Assembly: GCA_022592445.1 (NCBI GenBank)
Contig: JABYQR010000003.1
Location: 1 to 64,000 of the forward strand
Length of the DNA: 64,000 nt
From: Cytidiella melzeri
Taxonomy: Eukaryota > Basidiomycota > Agaricomycetes > Polyporales > Irpicaceae
Direction of reading: 5' to 3'
The notes under the pieces are model-generated. The model worked only from the letters and a program-made list of their open reading frames with translations. It ran no database searches and had not been told where the DNA came from. Below are positions 1 through 64,000 of this stretch, one piece after another. The translations under genes and the position numbers were made by a program. Positions within the stretch are counted from its first letter, which is position 1. Each line of letters starts with the position of its first letter.

Positions 1-139
1 CCTCAGTTTTATCCACTCTGTTGATAAAGGACTACTCAGTATTCTCTTGTACTTCGCTCATCACACCTCTCACACTCTATCTCACTCTATCCCCTCAAGT
101 TAAACAACTTATCTGGTGAGTAGTAACCTTACTGTTACA
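1..139 (+). repeat. LTR-like sequence, 3' part, cut by window edge
   Basis: This stretch is an imperfect reverse complement of positions 622-760, with roughly 85% identity by eye over about 139 bases. Both copies share the blocks TATCCACTCTGTTGA, GACTACTCAGTA, TACTTCGCTCA and CTTACTGTTACA. The copy ends in ...GTTACA at 139, the same end as the right-hand copy, which itself has TG...CA ends. I read it as the last part of an LTR in forward orientation whose 5' part lies left of the window. A terminal inverted repeat of a foldback element is the alternative. No coding sequence is present. Confidence 0.6.
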
Positions 140-621
140 CCGGCGTCTGCCTGGACTCTCTCTCCAGGTCCAGTGGTGAAAAGGATCTCTGTCACAGTTC
201 CACCTGTGTGGCAAATGGTTGGCAGATTAGTATTACACTGACCCTAAGTCAGGCCAGAACCAGTTACCTGTCTACGTGCCTAGGCACTCATGGGTTTCCA
301 CCCCTGTTGTCTAGCTCTTATAGTGAGCATCTGACACCAGACTTCACTATCACCTGTGGGGCAGCACACTCTCATCATGCTGGCATAATGCCAACCCCAA
401 CTCTGATCAGCTCTAGGAGCATCGGGTGAGAGGGTGATTTGAGTTGTGCGTATCAAGGCAAAGCCTAGACATGAATACCACTTAGAGCCTATGGTCCAGC
501 TACCTCTATTTCTAGAGGATTTGTAGAGGGGCCCACGCACAGACATAAGACCTAGAAGAAAGGGAAAGAAAACCTCCAGCATGTCCAGAGATGTGAGGGA
601 GTAGGGGCAGTCTTATCCAAA
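140..621. other. Spacer between inverted LTR-like arms, no gene
   Basis: About 480 bases lie between the two inverted copies. I see no reverse transcriptase, integrase or transposase translation in any frame, only short open stretches of about 70-100 codons without family resemblance. It may be the inside of a non-autonomous foldback-like element, or ordinary sequence between two independent LTR insertions. Confidence 0.4.
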
Positions 622-1078
622 TGTAACAGTAAGTTTATTACTCACCAGGTAAATTGATAAACTTGGGGGAGTTGAGTGAGATAGAGAGTAAGATGTGTGG
701 TGAGCGAAGTACTGTGAGGTACTGAGTAGTCCTAGTTCAACAGAGTGGATAAGACTGAGGGGATATGCCCTCAGGAGTGCCTCTATATATACATGAAGGG
801 AAGGACCCCAGGTACTACCTGAAGACCCCTAATCCCTACATGAGTAAGCAAAGTTATCTACCTCACTAAGCATGCCCTATGCCCTAGTGGTGCCACTTCA
901 ATAATAAATCAATAGCAATTGTCCCCATGACCTGACCCCATGACCCAGTCCCAAGGCTAGACTTGTTCTAGCTTGTTCTAAGACAAGGCTAGACTTTTCC
1001 AGAAGGTTCTAAAAACTATGACATCATAGTTCTAGCATGTTCCACAAGGTTCCAGAGAGTTCTATCATGTGATTCACA
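622..1078 (-). mobile_element. Solo LTR-like element (copia/gypsy class unresolved)
   Basis: Read on the minus strand the segment begins TGTGAATC (1078) and ends CTGTTACA (622), that is TG...CA ends. A TATATATA box lies at 784-791, followed on the minus strand by the part shared with positions 1-139, as expected for U3 then R-U5 of an LTR. No target-site duplication is visible next to either end, and no polyprotein flanks it, so it is at best a solo or rearranged LTR. The U3 part holds a periodic array of TTC triplets, annotated separately. Class is uncertain because no primer-binding site can be recognised. Confidence 0.5.
966..1062. promoter_or_regulatory. Heat-shock-element-like TTC array in the LTR-like U3
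   Basis: TTC triplets begin at 966, 976, 997, 1007, 1030, 1040, 1050 and 1060, that is mostly at 10-base spacing. The segment 997-1009 is a perfect three-unit heat-shock element of the form TTCnnGAAnnTTC. The 1030-1062 run has four TTC units exactly 10 bases apart, with degenerate middle triplets (GCA, CAA, GAG) where GAA would sit. This matches the binding grammar of heat-shock factor trimers. Function is inferred from the pattern only. Confidence 0.45.
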
Positions 1079-1637
1079 GATAAGGAAAGGAGTGCATCAG
1101 CACATCAGAGACAGAGAGCACATCAGCGCATTGATTGATAGGCACTGAAATAATGAAATAAGTGCCGGAATAAGCGCCAGATAAGCGCCAGATAAGCACT
1201 TAAGTATTCCCAATAATACCGTTGCCTAGTAAGGCAAGTCTTGTAGAAACATTAAAAATCTGTGACAGAAAGTAGCAGTTGCAGTGGGCACTCGCAGGCA
1301 CAGGCCACCACAGGGCTAGAGGTTTATGTCTCCCTTTCTGTCTCTGCCAAGTATAGGTTGTGGCACTTGGGCAGTGCTTGAACACTACTGCCTTGCTGTC
1401 CAGTCCACACCACTCATCCGAGGACTGTAGAAAACAACCTACAATCGGGGCGGGCACTGGCAGCTGCTTCATGGTTTCAGATTCGGATTGTGGTCTCACA
1501 TGTAACTATTTTACACACAGACCTTTATAAACTTAGATAATTATCAAAAAAAAAAAAAAGTGTGCAAGAGCGCAGCCTATTCTCATGGCATCTACCTTTC
1601 TGGTTTGTGACTTTTGTCTAAGAATGCAATTGAAACT
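1079..1637. other. Gene-free repeat-like stretch
   Basis: Contains short tandem units (the 11-mer ataagcgccag occurs twice in a row near 1174-1196, with related gataagcact next to it), a 14-base A run near 1546-1559, and no convincing coding frame. The end nearest 1637 is presumably the 3' UTR of the minus-strand BFR2 gene. Confidence 0.4.
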
Positions 1638-3327
1638 CTAATTACCAACCAATGAAGCAAATAGCTCGTCAATCTGCTCGTGATGCCATGCCACGTGCGA
1701 CGTGGGTACCGGGACCATGAAGTTTTGCAACTTTTCGTGAATCTGGTAGCGGAGCTTCCTACCTTTACTTGCTCTTGTATCCACTGTCTTCCGTTTGTTT
1801 GCCTTATTTGCCTTCTGCCTGCGTATCCACTCCTGCTTGCCGATTTCACCATCAGTACCATGCGACTCGATTACGTCTCGCAGGAGCTGCTGATAAAAAT
1901 CAGTGTCATCGAATGTGGCAGTCTCTCCAGATTTGTCCGTGTTGTCCTTGTCAGCGCCGACAGTATTGCCTCCAGCTGTCTCGTTCTGATACGCCTGGGT
2001 TCGTGCAACCAGTTTTTGTGGGTCGGATGTCAAGAGGGCATCAATGACATTTACGACGCCTGAATTCGCTGCCATCTTGCCGCTCTCCGTCGTGCTTCTG
2101 AACGACGAGCGACTGGCTGGGAGGAGGACGCTGGGTGCCACGGCCTGGATCTTGGCAGACCACTTCGCCAGGGTTTGCACGAGATGACGATGATAGGCCG
2201 CTTCAAAGGCGGAAGAGTCCACGGAAAGCGTTCGCAATTCAGCTTCGTAGTCACGTTCGTCGGTGTGGGATAGTTTCGCGCGTTTGCGAGGTGGAAGTGA
2301 AATGTCGGGTGTGCCATCCATACGTAATAAGGCCTGTAGGTTTAACGCGTGTAAGCATAGAAGAATCGACCCTGCCAGTTCCACTTGCCTCCTGTAGCAA
2401 GGACATCTCGTTTGATAAAGCCACTGCTTCCTCGAGCATTCGGTGCAACGATGGCCTGACAGATAGGCTGGCCGAGGCCGTGAATACCTGCGACGGCTGA
2501 GAAGCCCGTGAGAAGGCCAACTGACTCATGGAATACTTTCGCACGTACGCAGACTACACCCAACGCGGCGACGCTTTTTTGCAGGCGAATTCGAGCATCG
2601 AGTAATGTGTCCCATAGCGTCTAGTAAATCGATTGAATTGAGTGAATGAGGATCTACTAGATAGACACGCGGCCACTGACGATCTGGCGGACGATTGCTT
2701 TGCCCTTTCTCCGGTCCTGTTCCCGGGTAACACGAAGAGTTGCCGCGAGGCCAGAAATGAGAGAGACTTCTGACGGGTGCATGTCTTCTTCTTCGGCGTC
2801 AATGGAGGTGGGCGCATGTTGAACCGCGTGTCCTCGGGGTTGGACAGTGTCTCCGTCACTTTGCCCTGAGGAGACCTCATCGTCGCTGCGTTGTATACCA
2901 TCTTCGTCACTACTGGTAGAGGAGTCCGGTTCACTGTCGCGCTGTAAATCTACGCGCGAGATGCGTGTGCTGGTGTACTTGGGGTCTCCCAGAATAACAG
3001 TGTTAGTTTGGCGTATGGTGGGAGGTCTACGGGGAGGCAAATGAGTTGATGGCATCGATAGGAAGGAGAGACGATATACACTGACCCAACCTGGAGATAA
3101 TGCTCTGTAGCCGTGGCACTTTTGTCTATGGGAGAATTGATTTCTTCAGGATCTAGGTCTTGTGACCGACTCTCGTGAGCTTGGAGACTGGAGCACGACC
3201 GACGGCAATACGGTACCTGCGGGTGCAGCCTGCGAGAGCAGTGCGATTTGCTGCGCGAGAGAGATGCCTGTGCTGCACGAGTTAGCATAGGCGAGGAGGT
3301 TGACAATGAGGACGTACGGGCACTCAT
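1638..3327 (-). CDS. BFR2: Bfr2/AATF (TRAUB) ribosome-biogenesis protein
   Basis: The family is a nucleolar protein of the small-subunit processome acting in early 40S maturation. A seven-exon model on the minus strand gives an N-terminus reading SLAQQIALLSQAAPADLDPE, then the family-typical EHYLQVG, LGDPKYTSTRISRVDL, an acidic Ser/Asp stretch, and TREQDRRKGKAIVRQI followed by LWDTLLDARIRLQKS. The C-terminal TRAUB domain carries DTRASKGRKLRYQIHEKLQ and FMVPVPTS. Exon 1 is only ten bases (ATG AGT GCC C, 3327-3318), before a GTACGT donor. The other exons begin near 3267, 3158 and 3026, and all phases agree. One intron (2334-2388) uses a GC donor. The gene is divergent from the neighbour starting at 3583. 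Bulk identity is secure; exact exon edges in the centre are inferred. Confidence 0.93.
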
Positions 3328-3582
3328 GAGCGTTGGTGAGAGAACGAAGTACGGCCGAAAGAGGAAGGTGACTTCGGAGGCGGAAAATGATTGAGTCGGG
3401 CAGGAATTTGTTTGGCGCCAGCAGTTGCTTGACCTTCGCCGTGACCTTCGAGGCTCTACCCAGAGTCTCTTCCTCCCCTCCCTCCCTCCTCACTACCAGC
3501 CAGAACGTGGCCTCCCAAGGCTACTACAGTCGCGAAATCCTGGATTTATTCTACACCAACAGATGTTCGTATCCCGCAAACC
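3328..3582. promoter_or_regulatory. Shared divergent promoter, BFR2 / acidic protein
   Basis: The 255 bases between the two divergent start codons must hold both promoters and 5' UTRs. The plus-strand half is pyrimidine-rich (TCCTCCCCTCCCTCCCTCC region near 3470-3490), as often seen ahead of fungal start sites. No clear TATA box was found. Confidence 0.4.
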
Positions 3583-6500
3583 ATGCCCAAGAAGACTTTC
3601 GTGCACAGTGCGTGTCTTTCCCCATCTTATCGTCGTGTGCCTCGTTATTGTCATCTTCATTCTGCACTCTTCGCATGTTTCAAACATTGTATTAGCCACT
3701 CTCGTGTCGATCTTGCTCTCCGTCGTGATGGGTTTCATCTGCCCACGCTGACACCCGTTTTACCTACAGACTCCCGGAACAAGCAGACTTTCTCAATGTC
3801 GCTTCCTCATCCCCGTACCGTAAACGCCACGATGCCGCCAGCATCTTTGCCAGAAGACAACGAGGACGAGGACGACATATGTCCCGTTTGCGAGAGCGAA
3901 TGCACTTGTCGCAACAGAGTAAACCTACTCAGCTCAAGCAGAGGTCTCGCTCTTACTCCCACCTCTACCTCTACTTCCACCACCTATTCTCAGCCGCGGC
4001 AGCAGCCAGATCCACCTACCACTCACCTTCCTTCGCTGAAAATCAAGCTCACCGTTCCTCCCAGTCTCAAGTTCCGCAAAGACAGTGCGGTCGCGTCCCA
4101 CGGCCCAGCACCGCAATCCAGCCAAACATTAGCTCTACCTCATCACGCCCTCGATTTCACGGTCACAAAGCGTCGCGGTCGTCCTCCGAAAGCCGTCGTT
4201 GCCGCTCGCGAAGCTGCCAAAGCTGCACTGCTGGCCAGCCGTTCAACCCCGAGCGACCGTGCCCATGCACCCCCTCTCCGAAGCCCTTTCACATTAGCCT
4301 CAACCCCTGCCGTCGTGCTCAAGAGCAAAAGCCAGCCGCTGAACAAGAAGGTCCTCACGAAACTCAAAGGCAAGAACAAGTCTCGTGGCAAAGGCGTTAC
4401 CGTTCAGTCTACCAGTTCTCTCAGTTCGCTTTCGGACAGCGACAAAGACGTGCAATTTCCAACATTCATGTCCGCTGCGTCGTCGTCTCTTCTAACCAGC
4501 TCGTCGGAGTCGTCGGAGATCGACTCAGACGGCCTTTCCTCATCAGACTTAGATCTCGAGGACGAAGAACGGTTTATACTACAAAAAGATCATGACAAAG
4601 CTCGAGTAAAGAAAGAGACTCTTATGGACGAGTCTTCGCATAAACGCCGAAACGATTTACCGAGCAACCGCTGGGAGATTAAGCCTAGGAAAAAGAGTGT
4701 CGGTGCCGGCGAGTCTGACTCGGAGGGCGATACTGAGGAGTCGAGTGAGGAGGAAGAGGAGGCCGATGACGAGGATGATGGTGAAGTGGACGAAAATGAT
4801 GAGGCAATAGAAGCCGACATAGAAGAGATTGGCGCAGTCGAGGCCAGCGCATACAAGGACATGGATGAAGACGAAGACGACGGCAAGCTAGGCGTGTCTT
4901 TCTCTGGATGGAGTGAGGATGACGAGGAATCTTCATTCGATGCCGAACTGTTCTTCGCAAACCTAGATGATTCTTCAGACTCTGATGCATCTCCTGCAGC
5001 CCTCAACAACCACGACTTTGCTTCGGAGAACGACCAGTTCTCTACAGACGAGGAGGATGCTCTTCTGCCCATGGATGTCGACTCTTCTGCTCACACTCGT
5101 AGGGCTCGTGGCGAGTTCGAGGTCGGGATTGATCTCGACGGTCTGTCGCTCAGCCTCGATGGCAGTCTGCTACCTTCGCCTTTCGGACCCTTCGAGGACA
5201 GCCTGAGCTTCGACTGCTCCACTGAATCTGATGTGGAGATGACTGCCAACGACGATTCCGATTCGAACGACGATTCTGACGAACTTGCCCTTGTGGAAAC
5301 TGACGGTGAGACAACAGAAGACGAGCTCGTGAACTCAGACGGACTGCCCAACTCTCGCGCAATGATGATGTTCCGCTGGCCGGACTCAGTCTCCACTGTC
5401 GACCCTCAGTCAACAATGAGCCCCGGCAGCCTGGCATCCCCACCTCCAGCAACCCCTGCTCACACTTCTCGGACCACTCGTATCGCACTGGCCTCTATGC
5501 CTGCTCAACGTGGCTCACCGGCTCCGACACCTGCTGAGATCTTGGCAGGCAAAATATCGATGGATGATTTAGACCATAACGAGACTTCGAACGACGGTCA
5601 CGCTGATACCTTGAGGTCTAGCAGGAGCTGCTCGAGGCGTTCAGGAGTGCCTATGATGGGGCACTTTGTAACCACGCCTGTGGGCGAGGGTGAGCGCCAC
5701 GCAGTTATCGATGGCAGCGGCTCAATGACTCCGAGTCCTTTCCCTCGCTCTCGGATCCTGCGTGCCAAGCGGAGGAGGACCTCGTCCTTGCATCAGAGCG
5801 CTACAAGTTTAAAAACTGTAAGGCTTTTGACTCTAGCTGTGACGCGGCGATGTCTTACTCTCATTCTGGTGATTACAGGATGCCGAAGGCCGCGTATTCC
5901 GTGCTTCCAGCATCTCATTGCCGCTCGTTTCCGTCAATACGCCCTCTTCGGATGGATTGGGATCGCGTGCATTTACCCGAGACTCGAACGAGCCACTGTC
6001 TACAGATGTGATTGATCTGGACGACGTGCTTGATGCCTCGATGCTAGACTCAGAGCCTGCTTTCGATTCGGACGAGCCTTCACAAGACCCTTGGGCCACC
6101 CCCAAAACCCCTGTAGCAGGTGCAGACATGCACAGTCTTACTCGTTGGGACCGGATTCCCGTGGCTACTTTCCGTCGTACTCGCGAGATACCGCTGCTTG
6201 AAACCACACCAGCCTCCGATAGCGGGATCAGCGGGAGGTTCGCTAGTATCGGCGCATTGAGCAACGACATGCTCGGCACACCTAAGACCAGCGCGAAGAC
6301 GAAGACTTCCCTCAACAAACGCTCGAAGGGCAAGGTGACCACTAATCTACTTGCTATCTCTCCCGTCCTCATGGCAGTCCGAGATGGTGACCGCACGCCA
6401 ACGAATACGCAGCTATCACCATACAATCCTTTCCACGAGCAGCAGCAGCAGCAGCAGCACGATCCTCTCCATCAACAAAAGTCCCGCCGCAATCAACACA

Positions 6501-6682
6501 ACGAAAAGGCGATGTTGAAAAAGAAAAAGATGGGCAAATACGCGGCGAACTCGCCCAGTCGACCGGCACAACGCCACCATCGCACGCATTTCCCGAACAT
6601 GAAAACTCGAGGTAGCGGCTCGATGCAGCGCACGCAGTTTTTTGCTTCCAACTCTTCTCATGTTCCGCACCTCAATTTGTAA
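3583..6682 (+). CDS. Acidic, low-complexity nuclear-type protein with AT-hook-like motif
   Basis: I do not recognise the family. A three-exon model (3583-3607, 3770-5818, 5880-6682) gives about 955 residues. Near the N-terminus is a Cys cluster, DDICPVCESECTCRN, that could bind zinc. It is followed by LKIKLTVPP and a basic KRRGRPPKAVVAAREAAKA segment with the RGRPP core of an AT-hook. The centre is strongly acidic with long runs of Glu, Asp and Ser. After the second intron comes DAEGRVFRASSISLPLVS, then a Gln run (6440-6461) and a Lys-rich tail. This composition suggests a chromatin-associated or transcription-related protein, which is inference only. The first intron is 162 bases, a multiple of three and without stop, so retention would simply lengthen the N-terminus by 54 residues. 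Confidence 0.75.
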
Positions 6683-7321
6683 AGGGTGCTCTTCGTATCG
6701 CTGGGGTACAATCTTTTATATCGTTCTCTTTATCGCATTCATCCAATGACCCTCATCACTCAAGCTGTCATCCCGTAGTCTCATGTTGGCCTGAACTGTC
6801 TTTTTTGCAATCTGCATACTCACGCTGCCTCCTATTATTGTGGTCCCAGTGTTTCTATAAAGTCCAGCACGACTCCTCCCTCCGTAATTATCCAACATCA
6901 CCTCCTGCTGCTCATTGCCTCGAATGCCTGTATATCGCTCTCCCTCCCCATATTCCCTTTCATTGTCGATGTCTATGCTGTACTCACTGTTGACGACTTT
7001 TTGATGAAATAAAATGATTACTCAAGGACCATGTTTGATTGAAATGCCATATTATTGATACTTGTGCACCTGGAGCACGGGCGCCTAAGGAGTGAGAGCA
7101 GGTTTAGCCGTTCATCGCAGCGACACAGCCTACTGGGCATCCACGACTACCAGGTGCAGGACAGCTCTCTCGCTTGCACAGTGCGCCTCACACAGACATC
7201 GTTGGCTATTGTGACTTTGCTTCACATCGTTGCACGCCTCAAGCAGGGTGTGCTTGACGTGCAATCAGGCTGCGGACTCGATATTCAAGTTGTAACCATC
7301 GCTCACTGAAGCAACCCTGAA
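6683..7321. other. Intergenic, 3' UTR and promoter
   Basis: Between the stop of the acidic protein and the sorting nexin start. It holds a T-rich 3' flank and an AATAAA-like signal (gaaataaaatg near 7004-7016). Short open frames have no recognisable features. Confidence 0.5.
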
Positions 7322-9476
7322 ATGGAGAACTTTGAAGACGAGAACCCATTCGAAAATGAAGGAATACAGTCTACTCCGTCGTCGGCCTCTAGAGTATACC
7401 TGTCTGAGCCTTCTGAACCACCGACACCGTCCTCCCCACCCTCGTCGTCCAATCGGCCGCATTTCCCGTCTGCTGGGTCGCACAGGCTGCCGCAGGCGTA
7501 CAAGAATGACTACTGCTGTATGAGAGACCAGTGGCTGCATTCGGGAGATGATATGGAGATTCTGGTACGAGTGACTGTCCACTCGACTTCGCACAGAGTG
7601 ACCAATGGCATGACGGATTCACGCACAGATTACAGATGCACAGAAGACGTCTGTCAATTCCACCTCACCATACATTACATATGTTATAAGGTCTGGGGTG
7701 AGTGCTTCCTTTTGCCTATTCTGACACTTGTGTGACTGACCACAGGTGAGCAGGACGCCTCAGCACACCACCGATACTCCGAGTTCGAGTCGTTACGGCT
7801 GAATCTGTCAAAGCTCTACCCTACGCTCATTGTACCACCTATTCCTTCCAAGCAGACGATTGGCGACTATGCTATCAAGCAAGCAAAGGCGAAGGAAGAC
7901 GCGGCAATGATTGCTCGGCGGAAGCGGATGCTCCAGACGTTCTTGAATCGGATTGCTCGACATCCGATACTTTCGAACGAACACATCTTCCATCGTTTCC
8001 TCGACGGAGAGGTTTCATGGGTCAGTCAATGACATCCTTGCTTATGCTCTTGTGATTCTCGCTCACTGCGCTACATATGGTTCACCAGGCAGAAATTCTA
8101 CATGCTCCCCCGATCTCCCTGCTCCCCAAAAACATTTTGAGAGCACCTTCACATAATCCTACGGATACTACAAGTGCGGCCGCTTACGCTGCTTTGCCAG
8201 CTCCTTCGGCTTCGCACCCGCTGCGACGTCCAGATCAGCGGTTTCTGGACTCGGAAGTGTTCACGCACAAGTTTGCAGCGCATTTGAGTGGACCTTTAGA
8301 GAAGGTCACGCGAAGAACTATGAAGCGGTGGTCTGGTAAGATATCAAATGTCGTGTGACAACCTTCGTTGCTCACGAAGTTCCAGACTATGCACAGGATC
8401 ATGCTGAGCTAGGCGCGGCTCTCAATGGTTTCAGCTTGAATGAATCAGGGCAATTATCCACTGCAATTGAGAAGACAGGGCAGGCAGTAGATGCGACATA
8501 CATGTCGACAACACTGCTCGTACGTGTGTTTCATCCTCAATGGAAGACACTGTTGCTTAATGTGCGCATACGTGCAGCTCCAGGAGCTTGAACAGAACTG
8601 GGCAGAACCGCTGAGCGAGTATAGCCAGTTCGCGTCCATCATCAAGAAATTACTGGCTTACCGCCACCAGAAGCATGCACAATACGAGCTGACTCAGGAG
8701 ACTTTGGAGGCCAAGCGTGAGCAGCTGGAGGAACTTGAGAAGAGCGAGCGGGAAGCTCGAAGGCTGGAGGAGGCTCTTGGGCGAGGGCGTGGTGGGTCAC
8801 CACAAGACCCGCAGTCTTTGTCAGAAGCACATGCGCAGGACTTAACGGAGGATGGCGAGGAGTCAGAGCCCCCACGGCTTGCCGATGAGCAGTCGGCATA
8901 CCTTCCTCCTCATCCTGGCCCGAATCCCGCTCGGCGTCGTGTGCCCGGCATGGGCTTTATAAGTGCACTTACTTACACGCTACATGGCATGATGGACGTA
9001 GATCCTGAGACTGCGCGTAGGAATGCAATCAGCAAGACGCGTGAGACTATTTCGCAGGTGAATGAGGGCATCCCGTCATGCTATATACTCCATGCTAATT
9101 ATGGCGAAAGCTTGAGGATGCTTTGCACCTGTCGGCCCAGGACCTGAAGTATTCAAGCTCCACCATTCAGGCGGACTTGGACCGCTTTCAAAGACAAAAG
9201 GTGGCAGATCTTCGGGAAATGGCTATCAGCATGGCACGAAGCCATCGTGACTGGTGCAAGAAGGTTTGTCTCTGCTGTCGTGGTGCCCGTATTTGTTGCG
9301 ATTGAAGCTCTTCTACGCAGAATCTTGAGGCTTGGGAAGAAGCAAAGAAAGAGATTGCAGAAATACCTGACCACCCGAACAAGACACCAGAGGACGCGAT
9401 AGCTGGTCCCAATCCTCCATCCGCCACTGCCATCAACGGCAGAAGAGATTCGACGGCTACGGTCAACGGCCGATGA
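7322..9476 (+). CDS. SNX41: Sorting nexin, Snx41/Atg20 family (PX-BAR)
   Basis: The PX domain binds phosphatidylinositol 3-phosphate, and the C-terminal BAR-like region dimerises on membranes. In yeast this family acts with Snx4 in endosome-to-Golgi retrieval and selective autophagy. The start MENFEDENPFENEG and the hallmark YCCMRDQWLHSGDDMEIL are in the first exon. Spliced exons then give ITDAQKTSVNSTSPYITYVI, HHRYSEFESLRLNLSKLYP and the lipid-loop IPSKQTIGDYAIKQAK. Later exons carry ILHAPPISLLPKN, an acidic/coiled-coil region around LEAKREQLEELEKSEREARR, and the BAR part FISALTYTLHGMMDVDPE. The last exon ends at TGA 9474-9476. At least seven introns are seen. Fungal Snx41 and Atg20 homologues are hard to separate by eye. 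Confidence 0.9.
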
Positions 9477-9667
9477 GATTATAGCACTCTATGATACACT
9501 TGTTCGAGATCGACGAGTCGAACTTTAGCTACTCATATGTGCTTGACATGGACAGTTGACATAACGTGCATTGCAGTATTTTATCTTGGAATTACAAACA
9601 AAGCGGCGATCGGTAAACGTAACTGCAGTTCCGATTGCACGCGTCTTGCTCTCTTCTTCACTACGGC

Positions 9668-10932
9668 ATGGACCCGCACCAAGTAGTTGTTGACGGTAAA
9701 ACTCCTACTGACAGCTGGCGTGAAGATTCGACGAGGGTATTGTCATTGACAAGTGGAACGAGCACAACTGCTCTCACGGAAAGCCTTGGCCTTGGCTGTC
9801 AAATCGTCTTGATTCTTGTCGGTCTCGTGGGGTAAGTTGTACCGTCGAGGTTGACGTAGAGACTGACAACGCCCGTTGGGCGGACTCTCTCACAGGTCTG
9901 GCAAGGTTTGGACCAAGAACTTCTTCATCATTCAGCGAGCATTAGGAGCTGATGAATGTGACTGTGTTGGCTTGCGCAGTCAACATTTGCGCAAGCATTG
10001 CAGGAACACTACCCTCATTTCCAGCGTTGTAATCAGGACGAATTGGGAGACAGGCGTGCTGTGGAAAACCTGGCCAGACGGTCATTGCAAGAAGGGCTCT
10101 CAGTTTGCATTGATCGGACGAATTTCGACGCAAAGTAAGCGACTCCACGCCGTCTAATCTCTTCGCTGACTGTATGGAATTGCTGTTTGTCTCAGACAGA
10201 GAGCGACATGGATATCGATGGCGCGAGAGAGACCGGGGAGTGAAGCATGGGTTCTTGTTTTCGCAACTCCGTTCCAGGTCAGTGAAAATTCAGGCTCTCG
10301 GTGCGGAATACTGCTCTGATCATTCGTTGGTCTTTGACAGCTGTGCGAAGAACGTTTGTTCATCAGTGAGTTCTTGTAGCTCTGCATGCATAAACCGTTG
10401 AGCGAATGTCTGCTCGGCAGGGCGAAACCATCCGACGATTACATCACCTGAGCAGGCCCTCGATGTTCTGCGACGATTCAGGTCTCAATATCAGATTCCA
10501 CAACAGCATGAAGGATATGACCGAAAGATGAATCTGGAAATCGTTGACCAGCATGTGAACTACACTTCAGATGATATACGGGCTATCCTACAACGTCTGC
10601 AGGTGTCACCCAAGATAGCTCAGTCTGTGCGGTCAGATCAACCAGATTACAACTCGTACCGTAACCAGTCAATTTATTCAACCCAACGGGACTCATCAAG
10701 CCATCTCGGGTTCAGAGATTACCGTGCGTCGTCAAACCATCCTGGCTTCACTGGCTATCGTGCCGGTACAAATTACCGTGGGCAGTCTTCTACTCGTGGT
10801 TATGGGCGCGGTGACAGTTTTACTCCGTACCAAACTCAGTATCATCGTGGCAGGGGAAGCTTCAATTCTCGGGACGCGTATAGCCATCGGACGACCGGGG
10901 GTAGTATGACGAGATGGGACGAAAGTCAATAA
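9668..10932 (+). CDS. P-loop kinase of polynucleotide-kinase type
   Basis: Splicing joins LILVGLVG to SGKSTFAQALQEHYPHFQ, giving a Walker A motif GLVGSGKS. CNQDELGDRRAVENLARRSL and VCIDRTNFDA follow; the last matches the Walker-B/substrate region of PNKP-like and related AAA_33 kinases. Further on is RNHPTITSPEQALDVLRRF, also typical. The C-terminal 100 residues are rich in Tyr, Ser, Gly and Arg (GYRAGTNYRGQ, GYGRGD), an RNA-binding-like low-complexity tail. The family phosphorylates 5'-OH ends of nucleic acid, but no phosphatase domain is visible here, so DNA versus RNA substrate is open. Six exons; the start at 9668 is provisional because in-frame upstream sequence is also open. Confidence 0.78.
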
Positions 10933-11236
10933 CCAAAGAAGCCCGGATCCTGAGCATGTAGGTGTAAGCGGTAGTCTCATGGATGTTTCGTTTTAATGCT
11001 GTGGGTTGATCAGGGAACAACAATTGTTGAATGACAGCGCAATCTCGACGCAGCCCTACCCCGGTAGACGATGACGAGATGTGTCGCACTGAACACTGTA
11101 GATGAACACTACGCATTTGTCATAGGTTATCTCAGGTGTCATTGGAAACAATAGGCGAGAATCGAAGGATATATGAGTGACAACTGATACGCACGGAGTT
11201 CGCAGCTCGTGCGACGTGAGCGGAACGAAGACAATT
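10933..11236. other. Convergent intergenic region
   Basis: Lies between the 3' ends of the kinase-like gene and the TPR gene. No gene-like frame found; presumably overlapping 3' UTRs and terminators. Confidence 0.5.
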
Positions 11237-12295
11237 TTATGATTTTGACTTCTCAGCTTCCGCCATCCGACCAAGGATCTTGGCACTGACCTGAACAAAT
11301 TCGCACATTGTAAGCGAGACAATTGCGTGAGTATCAAAGGACGGATTACATTGCGTATATGCATTTCAGCGCGTTGAATGCCGTGTTGGGTGCTGCGCTT
11401 GTATTGCTTGAGAGCCTCTTCCAGCTTTCCGCCTAGACAGAGATAAGAAACCTTAGCTCACGGTCGCCGTCACGCGGAAACTTACAGGACTCGAGGACGA
11501 CGGCCAAGTTGAACGCAATCTCGCCATCTGCAGGAGCCAGAGAGGCCGCGATGCTAATGAAAGAGGATGCAAAGTCGTCAGATTAGCTGCAAATCGGTCC
11601 GATCCTGGCGTACATACTGTAGATGGTGCAGAGCGAGATCTGGCCGGCTAACAGGAAGCATTACATATGCACTGGCTAAATCTGTGTTTGTCCGTCTATC
11701 AGCCTTTGCACGAAGGGCAAGAACGAGAAGAAGACTCGCTGGTGTGTGCATCCGGGCTTGAGGGCTGCAGAGCAATTGAATCTTTCCATGCGGAGATGGC
11801 TTCGTCGAACTGCTCTGTAGCAAGTAGGGTTAATTATAGGGCATGTCCGAGATTTGGAGAAGACAGTACTCAGGTGGTAGTGCGTTACCCCCAGGTTGAA
11901 CAGCGAGCTTGCGGTGCGCTTGATTTCGACGCTTCTCTGATAGAACTCCTGAGAGACAAAAGTCGGTAAAGTATGGAAGGGCTGTGCGGGAGAGGTAAGT
12001 TGCCTTGGCTGCCTCCACGTCACCTTCTTCGAGCTTGAGGGTGCCTTGTTCGAGGCACTGCAAGGCCTCCACCTCTGCGGGATCTGATGCAGTTGAGTGA
12101 GGCGTGGTGGAAGTAGCCCAGCCTACACAATTGAGATGAGGATAGACAAGCTGATGTGAGACGAAACTTACGACGCTGGCCACAAGACAAGAGTGCGGAT
12201 GACCTGGCCGTAAATCGAGCAGCCTGGGATGAGGTTGCTAACCTAGACAGGTAAGCACGGCCTGCGACTTTTGCGAGGAGGTGTCTTGCAAGCAT
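11237..12295 (-). CDS. Mitochondrial TPR-repeat protein
   Basis: The N-terminus MLARHLLAKVAGRAYLSRLA is basic, hydroxylated and free of acids, a typical mitochondrial presequence. After an intron comes ALQCLEQGTLKLEEGDVEAA, then YQRSVEIKRTASSLFNLGV and THYHL, further TPR units around EQFDEAI and NLASAYV, and a final exon ending VSAKILGRMAEAEKSKS at 11237. The repeats fit tetratricopeptide units that act as protein-docking scaffolds. Six or more short exons, with several edges inferred. Divergent from TIM23, 225 bases apart; a shared mitochondrial destination is suggestive but not proof of a shared role. Confidence 0.75.
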
Positions 12296-12520
12296 AGCCT
12301 GAGTAGTTATTGTCTCTGCCTGCCTGTGTTGGACGCGGCGTTTAAAGGTTCGTACTACTCAAGCCTCACATTTTGAGAAAGCACTCCGGCAAGTTCCGGC
12401 ATGCCATTTTGGTAACGCGTCACAGGCGCTTGGCGACGACCACTCTGCTCTGCTCGCTGGCCACCGCAGTCTCCGCAAAAGAAACCGTGCAGGTTCCAAT
12501 ACTCCCGCTTATACTGACTC
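12296..12520. promoter_or_regulatory. Shared divergent promoter, TPR protein / TIM23
   Basis: Only 225 bases separate the two start codons of genes whose products are both predicted mitochondrial, so a common promoter is likely. No specific operator could be named. Confidence 0.4.
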
Positions 12521-13422
12521 ATGGACCCTCAGGGCTCGTCGCAAGGGTCGGACACCTCGTCTGTCCTAAGAAATGCCACGTTCACTCGCACCGATGGCAC
12601 AGCACCTTCGCCAGAGGCGGTCTCCTCTTCTGACCTTCTCCTCGGGGCGTATGATCCCTCCAAACTACACCCACTGGCAGGCCTCGAGGACAAGCTAGAC
12701 TACCTGCTATTGGAAGACGACAAAGTCAGCGATCTTCCCGGTGCGAGCACGGCCATTCCCTCGCGAGGATGGAGTGATGACCTTTCGTACGGAACCGGTA
12801 CCATGTATCTTAGCGGTTCGTACCTCGTTCCATTCTCCAGATATCAGTACTGACGCTGTTCATTTGATACCGCCAATGTGGTTCTCACACATCGTTATCG
12901 CTCTCCTCGCCTCTTATTGTCTTGCACTCATCACATGTCGTCCTCCCCTTCAACAGGCCTCGCCCTCGGTGGACTTTGGGGGTTGCGTGAGGGCTCCAGA
13001 AAACAGCTTGCAGTGTCCAACTCAAGGCTGCGGATCAACGCCATTCTGAATTCAGTGACACGAAGAGGCACATTTGTTGGCAACTCGGCGGGCGTGCTAG
13101 GTAAGCGTTACCAGTTCGGCACTCGCAGTCTTTTTGTTCTCAGTCCATCCCCCTCTAGCGCTTGTGTACAACGGGTTAAACTCGTCGATAGATGCCATAC
13201 GTGGCAGGCATGACACGCTAGGCAGCATGGCGGCAGGCGGATTCACCGGTATTCTCTACAAATCGACGGGTGCGTTATTCTGCCACTTGATGGCCCTTGA
13301 GCATTCAGCTGATATGATTCACCCGTTTTCTGTGCAAAGCGGGACTGCGGCCTGCATTGGTCGCAGCCACGGTCATGTCTGGGTTTGCGGGTGCATGGAG
13401 TTATGTCAAGCGGAGTGTTTAG
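12521..13422 (+). CDS. TIM23: TIM23, inner-membrane presequence translocase channel
   Basis: Core channel of the TIM23 complex, which imports presequence proteins across the inner mitochondrial membrane. The first exon gives LLLGAYDPSKLHPLAGLEDK, then DYLLLEDDKVSDLPG and IPSRGWSDDLSYGTGTMYL, the conserved region ahead of the first membrane span. The next exons give GLALGGLWGLREGSR, RINAILNSVTRRGTFVGNSA and GRHDTLGSMAAGGFTGIL, the Tim17/Tim22/Tim23 signature with its glycine-rich spans. The last exon ends AWSYVKRSV at the TAG at 13420-13422. Four exons. Length (about 235 residues) fits the family. Confidence 0.96.
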
Positions 13423-14248
13423 TACGTCAGCGCGTAGATCTTATAATTCACTTTAATCCCTCCTCGTGAGTTTTCTCAGGATTTCCGATCCCTTTCGCTA
13501 GTTATGATACCCATCAACATCTTGACAAGGTTATGTATCTCAAATTCCTTTCCGCTGAGATGGAGCCAAGGGTTGGGAAATCCGACGTCTGAAAGCCGGG
13601 ATCTTTCCAGCTCGAATTACCCCATTGGCGTGAGCTAGCAGCTATTACTGTTAATTCGGAGCTGTTGTTCTGGTATAAAACTGGCCTGCAGGGTGGTGGT
13701 GGCGTACTGAAAGGTTTCGCACCAAGAAACCCGCATCTCTTGAACAGCTGGTACACGCTCTGCGATGCCAAAGGAACGGCGAACAGCTTGGACGGGCGGT
13801 TTCTTGCTGCTCCCTATCGGCGAAGGCATAGCAGACGGTGATCGCGCAGACTATCTCGTGATCGAGGAACACGCACAAAACCTACCGCCAGCTCGAGCTA
13901 AACCAGTAAGTGCCGTGAAGGTTTCTTCTGCACCTACGACTAAAACGAATCTAATTGTATTGATCGTCATAGCATCGCTTCGCGTATGTGCTCTCCATTT
14001 CGCCGACTCCTCAGCTCGGGCTCAGCCCCTGGGTGCTACCGAGGAACCTTACTTCACGCCTATCTGTAAATCGTTCTAGATGCGCCGCCCAGTATCGCTC
14101 CAGCGAACCTATCAGCAGCAGCGGGGCACCTGCAGAGTTTGGCTATCGGCAAACACGAAGCCCTCCAACTCGCCACGTCCCTCAGTGGCATAGCTCCGCG
14201 TCGTCTACACTGCCCTCCAGTCTACCCCGCTTGCATCTGCCCGCGGAG
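13423..14248. other. Unresolved region with coding-like patches upstream of velvet gene
   Basis: Several plus-strand patches look coding but do not assemble. One reads ELLFWYKTGLQGGGGVLKG through NSWYTLCDAKGTANSLDGRF (about 13640-13810). A second, in another frame, ends before a GTAAGT donor at about 13906. A third follows a TAG acceptor and reads SAAAGHLQSLAIGKHEALQL (about 14100-14165). I could not join them into one frame or name a family. Either a gene with unusual splicing, an upstream extension of the velvet gene, or a decayed gene. Confidence 0.35.
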
Positions 14249-15143
14249 ATGCCCCGGGGTGAAGCCAGGTATATAAATGTTTGTTCCTTGTACCCCCAGG
14301 AGCTATCCTCATTCTTTCCTTGGATTTTGTGATGGAGATTGTATCGCTTGGAGATCGTACAGCACCCCCTGAAAGCTGCCGAATTTGGGTCATCTCCCTT
14401 GACCCGTTTGCCTTTGGCACCACCCTTAGTAGCGCAGCTACACTATCGAGACCGTACCACTCCCGACGATATGGAGTGCGTGCTCAGCTGCTTGAATATC
14501 ATTTTCTACTGATGGTCCCCTTTATTTCTCATCTCAAGTGAGAATGATTTTCCATTCCTGATTGCGCACTTGGCATTGTACAATGCCGACGGTTCAACAG
14601 CTGTGGATGTGATTGGACCAGGTGGACAGACACCTTCTCAGCAGCGGCTCTACGGGAATCTCGTTTCATCCCCACATGCGCTGCGTAATCTTCAAGGACG
14701 CCTTGGTATCTATTTCTTATTTCCAGATGTCAGCATTCGTTGGCGTGGTCGCTTTACGTTGAGTGTCACTCTCATGCGGATCCCAAGGTAAGGAAGCAGC
14801 AAGCTATTGTAATACATGCTTATATGTCTTTTCAGAGTCGATCCAACACGTAGCCCCGTGAATGTCGCTGAACAAGGCACCGTCCTCGCTCAGGCGCGTT
14901 CTCACGTCTTTGACGTGTATCCGCGGGAAGAGTACATTGCGCCTGGTGCGTGCTGGAATCCATCTCTACCGAGACTGATGGCCCATGATGCTCTGATTTG
15001 GATCACAGCGCAGACGCCGCTTACACAATATTTCCTGCAACAGGGAGTTCGAATGTACGCCTTTGCTTCTAATCTACAGTCTCGGGAAGTGCGCCGCTAA
15101 GATCTACCACCCAAGGACCAGCTCACGACTACCACATTCATGA
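14249..15143 (+). CDS. Velvet-domain regulator (diverged)
   Basis: Velvet proteins are fungal transcription regulators linking development, spore formation and secondary metabolism. A model starting ATG 14249 and using consistent phases reads YRLEIVQHPLKAAEFG, PLAPPLVAQLHYRD and ENDFPFLIAHLALYNADG. It continues with LYGNLVSSPHALRNLQG, YFLFPDVSIRWRGRFTLSV, VFDVYPREEYIAPAQTPLT and YFLQQGVRI, which follows the velvet domain from end to end. The usual CGxGxKDRRP block is replaced by EFGSSPLTRLPL, so the DNA-contact region is unusual. The last exon probably ends at TGA 15141-15143. The subfamily (VosA, VelB or VelC-like) cannot be told. The true start may lie further upstream. Confidence 0.78.
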
Positions 15144-15624
15144 ATACCAGTCAACTCGGTTTCGACGCGATTTTCTCCACCTTGACTGTTCGCCAAATTG
15201 AGGTCGGCCTGATATCCGTTGCAGTATCCTTTCGCTCTCTTTCATTTACCCGAACACTGCCTCACGAAGTTTTACGCCCTCACAATTCTTGTGCTTCACG
15301 AATGAACCTGTACTGTGACGAGCCCATACGAATCGCTGTTACGAGCAGCTTGCTACCTTATGTTTTGCTTGCAGAATTGCCGTGACGACCTTGCAAGACT
15401 ATAACCACGGTTATCAAACTTTGCTTTCGTTCAATACATGGTTTCGCTCGCCTTGAGTCGCTGGCTTGCCTCCGGGGCCATTTCTCCTAGCGCAACCACG
15501 TGGTCTGGTTTCTTGCGTCATTTCGATCTATTTTCATAGCAGTCCCCGCGGGAGGTTACGGTAAGCAGGGTAATTAATAGGACACGCTAAATAACCTATG
15601 ATGTGTAATGTTTGCGAAAGAGAG

Positions 15625-15650
15625 GATGCACAGCAAATCTGCTGTGCATC
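15625..15650. repeat. Perfect 11-bp hairpin
   Basis: GATGCACAGCA and TGCTGTGCATC pair perfectly around an AATC loop. It lies about 180 bases upstream of the CYSTM start and about 80 bases upstream of its TATA box. It could be an operator for a dimeric regulator or an RNA hairpin. Confidence 0.6.
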
Positions 15651-15699
15651 GGAATCGAACTCTCGTCACAGGTGCCTAATGCAGACGCTCCGTGTTTGC

Positions 15700-15738
15700 C
15701 ACGTGCGGCGCCGCGGTTCGGCCCTTGCCGCTATATAA
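15700..15738 (+). promoter_or_regulatory. E-box and TATA box of the CYSTM gene
   Basis: A palindromic CACGTG (15700-15705) and a TATATAA (15732-15738) precede the start codon at 15827 by about 120 and 90 bases. The spacing is normal for a regulated fungal promoter. CACGTG is a common bHLH binding site; the protein using it here is unknown. Confidence 0.5.
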
Positions 15739-15826
15739 CGGCTTGCGGAACCCGACGAGATCTCACTTCTTCCCTCACCATTCTCATTTCCTCCATCCTC
15801 GACAACCACAGCAGTAGCAACTCATC

Positions 15827-16332
15827 ATGAATAACGATTACTACGGCGGACAGCAGCAAACGCAGCAGTACTATCCTCCCCCAGGTATGTGTCCCCTCTA
15901 CAAATTCACGCGAAGAAGCAAGTGCAGTTCGTAATGTCATGCCAAACTGTGCAGGACCTCCCCAAGGGCAGGGTGGCTATTACCCGCAGCAGCCCCAACA
16001 GGCATACGGCGGGCAGCAATACGGTGGTCAGCCACAGTATGGCGGACAATACCAGCCTCAACCTCCACCTCAGACAGTTTACGTGTACGTGCATGTATCC
16101 ATGGGCGCATGGAATGTACTCATGGCCGGTTTCAGGCAACAACCACAGCAGTCAGGCGGCGGAGGAGGGGGCGGCTGCTGCGCCTGTCTCGCAGGAGCGT
16201 GCTTGTGTTGCTGTGCAGAAGGTGCGTAGCGACAAACCTTGGTTCTCTACAACCATCTGTTTCATTCTTGCTGATTCATTTCTACCCGTCGCGTTGGCAT
16301 ATATAGAAATATGCTGTGATTGCCTATTTTAG
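15827..16332 (+). CDS. CYSTM-type Cys-rich tail membrane protein
   Basis: A short protein with a Gln/Tyr/Gly/Pro-rich head (MNNDYYGGQQQTQQYYPPPG, then repeats such as YGGQQYGGQPQYGGQYQPQ). It ends in a Cys-rich hydrophobic tail built from GGGCCACLAGACLCCCAEE and ICCDCLF. That tail is the CYSTM signature, a predicted membrane module of small stress-tolerance proteins across eukaryotes. Four exons with matching phases: donors at GTATGT, GTACGT and GTGCGT, final acceptor ATATAG, stop TAG at 16330-16332. About 100 residues. The TATA box fits a stress-inducible gene. Confidence 0.88.
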
Positions 16333-16804
16333 GCACGCTTTGCGACTCACAACAGTTTCAACCTCGACATCTACCTATGTCATGTTTCCCTGCAATTCCA
16401 GTGTTTCGTTAGATATGGACGGTGGGAGTGGGGATCACGCACGTAGGACTCTGGACAGATTCTTTTCCACGATCACGGCCTATTTCACGTCCTAGGATGC
16501 TATGATACACTTTTATATGTACAGTTTCCCTCGAACCGTTCTAATTTCTCTATATTGTAACAACACTGCTCGTCATTATCACTGCACTTTGGAAAGTAGC
16601 TCTCACGCATTGACACATTTCACTTTGCTGCGACGGGGATAAAATACTATTGCAGCGACCGTCATATTGCAGATTGCATTAGCAGTTCCTTGCAGAACGC
16701 CTTAAAGATATAGAATCGGTTAAAGAGTGTATCTAAATCATTACATGAGCTCTACTGGTGACCTTTGGTAGTCGGTGGGTTGTAAACTAGCGAGGGAGCA
16801 ACAG
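16333..16804. other. Convergent intergenic region
   Basis: Holds the 3' flanks of the CYSTM gene and of CYT1, which point toward each other. No coding frame or RNA gene was seen. Confidence 0.5.
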
Positions 16805-18041
16805 TCAGTCAGTCTCAGTCATGCGAGGAAGTTTATCGAGAAACTCACAGATCTTCCGGCTCTTAATGTAGGACCATTTGTAGCGCTTGACGTACAATGA
16901 AATGGCGGTGAGAGCGGAGAACAGGATGACAGCCTTGAGACCAGCCTTCTTGCGTTCGTCGTGCTCCGGCTCGGCCGCCCAGTTCAAGAACGTCACGACG
17001 TCCTTGGCCATCTGAGTTGTCGTCGCGGGTGTACCATCATCAAACTCAACAAGGCCATCGAAGAGCACACGGGCCATGGCAATGGTGTTGCTAGGGAAGT
17101 ATGGGTTGTAATTCATGCCATTGGGAACCTCGAAGCCAGCCGGAGGATCAGTGTAGCCGGTCAAAAGCGCGAAGATGTAGTCCTGTGCATCTCGGTGTAA
17201 GATTATAGGCTACGCAAGGAACAGATAGAACCACGTACAGGTCCGCCATGGCGAGCCTTGACAATCAAACTCAGGTCAGGAGGTAGGGCTCCAGCGTTAC
17301 TGGCGCGAGCAGCTTCTTCATTAGGATATGGTGGTTGCATATAGTCGGCGAGCTTTCCAGGACGCTGGAACATCTCGCCTTGGTCGTTCGGGCCATCCTC
17401 GTACTCAACCTCTTCAGCCATTGCCTTGACCTCATCCACGGTGTGCGAGACGCCAACGAGATTACGCCAGGCGATACGGTCCAGAGAGTGACAAGCTGCA
17501 CAAACTTCGCGATACACCTGGTAGCCTCGGCGTATGCTGGCAATGCTATATATGAGGAAACGAGCGCTCCGAGTGGGCATTCAGACGTACCTAGCATGGT
17601 CAAAAGAGTCTAGGACTCCCGAATGCGACCAGGGAAAGTGAGGTGGATGGAGGCCTTCCTCCTGGGGGGCATTCGCGTGCACTTCGGGGATGAAGGGCAG
17701 GGAGCCGTAAAGATGTGCATACCAGGCGACAGAGCCAACAGTTGCGAGTGTCGCCGATGCGACAGTGGCACGCGAGTTCAGGAACGTCTGGCGGCGACGT
17801 GTCAGTCTATGCAATCGCGTCCCCAGTCCACCCGACAAGAAACAAACGCACCTGGAAGGCTGAAGAGGAGCCCGAGGTTGACGAGGCAAACCGTACACGC
17901 TGGATATTGGCACAAAGGTGAGTTCTGTGATGAACGGCGCGGACTGGTCTATGCCGGACGTACAGCAGCATTGCGAGAAACGGTCGAGCGAGCGTTGTTT
18001 GCGACGGTCTTCAGGGTACCCGTAGGCAGCCTGGAGAGCAT
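16805..18041 (-). CDS. CYT1: Cytochrome c1 of respiratory complex III
   Basis: Haem c1 subunit of the mitochondrial bc1 complex; passes electrons from the Rieske protein to cytochrome c. The start [20 protein letters not shown] is a mitochondrial presequence; a second hydrophobic sorting segment reads [17 protein letters not shown]. The haem site CAACHS lies in [20 protein letters not shown], followed by [20 protein letters not shown]. The last exon carries [20 protein letters not shown] and [15 protein letters not shown]. It also has the axial Met in [13 protein letters not shown], then a C-terminal membrane anchor near [18 protein letters not shown]. Five exons or so. Divergent from the THP3-like gene. 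Confidence 0.96.
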
Positions 18042-18477
18042 TTTGGCAGTCGAGGAGGGATACAACCGGATTTTGGTGGTAAAGAACGGAGGTAGGCGTA
18101 ACAGGTCACAGGTGTTACACAACCACCGCATCGGCGGGTGAACACGGAGCCAAGCTCCAATCAGAGCTCGCGCTTTATTACTCGCACATAGAAATGCGGG
18201 GGATGCTCAAACAAATCTTTAAATTATTGAAACAAATTCTAGTTTATTTGGGAGCTCTCCAATCTTCAAGGATGGTGGCTTACTAGGACATACTTACGGG
18301 GCAGAAAATGCAAGACCAAAAGATGCGTGACCTTGCGTGACAGAGATATGTGACGCGTGGGAGACTACCATTTGTGGCCAGTGCGCATGCGCTAAGCACT
18401 CTCTCTGTCTCGCTCGCACCACACCCTCCATCGTCTCTCAGACCTCAGAAATAAGTGGCTTATACCTCACAAACATA
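18042..18477. promoter_or_regulatory. Divergent promoter region, CYT1 / THP3-like
   Basis: 436 bases between two divergent start codons. It includes an AT-rich patch near 18215-18245 and no coding frame. No specific factor site was identified with confidence. Confidence 0.4.
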
Positions 18478-20354
18478 ATGTCATCCGAGAGCTGGCCACC
18501 ACAACTCAAGTAGGCTCAGACGACTCACTGCTGCTCGCACACTGACCACGGCGCAGAGATTGGGTCGCACGATGTCTAGGCCAGATGACCGATGCGAACA
18601 GGGAAGACGCACAGGCAGAATTAAGGAAAGTAATAGCTGATTCCTTCCTTCACAAGACCCTATGGACTACAGACTGGGACGGCGTGCAGCTGCAAAGGTG
18701 CTTGTCGTATTTTCCCTTTTCCTGGAACGCTGAACGCCTACTTCTCTGGAGTTTAATTCCTAAGCCTCCTCCGACACTCACTAGTGTCAACTCGCTGAAG
18801 AGAAAACAGTGAGTGTCCCACAATGTTGTATATCTCGCCATTTGCTAAAGTTCGGCATCAAAGCAATGAGTCTTCGAATACTTGGGGAACGACCCCAACT
18901 ACAGCGAACAAGAAACCCAAGAAGACAGCGGTCTTCAAGCATTCGGCCAGCCATGCCCTAGATCCCAACGACCATGCAGCTCTCAATCGCAGAGCGGCAC
19001 GCTTCCAGCGCGAGCATGAAATAGAACGCCAAAAAATAATTCATTCGTCTTCGTCCTCTTTATCGTTTCACCCTCCTTCTCAGCATCGCAATTCTACGCA
19101 GGGTATTTATGGATTCATGCATCCCGACGACCCAGAAGCAGATCCTGTAAGGTGATTTTCGCTGGTTGTTGTACAAATACACTAATGTTTTGATTGGGCA
19201 GAATGTTCCCAATTGGGATCGGTTTACAATCGTGGGCACGTCGCAAGAGAAATTCAAAGATTACTTGCGTCTCACATCCGTACGTAGCTGCTTCATAGCC
19301 ACCACGCTTGTTACCAAGCCAGTCGCCGGATTCGGGTTACAGGAACCGAAGCCAGAACAAATTCGTCCACTCGAAGTCCTCAAAGAGACACTGACTGAAC
19401 TAAAGAGGCGATGGCGAGAAAAGACTAACTACGCTTGGATATGCTCTCAGTTTAAGAGTCTACGACAAGATCTCACCGTGAGTGATGTGCCCTCCCTAGT
19501 TCACGAGGACTGAGATTGTCGACATCGCAATATATGTTTCTTTTGCACTTCCTTGCTCGTAACCGGCAGGTTCAACGTATAAAGAATGACTTCACAGTGG
19601 CAGTCTACGAAATCCACGCGCGAATGGCTCTAGAGGTTGTGAGTGCATTCCATGTCGGTGCCCAATCATTGAAACTTGTATTTACCAACGTTGTAGGGAG
19701 ACCTTGTGGAGTATAACCAATGCCAATCGATGTTGAAGGGTCTTTACGACCTCGGAATTCAAGGCAAAGAAGAAGAGTTCACTGCATATCGTATTCTCAT
19801 GTTAATCCATGGACGGAACAGAAGCGGTGCGCTCTGTATCTCTTGAAGTCCGTTTATGAAACTCACTCCGCCACAGACTTGAATCTTTATGTAGGTCAAC
19901 TAACAACCAAACAGAAATTGGACCCCGCCGTGAAGCATGCCTTGTCGGTACAGAGAGCGCTCTCGACTGGCAACTACCATTCACTATTTGACTTGTACCT
20001 TAATGCGCCGAACATGGGGGCGTACATCATGGATCATTTCATTAATCGAGAACGCGTTCGGGCCCTACTGGTGATAACAAAAGCGTGCGTTTACTGTTTT
20101 CCAAATGATGTCTATCGCAGCTAACATATCCTCGAAGATATATCACCATTTCGCTTGCATTCATAGAGAAAGAGCTCGGATTCGACTCCCTCATCCAAGC
20201 GCGCGAGTTCTTGCAGGAGCACAATGCTGCCTTCTTCAAGAATCCAAACAGTCCCGATACAGATGCCATCTTAGATTGTAAGCCTGCCGCGGGGACGCTC
20301 ACGACAACATTCGACGAAAAGTACAGGAAGGTTCAGATCAAAGGCGCAGTATAA
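18478..20354 (+). CDS. THP3: THP3/LENG8-like SAC3-GANP domain protein
   Basis: The family couples transcription elongation with mRNA processing and export through a SAC3/GANP (PCI-like) fold. A first exon MSSESWPPQLK joins DWVARCLGQMTDANREDAQ. Further exons give SLIPKPPPTLTSVNSLKRK, a linker with NRRAARFQREHEIERQK, and VPNWDRFTIVGTSQEKFKDY. The conserved core is IRPLEVLKETLTELKRRW, FKSLRQDLTVQRIKNDFTV and YEIHARMALEVGDLVEYNQC, ending in LYDLGIQGKEEEFTAYRIL. The C-terminal exons end at TAA 20352-20354 after YRKVQIKGAV. About nine exons, all phases plausible. The similarity is to yeast Thp3 and human LENG8 rather than to Sac3 itself. Confidence 0.9.
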
Positions 20355-21130
20355 CTTGCAATCAAAGTATCTTCCGGCTTCCTTCTGGGACTTTCACGAT
20401 CTATTGGTCCTCTTCGTTGGTTCGGTTCCGTCGGTTGCACGCGTCATACGAATGCGAGTAGCGTGACAAATGTCCGCACGGAGACGCGGGTGTGCGTGGG
20501 TTGTCGAAGGTCGATTGTCTGGTGCTCTTCCCTCATTCCTTGTCTTCATTTCGTCTGGTCGCCCTCTTCTTGTGGTTACGCCGGTTCCACTCAGCCTTAT
20601 ACTCCACTCACTGTCCTTTACAGCCGATTCGCAGTAGAAGGGAGGCGAGGACTGCCAGTCAGGAGGGGCTGAGCCTGTGATCATTGTTGCGATGTGGGGG
20701 CTGGTGGTGTTGGTGTCAAATACCGTTTTGTTTGCATGTAACTTATTCGCTCATTTGCTCTCGTTGGGTTCGAAAGGTGTACGTTAATCCAGGTACATAC
20801 CCATTCGTATGTCACGCGTGGCTACTTATTGCATGCTGCGACTGCACGGATTCAGCTAAGTAATGGTTTGATTTACTCCTGGCTGTGACTGCATGAACGT
20901 GCAAATATGGAGACTCCAAGCCTCTGCTAGATCCCTTTTCACTCTTGAGCCCTTAACGACAGGATCTGATTACGTGACTTGCACCACAGGATGGCCGCAA
21001 AGGACACAAACATGCCTCCGCACGACTTTGAACGAGGCTAGTAGCGGTATCGGTGAGCATAGCAACTTCAGCACCTACCTACTGTACATACCTAGCATGC
21101 CTTTCATAAACTGTGGCGGCTGGTGCCAAC
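20355..21130. other. Convergent intergenic region, no gene supported
   Basis: Between the THP3-like and SEN2 3' ends. Small open frames in 20394-20690 have no family features, and nothing was found on the minus strand except the SEN2 3' flank. Confidence 0.45.
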
Positions 21131-22558
21131 CTAGTCGCGCATACGTGCAGGGATAAAGCGTCGCACCACAACGTCTCGTACTGAGTAATGCGCCAAGCAT
21201 GCTGGTGAAGAAAGCAGCGCAGTGTCTACCCTCGTACGTGCAGGGATGGTGACATACGTCAAAATCAGTGTCTCAAATAAATGCCAGGTCAGATACGTTG
21301 AGCGAGCACTCGTAGAGGAATAGCTGACGTACCTTTTGCACTTGCGTGTTGACACGGTTAATTGTGCTCAGCCATGACCACGTGAAAGGCTCTGCGTTGT
21401 TCAGTTCGAACGGAGATGTCTTTCGGTCCTCTGGGTCTTCATATACAGGTATCACGACGACTGCAAATCTACGATATGTCAATAAATGCGGTGATTTGCA
21501 ACGGGGATAGGTTGACTTGCTCGGCGTGCTGAAAAACTGGGCCGCGTTTGTACAGCAGCAAGTCTACGCAGAACTTTATGCCGCCTTTGACAACCCAGCC
21601 GAGGGATCGATAGTAGTGATATGCAACATAGTTGACAAGGAAGGGGTTATCAAATCGGTCTGCGTATATTCGGGACAGCGAAACGGCAGGTCCTGATGGC
21701 CAATGTGCTTGTTGAAATGTAGACCATATATCTCTAAGGCTGAGCGGTTCGTGCTAGAGGAAGAAACATTCTGAGTGACAATCGGGCTCCTGGGATGGTC
21801 ACTCACCGTGAGAGGGTCAAGTATTGTCAGACAGTCGAGGTTCCAGATCACAAAGAAAGCCTCCTGAAGAGTGAGCTGAAGGTGTTCAACATCCTCCAGT
21901 GTTTCTTCCTCTTCTACATCGTCTTCTACCGCGTCAACTGTCATTTTTGCTACCAACTGAGGCTGTCCAGTCGCAGAACTCGGCTGCGGCTTCCAAGTTG
22001 CGCCAGAAGGAATGGCAATTACAGAGGCTTCACGACCTTCGGCGAAGGCTGCCTCTGCTTCAGCAGCAGCTTCTGCGATAGCCCTCGCACGATCCATCTT
22101 GAACTGCCTACGCTCTGCCCTGCGCTTTTCTCGAAGCTCTTCAGATGTAAGGGCTACATGAGGTCAATCTTACTACAGTAAACATAGATGGAGAAGTACG
22201 CACATTTTCCCGCGTCTCGTCGCGCATTGACCTGTCTAGTGTGCCATGACGGCTCACTTCTCGACAGATCGCCCTTGCCAAAGAAACCTCTCCTCCACAA
22301 TATCATTGCATCCCTATGATTTGTGACCCATACCGACTTCGTTGCTCGGTCAAACAGGCCTTTGCAATGAGGGTTCTCGATTATGGTACCAGAAATTCCG
22401 AATATACCCCAAATACGATGAGGGGACAGGTATCCTTTCGCCTGGGTCGGTGTAAGCAAGAGAGGCAGAGGATTGGCGTATATTCTGTTATTTTCTTGCC
22501 GCCTTGGCCCTCCCTTGCCCGATCCTCCAGCTTTGTTGCTGGGTGCTATGAGGGACAT
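21131..22558 (-). CDS. SEN2: tRNA-splicing endonuclease catalytic subunit Sen2
   Basis: Cuts the 5' splice site of intron-containing pre-tRNAs. Starting [16 protein letters not shown], the protein shows [20 protein letters not shown], then [21 protein letters not shown] long charged coiled-coil follows, with [18 protein letters not shown]. The catalytic domain reads [20 protein letters not shown], then [16 protein letters not shown], where the His of the Tyr-His-Lys triad sits. Splicing brings in [15 protein letters not shown], supplying the triad Lys. The last small intron joins TIPA to [16 protein letters not shown]. About seven exons. Divergent from the actin-related gene with only 149 bases between the starts. 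Confidence 0.93.
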
Positions 22559-22707
22559 GTCGTAGCTTTCAGCAGAACGTTGCAATGGTGAGCTCAAGCT
22601 AGGTAAAGTGAGAGTGCACAGCAAAAGCGAGTTTGAGTCAGTCGTTTCCAAAGCGGCCGCGTTTGCTCTCGCGTCTCGCCTCTTGTAACCTCTCCGCCAC
22701 AAGCACG
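22559..22707. promoter_or_regulatory. Compact bidirectional promoter, SEN2 / ARP9-like
   Basis: Only 149 bases separate the two start codons, so both transcripts must initiate within this interval or overlap. No TATA box is apparent. Confidence 0.45.
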
Positions 22708-24414
22708 ATGAGCAGCGGCACCTTTCGCGACTCCGCCGTCGTTGTCATCGACACAAGCAGAACGCTGATACGTGCAGGACACGGATTGCATGACCTGCTA
22801 CGGACTCCAGCGGTGGTGAGTCCCGTTTCTAGGATCATGTACAGGCTTCACTGGTGGCTGAGGAACACGCAGGAACTTACGGCTCGCGTAGGCCTTCGTA
22901 GAGCGACTCATGCCGATTCACAGACGAATGGTGACGCCTCTGGCTCGAGCTCGAAGTCGCGCGATCCAAACGCGAAGGTGACCGACTACCTTGTTGGTGC
23001 ACAGTTGGACGAAGCCCTAACAGCAGGCCAAGACATCGACCTGTATTGGCCGTTCGCAGATGGAGATGTCAGTGACTGGATACAAGCGGAGGCTTTATGG
23101 TATGCGAGGAGCCGTATAACAGTAAATTTTGGCCATTCACGCACTACAGGAAACACGTCCTTTTCAACCAACTCTACTTGCGACGCGTCCAAATGGAGTC
23201 CCCAGTTCTACTGGCATTCACCCCTGGGCTCTCCCGAAGCACCTATGAGCACATATCCCAAATATTCTTTGAACGCCTCAACGCTGCTGGCTTTGCAATT
23301 CTCGAACGTCCCATGGCTCAATTCTACTCTGCCGTCATCGGTGCTGACCTCAGCGGTATCATCGTGGACATCGGCCAAAACCACACGGATATTTATCCAA
23401 TACACGACAACCTCCTCATTCACGGCGCCCACGTCGTTCTCGACTACGGTATCTCAGACTGCGAGCACTACCTCGCCCACTTGCTGCTCTCAAACGCAAC
23501 CCTCATCGCGAGACTGTCGCCCCCAGAAGCTCCCTTGAGCCCCGAGATGCTCCAAACGACACTCGTCGAAGTTGCCCGTCATATATGGCAGCAAGGCTTG
23601 GTCAAAGTTCTCGCAGAGGGTGAAGCCGCGGACATTGAAGAGGAAGGTGTCACGGACATTGCAGCTGTCGTTGTAGCAGGAAAAGAAAAGGCCGTCATCG
23701 AGAGCGGGATGAAGAAGCGAGCAAACCAGAAAGCGTCTGCCGCAGAGCAGGCACGGGCAAAGGAGATTGAGGCTTTGGACTTGGTCACTATAGAATTCAA
23801 AGGAAAGACCTTGACGCTAGGGAAAGAGAGACATCGGTTTTGCGAGCCGTTGTTCGATCCTACGTTGCTGCAAGTGGTGCCGGGAATGCCGAAGACGACG
23901 CGGGGACAGGAGAGCGTACTGCCTTTGCAGAACGCTGTAGGGCATGCCGTAGGACTCACGGAAGTCGATGCAAGGCAGTACATCTACCAGGGTCTCTTCG
24001 TAACGGGTGAGCTGACCAACCACATCAAAGGTGCGTTGAGAGCAATCTCCTAGTCATATATCGGCTGACTACTTGCGTAGGTCTTGGGTCGGCGTTGCAG
24101 GCGCGTCTTGCACCGTTCATACTGAGCACTGTAGACCAACAAAATGAGGTGCAACCGAAGGGTGTGCGAGTGCTCAAGGTTGCGGACTATTTCGCCGAAT
24201 ACAGAGAAAAGGGTGATGGACTGGCGTCGTTCCTAGGTGCGAGCATCATAGCAAAGGTATGCTAGATTTTCTTCGCACTCGTAAAGCGACGTTCATCGTC
24301 TTCTCGCAGATTACGTTTGTCAGCGACTCAAGCGGCAAGAACTTTGTCTCCAAAGCCGACTACGTAGAAAAGGGGCCCAAGGCGATCATAGCAATGTCGC
24401 CAGCGTTGTTCTAG
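22708..24414 (+). CDS. ARP9: Actin-related protein, ARP9-like
   Basis: Nuclear actin-related proteins are structural subunits of chromatin-remodelling complexes; fungal Arp9 works with Arp7 in SWI/SNF and RSC. MSSGTFRDSAVVVIDTSRTL is followed by IRAGHGLHDLLRTP, the actin-fold start. Next come VTDYLVGAQLDEALTAGQD, DLYWPFADGDVSDWIQAEAL and KHVLFNQLYL. Later blocks are TPGLSRSTYEHISQIFFERL, GFAILERPMAQFYSAVIGAD and LSGIIVDIGQNHTDIYP. The final exons give GSALQARLAPFILS and GLASFLGASIIAKITFV, ending at TAG 24412-24414. The phosphate-binding loops are degenerate compared with actin, as expected for Arp9. Assignment to ARP9 rather than another diverged Arp is probable, not proven. Confidence 0.8.
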
Positions 24415-25098
24415 TCATGTGCCATATGTTCGTTGAAATATATGATGCTCAGATCCCCTCGCGTATTGCTACTGGCACCCGTGGAAAGATATGTGGTCAG
24501 TGGTCATACAGTGTCGTCCCAGTAATTGCGAGCGAAGCGAGCATACATTGATAACGGGGTGCAAATCCCACTTCCTGGCGTCTAACCACATGCACCAAGC
24601 GCCAGTTCTCCTCCTCACATCCTCAGTCGATATCTCTTTCGTTTTGCGTCCAAAAATGAATTACAAACCTCAGACTGTACTTTTTAGTCATATCAAAGCA
24701 TAGTTGAGCCTTTGACTTGCATATAACTGGGCATGGTGTGCTGTTCTCAGTGGCATCTGCCTTGGCCGGTACTACACAACTGCACCTCCATGAGTCATGA
24801 CTGCCATCTCTGCCAAACCACCTACCATTGACCTCAGCAGTTTAACTGTGCTCTCTAAAACAGCCTTGAGCCCACTTTCTGCCTTATCCATCCTTGTTGT
24901 GCTGTTGAGAGGACCTCTTCTCGGTTTTTCACTCCAGCGCCGCTTACACGCGCAGCGCGTTGTCTTGGCCGTCTCAAGCCTTTTTATATTATGGATTACG
25001 ACCACGTTCCCTGTTTACACATAGATTTCACCTTGAAATACTGCGCAGCGAGCCCGTTCGTCCTAACGATCCATATTATTGAACCATCGAACAACCTC
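24415..25098. other. Convergent intergenic region
   Basis: Mostly non-coding 3' flanks of the ARP9-like gene and RPL30. A 75-codon plus-strand frame at 24797-25024 (MTAISAKPPTIDLSSLTVLS...) has two hydrophobic stretches (around SALSILVVLLRGPLLGFSL and VVLAVSSLFILWITTTF). I cannot support it as a gene: it has no splice or promoter signals and no family. Confidence 0.4.
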
Positions 25099-25618
25099 CT
25101 ATGCGACAGCAGCCTCAGCAATTGTAAGGAGATCACTATCGCCCTGGTCAAGGATGGTCATAACACTGCATGACAATGTATTAGCTAGCAGACTCGGCAG
25201 ATTCATGGCCAGGCAGACGTACCCAACACGGAAAAGCTTTCCAGCAGCGGTGCCTAGGGCGACATTGGTACCAGCAAAGTGATGCACGGTAGTTTTTGAG
25301 AGCATGGCGTAGTACTCGAGCTCAGACTTGCGCAGAGGGGGGCAGTTGCCGGCAATCAAGACCAGCTTAGCTGTATGAGAGGATTGTGGCGAGTGTCGAA
25401 CGGACAGAATTGGTCAGCTCAAGGGACCTTCTCAGCATCACGCTCCAGCCCCCGGGGAGAGAGATTGGTTGGGGAAAGTGCTCACCCTTGCCATTGCGCA
25501 TCTGCTTCAAGGCAGACTTGTACCCGAGGTCGTACTTGCCCGACTTGACGACGAGGGCGAGACGAGACGCGATGGACTCGGTGGATTTGGTGGCTTTGGA
25601 CTTTTTGGTGGGAGCCAT
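25099..25618 (-). CDS. RPL30: 60S ribosomal protein eL30
   Basis: Large-subunit ribosomal protein. Exon 1 reads [20 protein letters not shown], continuing [20 protein letters not shown] and RNGKG. After a GTGAGC...CAG intron of about 105 bases comes [20 protein letters not shown], then [20 protein letters not shown] and [11 protein letters not shown] second intron with a GTACGT donor leads to [20 protein letters not shown]. About 110 residues, the normal length. In yeast L30 represses splicing of its own transcript through a kink-turn RNA; I did not identify such a structure here. Confidence 0.97.
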
Positions 25619-26912
25619 GGATGAAAATGTCGTCGAAAAGCGTGTGAACGACGTGGGCGGCGGCGAAGGCGGGTGTCTTGAGGTTGGCTGAAGACAGCTC
25701 TGTGAAGCGCCGTTGGTGAAGAGATATTAAGGTTCAATGTCAGAAAATCTCCGCTCGGGAATGTCCACAAGCAAGTTATCTGATAATCGTGGCCGTTCTG
25801 TATACTGTACCACCATTTCACCGTTACGCTCCAACATACTTATCATAAGTTACCTTGGTATATCATGAACGCAAGGCCTCCTGCTCATCCGGACCTTTTC
25901 ATTGTCTCACAAGACCCCGGAGATTCTTCTACAGCTCTGTGAGCCAGGAAGGTTTGTTTCAGCATGATGCGAGTCAACCGCGATTGCCAGTAGCAATTTG
26001 CAGCAGGTGACATTCTGACCCCTTTTCCAGGCAACAAGTCAGCCTGAAGGCATTATGAGACACTACAGTGTGAACCTGCGCAGGAGGATAACTCGCAGCT
26101 GGACTCTGATCTTGTGTTTGGTGAGTGCCTCGTCATGGATGTGTTATGTGCTAGGAGACAGATCGGCATAGGATAGCAAACCATTATTGTGGCCTGAATA
26201 CCGTCTGGGATCTATCATCCTTCTGATTGGCACGTCTGAGCTCTTCGGGGAATACAAGTTGGTGACGATAGTACGTCCTTGGACAGCCCGGGCGCAGAGG
26301 ATGGTTGACATTAGGACTACGACTTGAAGTCATCTTCTACCCGAACACAGAATGGGATATGGATGAAGCGTTGGAGTGCAGATGTGGTTCTCCTGTGAGT
26401 AATCGTGACATACGCCAACGAGGCGAGTGTGAATATGAGAAACGACTAGTCTTGCTTGTGTGAAAGTTGTGGGTGCCTTGAAATCGCTTTTGCACAGGCC
26501 TAGGCGATGGAGGCCTCAAGCTTTGATTCTACTGCTAGCGGAGGGAAGACCTAAGCTAGGGTAACCAAACAGGAGTAAACACATGGTGCACTTATTGCAA
26601 CTTTTCGATCTCATTGCTTTGACAAAATGACATAGCAAGATATTCCATTTATACTGCATGTTCTCAGCAGCAGCCACCGCTCTCATGCTTCATCCTCCCC
26701 GTCACCATCCTCGACGTGCACGATTTGAGCGTTGATAGTATCTACGGTGAGCATGGTCTGCTTCAAACCGAACAAGCCAGCTAGGCCTATTTGACATGTG
26801 GGTGTCAGTGGGTGCTGTACAGCGGACGTATAACATTGCATGGTTTACTTGGCTCCCTTCTGAGGCCTTGTTAGATTCTGGCTCACGATACTTTCATGTT
26901 TCTCCTGCAGAC
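25619..26912. other. Long intergenic region, RPL30 promoter to MET5 5' UTR
   Basis: Nearly 1.3 kb without a supported gene. Plus-strand patches near 25865-25945 and 26170-26280 (KPLLWPEYRLGSIILLIG) have donor and acceptor-like edges but do not join in frame. On the minus strand 26687-26787 there is a clean 33-codon tail ending [20 protein letters not shown], with no upstream exon I could find. The end near 26912 (CTCCTGCAG just before the MET5 ATG) looks like a 5' UTR intron acceptor. Confidence 0.35.
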
Positions 26913-29900
26913 ATGGCTGCGTCCTCAGTCGCTAGGATCGCATACCTCGCCTCCGACGTCGTCGTTGACTCCCGACCATGCCTTCCCGCTCAGTCCAGTT
27001 TTGCAAGCTCATACCATGCATTGTCCAAGGAGAATAACAACTCAAAGGCAGTGTTCAGCCTCCCCTTTGGTGCTGATCCAGGATTGACACTCAGCAGGCA
27101 CTCTGCAGCCGGCCTCATCTCCTACACCGCTTCATCACAGCCACGACTATTCAATCGACTAGTCGCACATCTAACCGACCTTTCGCGAACGCCTGTCGTA
27201 TTCCATATCGCTATAGAAGACGATCTCACCGACGTTCTCGTCCTTCGTTCATCCATACCATTCGTTCTATACTCCCGCACCGCTGAGGAGGCTCACGACA
27301 ACGCCCTCCTCGCATCACGTTTGGCCCGCTTAGAGCGCAAACCCATTCTTCACGCTTTTGTGAACCTTCAAGATTCTGTAGAGGAAGTGAATGAAGACGA
27401 GGTCATTTCATATCTGCTGAAAGAGAGCCAAGCAACCGTGACTGGCCACGTTCTACCGTTAGAGCAATACACTCCTGCTCTTTACCACTCATATCTAGCT
27501 GTAGCCGCTGTCACAGCAGCTTTCGTTAAGCGGCCTCTCCGAGCGCTCACGGAACACGGTTCACCATCCCCCCACACTGTAATCTTCGCGTTAGGTCGTC
27601 TTCGTATAGATTCAAACATCGACGGCATTTTATTTGTCGATCTTACTCTCCTCAATCCTCTTCCAGCTTCTGAGCTCCTAAAGCACGTTCCCTCCTCCAC
27701 TTCACGTGTCATCGTTGTCGAACAGGTGCGCAACTGGTCAACAAAATGGACACCACTTTACCTCGATATTGTTAGCGCAGTTCAACAAAGCGAGCGCGAA
27801 GAATTTCCTGCCATTTATAGCGCCATCCTCGAGGACGGCGCATCTCTGCAGCCGTCAGACGTTACCAGCCTCATCCAGCGCGCTCACTCCGAACCTACCT
27901 CGACTCGCTTGCGTCTGGGCGGCTTGTCTCCTGCACCTACGAAAGCTACAACAGAAGCCCCGCATGTCCCCAAGCACGAGTCTTCATACCTGAAAATTCT
28001 CTCGCAGCTCTTCGGCGACCGGCTTGAGGTCTCAAACTCGCCAGGTCTTGTGCCCTCACAAGGACCACTAGCGACGACGCCCGAATTCGCGCTCGGTCGC
28101 ATTCGCGGAGATCTCGAGCAGCGGAACGAGCTGATTGATACCGTCAAGAATCTATTGCAGACTTACGTTTCCCCTAAGCTACATCAGGTGCTTAGCAAGT
28201 GGATGCTTGCCAAGGATGATCCTGTCAAGAGTGGCCAACTAGGTGAAGACATTGTCAAGGCTCTCACATCCGAGGACGCCTACAACCCTGCCATACAGAA
28301 GATTCTCTCCCTTCAACGCCACTTTCCTTCCTTGTCACGATGGATCGTGGGCTCAGACGCTTGGAGCTACGACCTTGGCGCGTCCGGACTGCATCATGCC
28401 ATTGCTTCAAAGATGGACGTCAACGTTCTCGTTTTGGACACGACTCCCTACTCTTCTCGGAATGTCGCAGATCCTTCTCGTCGAAAGCAAGATGTCGGAC
28501 TGTATGCGATGAATCACGGAGATGTATATGTCGCGAGTATCGCCGTGTACTGTTCCTATTCACAAGTCCTCCAAGCGTTAGTCGAGGCGGACAAATTCAA
28601 CGGTCCTTCCGTTGTTCTTGCCTATCTGCCGTACCAATCTGAGGACACGCCGGCGTTGGAAGTCCTGAAGGAGACAAAGCTGGCCGTAGATGCCGGATAC
28701 TGGCCATTGTACCGCTGGGATCCTTCTAAAGAGGCCAAAGGCGAGGAACCGTTCGTCCTCGACTCGGACGCTGTAAAGAACGACTTACAGCAGTTTCTGG
28801 ACAGGCAGAACCATCTGTCTCAGCTTGTGCGTTCAAAGCCGGAGCTTGCGTCGGAGATTGTGGGAAGCTTAGGCGAAACCGTCAAGGAGGCGAGGCGGAA
28901 GAAGGCGCAACAGTCCTATCAGGACTTACTCACAGCCATCGACGCGCCCCCTCTACTGGTACTATACGCTTCTGATGGTGGTAAGGCAGAAAAGATGGCG
29001 CGGCGGATGGCGACACGTGGGAAGATGCGCGGGCTATCGACGTCGGTGTCGACAATGGACAGTATCTCGCTAGAGGACCTTGCAAAGGAAGAGTACGTTG
29101 CGTTTGTGACATCTGTCGCTGGCCAGGGTGAGTTTCCACAGAACGGCAGGACGTTCTTCAAGGCCCTAAACGCTGCTGTGTCTCGTGGCGACAAGCTGTT
29201 CGACAAGCTGAAGTTCACCGTTTTTGCGATGGGAGACAGCCACTATTGGCCGAGGCCAGAGGATGCGCATTACTATAACAAGGCAGGTAAGGATCTGGAC
29301 GCTCGTCTTCTTCGGCTTGGCGGCGAACGAGTTGCGGACCTCGGACTCGGTGACGATCAAGATGCGGATGGCCCAGAGACTGGCTACAAGGTTTGGGAGC
29401 CTTTGGTATGGAAGGTATTAGGTGTTGATGCGGTCGAGGTTCACGAAGCTGAGCCGGAGCCTATCACGAACGAACACATCAAAGCTGCGTCTCAATACCT
29501 TCGCGGCACTATTGCCGAAGGCCTTCAAGATACCACTACCGGCGCGCTCGCTGCTAGTGATACCCAGCTTACGAAGTTCCATGGTATCTACCAGCAAGAT
29601 GATCGAGACATACGCGACGAACGACAGGCCCAGGGCGTTGAGCCCGCCTACTCATTTATGATCCGCGTGCGTATGCCAGGTGGAGTTTGTACGCCTGAGC
29701 AGTGGTTAGTGATGGACCAGATCGCGGACGAGCACGGGAACGGCACTTTGAAGATTACCACTCGCCAGACCTTTCAATTTCACGGGGTCATCAAGCGTCA
29801 TCTGAAGAAGGCTATCCAGGACATCAACAGGGCATTGTTAGATACTCTGGCTGCGTGCGGAGATGTGAACAGGAACGTCATAACGACTGCTCTTACTTCC

Positions 29901-31515
29901 CTATCGAAGATTCACCAACAGACCTACGAATTTGCCAAGGCTGTCAGCTCTCATCTCATCCCGCGCACCACTGCGTATCACGAGATTTGGCTGGACAAGA
30001 AGATGGTGGCTGGTGATGCGGTCAAGGATTTCGAACCGCTGTATGGCGAGTTTTATCTCCCTCGTAAAGTGCGTCAATCGTTCATTGTGTCCGGGTGTTC
30101 CTGATTTTGTACCACCACTCCAAGTTCAAGATCGCCGTGGCCGTGCCACCGCTTAACGACGTTGATGTATACGCTAACGATCTCGGTTTCATAGCCATTA
30201 CCGATGAGAAGGGAGAGCTTGCTGGCTTCAACGTATCTATCGGCGGAGGTATGGGTGTCACTCACGGCAACAAGAAGACTTACCCGCGTGCTGGTACGGT
30301 CATCGGCTTCTGTACTATTGAGGAAGGCTGTCTGGTTGCGGAGAAGATCATGCTGGTACAGAGAGATAACGGAAATCGTCAGGAGTAAGTGAACTGTTAC
30401 TATATCGATATTTCACTGCTTACTCATCACCGCATGCTGTAGTCGTAAGGTATTGTATCTCGTTAGGTATGTGAAATCTGGTTGACTGACAGAGTGGTGT
30501 AGAACGCACGTCTTAAGTATACCATCGACCGAATGGGTCTAGACAGATTCAAGGCTGAGGTGGAGAACCTTCTTGGATACAACCTGCAGCCAGCACGCGC
30601 CTTCGAATTCGATCGCAACATCGACGACTTTGGCTGGATTCAGGGAGACGATGGGAATCATCATTTCTCATGCTTCATCGAGAACGGCCGCGTCCAGGAC
30701 GAGCCGAACGGGGACTTCAAGACTGGACTACGCGAGATTGCCAAGATCCACAAGGGTTCCTTCCGGCTGACCAGTAATCAGCACCTTATCGTCAGCGATA
30801 TAGCTCCAGAAGATGTACCTACTATCAGGGACTTGTTGGTCAAGTACAAACTGGACAACGTGAACCAGAGCGGCTTGCGTTTGTCGTCTTCTGCGTGTGT
30901 CGCCTTCCCTACTTGCGGCCTCGCCATGGCAGAGTCGGAACGAGTGAGTTGGTCACTCGGCTGCTCAACGGCGGTTTTGCTCATTTCGCATTTCAGTACT
31001 TGCCTATCCTCATTGACAAAGTGGAGAAAATATGTGAGGATAATGGTCTACGCAATGACTCAATTGTCATGCGTATGACTGGCTGTCCAAATGGCTGTGC
31101 ACGACCGTACCTCGCAGGTGCGTAGCCCATATAAGTATCTCACAATTCGGTTGGCTCAGTACTTCCACGACAGAGATCGCGTTCGTAGGAAAGGCACCAG
31201 GGTCGTACATGATGCTCTTGGGAGGTGGATACTATGGCCAGAGGCTGAACAAGATCTACAGAGGTTAGCTGAACGCTGTAGTCACGTTCGTAACGCTGTT
31301 CACTGAACTGCAGCCTTCCCTCAGACGCTGTAACGGAGCCAGAGATTCTTGCTATACTGAAACCTATAATCAAACGCTATGCGTTGGAGCGTCTTGACGG
31401 CGAACACTTCGGAGACTTTGTCATCCGTGCTGGGTACATTGCCCCCACAGAGTCGGGGATGACTTGGTGGGATCGAGCGGGGGGAGAAGGAGAATGGAGA
31501 GAGACGGCTGTGTGA
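26913..31515 (+). CDS. MET5: Sulfite reductase (NADPH) beta subunit
   Basis: Reduces sulfite to sulfide in sulfate assimilation, feeding cysteine and methionine synthesis. The first exon is over 1000 codons, from [20 protein letters not shown]. It holds a pyruvate:ferredoxin-oxidoreductase-like N-terminal region and a flavodoxin-like domain ([20 protein letters not shown], then [20 protein letters not shown] and [13 protein letters not shown]). The sulfite reductase ferredoxin-like half has [33 protein letters not shown], then [20 protein letters not shown]. The [4Fe-4S]-sirohaem ligands lie in ACVAFPTCG and [11 protein letters not shown]. About six exons follow, and it ends at TGA 31513-31515. 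An upstream in-frame ATG at 26796 exists, but a CTCCTGCAG acceptor two bases before 26913 supports the chosen start. Confidence 0.95.
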
Positions 31516-31801
31516 AATGGTTCAAAGTAATCTAGTAAGACTGCGCAGACCCACTGTATCATGGCAGGTATTCTGCCAATATTCAGTAGGAGCTAGATCA
31601 GATCACGTCAGAGCAAAATAGCTGTATATCGTTACAGCACAGACGCGTCTAATGTGACCGGTCGCGTGTAGTGCGACGTGACCGTGACGGCGTGAATAGA
31701 GCACATATAACTTACAGTGGCAAGCCTTACTGTCTGTAACATTGACTGATCTCTACTCGTCTGTCTCTTCCGTCTTCTGCTCTCAGCCAATTGTCGCAAC
31801 T

Positions 31802-34304
31802 ATGGCTACCAGGGGCTCCGACCAACGGCGAGTGGAGATAGAACAAAAGAGGGCGAGATTAGAGGCTTTGAAAGCTGAGAGGGCAGAACGCGAACGAGCG
31901 CGACGCGCTGGAGGAACGTCAGAGGCAAGCCGTTATTCCTTGATCTTATGAACGTCTCGATTTACCTTTTGGTGTACTAGGCTGGCACACCACAGAGGAT
32001 TCACTCTCCTGCTCCCCGCGAAAGTGCGAGCAGACAAGACCTTGACAGCCTTGTCCGCGATGTCTTAGGCGAGGCGGGTTCAGCCATGGGCTCTGTCCCG
32101 GGCACACCTCTTCTGCGTAGCGGAACACCCATTCCTGGCCCGTCTTCTCGCTCAGTCTCAGGCCGTATCAGCCGACAGAGTGATACCACGTTCGCTGATC
32201 CTACGCAGGGCTCGGGGATGGACTCTGTGAATGGAGGGACAGATCATGTTATGGATCGGTTCGTATGCGATCTCTACGCTATGGGCCGAAGTGTACTTAC
32301 ATATCTAGAGAGATAACTCCACGATTCATACCGGACCTCATCGATATTGAGCAAGAGTTGTTTGAATTCCCTCAGAAGGTGCTACCTTTCTCGGCCGTGT
32401 ATGCACTCAGTATTGACCTGAGTCATGCAGGAACGTGTTAGCTACAACAAGGAGGTCCAGACGATGTCCTTTGATGACGACGAAGCCGCGGGAGCACCAT
32501 CAGAGAATGAGATACGTGAACGTATCGTGAAAGAGAGGGAGGTGGCGGAAGCTGAGCGACTCAAAGAGTTGGAAGCCTTGAGTGAGCAGCTTGACAGAGC
32601 GATTGAGATGGAAATCCGAGGTGCGCGAAGTTCGTGTTTCGGCAGATGTTGCAATAACCTTGCCTTTCACAGAAATGACGGAGGAAGAAAGGACAAGCGT
32701 CTTGGTCCAGCCAGAATTTTTGGACTTCCTTGATCACTCGACGAAAATCATTCAACGCGCTCTCAATGATAATTATGACTATGTGCGCGATTATACTATC
32801 GGCGCAGAAACTGGAACGTATGTACCATTCCAATGTATATGATACCTTGTCTCAAGTGACTTCTACAGCGACGACTCGGAAGGACGTCGCGTGAAACGTA
32901 TATGCGCTTTCTACGATGAAAGATACGGCAAGAACCGATCCATAACAGACGTGGATTGGTCACCGAAGGTAAAGCTCGCTACTCTTCCAGTTCGGTCATT
33001 ATCAGCTAAACCCTAATGCTGTACAGTACCCTGAACTCAGCTGCGCATCGTACAACAAAAACCCTGCTGCGCTGAATGAGCCAGATGGTATCGTCTCCGT
33101 TTGGAATATGCACCTTCTTGAACGACCAGAATTCGTATTCCATTCACAGGTCCGTTCAAAATGTCCTCTTACTGAAGCCTGAATACTCAGCGATCTGCAG
33201 TCGGACGTGTTGTCCGTGAAGTTCTCGCCATTTCATTCAAATTTCATATTCGGAGGGACATACTCTGGACAAATTTTGCTCTGGGACACGCGCTCGAAAC
33301 ATCTGCCCGTACTGAAGACGCCTCTGTCTGCCGCCGGACACACACATCCGGTCTATGCAATGCAAATGGTGGGCACACAGAACGCCCACAATCTTATAAC
33401 GAGTAGCACAGACGGCATGGTATGCAGCTGGCTCGTGGACATGCTTGCTCAGCCTCAGGTGAGTTCAGATGGCATAAAGACATCATGCATAGCTAAGCCT
33501 CCATGTATTGTCAGGAAACGCTCGAGCTCGTCTACACCGGCCACAACAAGACCGGCGAAGTTGCGATAACGACGCTGGACTTCCCGGACAACGAGACGAC
33601 GACGTTCTGGGTCGGAACGGAGGAAGGGAACATGTACCAAGCCAACCGGTATGACCGTGCTGGTGCCAAGGCCGGTCTCAACCAGCACGACGTGTACAAG
33701 GGGCATGGCGGCCCGATCATGGGCTTGCATTTCCATCCTTTGCATGGTCCGGTGGACTTTTCGGACTTGTTCCTGTCATGTTCCGTCGACTGGACTGTCA
33801 AGCTGTGGCGTGCAAAGTCGCTGGCGAAGCCATCGACTTCTGCGACAAGCGTTCCGCCGATTTACTCGTTTGACGAGGCAGACGATTATGTGTATGATGT
33901 CAAGTGGCACCCGGCTCATCCGGCTGTGTTTGGTACGGTGGACGGCTCTGGGAAGTTTGACTTGTGGAACTTGAACTCGGATACAGAAGTGAGTCGTGAG
34001 CTGTATGTTTGTATTGCGGGTGATTTACTGGATCGTTGCTGTGTAGGTGCCGGTAGTGTCGACTTCGGTTGGCCAGGGCAAGGCTATTAACAAGCTGCAG
34101 TGGGACCACAAGGACGGCCGGCGTGCGGCGCTCGGAGGAAGCGATGGGAAGCTGTACATTTACGACATTGGAGACATGGCCCTTCCCCGCGAGACGGAGT
34201 GGGCAGATTTGCAGAGGACGGTGGCTGGTATGGTCGTTGGTGGTGGTGGTCAGATAAACGGGGTTTCCGACGGAGATTTGTCGCGGTCGGTCAACGGTCG
34301 ATGA
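31802..34304 (+). CDS. Cytoplasmic dynein intermediate chain
   Basis: Scaffold subunit of the dynein motor; binds dynactin at its N-terminus and heavy chain through WD40 repeats. The start [20 protein letters not shown] leads into the charged coiled coil ([18 protein letters not shown]). A Ser/Pro-rich linker follows ([20 protein letters not shown]), then a second coiled coil, [20 protein letters not shown]. Before the propeller are [20 protein letters not shown] and [20 protein letters not shown] repeats include [20 protein letters not shown] with [40 protein letters not shown] and [15 protein letters not shown]. About eleven exons. The Gly/Val-rich tail ends at TGA 34302-34304. Confidence 0.93.
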
Positions 34305-34490
34305 TGCTGGCTGTAGATTATCTTATCTTGTTTGTACTTGGAGTTTATTATCTGTTGCAGAGCGCAGAGGACTGGAGTGGTATTGTTGACTCGGACCTCC
34401 GCTGTAGAGAACGGACAATTCACGGAGAGCGGAAAGCCGAACGATTTATTTTTTGTGAACCGCCCACGCTCACGCTAGATTCACCATCTG

Positions 34491-36517
34491 ATGCTCTCCA
34501 GAATCCTCTCCCCAGCTCACATCGCTCTCCCCGCTCGTTCTCTGACTCGGACCACCACCACTACAAAGACCGCACTTGCACTGAACAGACGTTCCCCACT
34601 CGTTGTGCGAGACATGTCCACTTTTAAGCAGGTCAGTCCGTCTAGAAGTCTCTCATTAGTGACTCGGGAGCGCTCATGGTGTACTCGTCCCAAGGAAAAC
34701 CACAAGTGCGTTATAGGTCGTGGTGTCGTCCAGAACTCACGCTGATTTGTATGTTTGGGCTGTTAGGCTCCTTGTGTACGTGGTCGACGTGTCTGTGGCT
34801 TTCACCATGAGCTGACAACGTCCTTAGCATTCCAGGTCCAATCGAGGTGACCGATGAGGTACGCACTGGCTACACGTACATCTGTTGAGCCTCGTCTTCA
34901 ACCCGAACTCGCCTAGGTTCTTTATGCCAATGCTACCCCGCCTCTAGGCCATACTTCCCCTGATTTCATTCCTTACTTTGGCGAGTCCCTTCGCATGACC
35001 AGGTGCGGGACTCGAGTGTTACTCCCGCATACCATACGCTCACACGTCAGACGGTGTTAGAGAGGTTGTGTACACGACGACAGGTCAGCCATTCCTTATC
35101 GCTGGTTCTGGCACACTCGGGTGGGACCAGGTTCGTCTTACATCCGTAAGTTCATTGCTGGTGGACAATTGACACTGATCATTGCTGTGTCAGGTTGCAG
35201 CCAATCTGATTGAACCTGGCGAATCCGTACTGCTTTTAAACAGCGGCTACTTTGGTGATAGCTTCGCTGACTGGTGCGTCCTCATTTACAATACTCAGTG
35301 AACGACAATGACCAAATGTCTCACATAGCTTGAGGGCATACGGTGCAAACGTCGACGAGGTCCGAGCAGAATTCGGCAAGGCAGCTACCCAGCCCGAATT
35401 GGAGCAAGCCCTTAGCACTGGCAAAAAGTACAAGGCCGTCGCGTTTACACATGTGGACACTTCGACGGCCGTATTGGCAGACGCAAAGATGATCGGGGAA
35501 ACCGTCAAGCGTCTGTCGCCAGAATCACTGGTGTGTGTCGCTTTTGGTAGCATATGACAATTCCTAAGGTACGAGCATAGGTGGCTCTGGATGGTGTTTG
35601 CTCTATCGCCAGCGAAGAAATTCGTATGGACGATTGGGGTATTGACGTCGTCATTGGTGCTAGTCAGAAGGGTCTTGGTGCCCCTCCAGGCTTGAGTGTT
35701 GTAATTGCAAGCCAGAAAGCTATCCAGGTCAGTCATGGTAACGGCCCATTCTTGAACAGCGGTTTTGACAACTGTGATCAGGTAATGGAGAGTCGCAAAG
35801 TACCTATCACTGGTTTCTACACAAGCTGGAAGAGGTAAGACACAAAATTCCATGTCATTAGTTGCCGACTCTCATTGAATTGCTCTAAGATGGCTTCCGA
35901 TCATGAAGGCGTACGAGGCTGGCACCCCCGCCTACTTCGCAACTCCTCCAGTGAACTTAATTCGTGCCTACCACGCCTCATTGACGCAGATCCTCCGGTC
36001 TAATATTTCTCTGCAAGAGCGTTTTGAATTGCACCGCGAGGCAGCTCAACGTATTCGGCAAGCTGCTGTAGACTTGGGTCTCAAGTTGGTCCCTGTAGAC
36101 CAAAACTTTACTGCCAATGGATTGAGTGCGGTGAGTATAGGCTAAACTCAAACGTCAAGGTTATATGACTCATTTATGGTTTGTTGTTAGATTTACTTCC
36201 CGGACGGCATAGGTGCTGGGGATGTTGTTCCAAGGATGTCCCAGAGACAGGTTGTCATTACTGGTGGCATTCACAAGGAGAACAAAGGTCAGCTATCTCG
36301 CACTTGTACCGACGAAGGTTCTCATGTATATTTGCAGACAAGTATTTCCGAATTGGGTACGTTTGCTATATTTTCCAAGATTCCGACATTCATATACTAA
36401 TTGCCGCGAAGCCACATGGGTACGACGGTCGTAGACAAACAGCGCGGCGACATAGATAGAGTCATCACCGCGTTGAGAGAGTCTCTACAGGAGGCACGGG
36501 ACAGCAAACAAGCGTAA
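34491..36517 (+). CDS. AGX1: Alanine-glyoxylate aminotransferase (class V PLP enzyme)
   Basis: Converts glyoxylate and alanine to glycine and pyruvate. The N-terminus MLSRILSPAHIALPARSLTR is rich in Ser, Thr and Arg without acids, suggesting a mitochondrial form; a second ATG (MSTFKQ) follows a basic stretch. Exons then give IPGPIEVTDEVLYANATPPL, GHTSPDFIPYFGESLRM, PFLIAGSGTLGWDQVAANLI and ESVLLLNSGYFGDSFADC. The PLP-binding Lys lies in DVVIGASQKGLGAPPGLSV. AGTPAYFATPPVNLIRAYHA and IGHMGTTVVDKQRGDIDRVI follow. It ends ARDSKQA at TAA 36515-36517. About ten exons, some very short near the N-terminus and partly inferred. Confidence 0.93.
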
Positions 36518-36636
36518 GAATCATAACTCGCATTGTGCATTATATCATAGAAATATCCGTCAACTCATTATCCCCCCCTTGTTGCCATTGTAATCTACAA
36601 ACCGAAACCACGTCGTCTCTTCGTCATTGCATCATC

Positions 36637-36973
36637 ATGTCCTCGATGAAAACGCCGCAGTGCGGCAGCAAAGAGCTCGAGCGCAGGACGAACCTCGTCC
36701 CTCCAATTCGCTTATTCACGCTCTATCGCCATTGCAAGGCTTTGAAGAGAACGCGGCACCCCGCGTTCCATGAAAAATACAGTGAGTTTCTCATTCGTAT
36801 TTCCTGTTCATGGCCGTTGATAAGCTGTTTATTCGCGTCATCGCACAGCATCTACTCCGCGGCCCTGCCGATACTTGGCAGTTGGCCATGGCCATGGTTC
36901 CCGTCGGAACCCCGATGAACGGAGGTCCATTCGTCCCAATTCCGTCCGCTGCTGGGAACATATATCTCAATAA
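36637..36973 (+). CDS. Possible small spliced gene, family unknown
   Basis: An ATG in a fair context opens MSSMKTPQCGSKELERRTNL, continues about 48 codons and reaches a GTGAGT donor near 36781. A CACAG acceptor near 36847 then gives a phase-consistent continuation to TAA 36971-36973, about 88 residues in all, basic and Arg/Pro-rich. Without splicing it reads about 94 codons from the same ATG. I recognise no family and see no homology-like pattern; it may be chance coding in the AGX1 3' flank. Confidence 0.25.
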
Positions 36974-37254
36974 AGTTCTCTTACTATCCTAGAGCCAATA
37001 ATCTTTCTCAGGTATTTAGCGGAGCTCCGGCATAGTCCCATATATCTATTTGTGAGCTATGTAAAGTATATACCACGCCCCATCCCTTTTGCAATATTGC
37101 ACACATTCCTGCCGCGCATCCTCAATCTATGTAGCCCTTGCTAGAAGTGGTGATTAACACGTGGGTACGAATACATGTCTAAGAATACAAAAATTGTCTG
37201 TAAGAGCTCGTGTATGGTAATTAGACTAGAAGTGCGTGGCGCAATTCGTGCGGT

Positions 37255-40200
37255 CTACCATAGCTCCTGCTCAAACCGGTCCAACACCGCATTGGCATCC
37301 TCAACGTCTTTCTGGGCTTTCTTTCTCATATAAAAAATCGGACAGTCCTTGCTCGAGCATAGAACGTCCTGTACAAAGTGTCGTGAGCAGCTGGTGAAGA
37401 CAAAGAAGGCCCAATGTCCCAACCTGATGAAGCGAGCCTTGACAGCGCTGACATTGCGTCCACAATCTTGAGAATCGAACCTGCATGTCTGACACCGAGC
37501 ACACCTGGTCCCAAGCCTCGTTAGCAGGGGCCTGCGTCTGGTATAGTGAGGGAAGAAATACCTGTTTCTGATATAGCTCGCCTATACGAGGTCGACAGTT
37601 GTTGCACACCGCGCCATCTACGTTCAAGGTCAAGACAACTGCTCATGATAAGATCATGCCAGCTCACCTTTCACGCTATTGTTCGGCTGCAAGTGCGTCT
37701 TGCACCCTAGACAAGTGGCCTTCTTCACTGCGAACTTCATGAGTCCACCGACTGTTGGCGTGGCGATTTGAATCGTGCGCGTGTGATCGCCAGATACTGC
37801 ACAGGGTATTAGCAAGCACAGGTCGTTTTCAAATGAACACGTACAGAGCGACGAAGCCTTTTCGCCAAGAATAGGCTCGAATATCCTCATTAACGGGTTT
37901 GACAGTTGATTTTCCAGATAGTATTTGGTGTCAATAGGAATGTTGTTCTCGAGCACGTAGATGGGGTCTTCGGACTTTTCGTATGCAGCAGCACCTGAGG
38001 AATTCATGTCGTTACAAGGCTAGGCAGAACAATTGAGAAGGCGCAAACCTTTCATGCCCTTGATGATAACGTATGCTACACGGTCTCCCAGTGCCGGCGC
38101 CGAGCCTGAAAGGAAATGAGGTTCATAAAGCTGATTTACATTAGCATCGATAGCAAGCGTACCAGCATCTCGTTGCTTCATACGCTCAGCTAGCTCTACG
38201 TGAGCTTGTTTCCCCGCATAATCTGCAAGCGATGGTACATCAATTAAGGCAGCGTTAGTGGTGTAATTAACCATGTTACCTGCTTTCGCCAATGCTTTCG
38301 TTATCACCAGTTGGGACATGTCTATCTTGTTCTGCAGAAGGTCTGAGATGGTTTGTTTCGCATACCTAATGGCCAAGTCAATCAGCATACCCTCTAGTGT
38401 GTGCAGGCGGACCTACTCTGTTGCATCGGGCACATTGCGGTCTATCAACAGTTTATGCAGACAAGTTGAAATAACGGTAGAGACGAGTCGACAATTATCT
38501 CGACGGACAGTCTGCGTGTCATCACAATGAGAATCACACCACGAGAGAGCACACACATATTCGGCACGCACCTCAATGCCCTTGGTGTCCATCTTGTCGT
38601 ACTGCTCTGGTCTTGTCCAGTACAAGCCAGCATACCGCTTCTTACTGATCAAAAGGTACGGCCAGTAGACTTTCTCAAACTCTAGCTTGATCGGCTTGAT
38701 AAACTTTGCGGTGACGAACTCCGCAGCTTGACTGCCTGTAATCAGATGTTCAGCCTTACAAAAGGAAGGTACCTCTAAGAAACGATTTCTCACCCATAGC
38801 CATGACGGCTGGGAGATCTGTCGGACCGAATTTGATCATAACGGAATCGGTGTCTCCATAAATGACCTCGGCATCATGCTCCTTTCCATTCGCTTTACTA
38901 AACTCAGCTTCGACTTCCTAATATTGTAACAGGAGGTTTAAGAGAAGCATGGTATGGGTGAGTTATACGATTACTTGCCTGCTTTGTCTTCTCGATCATT
39001 TGTCGGCCGTAGGCTGTTGTACTCGAAGAGATAGGCAGACAAGGCAGCTTGCCGATCGTAGCACCGGTGAAGCCGTATACGGAGTTTGCACTGATCTGCA
39101 AACATTGCGGACATTGGAGTTTGTGATGCCACTCTGGTTTAAATGTAGCAACGTACCTTCAACGCGAGTTGTCTTCCATCAAGTACGGCACGCTTGAACG
39201 GGTCGGTTTCCTTCTTCAAATCAGCCTTTGCTCGTTTACGAGCTCCAATGAGATCCTCTAGGATGGTCGGAAGTAGTCCTTTTCGTTTGTTGGATTTCAC
39301 GAAGAAGTCTAGCCGAGAGTCAGCTTGAGATATTCTAAGCCATTATCCCATTTCACCCACCGTTATTGGGTGTCTGGATATAGTCTTCATCCTTCGCAAG
39401 CCCTAAACGGTCGATAGTATTCTTGTCGACTAAAGTCGTGTAACACAGATTGTGAGCCATCATGATTGAGGGGTATAGCGAACTAAAATCCAGCGTGGCG
39501 ATAGGGACGTCGTAGTAACCCTTATGTGGTTCAATGACCGTGGCGCCTTCGTACTGTTCATCGGTACCTACAATCACATGAGTCTGGACAGCCTTCGCAG
39601 CTAGACCAGTCAGAATACTCACCCTCTCCTTTGAGAGCAGGAACGACGTATCCTTCGTCGTTTGCCTTACGGAATAGCTGGGAAAGTACCTTGATGGACT
39701 GGCCACGAGAGAGCAGATAGTTGAAAGGGACGCCCGTAACGCGAGCCATCTCAGTGTAATTGATAAAACACATCAGCTTATCCATCAATCTTTGAGGTAG
39801 ATAGGCATCCTGCAGCAGGACTTAGCCAAAGGACGCGATTGAATTTCGTGTCAGACTAACCTTCAAACAGTAGACCGCCAACCGTCGTCGAGACTCCGGA
39901 GTACCGTTCTGAAGTTCCGTAATCACGGAATGGTGTACGTCTTCTTTCTGCTCTCCCAGAAACTGCGCACAGACAGCATTGAGCGTATAGCTACGTAGCT
40001 TGTGCTCTCGCTGCATGTACTGCAGAATATCAATCTGCAGCCGGCCATCTAAGACAGTCTCTTTGCTGTCACGTTGACCAAACGCTTTCGAGGAGAAGTG
40101 TGTGTCCTTCGTCTCTGCCTTGACACCTATCCAGCACTTCGTCAATCAAGACGCCGTCCACAAATAAAAGTGTCCAGCATAGGGGTTAGTGGTAGAGACG

Positions 40201-41601
40201 CACCTTTCATTCGACCAAGGAGGGTAAAATTCTTCGTCTTGAGGGTGGCAGCACGGTCAAGAAGGTAGGGAAAATCGAAGTTGGAGATGTTGTAGCCGAT
40301 GATGACGTCCGGGTCCACTTTGTTGACGAAATCTTGCCACCCCTGCAGCATCTTGCTTTCATCTTGATATGACAGCACTTGCGATCCAACAATGTGGGCA
40401 CAAGTGTTCAATGTGAAGATATTACGGACGAATGGTTTAGTCTCGCCTTCACAGAAATTAGTCTGAAGATGAACACCTAGGCAGGGACGCACAAACCTTG
40501 GCGGGTGACCATGTTTGCGATTTGGATCACAGGATCCACTTTGGCTTCTGGAAAGATGCCTTTACGGCCGGCGCACTCGATATCGAAACTCAGTATGCGC
40601 AATGGCGCAATCTTCGACCAAGCTCCATCTGGAGGATGTGAGATGAACTGGTCCCACCGAACCTGGATTTCGAGCTGACAGTGCGACTTCTTGCCTTCCT
40701 CGAGTACGGTGTACTTGCCCTTGGGTACCTCTATCCAATTCATCCCCACCACGTTCGTGTCTATCATGAACCGCAAAGTGTAGGCGATATTGCTCTCAAA
40801 TGTCGCAACGCCATCTGCCTTGAACAAATCGTTGAAGTGGCATTCGCCCCTCTCGAAGAGACCTCGTATCTTCGGTAGACTCTTTTGATCCGCGACAGTA
40901 ACCTTGATAAAAGGAACCCAGTCGTCGCCGCGATAGCCCCAAAGACTCCTTTTCTGCTGAATATCGATTGCGCGGACGACGCCGCCAGAGTCCATCCTGT
41001 TCAAGTAGTCCTTGAGCGACGCACAGTCCTCGTTCATGAAGCCCCTGGGAGAAGCGACATAAAAATAAGGCAAGAATCCTGTGACATGCATCAAGACGCT
41101 ATTCCCGGCCTGCTAGAGAGGTTAGTTGCATCGCTTGGTCAGCTTGGAGAGACTTGCCTCGGTGACACCAAACATCCGCAGTGTAGGAGCACTACCTGAC
41201 TCTGTAGACTCTTCGACGTCAATCTGTTGGAATACTATGGTGGAAACGTTTGAGAACACGCGGCCAACGCGTGAACGGAGGGTGTACACACTGATTGCGT
41301 CCTTTTTCGCGTTTATTTGCGGTAACGGTGGCCTTGCCCAGCTATCAGCGCCTCCTTCTGCATCTACAAAACAACATGTAAGATTCAAGCCGTTTTCAAG
41401 TGTACTGTAGATACCTTTGCTTTCTGAAGCATCTTCCTTCAACCTGGCCAGAACATCTGCGAAAGAGGACTGTGCTGGGACCAGTGACGAAGGGAATGAG
41501 TTTGAGCCAGCGAGTTTTCTTCGCTTTGCAGCTGGCTCTAAGTGAAAGCTCTTCCTAGCTGCGTCTTGAGTGTTTTCAATGAATGAAAGAGGAGTCGGCA
41601 T
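37255..41601 (-). CDS. POL3: DNA polymerase delta catalytic subunit
   Basis: Replicative B-family polymerase with proofreading. It starts [19 protein letters not shown], with an NLS-like [11 protein letters not shown]. The N-terminal and exonuclease parts include [10 protein letters not shown] (Exo I), [18 protein letters not shown] (Exo II) and [12 protein letters not shown] (Exo III, across an intron). Polymerase motif A is [15 protein letters not shown] (about 39450-39500), motif B is [16 protein letters not shown] and motif C is [11 protein letters not shown] (about 38840-38865), followed by [15 protein letters not shown]. The C-terminal Cys motifs include [20 protein letters not shown] and a final CxxC-containing exon, ending LDRFEQELW at 37255. 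Roughly twenty exons. All catalytic residues seem present, so this is the functional gene; its partial copy lies at 55.8-58.2 kb in the opposite orientation. Confidence 0.97.
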
Positions 41602-41843
41602 GCTTGAGACTACTGAGGGTGGTGGTCGCGGTAAACGCGAATGGGCTAGAAAGTGTGACAGAGCTGTGACGATACGCGTTCAGCGCTATGCATATGTTTC
41701 CTTATATTGAGCGTCTCTCCCACAACAGCTTTCAGTTCACTGCCGAGTCACTGGCAGGCTGCAGCCTGAGCCACGACTAACCTCTCTGCTTCCTAGGTTC
41801 AAAGTTGTTCAACACACCAGAGAGCTTGTCCAGATACCTGAGT
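41602..41843. promoter_or_regulatory. Divergent promoter region, POL3 / MFS transporter
   Basis: About 240 bases between the POL3 start and the provisional MFS start. It contains the mirror-like ATGCATATG near 41690 but no MluI-type ACGCGT cell-cycle box; ACGCGTTC at 41671-41678 is close to one (single ACGCGT core). Regulatory meaning is inferred only. Confidence 0.35.
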
Positions 41844-43754
41844 ATGCTGGAAGAGTACGTCATCGTCTCCTGAGAGGCTGGTGTTGGCGAAGCTCAGCGG
41901 ATACTGGTAGTAGTGGCATCCATAGGCGGAGGACGTATGCCCGCAATGCTTTGATTTGCATTGCAGTGGCAGCAAATGCGTGAGTCTCAACCTTTCCTCT
42001 ATATTTCTGTTCTATAGACTTACTCTGTAAAGACTTTGCGCAGGTGGCGTATATAGCTTCCCTCTCATCTCACCTGCGCTTGCGGCTCTCCACTTTACAC
42101 AACCACAGATTACTACCATAGCCCTAGCGTAAGTAATAGAGCCATTTGACTCTCTCACCAACTTACTGCAGAGGCTACAGAGGCATGGTTGGGCAGTATC
42201 CGTTCGCAGCTTTGGTTGGCAAGGTCCTCGACGGTCACGGGCCTGGGGCGTGTTCGTTCATTGCCGGAGTGCTCTTCTCCTCCGGATTTGGCTTATTCTC
42301 GCGCGAAATCTCCAACGCCTCAGAGAGTGCCAGCATCCCTGATGCATGGGTATTTCGCAGGTGTTTTGTCTACTTTGGAATGATTGGCCTGGGTACTGTG
42401 TTCTCGTAAGTGCAACATTTATTACTTTTTATATCACTGTGCGAAGTCAAGGGCTCATCCCACGCAGATATTTTTCTGTGGTGTTTGCAGCCACTTCAAC
42501 ATTTCCTCGCTATAATGGTATTGCCTCTGGGACTAGCATGGCTCTTTTCGGCTCTTCCCCGCTTCTCTTAACCATGATTGCCACTCGCCATTTCAGCGCA
42601 GGAGAAGGAGCAATTGATGTGACTCATTTTCTCACATTCATGGCCATGCTCACGGCTGCCACGCATGTGTTCGGGACGGTCGCTCTTCTAGTCCAGCCAA
42701 ACAAACCGGTGGGACTACCGGAAGAGCCCGTGATCATCGTCACGGATGTCGGCGAAGAAAATTGCTCGCTTGCTCTTGAGGGTAGTTCACCCTCCGAAGA
42801 AGACAATGGCGAAGAATCAAGCGCGTTACTGACACAAATCAAGCGCGTAGCCGCAGGTACACAAACTTTTCCGGTGCCAGAACCTCAGCATGGATCTGTG
42901 TTGGACCTTTTACGGGATTGTCACTTCTGGGTTTTGGCCTTTGTCGCTACTGTTGTCTTTGGCTCAGTAAGTACACGTAATCACTTTAAGCACTTCTCGT
43001 ACTCAAACAACTATTCTCCCAGAGTGAAATGGTCATGGCCAACCTAGCATCGATATTCCTTTCTCTGCCGTCCCACGCAGATGTGAGAAACAACCCAACA
43101 ATCGCGACCCAAATTCAACTACTCGCCATCGCCAACACGACGTCCCGGCTCTTAGTCGGACCATTGTCAGACCTACTATCGCCTGTTGCTTCATACATGC
43201 GCTTGCACGCATCGCATCCAGAGCTACACCCAGCGGATACTCAACCAACGCCGGAATACGTTTACTCTTTCCCTCACAAGCAAATCATATCTCGTATAGC
43301 ATTCCTTGTAGCGTGTAATTCAATTCTCCTCGCAACCTTCTCTTTTGTGGACCTATTCGCCAGGTCAACCGAAACCCTGTGGGTGATGAGGTGCGCATCA
43401 AGATTTGCGTCAACTTACCCCACTAACGGACCTCATCCACATGCAGCATTGGCGTAGGCTTTGCATATGGCGGTACCTTCACTATCCTGTAGGTCTATCA
43501 ACCATTTTCGCGACCCCTTTAATACTAATTCAAACTCACCTAGGCCTGGCATCCTCGTCTCCATATGGGGTGCTCCTAATCTTGGTCGCAACTTTGGGAT
43601 TATATCTTACGCGCCATTCTTTGGTACATCGATGTTCTCCTACCTCTATGCGTTCATTGTAGAACAGCACTCCACTTTACCATCTGGCGAGGGTCATGGA
43701 TCGTGCGAAGGCGTACCCTGTTGGCAGTCGACGTTTACTGGAAGATCTCGGTGA
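41844..43754 (+). pseudogene. MFS transporter (Mch1-like), 5' part, interrupted by Ngaro insertion
   Basis: A 12-helix major-facilitator transporter of the nodulin-like/Mch1 type, probably for monocarboxylate-like substrates (family knowledge). Exons give ICIAVAANALCAGGVYSFPL, SPALAALHFTQPQITTIALA, YRGMVGQYPFAALVGKVLD and ACSFIAGVLFSSGFGLFSRE. They continue with a cytosolic acidic loop (EENCSLALEGSSPSEEDNG), ANTTSRLLVGPLSDL, SIGVGFAYGGTFTIL and ISYAPFFGTSMFSYLYAF. After CWQSTFT the frame runs into the retrotransposon and stops at 43754. No other damage is visible, so the gene was intact until the insertion. The remaining 24 codons lie at 51124-51197. The start codon (41844, via a very short intron) is provisional; the first secure exon sequence begins near 41900. 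Confidence 0.85.
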
Positions 43755-43891
43755 GGCGAGGAACGAGCAGATCCTAGAACAGGGTCTATGGGAAGCGTGG
43801 GACGGGCGTCTGAGGAAAGCCGCCGCTTTCCCATCTACCGCCACGTCCCCGCCAGTCGTTCGCTCTGGGTCTCTCGCTCCAATTTTTGCAC
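43739..43891 (+). repeat. Split direct repeat A1 (left end of Ngaro element)
   Basis: 153 bases from TGGAAGATCTCGG to TTTTTGCAC, identical by eye to A2. It marks the left terminus; the preceding base belongs to the MFS gene. Confidence 0.93.
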
Positions 43892-43917
43892 GCTATTTTC
43901 TTCGCTAGTTTTAAAAA

Positions 43918-45707
43918 ATGGCAGAACTGGTTAATCCTCATCTACAACTTCGCCCGAATTTTCGAGACCCAATCCTCCAGCCACTGGTTGCGCTAGGAGT
44001 CACCGCAGATAAAACAGCGGAACAGGTTATCGAGGACCTCGAGCGTAACTGGGACCAGCAACATGCCGAAGCAGTCGCGCTGTGGGACGCCAACCATCCA
44101 GAGAATGTAGCCGACCAGGCGAATCCCCCCAACCCTCCAGCGGTGGAACACGAGCAACCGCTCGGACCACCTCCGCAGGTCGCGCCACAGGGAGATATGC
44201 CGGCAGAGATGGAGGGAGAGTTAGGCAGCGTCGGGTCGCGAACAAGAGGATCGTCTCCAGCTATAGAGCCAGACGAGGACGGCGGGGTGCCGTTGCTCAA
44301 GATGGGAAAACTGGTGGTCGGGAAGAAGCTCGACGACGAGCTCTTGTTCGAGCCTAGCCAAAAGGTCATCAACGACCTAAAAAAGCTCCAGTACGTCTAC
44401 CTTCATCATTTTCTGGATACCAAACGCAAAGAGGCTTTCGAGCAACGAGCATCTGGGGTCGGCACGGCGTTCACGATCACCGCGGATGGCTCAGCCATAC
44501 AGACCACCCCCGACGACGACCCGGCCTACACCAAGTCCATTCTACGAGACGATCAGCTCAGTTGGGCCGACTTCGTGGCCGCTCAAACGACGTTGGTGCG
44601 GAAGATGTGGGACTGCGGGTACAGTAGGGAAACGGTAGACGCGTTGGGGCAATTCTTCGGTTCGCTGGATCGCCTTCGTGTTCATCGGGAGCCATTCGGC
44701 ACGAAAGCGGTGCAGTTGTACGCAGCATTGATGAGGCACCGTTGGCACGAGGAGATGGTGAAGAAGGAGCTATTCGACATTCGAGTGATCGACGAGGCAC
44801 ACATCGAAAGGATCAGGCGCAAACTGGAAGACGACGCCAGGCGTGCAGAGTGCGTCTCGAGTCACATCCACCCGTGTTACTCCTAACTGACCGCCCTTTC
44901 TTACCCTACTTATCACATCTTTTATTCGAATTGCCTTCGTCTACGTTGTGTATCGATGCGTCACCGATACTCCGTTTGCGCACGTCGTTTGGGAAATGCG
45001 CCCCATCGTTGCCGCGGGACTGGGATGTGCCTTCGATGTCGCCTCGTTCGGGAACATCGCCGCGAATGGCCAACCCCTTTCCCCCCCCCTTTCGTTCCAA
45101 CCGCGCGCTGTCGGCTTCTCGACCACCGGCACATCGCGTCGTCGTAAATTTGTTCCCGTCGCGTGACATGATGCGCGTGGGATCGTTACAACCGGATTGC
45201 TGATACCACCTGCGTACGACGGCTGGTTTTCTGCGCGGCAGGTTCAGCGAATGGCAGCGGACTATGGCAGCGTCAACGGCTCGAATGGGCAATCTCGTGG
45301 TCAACAACAACCGCGGTGGCCAGGCAAGAAAGCGAGCTCGATCGCCAGAGGATTCTCGCCAACCAAGCAAAGCGAAAGCAATGGCCGGGCTGGATGGATC
45401 CCCTCGAAGGGAGCGATCCTTTCGTTCCGTCACGTCGACGAACCCCATGTTATGCAATCTCTGTCTGTCCTTCCATACCGACGTCCGCCACTGCAACGCT
45501 GACACACGGCCTGATGGCAAACCAACACGATGCAGTCGCAATTCCGACGGACACCTCGTCGTCCGTTCTTCCGGTCGAGTATTGTGCACCGACTTCCAAC
45601 GTTACGGAAAATGCACCAGGTCAGGTACCAAGCACGGTCACGAATGTTCGGGCTGCGGCGACTCTTCCCATGGGGCCCGCGACTGTCCTCTGGTCCAGAA
45701 AATCTAG
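43918..45707 (+). CDS. Ngaro Gag with zinc knuckle, probably spliced
   Basis: The first open frame (43918-44886) starts MAELVNPHLQLRPNFRDP, has a Pro/Asn-rich acidic segment, and in its second half a helical Gag-like part (LSWADFVAAQTTLVRKMWDC; LYAALMRHRWHEEMVKKELF). A GTGCGT donor at 44850 and a GGCAG acceptor ending at 45241 would join ...DDARRAE to FSEWQRTMAAS in frame. This gives 465 residues and ends with a Cys/His nucleocapsid motif (FQRYGKCTRSGTKHGHECSG then CGDSSHGARDCPL), stop TAG at 45705-45707. Without splicing, the zinc-knuckle frame has no good start except ATG 45264. The intron is inferred from signals and phase only. Confidence 0.7.
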
Positions 45708-47664
45708 GGCTTTCACTCCGTTTCACCCCGCAGCCTGGCAAGAAGCTCTGGAGTCAGCAAACCTCCTTTCCACATACCCTACTGTCGTTTCAGGCCTGAG
45801 GTCGGGGTTCCGCGTCGGCATCCCTGTCATTCGTGTTACATACGTTCCTGCTAATTCACCATCTATTTTATCCCACATGTCTGAATTTAATTCCATCGTC
45901 AACCGTGAATTTCAGCGTCAGCGTTACATTGGCCCGTTCTCACAGCGTGAGGTAGAAAATATCATGGGCCCATTTCAGACGTCGCCCATGTCCCTTGTGC
46001 CAAAGCCGCATAAAATTAATGCTTTCCGACTGGTCCAGAACTACTCATTCCCCCGAACGCCGCAAGGCGAAACATGTTCTATAAATTCGTACATTAATTC
46101 CGACGACTACCCATGCACGTGGGGTACCTTTAATGCTTTTTCCCTTATGCTCAGCCAGCTCCCTATAGGATCGCAGGCAGCAGTCCGAGACGTCGCAGAG
46201 GCCTACCGCACAATCCCTCTACACCATTCACAATGGCCAGGGTCTGTAATCCGACTCCCAGGAGAAGATTGCTTTGCTGTGGATACGTCTGCATGCTTTG
46301 GAGAAGCAGCCAACTGCGGGGTGTTCGGATTGGTCGCAGACGCAGGGGCCGACATCATGCGCTCAAAAGGGATTGGTCCTATCGCAAAGTGGGTGGACGA
46401 CCACGTCTTCATCCGCATACAACGAGAACACATTACCTGGTACAACCAACAACGAGAGAGCTGGAAGCAGCGAATCCAAGAAGCTGGTGGTAGACACCAC
46501 ACGGGGGGTAGGATCTGGTTCGGAGGCGACGTTATGGCAGACGGACGAATAGAAGAGTTTATGGAGGATATGTCATATCCGCTACGGGATTTGTCAGAGT
46601 ATTCCGAAAGGTCCGCGAGCGACGCACCGTACACTTACAACCTCGAGGATGTAAGTCGAATTTCACAGCAACTCGGCTTTCCTTGGGAGAAATCAAAGGA
46701 TATCGATTTCAGCCCCGCGTTCCCATTCACAGGTTTCTGATGGGATCTGGAGCGCTACACGGTCTCTCTGACCGAGAGCAAGAGAACCAAGTATGGGAAG
46801 GCCATAGACGAGTGGCTCGCCAGGCCCACCCACACCCTGGAACAGGTACAAAAGCTATATGGTAAGCTTCTGCACGCCTGTTCAGCCCTCCCAGAAGGAC
46901 GAGCGTACCTCACAACCCTGGAGAAGATGCTCGGAATTTTCCGAGACGAGCCATTCAAACCGAGACACGCGCCTAAGGGAACCAAACCAGACTTACAATG
47001 GTGGGCGCTCGTGCTCTCGTCGTCCTCTACCATCCAACGCCAAATCCCGGGACCCATCATCATTCTCTCTCTCGACGCCTTTTCAGATGCAAGCTCCGGC
47101 GTGGGGATTGGCATCGTTCTCGATGGCCATTGGAGAGCGTGGCGACTCCGCCCAGGCTGGCAGAGTGAAGGAAGGGACATTGGTTGGGCAGAAGCGGTAG
47201 GTTTCGAAATGCTCATATACGCGATCATGCACCAGAATCCCTCACACGCACACTTACGCGTCTACGGCGACAACCAGGGCGTTGTGGAAGGGTGGAGAAA
47301 CGGTCGCAGTAGGAACACGCAAGTTAACGGGGTTTTCAAAAGGATTCACAGCTTCCTTCGAAATCGAACCACACAATTCCACGCGCAATATATCCGGAGC
47401 GCAAACAACCCAGCGGACGCACCGTCGAGAGGCCTCTACCCTCCTCGACACCTCCTTCTCCCACCCATCCTTCTACCGAGCGCCCTCGATCAGTTCATCT
47501 ACGACGCATCAGAGGACGACAGTCAACGTCCGTGGAACGGCTGCGCCAGCATACAGCCGGCGAAACGGGCAGCGAGAAATACGAAACAAGATGACCTCCT
47601 CAAAGAGCAAGCCATGCACTTCGACGCCGTACGCCACGGCTCTCGCTCAAGTGAAGAGATCTAG
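45316..47664 (+). pseudogene. Ngaro reverse transcriptase-RNase H, one in-frame TGA
   Basis: RT signs: FTPFHPAAWQEALESANLL, GPFQTSPMSLVPKPHKINAF, then AVRDVAEAYRTIPLHHSQW (motif A Asp), CFGEAANCGVFGL, and the catalytic IAKWVDDHVFIR (motif C in VDD form). Directly after FPFTGF comes TGA (46738-46740), then in the same frame WDLERYTVSLTESKRTKYGK, the normal RT-RNase H connection. RNase H follows: IIILSLDAFSDASSGVGIGI, GWAEAVGFEML, VYGDNQGVVEGW and RSANNPADAPSRGL, supplying the acidic residues, ending 47664. A Leu codon (TTA or TTG) changed to TGA is the simplest explanation; programmed readthrough is the alternative. The 5' end overlaps the Gag zinc-knuckle frame; the functional RT region begins near 45694, offset by one base from Gag. 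Confidence 0.85.
46738..46740 (+). other. TGA stop splitting the Ngaro pol frame
   Basis: A single stop between the RT and RNase H domains; both sides are in the same frame and open for more than 300 codons each. No stem-loop immediately downstream could be judged by eye. Confidence 0.85.
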
Positions 47665-48820
47665 GATGACTGCGGGACTGCAGTCTGAGGCCGTTCCGAG
47701 CTATGGGTCCACATCGTCTATCCTGCGCCCATCGTGTCGCGCAGCTGATCGCCTGCTTCGATGGAGACCGGCGCACGCAGCGCCCATTATGGAGCCATTA
47801 TCGGCGACAGATGCTGCTCGAATTTCGGAGGCCACTATGGGCAGTTGGTCCGATAACACTCGCGCTACATACGGGGCTGGTCTCCGCCTCTTCCACGAAA
47901 TATGTGACGTCGCGAAAATACCCGAGCACCAACGGATTCCAGCGAGCCAGGACCTTCTGGCGTTCTTCGTTACGCAGCTCGTGGGAGCTTACTCAGGCAG
48001 TGCGGCGAAGAATTACCTTGCGGGAATTCGAGCCTGGCATGTCATACACAGGTTCTCGTGGACCATCGACACTATCCAAATGAATGCGCTACTTCAGGCC
48101 GCAGCGGCGAGGGCCCCGGCAACATCGAAACAGGCGAAAAAGCAGCCGTACACCGTCAGCCTCCTCGAGGTGATATTCCAGCAGCTCGACAAATCAGTTC
48201 CGCTTGACGCGGCAGTGCTGGCAGCAGGCTCTTCCCTGTTTTACGGAGTGGGCAGGGCGGCGGAGCACACCGTTCCAAATTTGAAGGGTTTCGACCCGGA
48301 AAAGCACGTGCAGAGACGACACATCTCACACGCCACGGACAGGTGTCGAAACGAGGTAACTACTTTGTTTATCCCATGGACCAAGAGCGCGGGTGCCTCG
48401 GGCGAAACTCTTTTCTGGGCGAAACAAGACGGGATCACGGATCCAGTGTCCAACCTCGACAACCACTTACGCCTCAACGATCCACAGGACGACGAGCACC
48501 TTTTCGTGTACACCTTCGCGAAGGGCAGGAACATCGAGCGTCGGCCACTTACGAAGCAGGCTTTCCTCAGCAGGCTTCGAAGCGCGGCAAGGGCCGCCGG
48601 GGTCCAGAGTTTCCAAGGACACGCCTTCAGGGTGGGGGGAACACTCGAGTACTTACTCCGAGGCGTCCCCTTTGACGTGGTCAAATCCAAGGGTCGCTGG
48701 GCCGGCGATTCCTTCCAGTTGTACCTGCGGAAACATGCAGAAATCATGGCGCCGTACATGCAGGCTAACCCCGAAGCTCACGCACAATTCGTCCGTTTCA
48801 CGATGCCCGCTGTCCGTTAA
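47591..48820 (+). CDS. Ngaro tyrosine recombinase
   Basis: Integrates the circular DNA copy of the element. The ATG at 47591 lies 74 bases inside the RNase H frame, in another frame, as is common for DIRS-order elements. The N-terminal SAM-like domain reads TMGSWSDNTRATYGAGLRLF and FFVTQLVGAYSGSAAKNYLA. The catalytic part has FYGVGRAAEHTVPNLKG (first Arg), GHAFRVGGTLEYLLRGVPFD (HxxR) and SKGRWAGDSFQLYLRKH (nucleophile Tyr), ending at TAA 48818-48820. 409 residues and no visible damage, so this protein could be active in trans. Confidence 0.92.
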   Translation: MTSSKSKPCTSTPYATALAQVKRSRMTAGLQSEAVPSYGSTSSILRPSCRAADRLLRWRPAHAAPIMEPLSATDAARISEATMGSWSDNTRATYGAGLRLFHEICDVAKIPEHQRIPASQDLLAFFVTQLVGAYSGSAAKNYLAGIRAWHVIHRFSWTIDTIQMNALLQAAAARAPATSKQAKKQPYTVSLLEVIFQQLDKSVPLDAAVLAAGSSLFYGVGRAAEHTVPNLKGFDPEKHVQRRHISHATDRCRNEVTTLFIPWTKSAGASGETLFWAKQDGITDPVSNLDNHLRLNDPQDDEHLFVYTFAKGRNIERRPLTKQAFLSRLRSAARAAGVQSFQGHAFRVGGTLEYLLRGVPFDVVKSKGRWAGDSFQLYLRKHAEIMAPYMQANPEAHAQFVRFTMPAVR

Positions 48821-48909
48821 ATATACCACGTTTGCCAGGTGAGTTATCTTCCTAGTAGTGTGGGGATGGGCTCGCGCCAATGCGTCGAGAACTCCTACCT
48901 TGTTGGGAA

Positions 48910-49208
48910 TCGTCGCTCACCATAATCCCCTCAGGTTCTCGGTCGGGCAGGTCTCCTCGTACGTCTGCCGGCCCTTCGGGCCGTCTCCCTCATACTCAAC
49001 GCGCGTCAGCTCTAGTTTACCCGCTCCTTTCCTCACCCTCACTTCGCTACCTCCCGCTTCGTTACAATAGTTCCCCACATCTGATTCAAGTTCTCTGTTC
49101 GAACCTCCTGTATGCATCATCCTTAATTACACCGTGCGTTTTGCCTTACAGACATTGCAAGTTACTCTAAGGGACCCAAAGACAAACGGATCAGCTACCA
49201 CATAGATG
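48910..49208 (+). repeat. Split direct repeat B1 of Ngaro element
   Basis: 299 bases starting TCGTCGCTCACCATAATCCC and ending CCACATAGATG, identical by eye to B2. The last two bases (TG) overlap the first two of A2, forming the internal B1-A2 junction thought to template circle closure. Confidence 0.92.
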
Positions 49209-49359
49209 GAAGATCTCGGTGAGGCGAGGAACGAGCAGATCCTAGAACAGGGTCTATGGGAAGCGTGGGACGGGCGTCTGAGGAAAGCCGCCGCTTTCCC
49301 ATCTACCGCCACGTCCCCGCCAGTCGTTCGCTCTGGGTCTCTCGCTCCAATTTTTGCAC
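49207..49359 (+). repeat. Split direct repeat A2 of Ngaro element
   Basis: 153 bases, the internal copy of A1, directly after B1 with a two-base TG overlap. Confidence 0.92.
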
Positions 49360-49738
49360 CCACCCACCTTCCCCTCCTTCCCTCCGGAATTTCGCCTTGT
49401 ATTTAGGTGCGACCACCCACGGATAACCAGGAGCTTTCAGAATTTGCCAGATTCCTCCTTAGCCCCTGCTGTCCCTGAGCCGCGCTCGCGTATTTTACCT
49501 GCTGTTCATGATTCCCGCCACGCAGCCCTGACCTCATCTGCCGTTATCCCTTCTACATTTTCCTTCAGTCACCCACCGTTCCCTCCGCCAATGGACTAGC
49601 CTCTTTAGTTAAGCGTGGTCGTACCATTCCCAGCCACACCTTTCCTTGCCTCCCTTACCGGTATTGTTTTGGCTTAAATAGCATCCCATGCCTAGCACTT
49701 GAGTTGCATTTCTCTTCAGGCTCCCCATCGCGAGCCGT

Positions 49739-50581
49739 TTGCAGGTCCTGTTCCCCATGCCCTTCCCTGACAATAATACCCTCCGTCCTTTCTCCCCAGT
49801 TGACCCTGTTCTCCCATCTGCCGACCGGCTTGTTGAAGGCAGGGGACACCTCCCTGTGCCACTTCGTCATCGCCAACACCCTGCGAGGTGCGTTGAGCCA
49901 TGTGGATCATCCCCACCTGTAACGTTTACCCTCCCTTTCCAAACCTCTTCTGGCGAATCATCCGCATACTCGTTCGACAGTATCGAGCCTTCCGTCGTCA
50001 ACCGCAACCCGTCAGAATCCCTGTCCCCAACAGACCTCAGCACCGCCAACACCAGTAACGAGGTATCCATACCTCCTGGCACAAACGGCCCAGCAGAGAA
50101 CACGGTCCGCCCTTCCCAGCTCACCAGTGCCACCCTCTCACCGGCGGTGGGGCCTGAGCACATCATAGGCGCCATCCCACGTTCCACAGAAGGCCACCCT
50201 CTGGGTTTGCGGACATGGCTGGTCTACGAGATTCCAAACGCCCAGCGGGGCATTGGAACAGGGGACGTGGTGCGGATTCACAACCCGACGAAGCCCGCCG
50301 CTAAACTCTCTTACTTCATCCGCGATTTCTTCAGCATATTATCTGATCGAGTTCTGTTTTGGGCCACACCCGCACGTGACCACGCGCTGCCTCCCATCAT
50401 CCTGGTTGTCCGACCTGCGCACGCCAGACTGTCAGCACGCGAACGACTCATGGCCCGGGTGTGGCTCTACAGAAGGGGTTCATGCCTCCCCTACCGAGCA
50501 CTGTTCCCGGTCCCGGTGGACTCGGTTACGGTTAGACCTGCAACCCCCCCGCAGTCAGAACCAGCCTTACCCACCTCCTGA
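49739..50581 (+). CDS. Unassigned 280-codon ORF between A2 and B2
   Basis: An open frame of 280 codons within the 1465-base spacer between A2 and B2. The first half is Ser/Pro/Thr-rich; the second half has a more ordered look with LGLRTWLVYEIPNAQRGIGT, GDVVRIHNPTKPAAKLSYF, FFSILSDRVLFWATPAR and SARERLMARVWLYRRG. I recognise no domain. It is longer than expected by chance in this composition and could be an accessory Ngaro protein. It could also be host DNA carried inside the element, or a chance frame. The start codon is uncertain; the frame may begin after an intron. Confidence 0.4.
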   Translation: MQVLFPMPFPDNNTLRPFSPVDPVLPSADRLVEGRGHLPVPLRHRQHPARCVEPCGSSPPVTFTLPFQTSSGESSAYSFDSIEPSVVNRNPSESLSPTDLSTANTSNEVSIPPGTNGPAENTVRPSQLTSATLSPAVGPEHIIGAIPRSTEGHPLGLRTWLVYEIPNAQRGIGTGDVVRIHNPTKPAAKLSYFIRDFFSILSDRVLFWATPARDHALPPIILVVRPAHARLSARERLMARVWLYRRGSCLPYRALFPVPVDSVTVRPATPPQSEPALPTS

Positions 50582-50824
50582 GCGTCAGACAACCGCCATC
50601 CACCATTCTGACGCATTCGAACAAGCCATCTCGACTCCGCACTGACTGCGTAGTCCGCGCGGCTCGCAGATCTTTCGAACACACCGCTCTCGCGGCCTCC
50701 CGCCTCGTCGGTGGCACCGTTACCCTTCCATTCCTTTCATCAATTCCATTCCATTTCTTTCTTCATCCCTGGCGTCCGAGGAGTTTTAATTTTAGACCGC
50801 CTGCCGCGTTTTTCCCGCCCTCCC

Positions 50825-51123
50825 TCGTCGCTCACCATAATCCCCTCAGGTTCTCGGTCGGGCAGGTCTCCTCGTACGTCTGCCGGCCCTTCGGGCCGTC
50901 TCCCTCATACTCAACGCGCGTCAGCTCTAGTTTACCCGCTCCTTTCCTCACCCTCACTTCGCTACCTCCCGCTTCGTTACAATAGTTCCCCACATCTGAT
51001 TCAAGTTCTCTGTTCGAACCTCCTGTATGCATCATCCTTAATTACACCGTGCGTTTTGCCTTACAGACATTGCAAGTTACTCTAAGGGACCCAAAGACAA
51101 ACGGATCAGCTACCACATAGATG
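50825..51123 (+). repeat. Split direct repeat B2 (right end of Ngaro element)
   Basis: 299 bases identical by eye to B1, ending CCACATAGATG. The next base (51124) resumes the MFS reading frame. Confidence 0.93.
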
Positions 51124-51197
51124 TGTGCATTGTGATGCTCTCAGCGAGCTTGCTGGGCACCTTGGTGTTATGGAGGAGGTGGCAGGGGCGTGTATAA
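51124..51197 (+). pseudogene. MFS transporter 3' remnant downstream of the Ngaro element
   Basis: Read after the shared TG, this piece supplies the rest of a hydrophobic helix (VCIVMLSASLLGTLVLW) and a basic tail RRWQGRV before TAA 51195-51197. It continues exactly the frame interrupted at 43740. It has no start of its own and is now separated from its gene by 7.4 kb. Confidence 0.88.
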
Positions 51198-51463
51198 AGT
51201 GACAATATATGTATTCCTCCCCATAACCCTGTGCGATTCTCTCATCGACAGTATACCACCGAGAGAAGTTGCCGCTGCTGACCATGTACATACATGCATG
51301 TGACGCTGAGTCGGAGTCGGCGGTATTCAGCGAACGGCGCGTCTCGGCGCTAAGGTTGGTGTCGAACGACATGAAAACAATATACTACCAACAAAATGTC
51401 TTTCGTTGACGTTCTCTCCCACCACGCCGACATCTTCTCGTACGCCCCCTGCAGACTTGAAGG

Positions 51464-54199
51464 ATGGCTTACGACCCTCTCCCTGATGTTCCACTGTCGG
51501 GCAAGACGCATGTCACTGATTACTCGCGCTGGAGACTTTCCTTAACCCACGACGGTGGCCACTTGTGGGACTACCTTCAGACAGACGAGGAATGCAAGGA
51601 GCGACCTCAGACGACGTTGGAAAAATACTGGCTTGGGCTACCAGTGGTATGTCTCTCACAAGCAGTCAAGAATTCATGCCACTAATGGCGGTATAGGACC
51701 TACCTACGCTGCCACCTCCAAAAGACCCTCTGTCCGCCGCACGCAACGGGTACACGTTCTATAAGCATTTGCAAGGTGCAGACGGGCATTGGCCTGGCGA
51801 ATATGGTGGACCCATGTTTCTTATACCTGGGCTCGTCATTGGGTCATACGCCACTGGCATGCCCTTCAAGCTTGAAGAGAGAAAGGAAATCATCAGGTAT
51901 CTTATGAACACAGCGAATCAAGACGACGGTGGATGGGGAATGTGAGTAACATTCGTGCATTAACCAATTCCTCTCCTCATTTATCCTCAGTCACACGGAG
52001 GGTGTTTCTACAGTGTTTGGTACAGCATTGAACTATTGTTCAATGCGTATACTCGGCGTGGATGCCGACCACCCCGTGCTTGTAAAAGCAAGAGCATGTC
52101 TACACAAACTTGGAGGAGCTTGTGGGATCCCAGCGTGGGGCAAATTTTGGCTGTCAGTGTTGAACGTCTACGATTGGGAAGGGAACCAGCCTATACCTCC
52201 GGAGCTGTGGTGAGTCGAGCAGAACCAAGACCCATGCTTCTTATGTCAACTATGTCTCAGGGTCTTCCCTGACTGGGTCCCATTCCACCCGCACAAATGG
52301 TGGATCCATACGCGGACTGTGTACATCCCAATGTCGTACCTATATGGTATCCGGTACACAGTGGATGAGAACGACCTCATTCTGTCATTGAGAGAGGTAC
52401 CACATTAAATCAACCAACCTCTTTCTCTGCTGACATGTATTGGAAGGAACTTTACCCACAAAACTACTACTCCATAGACTGGAACGCACAGCGTAACAAC
52501 GTTGCTGAGGGAGATGTCTACATGCCCCACTCAACCGTAATGAACGGTCTGTACGCCATCCTTGGTGTGTATGAGTCGTGCACGATTCCACCTCTGCGAC
52601 GCGCTGCCCTCAAAAAGTGCTATGACCTCATCGTACGCGAGGATGAAAACACAGAATACCAGACACTTGGACCGGTGTCTAAGATGATCAACCTCATTGC
52701 GCGGGCGCATGTTGAAGGCCCGGAAAGCGAAGCCTACAAACTACACATGCAGACTCGTCAAGACTTCATGTGGATTGGCGCGCAAGGCATGATGATGACA
52801 GGCACGAACGGGAGTCAGTTATGGGATATGGGCTTCATCTCTCAGGCGCTCGTAGAGACAGGGCTGGCTCACGAGAAAGAAAACCACGATAGTCTGTTGG
52901 CTGCGTTGAGATGGCTAGATTATTCCCAGATCCGGGACAATCCGAAGCACTTTGAGGTCTCGTACAGACATCCGACCAAGGGCGCATGGCCGTTCTCGAC
53001 TCGAACGCAAGGTTATACTGTCAGTGATTGCACTGGAGAGGGACTCAAGGCTGTTTTGTACATTCAGAATCACGTCGAGTAAGACCTACGCCGCTGAAGT
53101 CAGTTTAGTATCATGGATGAGTTTTTTCATTGCAGGAATATGCCGAAGTTGGTTTCGGATGAACGATTACGGGATGCCGTCGACATTCTCCTTGGAATGC
53201 AAAACGCAGACGGTGGATTTGCAAGCTACGAGCTGATTCGTGGCCCACAATGGCTCGAGTGGCTTAACCCTGCGGAAGTATTTGGTAAGAGAAGCCCGTT
53301 CTTGCTTACTACTATGACGAGCTAATGTGTTGTAGGGGATATTATGATCGAACATAGTTATCCCGAGTGCACGACATCTGTTATAACTGCCCTTTCGATC
53401 TTCCGGAAATACCAGCCCGATTACCGCTCTGAAGAGATTGAGTACGTGAATTATCCGCTACTGAAAAAAGCTTCTGTATTAACAATTTAATCTGTAGCCG
53501 AGTGATTACTACATCAGTGGACTATCTACACCGAGCCCAGAAGCCTGAAGGTGGATGGTTTGGTTCATGGGGCATATGCTTCACGTATGCGACACAGTTC
53601 GCACTAGAGAGCTTATCTCTCGTTGGTGAGACGTATGCCACGAGTGAGTTCGCGATGCGGGCGTGCGATTTTCTGATCAGCAAGCAACGTGAGGACGGAG
53701 GTTGGGGAGAGAGCTATAAGGCATGTTACTTCATTCGACGCTCTGACGTCTCAGTTTTGACTTTCTGGCCGCAGTCATGCGAGATCAACGAATGGGTCGA
53801 ACATAAGCAGACTCAGGCCATTCAAACCTCGTGGGCGGCCATGGCGCTGATGTACGCCGAATACCCGGACCCTGAACCTATCGAGAGAGCCGTCAGATTA
53901 GTGATGTCGCGACAGCTACCGGTATGCGTACCCATCGTCCTTTCTGATACATAGGTCTGATTACCCCACTACAGGACGGTTCATGGCCGCAGGAAGCGAT
54001 CGAAGGCGTCTTCAACAAGAACGTTGCCATCGCATATCCGAATTTCAAGTTCTCGTTTAACATTTGGATGTTGGGACGTGCGCATCAGTATCTAGCCAAA
54101 CTGAAGACTAAGAGGACGAAGACAACTAATGGAGCTGTCGATAGCAATGGTCATCTCAAAGGGAGCGTCACTGCCAACGGCAATGGGACGAAACATTAG
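51464..54199 (+). CDS. ERG7: Lanosterol synthase (oxidosqualene cyclase)
   Basis: Cyclises 2,3-oxidosqualene to lanosterol, committing to ergosterol synthesis at the ER membrane or lipid droplets. The start [20 protein letters not shown] is followed by [40 protein letters not shown] and [24 protein letters not shown] blocks (with KFW). Next are [19 protein letters not shown] and [16 protein letters not shown]. The catalytic motif region is [19 protein letters not shown], with Gly where many cyclases have Ala in DCTAE. Several QW repeats follow: [44 protein letters not shown] and [18 protein letters not shown]. About eleven exons; ends at TAG 54197-54199. The retrotransposon end lies 340 bases upstream. 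Confidence 0.96.
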
Positions 54200-55007
54200 T
54201 TGCGCCTGCTATGCTGGCTTGTGGATATATCCTTCTCGCTCGTAGCTGACGGACAGTGACTTACCGATGTATGTTTCTTACAGCACAGACTCAATGGTAT
54301 GACGGTGGCTGGTTTGCTTTACTGAAACTTGGAAGCAAGTCGCTCGTGGGACTGAGACAATACAGCAAATCTTCTGTCGGTTGACGCATGGCCCTGAGGC
54401 GCAGTAATGCAAACCTCCGTGGCTATACGAATCTTTACTGTGCGATTGAAACATGAATCGGGATTCGAGTTGGCCGACACGTCTAGGTTTACGAAGGCGT
54501 CAAGCGAGTTGGTAACATTCCTATGTTCAAAACGAACGCCAACACCAAAATGATGTACTTTTCCAATATCTCACTTGCACTCGCAAATTGTCCGGTCTGG
54601 CTATGAACGCGTTGCAGCCTATCAGTGAGTGCCAATGATTGAGACCATCAACACCCGAAACATACTCAGTGTTTCGTTAGACGTGGTGAAAGGCGTGTCA
54701 CAATTGTGTCACGCTTTGTAAACCATTTGTGTATGCCGTGACCATCATTCTCAGCACTCTTTATCATGCCAGCTTCTCTTGCGTTCCGAATAAATGCATA
54801 ACTGCAATCCTACAGTTGCAGTCTTGCAGAATTGCGTCTTGCAAGTGAGTTATCCAGTTGTTGTAACAGGTGTGACGGACTGAAACAGCCTCGTGAGCGC
54901 TTGAAATAGGGACCCATCATTTCACCTGATAAGGCAGCACTGGGTACGCTTTATAAACCTCTTGCAGTTGCGAGCTGCGCTCAAACGTTTGACTTTCGAC
55001 CGCCAGC
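54200..55007. other. Intergenic, ERG7 3' flank and chimera promoter
   Basis: No gene-like frame. A TTATAAA box at 54951-54957 lies 50 bases before the start codon of the chimeric gene and could be its TATA box, which would mean the gene has its own promoter. Confidence 0.45.
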
Positions 55008-58000
55008 ATGTCTGTGAGGAAGCCTTCAGCCAACCATACTCTTCCTGAATATCCCGAGTGGGTAGAGCCTCCTCGAACGGACGGCGACAGTAGCACTTGG
55101 CCTCAAGCCACTTCGCGCATTGTAACAGGAGGCGAGGTCAACTACTACAGGATTGTAGGCATTGACGAAAGCTTGTCCATTCTGTGGAGGAAGGCCGTTG
55201 GTCCAAAGGTAGCTGAGGCACTCGGCTTGCCATGTGGGTTTATGTTTTCCACGGTTGATATAACTCACTCAATTTCCGCGCAGTTGGCAAGCCATATGTT
55301 CTAAAATCCTTCCCAGCTGGATACCAGCTGTTTGACCATACCAAGGGCCCCGCTGACAATCCAAGACACGATCCGTATCTTTACGGTACGTATCATGCTC
55401 GCTATATACCCTTGCCGTGGTTGACTCGGACTCTGCTCTGGCTAGGTTCTACCAGAATTGGCAAGAAGAAGTTTCGGTCCGTCAACGAATTCATACCCCA
55501 CGCGATATGGCTGGCGAGCAGCGACCCCAACGCCGCTTGCCTTTGCAAGTACTGTAGCGGTATGAAAAGTCAGATGGATATCTCGCAGTCCTTCGGTCTC
55601 CCTGTCAAACGAAAAAGGGCGTCTGTTGCGACCCCTCCTCCGCGACCAAATCCAACCGCTCAGACCATCAAACCACTTGCCCTGAAACAAACGCTTGCTC
55701 AAGACAAGAGCGACGACGTTGGCCATCCTCCGATGGAAAGATACTCATTTTGGAAGAGCTCCAACTCGGAGCCAGCAGCAAAGCGAAGAAAACTCGCTCG
55801 CCCAGACCCTTCTATGGCTCAAGCGCGGTCCCCTTCTGCAGATACTTTTGTCAGGTCGAAGGGGGATGCTTCGGACAGCGAAGGTACCTGTAAACTACTC
55901 AAAACCAGTTTGACTCTGACATGGTGTCTCGTAGATGCCGAAACAGGCGCTGATAGCTGTGCAAGGCCACCGTTACCACAAATAAACGCGAAAAATGACA
56001 CAATCAGTATGTACATTTCACGCGTTGTGCACTGTTCTCTAATTATGTCATCATAGTATTCCAACAAATCGATGTCGCAGAGTCTACAGAGTCAAGCAGA
56101 GCTCCTACACTGCGGATGTTTGGTGTCACCGAGGCAAGTCTCTCCAAGCTTACTACGCGATGCAACTAACCTCTCTAACAGGCCGGGAATAGCGTCTTGA
56201 TGCATGTCACAGGATTCCTGCCTTACTTCTATGTCGCCGCTCCAAGAGGCTTCATGGACGAGGACTGCGCGTCACTAAAGAACTACCTGAACATGATGCG
56301 CTCCGGTAGCAGTGTCCGCACAGTCAGGTTACAGCAGAAAAGAATGTGGGGCTATCGTGGTGACGACTTGGTTCCATTCATCAAGATTACTGTCGCGGAT
56401 CAGAGGAGTCTGCTGGAGCTACGAGATTTCTTCGAGAGGGGCCGCTGCCGCTTCAAGAATCTGTTCAAGGCAGTGGGCGTTGCGACATTTGAGAGTAATA
56501 TCGCCTACACTTTGCGGTTCATGATAGACACGAACGTGGTGGGGATGAACTGGATAGAGGTACCCAAGGGCAAGTACACCGTACTCGAGGAAGGCAAGAA
56601 GTCGCGCTGCCAACTCGAAATCCAGGTTCGGTGGGACCAATTCATCTCACATCCTCCAGATGGAGCTTGGTCGAAGATTGCGCCATTGCGTGTATTGAGT
56701 TTCGATATCGAGTGCACCGTCCGTGGAGACTTACTCCCACAAGCCGACCATGATCCTGTGATCCAAATCGCCAACATGGTCACCCGCCAAGGTGGGTATG
56801 TCTGCCTCCTTTTTTCATTTTCCGACTAACTCCTCTGAAGGCGAGACTGAACCATTCGTCCGGAATATCTTTACGCTGAACACTTGTGCGCCTATCGTTG
56901 GGTCGCAAGTGCTGTCATACCAAGACGAAAGCGAAATGCTACAAGCATGGCAGAATTTCGTCAATCAAGTGGACCCGGACGTCATCATCGGCTACAACAT
57001 CTCAAATTTCGATCTCCCCTACCTTCTCAAACGCGCTGCAACCCTTAAAATGAAGAATTTCGCCCTCCTCGGTCGAATAAAAGGTATGTCTGGCATCAAT
57101 TTGGTTCCTTCTTAGAAGACGTCGTTATTGACGAAATGCATAGGTGTCAAGGCAGTGACGAAGGACACGCACTTTTCATCAGAAGCTCTCGGTCGTCGTA
57201 AAAGCAAGGAGACTGTCTTGGACGGCCGGCTGCAAATCGACATCATGCAATACATGCTGCGAGAACATAAGCTAAATAAGTACACGCTCAATGCTGTCTG
57301 TGCGCAGTTTCTGGTAGGAGAGAAGAAACAGGACGTACGCTTTACAGAAATTACGGGACTTCAAAATGGTACTCCGGAAACCCGACGACGGTTGGCGCTC
57401 TACTGTCTGCAGGCACGTTCGATACCATAACAGCTGCGCTCTTTCTCTAATCCCGTTGCAGGATGCATCTTTACCCCAAAAGTTGATGGACAAGCTGGAG
57501 TGCTTAATCAACTATACAGAGATGGCTCGGGTTACAGGCGTTCCTTTCAACTATCTGCTCTCTCGCGGCCAGTCCATTAAAGCCCTTTACCAACTATTTC
57601 GTAAAGCGAACGTCAAAGGATATGTCGTTCCTACTTCTAAAGGAGAGGGTGTGTACTTCCACTTCTGCAATTGCAAAGGTTGTCCCGACTCATGTACGCT
57701 GTAGGTAACGATGATATGTACTCCGCCACGCTAGATTTCAGCTCGCCGCACCTCCCGATCACGGTGGCTCACAATCTGTGTTACACGACTCTGGTCGACA
57801 AGTATACCATCGACCGCTTAGGTCTTGTGAAGGGTCAAGACTATATACAGACAACCAACAACGGTAGGTGCATTGGCATGATGGCGCAGACTAGCTCAAG
57901 GCTAACCCTTGGTAGACTTCGTTGTGAGATCCCACCGACGAAAAGGACTGGTCCCGACTATTCTGAAGGAGCTAATTGGAGCGCGCATACGAGCAAAGGC

Positions 58001-58206
58001 TGATCTGGAAAAGGAGACAGACCCGTCCAAGTGTGCCGTACTTGCTGCACGACAACTGGCTTTGGAGGTACGTCGCTGCACACGAGCTAGAGCGACATAA
58101 CTAAAGTCTATGTTTATGATCCTTGCAGGTCAGCGCAAACTCCGTGTACGGTTTCGCCGATGCTACGATCGGCAAGCTGCGGGCCAGTCTGCCAGCAGTC
58201 ATGTAA
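55008..58206 (+). CDS. Chimera: Clr2-like N-terminal domain fused to Pol delta exonuclease region
   Basis: Exons 1-3 encode MSVRKPSANHTLPEYPEWVE, SRIVTGGEVNYYRIVGIDES and LSILWRKAVGPKVAEALGLP. After splicing come GKPYVLKSFPAGYQLFDHTK, GPADNPRHDPYLYGSTRIGK and FRSVNEFIPHAIWLASSDPN, with the zinc-like CLCKYCSG. This fits the N-terminal domain of cryptic-loci-regulator Clr2-type fungal proteins. The same exon continues in frame into POL3-like sequence at [14 protein letters not shown], and introns at POL3 positions follow. Exo I FDIEC, Exo [19 protein letters not shown] and Exo III YCLQDASLPQKL are kept. Motif A is changed from [10 protein letters not shown] to DFSSPHLPIT, with a 48-base in-frame deletion just before. 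The protein ends soon after motif B ([17 protein letters not shown]) at TAA 58204-58206, so motif C and the C-terminal Cys motifs are missing. No stop or frameshift in about 13 exons. It cannot polymerise; a nuclease or dominant-negative/scaffold role is possible. Confidence 0.85.
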
Positions 58207-58590
58207 TCTGTTCGTGCTATACCTCTCCTGACATATCCACTCTTTTGACATCCGTCCGATTTGCACGCAGCTCTACATTGCTTGGTCAACCTTTCCTTCT
58301 ATTCATATTCGTATTTCAGTATCCGAGTGTTGACTATCTATTAAATTATGTATAACTTTATGTAACTTGCTATAAACTGTATCAACACGTTGTATAAGTA
58401 CCCGGCCAATGCAAGCCGCTTTCCAACACCGATTTGTTGATAAACTAGCAAACCTGACTAGGCGACGCGACACGAACATGTGTGAGCGCTTTTGCGTCTA
58501 TGCTCTATCGGTCGCTTGCAATGAGCCTCCTTGTATTCTTACGCTCATCTTGCCCGTATACTTTCATTCGCTCGTATCAGATCCGCTGGT
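58207..58590. other. Intergenic, SEC53 promoter
   Basis: 384 bases, AT-rich around 58320-58400 (ATTAAATTATGTATAACTTT), between the chimera and SEC53. POL3 similarity stops at the chimera's TAA; no later POL3 exon was found here. Confidence 0.5.
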
Positions 58591-59670
58591 ATGCCCTCGC
58601 AAGTGTTTGCAAATCGCCCTAGCAAGAAGCTGGTACTCTTCGATGTCGATGGCACGCTCACACTAGCTCGCCAGGTGAATATCTAGGTGAAGAGTTCGTG
58701 TTCGACGGTACTGAACGATTTTAACAGGGCGCGTCGCTGGAGATGTTAGAGCTGTTGCGGGCTCTTCGCAAAAAGCTCGTCATTGGAGTTGTAGGCGGGT
58801 CTGATTATGTCAAGGTTTCCGAGCAACTCTCAGTCCATGGTGCTAACGGTACGTTGGTCGAAGAACCATATGACTCTCCACACTGACTGTCCCTTAGCCC
58901 TCGAAGAATTTGACTATTTTTTCGCGGAAAATGGCCTGACGGCATACAAGCTAGGCAACCCCCTGCCTTCTCAGTCGTTCATCAAGTTCCTTGGTGAAGA
59001 GCGTTACAAACCCCTTGCCAACTTCATTCTGCACTACATCGCGGACTTGGACATCCCTATCAAGCGGTGTGTATTCGAGACACGGAGAGCGTCCTCTTTC
59101 CCTGATGCCAATGTTCCAGGGGAACGTTCATCGAGTTCCGCAACGGCATGATCAACGTTAGCCCAATTGGGAGGAACGCGACGTCAGTCATTGCTACCGG
59201 CTGTGAAGACGGATATATCTGACGGCTAACCTAGTATTGCTGAGCGGCTTGAGTTCCAGGAATACGACAAGGTCAGAATATGGTCAAAGTTGAGATCCTC
59301 AATACTGATAGTGTTGTGAACAGAAAACTGCCATTCGTGCTGCATTTGTCAAAGCCTTGCAGGAGAAGTTCCCGGATTACGGGCTCACGTTCTCCATTGG
59401 CGGCCAGATATCATTCGATGTCTTCCCCAATGGCTGGGACAAGACCTATTGTCTCCGCCATGTCGAGGACGAGCATTTCGAGGAGATTCACTTCTTCGGA
59501 GACAAGACGTACAAGGTGAGGGTATGTTCACACTTCTGTGAATTATGACTCACGTATGCGGACAGGGTGGCAACGATTATGAAATCTTTGCAGATCCTCG
59601 CACTGTTGGACACGCTGTCACATGTCCTGACGATACGATGAAGGCCTTGAGAGAGCTCTTCTCCTTATAA
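58591..59670 (+). CDS. SEC53: Phosphomannomutase
   Basis: Cytosolic HAD-fold enzyme converting mannose-6-phosphate to mannose-1-phosphate for GDP-mannose, needed for glycosylation and cell-wall mannans. The nucleophile motif [13 protein letters not shown] is in exon 1, then [20 protein letters not shown] with DYVKVSEQL. Further exons give [40 protein letters not shown] and [20 protein letters not shown]. The last ones are [40 protein letters not shown] and [19 protein letters not shown], ending at TAA 59668-59670. Seven or so exons; length about 250 residues, as usual. Confidence 0.96.
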
Positions 59671-61097
59671 GGGTGACGTTACACAAGCAGCTGAGGTGTT
59701 TGATCTTGCTGGACAGGGTATCAGGTAATTTGGGTCGCAAAATGTATTAGAGTCATGGAATGGGATCGCATGTATACAGAATTTTCGTCTCGAGAGAAAG
59801 TACGCTGCGCATGTCAGTCTGCCAAAGACAGCCTTCTACGTACCGTGGCATGAATAATTGTGACATTTTTACGTGGTCCTCCGCCTGGCTTGAGACTACT
59901 CGATGCTGACTCACTTCCTACGCTACTTTTCAAAAAACTAGCAAACCGTCTTTCGACTGTCTGAGAAATATTGTGCACCTGGCCACCCCGCGGGTCCATT
60001 ATAAAACTTGAGACGCAGGCCGTGAAGACAACCTGTAGAACGAAGTATAGAAACGAATCTACACAGAAATCTCCGCAGATACCACAGTGTATCGAAGATG
60101 TCGAAAACACGTTTGTGTCAATCAACGAAAAAAGCCACTGGCGGTTGAAGTCGAACGCAAGTCGTTCCTTCGAATCACTGCCTGTATACGATATGTGTGT
60201 AGGCTAGAGCCGCACAAGGAGAACCGGTTGGAAGGACCCAGGAGAGACGTGACGAAGCTCGTAGAGTACCAGCTGGTCAAATTTGACATTGCTCGTACTC
60301 CATTGCTCGTACTCCTTCGGCGGGATGGATTTGATATACTCCGGGCTTTAAGGTGACGTTCCAGAATAGTCAGCTAGGGGACAAGGGATATTACCAATGA
60401 GGGACGATCCTCATAAGATCGCTTCACGGCCCTAGCCACGGTTTGCGCCAGTTTTGCCTTGGTCACTATCTTGGGCCCACCCTGAACGCTTATTTTCGTG
60501 GCGATAGAGGTACTAAAAGGCCTATATCCAGGCCACTGTAGAGAGCACGAAAGTCAGGTTAATGGACAATAACAGCAGGAGATTTCGCAATGCTGCCTCG
60601 ATACGAATGGTAGCCCTGGTTGCATGGGCTTTGATCGAAGGCCTTGTTTCGCCGTCAACCATTCCGCTGCCAGAGACCGATTCAGCCCGCGCCGCAGACT
60701 TAAGAAAAACCCCTCCAGCTCGCCCGTTTTGTATGAATCTTATATCGGTGCTGGGTGTATGGGTAAAGCTTGTCCCTTTGTACACTTTCGGGGTAAAACA
60801 GATCCTTATAGATCGCCTAGGATGTTGATGGAGTGGTGATAGTCAAACTGATGCTGTATCAGGAGTCAGCCACGAATCATAGAGCAAGCGGACGCTCACC
60901 ATTAAAGGAATACCCTAACTCACATGAGATTTTGCAAGTATGCAAATCTCGGGGACCACAGCAGCATGAATGGGCGTGCCATGGAGGTCGGGTACACCGA
61001 GCTCATTGCCGTTAGCTGAATCTTGGCGTTTGAGGAGCCAGGAGACTGTACCGTGGTCCGTCGCGATTCGTGGACATCGCTGAACAGCAGATCTGAG
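59671..61097. other. Long intergenic region, no supported gene
   Basis: About 1.4 kb. A minus-strand open patch near 60370-60510 reads GGPKIVTKAKLAQTVARAVK with RSYEDRPSL, which looks protein-like but has stops on both sides. Plus-strand frames near 60560-60840 are Arg/Pro-rich and unrecognised. This could be a decayed gene or an old repeat. Confidence 0.35.
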
Positions 61098-61646
61098 TTA
61101 GTCTACCGTTTTGCGATCCAAATCTACCGACATATCGATAGGCTTTGACGCTTCAACTGGCTCCAACAGCTCCCATGCGAAGTCCGTGTCCAAGACCTCT
61201 ATCCTCCGCCATTGTATTCTTGCTTCACGATATGCCTCACCGACTGCAGACTTGTAGAGCGCCCGAAGCCCACGATGCTCTTCCTCCAGTAGGAACGTCT
61301 GGTTGGGACAGTCACGCACAGTGCAATGCGTTGATTGAGGAAGCTCGGGTGAGTGCAACTTCACTACGTGCTGGCATGTAAAGTTGAACGGGATGTGCTG
61401 TAGTAAAGGCTCCCGCAGCTGCCAGCGTTGGGAGAGGGTGTATGGCCTCTGCTTCAAGAAATCAAAGGAGATGACGACACTGAGAAGAGAGGGAAGATTA
61501 AGCTGAGCTAGCAACTTGGCGATGTAAACGTCGACTTTGACGCGGTTGCTGTAGGTCATTAGAGATTCAAGGCATACAGTAAGGCAATCACGACAGCCAT
61601 TTCCTGTGCTTGCCTCATGAGGACATGTAATTGACATTACGTGCAT
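61098..61646 (-). CDS. Hypothetical protein, 182 residues, single exon
   Basis: An uninterrupted frame starting MHVMSITCPHEASTGNGCRD. It has a Cys/His-rich start (CPHEASTGNGCRDCLTVC), then AKLLAQLNLPSLLSVVISFD. In the centre are further Cys/His (FNFTCQHVVKLHS and STHCTVRDCPNQTF). The C-terminal half is helical and charged (HRGLRALYKSAVGEAYREAR). The Cys/His spacing could bind zinc. I do not recognise a family, and lack of introns is unusual for this window. Divergent from RPL43. Confidence 0.5.
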   Translation of the reverse strand: MHVMSITCPHEASTGNGCRDCLTVCLESLMTYSNRVKVDVYIAKLLAQLNLPSLLSVVISFDFLKQRPYTLSQRWQLREPLLQHIPFNFTCQHVVKLHSPELPQSTHCTVRDCPNQTFLLEEEHRGLRALYKSAVGEAYREARIQWRRIEVLDTDFAWELLEPVEASKPIDMSVDLDRKTVD

Positions 61647-62033
61647 GACGCCGCTACTTATCCTTGGTTATTCTGAATCTTGTATCCCATCCGTCTTTGG
61701 TCAGTAACCAGTATTCAAGCAAACAACTTACCCCATTTCAATGCCAGTATTTTCGGGATTCTCTGAAGGATACTTGCGCTCAATTAGAATCGAAAGTAAA
61801 TGTGCTACAACACTCCTCTCCGCGTCCGGGACGACGCAAGGTGGAAAGTAAACGGCTGGTTCCGAGACTACCTGATATGGTGTGCTACTGGCGAAGCGCG
61901 GTGCTGATGGCAGCTGATGTGGCTGAGCAACTGTGCAGCTCATACCCCGATTTGGAAGTCGCTCAGTCACCCTCTAGACGCTTTGCTGGAAGGCAAACAC
62001 ATCGCCGCCAACGACCTCAAGACCACTCTCAAC
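61647..62033. other. Intergenic, RPL43 promoter and 5' UTR
   Basis: 387 bases between the hypothetical gene start and the RPL43 start. No other gene supported. Confidence 0.45.
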
Positions 62034-62626
62034 ATGGTCAGTCCTTTTCTACGCAGTGTATGTGCCCAAGTGCTGACATTATATTCTATATTCGCAGACA
62101 AAACGAACCCGCAAAGTTGGCGTTACCGGAAAGTACGGCACTGTAAGTAGCAAGTTTGCTGGGCTAACATTGCGGACAGTCGGTCAGGATATTTGCAGAG
62201 AAACGCTGGGCTGACTGGTAGCTTTAACCTATAGCGTTATGGTGCCTCGCTCCGCAAGCAAGTCAAAAAGGTGCGTTCCATGTTCTCTCACTCTCGTAGT
62301 CAGTGCGACTCAAGTCTCTTTTAGATGGAGATTACGCAGCACGCGCGATACACTTGCACCTTCTGCGGCAAGGCAAGTGCGCTCATTTTAGGAGCATATT
62401 TAGTTGCTAACCCTTACTGTTTCAGGACTCTGTAAAACGCCTAGCGGTCGGCATCTGGAAGTGCAAGGCCTGCCACAAGACAGTTGCGGGCGGCGCATGG
62501 ACCGTCACCACAACCGCTGCTGCGACAGTACGGAGGTGAGCGTACTACATACTCAACGTGAACTGCCATGATGCTGATGGAACCATTAGTACCGTTCGTC
62601 GGCTGCGCGAGATAACGGAGGCGTAA
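62034..62626 (+). CDS. RPL43: 60S ribosomal protein eL43
   Basis: Zinc-ribbon ribosomal protein of the large subunit. Exon 1 is just the ATG (62034-62036), directly followed by a GTCAGT donor. Exon 2 reads [15 protein letters not shown], exon 3 [12 protein letters not shown] and exon 4 [16 protein letters not shown]. Exon 5 gives [20 protein letters not shown] with [17 protein letters not shown], and the last exon [11 protein letters not shown], stop TAA at 62624-62626. The CxxC pairs (CTFC and CKAC) form the zinc site. The intron at 62373-62425 has a GC donor (GCAAGT) and a TTGCTAAC branch site. 92 residues, the normal length. Confidence 0.97.
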
Positions 62627-62859
62627 AGCGTTCGGCTATTTGTTTTGTTCCATGCTTTCTTCTCATATTCACTGTCGTACACATATAACAGCAATGATAT
62701 GACGCCCTATCATCAGCCAATGATTATGTATGATTCTGTATCTCCATGAGTTGCTCATACAAGCCGCAAGCAAGCTGCTAGTACATAGAAAATATGTTCA
62801 TTGGGAAATAAATAGTTGTGAGAACAACGTTGTACAGGTAGCCAGTGTGCTAATAAGTT

Positions 62860-64000
62860 TCAATCGTCTTGGACGCTGCCGTCAGACGGTCCGCCCTCAA
62901 TCTCTAGGCTCTGTTCTTGGTCATCACCACCTTCCTCTTCTTCCTCCTCTTCATCTTCGCTATCACTCTCATGAAACGTAAGCGAGATAAACTCGTCACC
63001 TAGTTGAGCATCTTCCGCGTACAACCGGCCAGCGGACTCAACGTCAGCAGACTCTGAGTTCGTGGCGTCAGTGGCAGCTATTTCGACCTTTGTGAACGGG
63101 TTTGCAGCATCCAGTTTGGGCCGAGTGCGATTGGCGCGAATGACGTGAGGAAGTTTGCATCCCTTCGTCGTGCATATGCCTTTCTCCGCAAAGTCAGGGC
63201 ATTCGCGAACATGTTGTTGCGCGCAGTCCAGCCCTTTCTCGCAATAGCCAAGCACAGCAAAGTCCCGACAAACGCCTTCGCGGGGGCCAACCCGAACGTG
63301 TGGGAACGGGCAGTTACTTCTTGTGCATCGACCAGCGTTGGCGAAGTGTACACAGAGAGGTGTCCGCTCAGGCATGGGATCATGCGAGAGCGCACAGGTG
63401 GTGGCAGTGTGAGGACAAGTATCTTGAAGGAACGGCCAGCAGATTGCAATCTTGGAAGGATCGTGTGTGTATGGGCAAGTCAGGCCACGAGTACATGCAC
63501 CTAAAAGGGGGGGGGGCAATATAATGAGAGAACACTGAAGAACACTATTGGTCCACTCACCTGTCGTGGTAAACCGAGGACATGGCTTATCCACATACTT
63601 CCTGCGTCGGCGGCTTCAGTAACAAAGCATCAGTAGCCCAGTCGTAGTTCACAAATGCGGAACGCACCCTAGAGGCCGAACGGTATTTGCCAGAGTCATA
63701 TTACGGTTCCCTGGGCGTCCACGGCGTGAATTCCTGGGCTTGAATGGACGGCTTGAACGAACGATGGCGGCGGCTTTCGATCCTGCGAACGAGGTGCTTT
63801 GCATAGGGGGCCTAGTTGTGGAGGGGTTCGGTTTCGACACGGCTACTGTGGAATGATTGGTTTGGTCACCGACGGGGAATCTCCTTCCCTGTTTCCTGAT
63901 ACGATAGAGAAGGGGCGTACAATCTTTACGAACGAGAGAACGCCCTGAGGACTCGAATGCGACTCCTCCGATTACAACATCGCGCGTGTTTTGCGTACTT
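62860..64000 (-). CDS. Five-finger CCCH protein, ZC3H3-like, 5' end beyond window
   Basis: A nuclear CCCH protein related to ZC3H3, a factor linking polyadenylation and mRNA export (family knowledge). From the window edge the minus strand reads NTRDVVIGGVAFESSGRSLV then RKDCTPLLYRIRKQG, a conserved pre-finger block. A basic linker follows (SRRGRPGNRNMTLANTVRPL), then an intron, RRRRKYVDKPCPRFTTTG, a second intron with a ten-C tract before its TTTTAG acceptor, and ACTRGLTCPYTHDP. Fingers 2-5 are CWPFLQDTCPHTATTCALSH, CVHFANAGRCTRSNCPFPH, CRDFAVLGYCEKGLDCAQQH and CPDFAEKGICTTKGCKLPH. The tail is very acidic, with a Glu run. Stop TGA at 62860-62862. The 5' part, including the start, lies outside. 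Confidence 0.88.

Follow-up and report, generated by a model that had tools for sequence, protein, structure and literature searches.

The window, a stretch of 64,000 nucleotides from the wood-inhabiting fungus Cytidiella melzeri (Irpicaceae), holds a chimeric gene in which the N-terminus of Clr2 is joined in one frame to the N-terminal and exonuclease parts of DNA polymerase delta (Pol delta). POL3, encoding the Pol delta catalytic subunit, lies about 13 kb from the chimera and the parent Clr2 gene about 179 kb away (Table 1). An earlier reading of the sequence, hereafter the original prediction, described a single exon running from Clr2-like into POL3-like sequence, and this was borne out by exon 3, through whose junction the frame is continuous. 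The same account gave about 13 open exons; the frame is indeed open throughout, and the count is 12. Residues 1-201 of the product derive from Clr2 and residues 218-863 from POL3. Pfam searches detected Clr2_transil (E 4.2e-22; 79.2 bits against a cut-off of 27), DNA_pol_B_exo1 (E 1.6e-66) and a partial DNA_pol_B domain (E 4.8e-28). The deposited protein model for the locus, P0001, corresponds to chimera residues 149-870 (722 amino acids starting at Met149) and leaves out the Clr2 half, so that the annotation misses the gene's more conserved half.

Table 1. Features of the chimeric gene and its parents. Positions are those of the window, except where prefixed by C223.
Feature	Position	Strand	Remarks
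Chimeric gene, 12 exons, 870 aa	55008-58206	+	Open frame, ATG 55008 to TAA 58204-58206
Chimera exons 1-6	55008-55233, 55284-55385, 55446-55883, 55935-56006, 56057-56133, 56182-56791	+	
Chimera exons 7-12	56841-57083, 57144-57412, 57462-57648, 57705-57863, 57916-58067, 58129-58206	+	
Parent POL3, full-length Pol delta catalytic subunit, P0002, 1078 aa	37255-41601	-	
Parent Clr2 gene, P0121	C223:233908-231402	-	Same contig as POL3 and chimera
Copy of POL3 5' flank and start region	54537-54786	+	Gapped alignment to 41889-41581
208 bp between POL3-derived 5' flank and Clr2-derived segment	54787-54994	+	
Segment copied from Clr2 gene	54995-55720	+	Parent C223:233921-233127, minus strand
Segment copied from POL3	55752-58193	+	Parent 41555-39034, minus strand
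Clr2_transil domain, aa 80-146	55295-55555	+	Pfam; split by intron 2
Silencing motifs C2SM1; C2SM2	55298-55330; 55472-55513	+	Motif definitions from PMC3903592
Fusion exon 3	55446-55883	+	Clr2-derived to 55720, 31-nt junction, POL3-derived from 55752
PVKRKRA	55601-55621	+	In fusion exon 3
Ten-residue peptide shared with POL3	55769-55798	+	In fusion exon 3
Low-silent-divergence tract to POL3, aa 398-487	56458-56727	+	Probable gene conversion
Exonuclease domain DNA_pol_B_exo1, aa 406-641	56482-57298	+	Pfam
Exo I; Exo II; Exo III	56701-56715; 56996-57025; 57401-57464	+	Exo III lies 3' of the domain and is split by intron 8
Intron 8	57413-57461	+	GC donor GCACGT (POL3: GTTAGT); splits Exo III between Gln679 and Asp680
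Polymerase remnant, aa 706-864	57540-58185	+	Damaged motif A, 48-nt deletion, cut off after NSVYGF

The POL3-derived part resembles POL3/POLD1 in its exonuclease motifs and matches yeast Pol delta (chain 3iay_A) with an E value of 3.6e-188. Its homology to POL3 begins near a ten-residue peptide that forms residues 22-31 of that protein. All three exonuclease motifs are intact, as had been claimed: Exo I (FDIEC, 479-483), Exo II (NISNFDLPYL, 561-570) and Exo III (YCLQD, 676-680). D480, E482, D566, Y676 and D680 are present and have identical counterparts in an alignment with yeast Pol delta; we take these five to be the catalytic residues of a DEDDy-type B-family 3'-5' exonuclease. If intron 8 were retained, a stop would follow and Asp680 would be lost. 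In contrast to POL3, the chimera lacks most of the polymerase domain. Motif A, originally called destroyed, reads DFSSPHLPI in place of a ten-residue motif: it is damaged by the loss of LYPS, but its Asp is still there. Upstream of it, the 48-nt deletion was confirmed to be in frame, removing 16 residues. Motif C is absent, as predicted, and falls beyond the truncation, so the chimera does not have the motifs A and C with catalytic aspartates that characterize a polymerase. Also missing is the zinc-finger C-terminus (zf-C4pol), found at 981-1056 of P0002, past the truncation point.

Clr2 (cryptic loci regulator 2) is a subunit of the fission yeast SHREC complex. The chimera shares with it Clr2_transil (PF16761) including C2SM1 and C2SM2, but lacks the C-terminal Clr2 domain (PF10383, with C2SM3 as named in PMC3903592), which is present in the parent P0121. 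The same paper gives L133, P137, Y140, L142, R170, F175, H178 and L182 as silencing positions of S. pombe Clr2, and in a motif alignment the chimera has the same residue at all eight.

How the two parts came together was examined by comparison with both parents; POL3 exons 1-10 were mapped, whereas for the rest of that gene we relied on the deposited protein together with the ORF list. By blastn the Clr2 gene is 83% identical to the chimera over 54995-55646 (652 bp) and 82% over 55659-55720, and POL3 is 79% identical over 55752-58180 (∼2.5 kb), a match that could be extended to 58193. The chimera and Cytidiella POL3 share 79.5% amino-acid identity over 644 aligned codons. The nine POL3-derived introns all stand at POL3 positions, both Clr2-derived introns are kept, and the first two Clr2-derived exons have the parental lengths of 226 and 102 nt. 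Introns at parental positions imply duplication at the DNA level, as originally proposed, and a retrocopy or processed retrogene is rejected by the same 9 of 9 and 2 of 2 introns. The claim that introns sit where POL3 has them thus stands for position, except that the donor of intron 8 is GC rather than GT; across the gene, nine introns are GT-AG and two GC-AG, with all 11 borders of GT/GC-AG type.

A feature beyond the original account is that the Clr2 piece sits in exon 1 of a POL3 duplicate carrying part of the POL3 5' flank. The flank copy aligned with a gapped score of 53.5, against a shuffle maximum of 26.5, and without gaps 54697-54786 is identical to 41670-41581 at 65 of 90 positions. 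The former POL3 start codon, at 54766, now begins an 11-codon upstream ORF, and a TATAAA at 54952-54957 lies 50 nt upstream of the chimera ATG. The interval 54787-54994 gave no alignment above the shuffle maximum with the 5' flanks of either parent, nor did the chimera 3' flank match the 3' flanks of the parents above shuffles. The DNA-level duplication put a POL3 copy, carrying part of the 5' flank and ending within the polymerase domain, ∼13 kb from its source, and a duplicated Clr2 segment comprising exons 1 and 2 and the beginning of exon 3 was brought, in frame, into the first exon of that copy.

In trees of 15 POL3 and 10 Clr2 proteins of our choosing, both halves were sister to their Cytidiella parents (support 98 and 97) and branched later than the split from Irpex. 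Silent distances match between the halves at a dS of 0.4-0.5 (NG86: Clr2 part 0.474 [0.34-0.66]; POL3 part outside the low-divergence tract 0.496 [0.40-0.61]). Within that tract only 7 third-position differences occur in 90 codons (permutation p 0.00025) and dS falls to 0.157 versus 0.496 elsewhere, which probably reflects gene conversion. A profile search found two Clr2_transil loci in the assembly, the chimera and its parent, and querying the DNA with 54500-58500 brought up no copy of either gene besides the two parents. No orthologue of the fusion appeared among the matches listed in protein searches.

The chimera shows signs of having been kept as coding sequence. No stops occur in 845 aligned codons, where 13.4 would be expected at K=0.20 and 8.4 at K=0.113, in agreement with the earlier argument that a decaying copy would hold stops. 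Relative to POL3, exons 4-11 changed length only by −3, +3 and −48; five of the nine introns differ in length as well, and no such difference is a multiple of three. A copy neutral since duplication should show a pairwise omega of at least 0.5. The observed values were 0.21 for the exonuclease (2dlnL 13.7 versus 0.5), 0.315 for the whole POL3 part (2dlnL 12.8) and 0.294 for the Clr2 part (2dlnL 5.9), so the dN/dS check proposed for the exonuclease against POL3 gave a value not near 1. Relative to the parents, 99% of the profile score is kept for Clr2_transil, 88-89% for the Pol delta N-terminal domain and exonuclease (the exonuclease alone keeping 89%) and 73% for the remnant. None of 200 neutral simulations, seeded with the extant parents under a simple transition-biased model, matched the observed score in any of seven overlapping regions.

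Changes at invariant sites numbered 1 of 49 in the Clr2 part (19.1 expected), 6 of 79 in the exonuclease (27.5 expected), 7 of 36 in aa 642-705 (14.8 expected) and 16 of 72 in the remnant (25.4 expected). The Clr2 half is thus the best-kept part, and the polymerase remnant is far more relaxed. Overall the chimera does not display the stops, frameshifts, lost splice borders or omega of at least 0.5 of a pseudogene, and neutrality since duplication is rejected by frame, indels, omega and profile scores. The coding frame is retained, with a constraint that by profile score is graded, strongest on the Clr2 domain, weaker on the Pol delta N-terminal domain and exonuclease, and weakest on the remnant.

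These results suggest a young, lineage-specific chimeric gene kept as protein-coding; taken loosely and with its mechanism included, we consider this statement about equally likely to be right or wrong. Its parts differ in strength. The fusion has probably been retained as coding sequence, and we infer that it is transcribed. The 870-residue product, probably nuclear, would comprise the Clr2 N-terminal silencing domain, a basic linker, the Pol delta N-terminal domain, the 3'-5' exonuclease and a dead polymerase stump. In the mechanism that we favour, the Clr2 domain may bind the targets of Clr2 itself, either silencing-complex partners or silent chromatin, and the polymerase-free exonuclease could trim or hold 3' ends at those sites. 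An exonuclease steered by a Clr2 domain is possible yet doubtful. Only tentatively do we propose the full form of this idea, a free-standing Pol delta proofreading exonuclease brought to silent chromatin by a silencing-complex domain to edit or degrade 3' ends at heterochromatin, which would be a new kind of enzyme made by exon-level fusion in one fungal lineage.

The gradient of constraint also fits a protein in which the Clr2 domain is what was retained: as a partial subunit lacking the C-terminal Clr2 domain, it would compete with full-length Clr2 for the silencing complex or modulate it there, and the Pol delta portion would be a tolerated and perhaps DNA-binding tail. The Clr2 domain is the best kept by both invariant sites and profile score, and C2SM1 and C2SM2 are intact while the domain bearing C2SM3 is lost. 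However, the exonuclease and Pol delta N-terminal domain likewise beat all 200 neutral simulations, and pairwise omega is lower in the exonuclease than in the Clr2 part (0.21 versus 0.29). We regard this explanation as rather unlikely.

The chimera has evolved fast, and a duplicate that was functional for most of its life but died lately, or that drifts under very weak selection and is functionless now, would account for this. The chimera branch measures 0.316 against 0.022 for the POL3 branch, a 14-fold difference in length. On a silent clock that assumes dS to be evenly split between branches, the POL3 part of the chimera branch has an omega of ∼0.6 and the exonuclease one of 0.35. Taken over the whole POL3 part, changes assigned to the chimera branch fall without regard to how conserved a site is in POL3 (30 of 195 invariant sites, then 17 of 99, 24 of 130 and 31 of 219 with falling conservation), and raw differences between the chimera and POL3 go up over those classes only from 30 of 195 to 59 of 219. 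For these tests we took 117 of the 119 proteins P0002-P0120 (length 990-1110) and restricted the comparison to columns holding at least 80 residues. The four invariant residues A484, G485, G488 and F490 directly after Exo I are changed. Pairwise omega is 0.754 for aa 215-283, no different from 1, and the values of 0.367 for aa 284-405 and 0.326 for the remnant are not clearly below 0.5 (2dlnL 1.0 and 2.9). All of these observations, together with the GC donor of intron 8 and the missing Clr2 half of the deposited model, weigh against the favoured reading too. Had the gene passed through a neutral phase of 0.03 substitutions per site, its frame would still be free of stops with P 0.085, and after one of 0.05 with P 0.03. 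In contrast, neutrality over the whole branch conflicts with the unbroken frame, the in-frame indels, the 11 of 11 intron borders and the constraint on Clr2 domain and exonuclease. Recent death, or such drift, is in our judgement unlikely.

If there were two transcription units, or if the start lay within exon 3, the product would be an exonuclease-only protein without the Clr2 domain, and the deposited model does begin at Met149. That residue is Lys in parent Clr2, though, and the Clr2 exons, their two introns and their frame are kept with nearly all invariant sites, which points to translation; the frame also runs unbroken across the junction. This arrangement is very unlikely. The Pol delta decoy of the original prediction, which would take POL3's place on replication partners or DNA ends, has the Pol delta N-terminal and exonuclease domains in its favour and is hardly credible, since the chimera has lost motif C, the bulk of the polymerase domain and the C-terminal zinc-finger region, and it is through its C-terminus that Pol delta binds the B subunit.

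The retained coding fusion can be compared with known systems. Chimeric genes formed by duplication join pieces of two genes in one frame and are retained; here the introns of both parents are kept, and one parent is a replicative polymerase, the other a silencing factor. To our knowledge the chordopoxvirus F12 protein has no Clr2 part. F12, an exapted inactivated B-family polymerase by the title of PMC4304020, is likewise a DNA polymerase relative reused without polymerase function, but is viral. Literature searches on Pol delta copies, chimeric genes and exonuclease-only forms returned nothing on this fusion among the matches listed; no paper naming Cytidiella melzeri together with a genome was found, and Cytidiella papers concern taxonomy by their titles. 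With both parents on one contig, the locus is a datable natural experiment that reveals what portions of a replicative polymerase, and what portions of a silencing factor, survive once the remainder is gone. Provided that the protein is made, it would test whether the Pol delta exonuclease works in the cell without its polymerase and whether the Clr2 N-terminus alone serves as a targeting module.

Structure prediction used alignments of 45 of 120 proteins. AlphaFold2 gave P0001 a mean pLDDT of 56.6, the greater part of the exonuclease domain scoring below 50, and Cytidiella POL3 modelled with the same 45 sequences was equally poor there (mean 48.3); the low confidence therefore says nothing about the chimera. 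Foldseek ranked yeast Pol delta first for the chimera model, adding nothing beyond the sequence match. ACGCGT boxes upstream of POL3 and the chimera were set aside as meaningless, the window containing 17 against a random expectation of ∼16 by our arithmetic. In a light check for transposon capture, the sole repeat returned by the DNA search (58380-58476, 94% to C628) lay clear of the fusion.

The intact gene foreseen by the original prediction, a Clr2-like silencing domain fused to an exonuclease-only copy of POL3, was borne out in nearly every detail. Its introns comprise nine of GT-AG and two of GC-AG type, and residues 149-870 of our model are the sequence of the deposited protein P0001 (722 aa), which likewise uses the GC donor to splice out intron 8 but lacks the Clr2 part. 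The contig's proteins are deposited as those of Cytidiella melzeri, a member of the Irpicaceae. Within the assembly (49.7 Mb, 731 contigs; the window opens the 459,348-bp contig C223), Clr2_transil gave at least three matches at at least two loci, the chimera and the Clr2 parent. The exonuclease family gave at least eight matches at at least five loci, POL3 and the chimera being the two on C223. A DNA search with 54500-58500 matched itself, both parents and, on contig C628, 97 bp (3566-3662) that share 94% identity with 58380-58476, which lies 3' of the chimera. The deposited model of the Clr2 parent runs through a 60-nt in-frame intron 2 (C223:233530-233471, L014). Since this insert is missing in all eight other Clr2 homologues where the site was located (the site pattern was not found in a ninth, P0128), the spliced reading of intron 2 is favoured.

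Coordinates of the chimera, its domains and its parents
Feature	Position	Strand	Description
Chimera ORF, ATG to TAA	55008-58206	+	12 exons, 870 aa
Clr2_transil domain	chimera aa 80-146		Pfam
DNA_pol_B_exo1 domain	chimera aa 406-641		Pfam
DNA_pol_B, partial (polymerase remnant)	chimera aa 706-864		Pfam
Parent POL3	37255-41601	-	1078 aa, P0002, inside window
Parent Clr2	C223:233908-231402	-	deposited as P0121, carries PF16761 and PF10383

Upstream of the chimera, 54697-54786 resembles the DNA around the POL3 start codon (65/90 identical), and gapped alignment carries the homology to 54537 (score 53.5 versus a shuffle maximum of 26.5). This POL3-like DNA marks a POL3 duplicate that retained part of its 5' flank and carries a block within exon 1. 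The block, 965 bp at 54787-55751, replaces 25 bp of POL3 and holds Clr2 DNA at 54995-55720. The former POL3 start codon at 54766 now begins an 11-codon ORF that closes before the Clr2 start, and the interval 54601 to 55008 contains four further ATGs, each opening a short frame. Clr2 exons 1 and 2 keep the parental lengths (226 and 102) and all nine POL3-derived introns are in place, showing that the duplication was of DNA.

In protein trees each half of the chimera pairs with its Cytidiella parent apart from Irpex (support 98 for POL3, 97 for Clr2). The silent distances of the two halves agree: by NG86, 0.474 (0.34-0.66) for Clr2 and 0.496 (0.40-0.61) for POL3 outside the tract 56458-56727; by maximum likelihood, 0.464 and, with the tract included, 0.391. 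Over the 90 codons of this tract dS was 0.157 versus 0.496 elsewhere (permutation p 0.00025); the simplest and probable explanation is gene conversion of the chimera with POL3, which lies in inverted orientation to it. P0001 was the sole protein common to the best 120 of 1417 matches to the whole chimera, the others of which all carry both polymerase domains, and the 26 matches to residues 1-217, the other 25 of which all carry Clr2_transil. The fusion appears species-restricted so far, though the lower-ranked matches and badly modelled or unsequenced genomes could hold others. Irpex lacteus has two Clr2-like proteins, P0122 and P0124, close sisters in the tree that may be paralogues or haplotypes.

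A copy neutral since duplication is expected to show a pairwise omega of at least 0.5. Using a custom GY94-type maximum-likelihood code (F3x4), we obtained 0.315 for the POL3 part (2dlnL versus 0.5 = 12.8), 0.294 for the Clr2 part (5.9), 0.326 for the polymerase remnant (2.9), 0.237 for aa 642-705 (3.7), 0.367 for aa 284-405 (1.0) and 0.754 for aa 215-283. The exonuclease, at 0.21 (13.7), lay well below the neutral expectation. No premature stop was found in the chimera frame. Neutral simulation from the parents predicted 10.0 stops for POL3-derived sequence and 3.4 for Clr2-derived sequence, which by itself gives P 0.03; taking the smaller distance estimated from introns, 8.4 were expected over the whole (P(0)=0.0025). 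Had the gene died within roughly the final 15% of its existence, or 0.03 out of some 0.2 substitutions per site, the frame would remain free of stops with P 0.085. Relative to POL3, exons 4-11 changed length only by -3, +3 and -48, compared with five of nine introns altered, none by a multiple of three. A single change from the parental sequence, the GT-to-GC donor of intron 8, was seen among 44 splice-border bases, against 5.0 to 8.8 changes expected at K 0.113 to 0.2 (P 0.04 to 0.001).

Against profiles made from other species, the chimera kept 99% of its parent's score for Clr2_transil, 94% for aa 1-148, 88% for aa 284-405, 89% for the exonuclease, 88% for the exonuclease without the tract, 74% for aa 642-705 and 73% for the remnant; none of 200 neutral simulations matched the observed score in any of these seven overlapping regions. 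Sites invariant in homologues had changed at 1/49 positions in Clr2 (19.1 expected), 6/79 in the exonuclease (27.5), 7/36 in aa 642-705 (14.8) and 16/72 in the remnant (25.4). Exonuclease and remnant differed in this respect (Fisher p 0.019; 0.029 outside the conversion tract).

The chimera evolves fast, with branch lengths of 0.316 versus 0.022 for POL3 and 0.268 versus 0.048 for Clr2. Over the whole POL3 part, chimera-assigned changes do not avoid conserved sites (invariant in POL3, 30/195; 97-99.9% conserved, 17/99; 80-97%, 24/130; <80%, 31/219). Raw chimera-POL3 differences in these classes were 30/195, 17/99, 27/130 and 59/219, compared with 0/195, 0/99, 9/130 and 60/219 between Cytidiella and Irpex POL3. 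With silent distance divided evenly between branches, chimera-branch omega was about 0.59 for the POL3 part, 0.35 for the exonuclease, 0.58 for the remnant and 0.50 for the Clr2 part. The chimera is therefore no duplicate Pol delta subject to the constraints of Pol delta; it appears to be a protein that has been kept, with constraint relaxed or its role changed.

B-family polymerase exonuclease domains can work in isolation, as fragments of T4 polymerase do. In alignment with yeast Pol delta the catalytic residues of the chimera are intact (D480 and E482 in Exo I, D566 in Exo II, Y676 and D680 in Exo III). The loop that follows Exo I has substitutions at four invariant positions (A484T, G485V, G488D, F490L), which may alter or weaken activity. 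In fission yeast Clr2, two N-terminal silencing motifs are defined, C2SM1 (L133, P137, Y140, L142) and C2SM2 (R170, F175, H178, L182); glycine mutants at six of the eight positions stand under a heading on alleviating silencing, one of them, L142G, giving no detectable protein, and the C-terminal Clr2 domain is equated with C2SM3 (PMC3903592). Via parent alignment to 5ikj_A, the chimera has L, P, Y and L at the C2SM1 places (VLKSFPAGYQL) and R, F, H and L at those of C2SM2 (FRSVNEFIPHAIWL); the C-terminal domain is absent from it. Chromatin targeting by Clr2 is reported not to depend on H3K9me binding by Chp2 (PMC6093649). Together with the intact exonuclease and Clr2 residues, this suggests a targeted Pol delta exonuclease, in which a Clr2-type module would carry the enzyme and which we infer would be expressed, targeted and active. 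The Pol delta decoy also raised by the original prediction is judged unlikely. The interest lies in two conserved genes having joined in a fusion that is intact, constrained and, to date, restricted to one species, and the enzyme idea is testable.

The gene immediately downstream (58795-59545) encodes a phosphomannomutase (two ORFs match PMM). In Blastosporella zonata, one deposited Pol delta (P0048) has an N-terminal PMM domain; either PMM and POL3 have long been adjacent, or this model may merge two genes. In the first case, the chimera might lie close to the original location of POL3. In the interval separating POL3 from the chimera, identical direct repeats of 153 bp (43739-43891 and 49207-49359) and 299 bp (48910-49208 and 50825-51123) surround long ORFs in a split arrangement. 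This region, 43739-51123, is probably a recent retrotransposon, with a layout that we take to resemble a DIRS/Ngaro-type tyrosine-recombinase element; its three scanned ORFs had no Pfam match. Positions 1-139 and 622-760 of the window are inverted copies of each other, with 84% identity across 140 bp.
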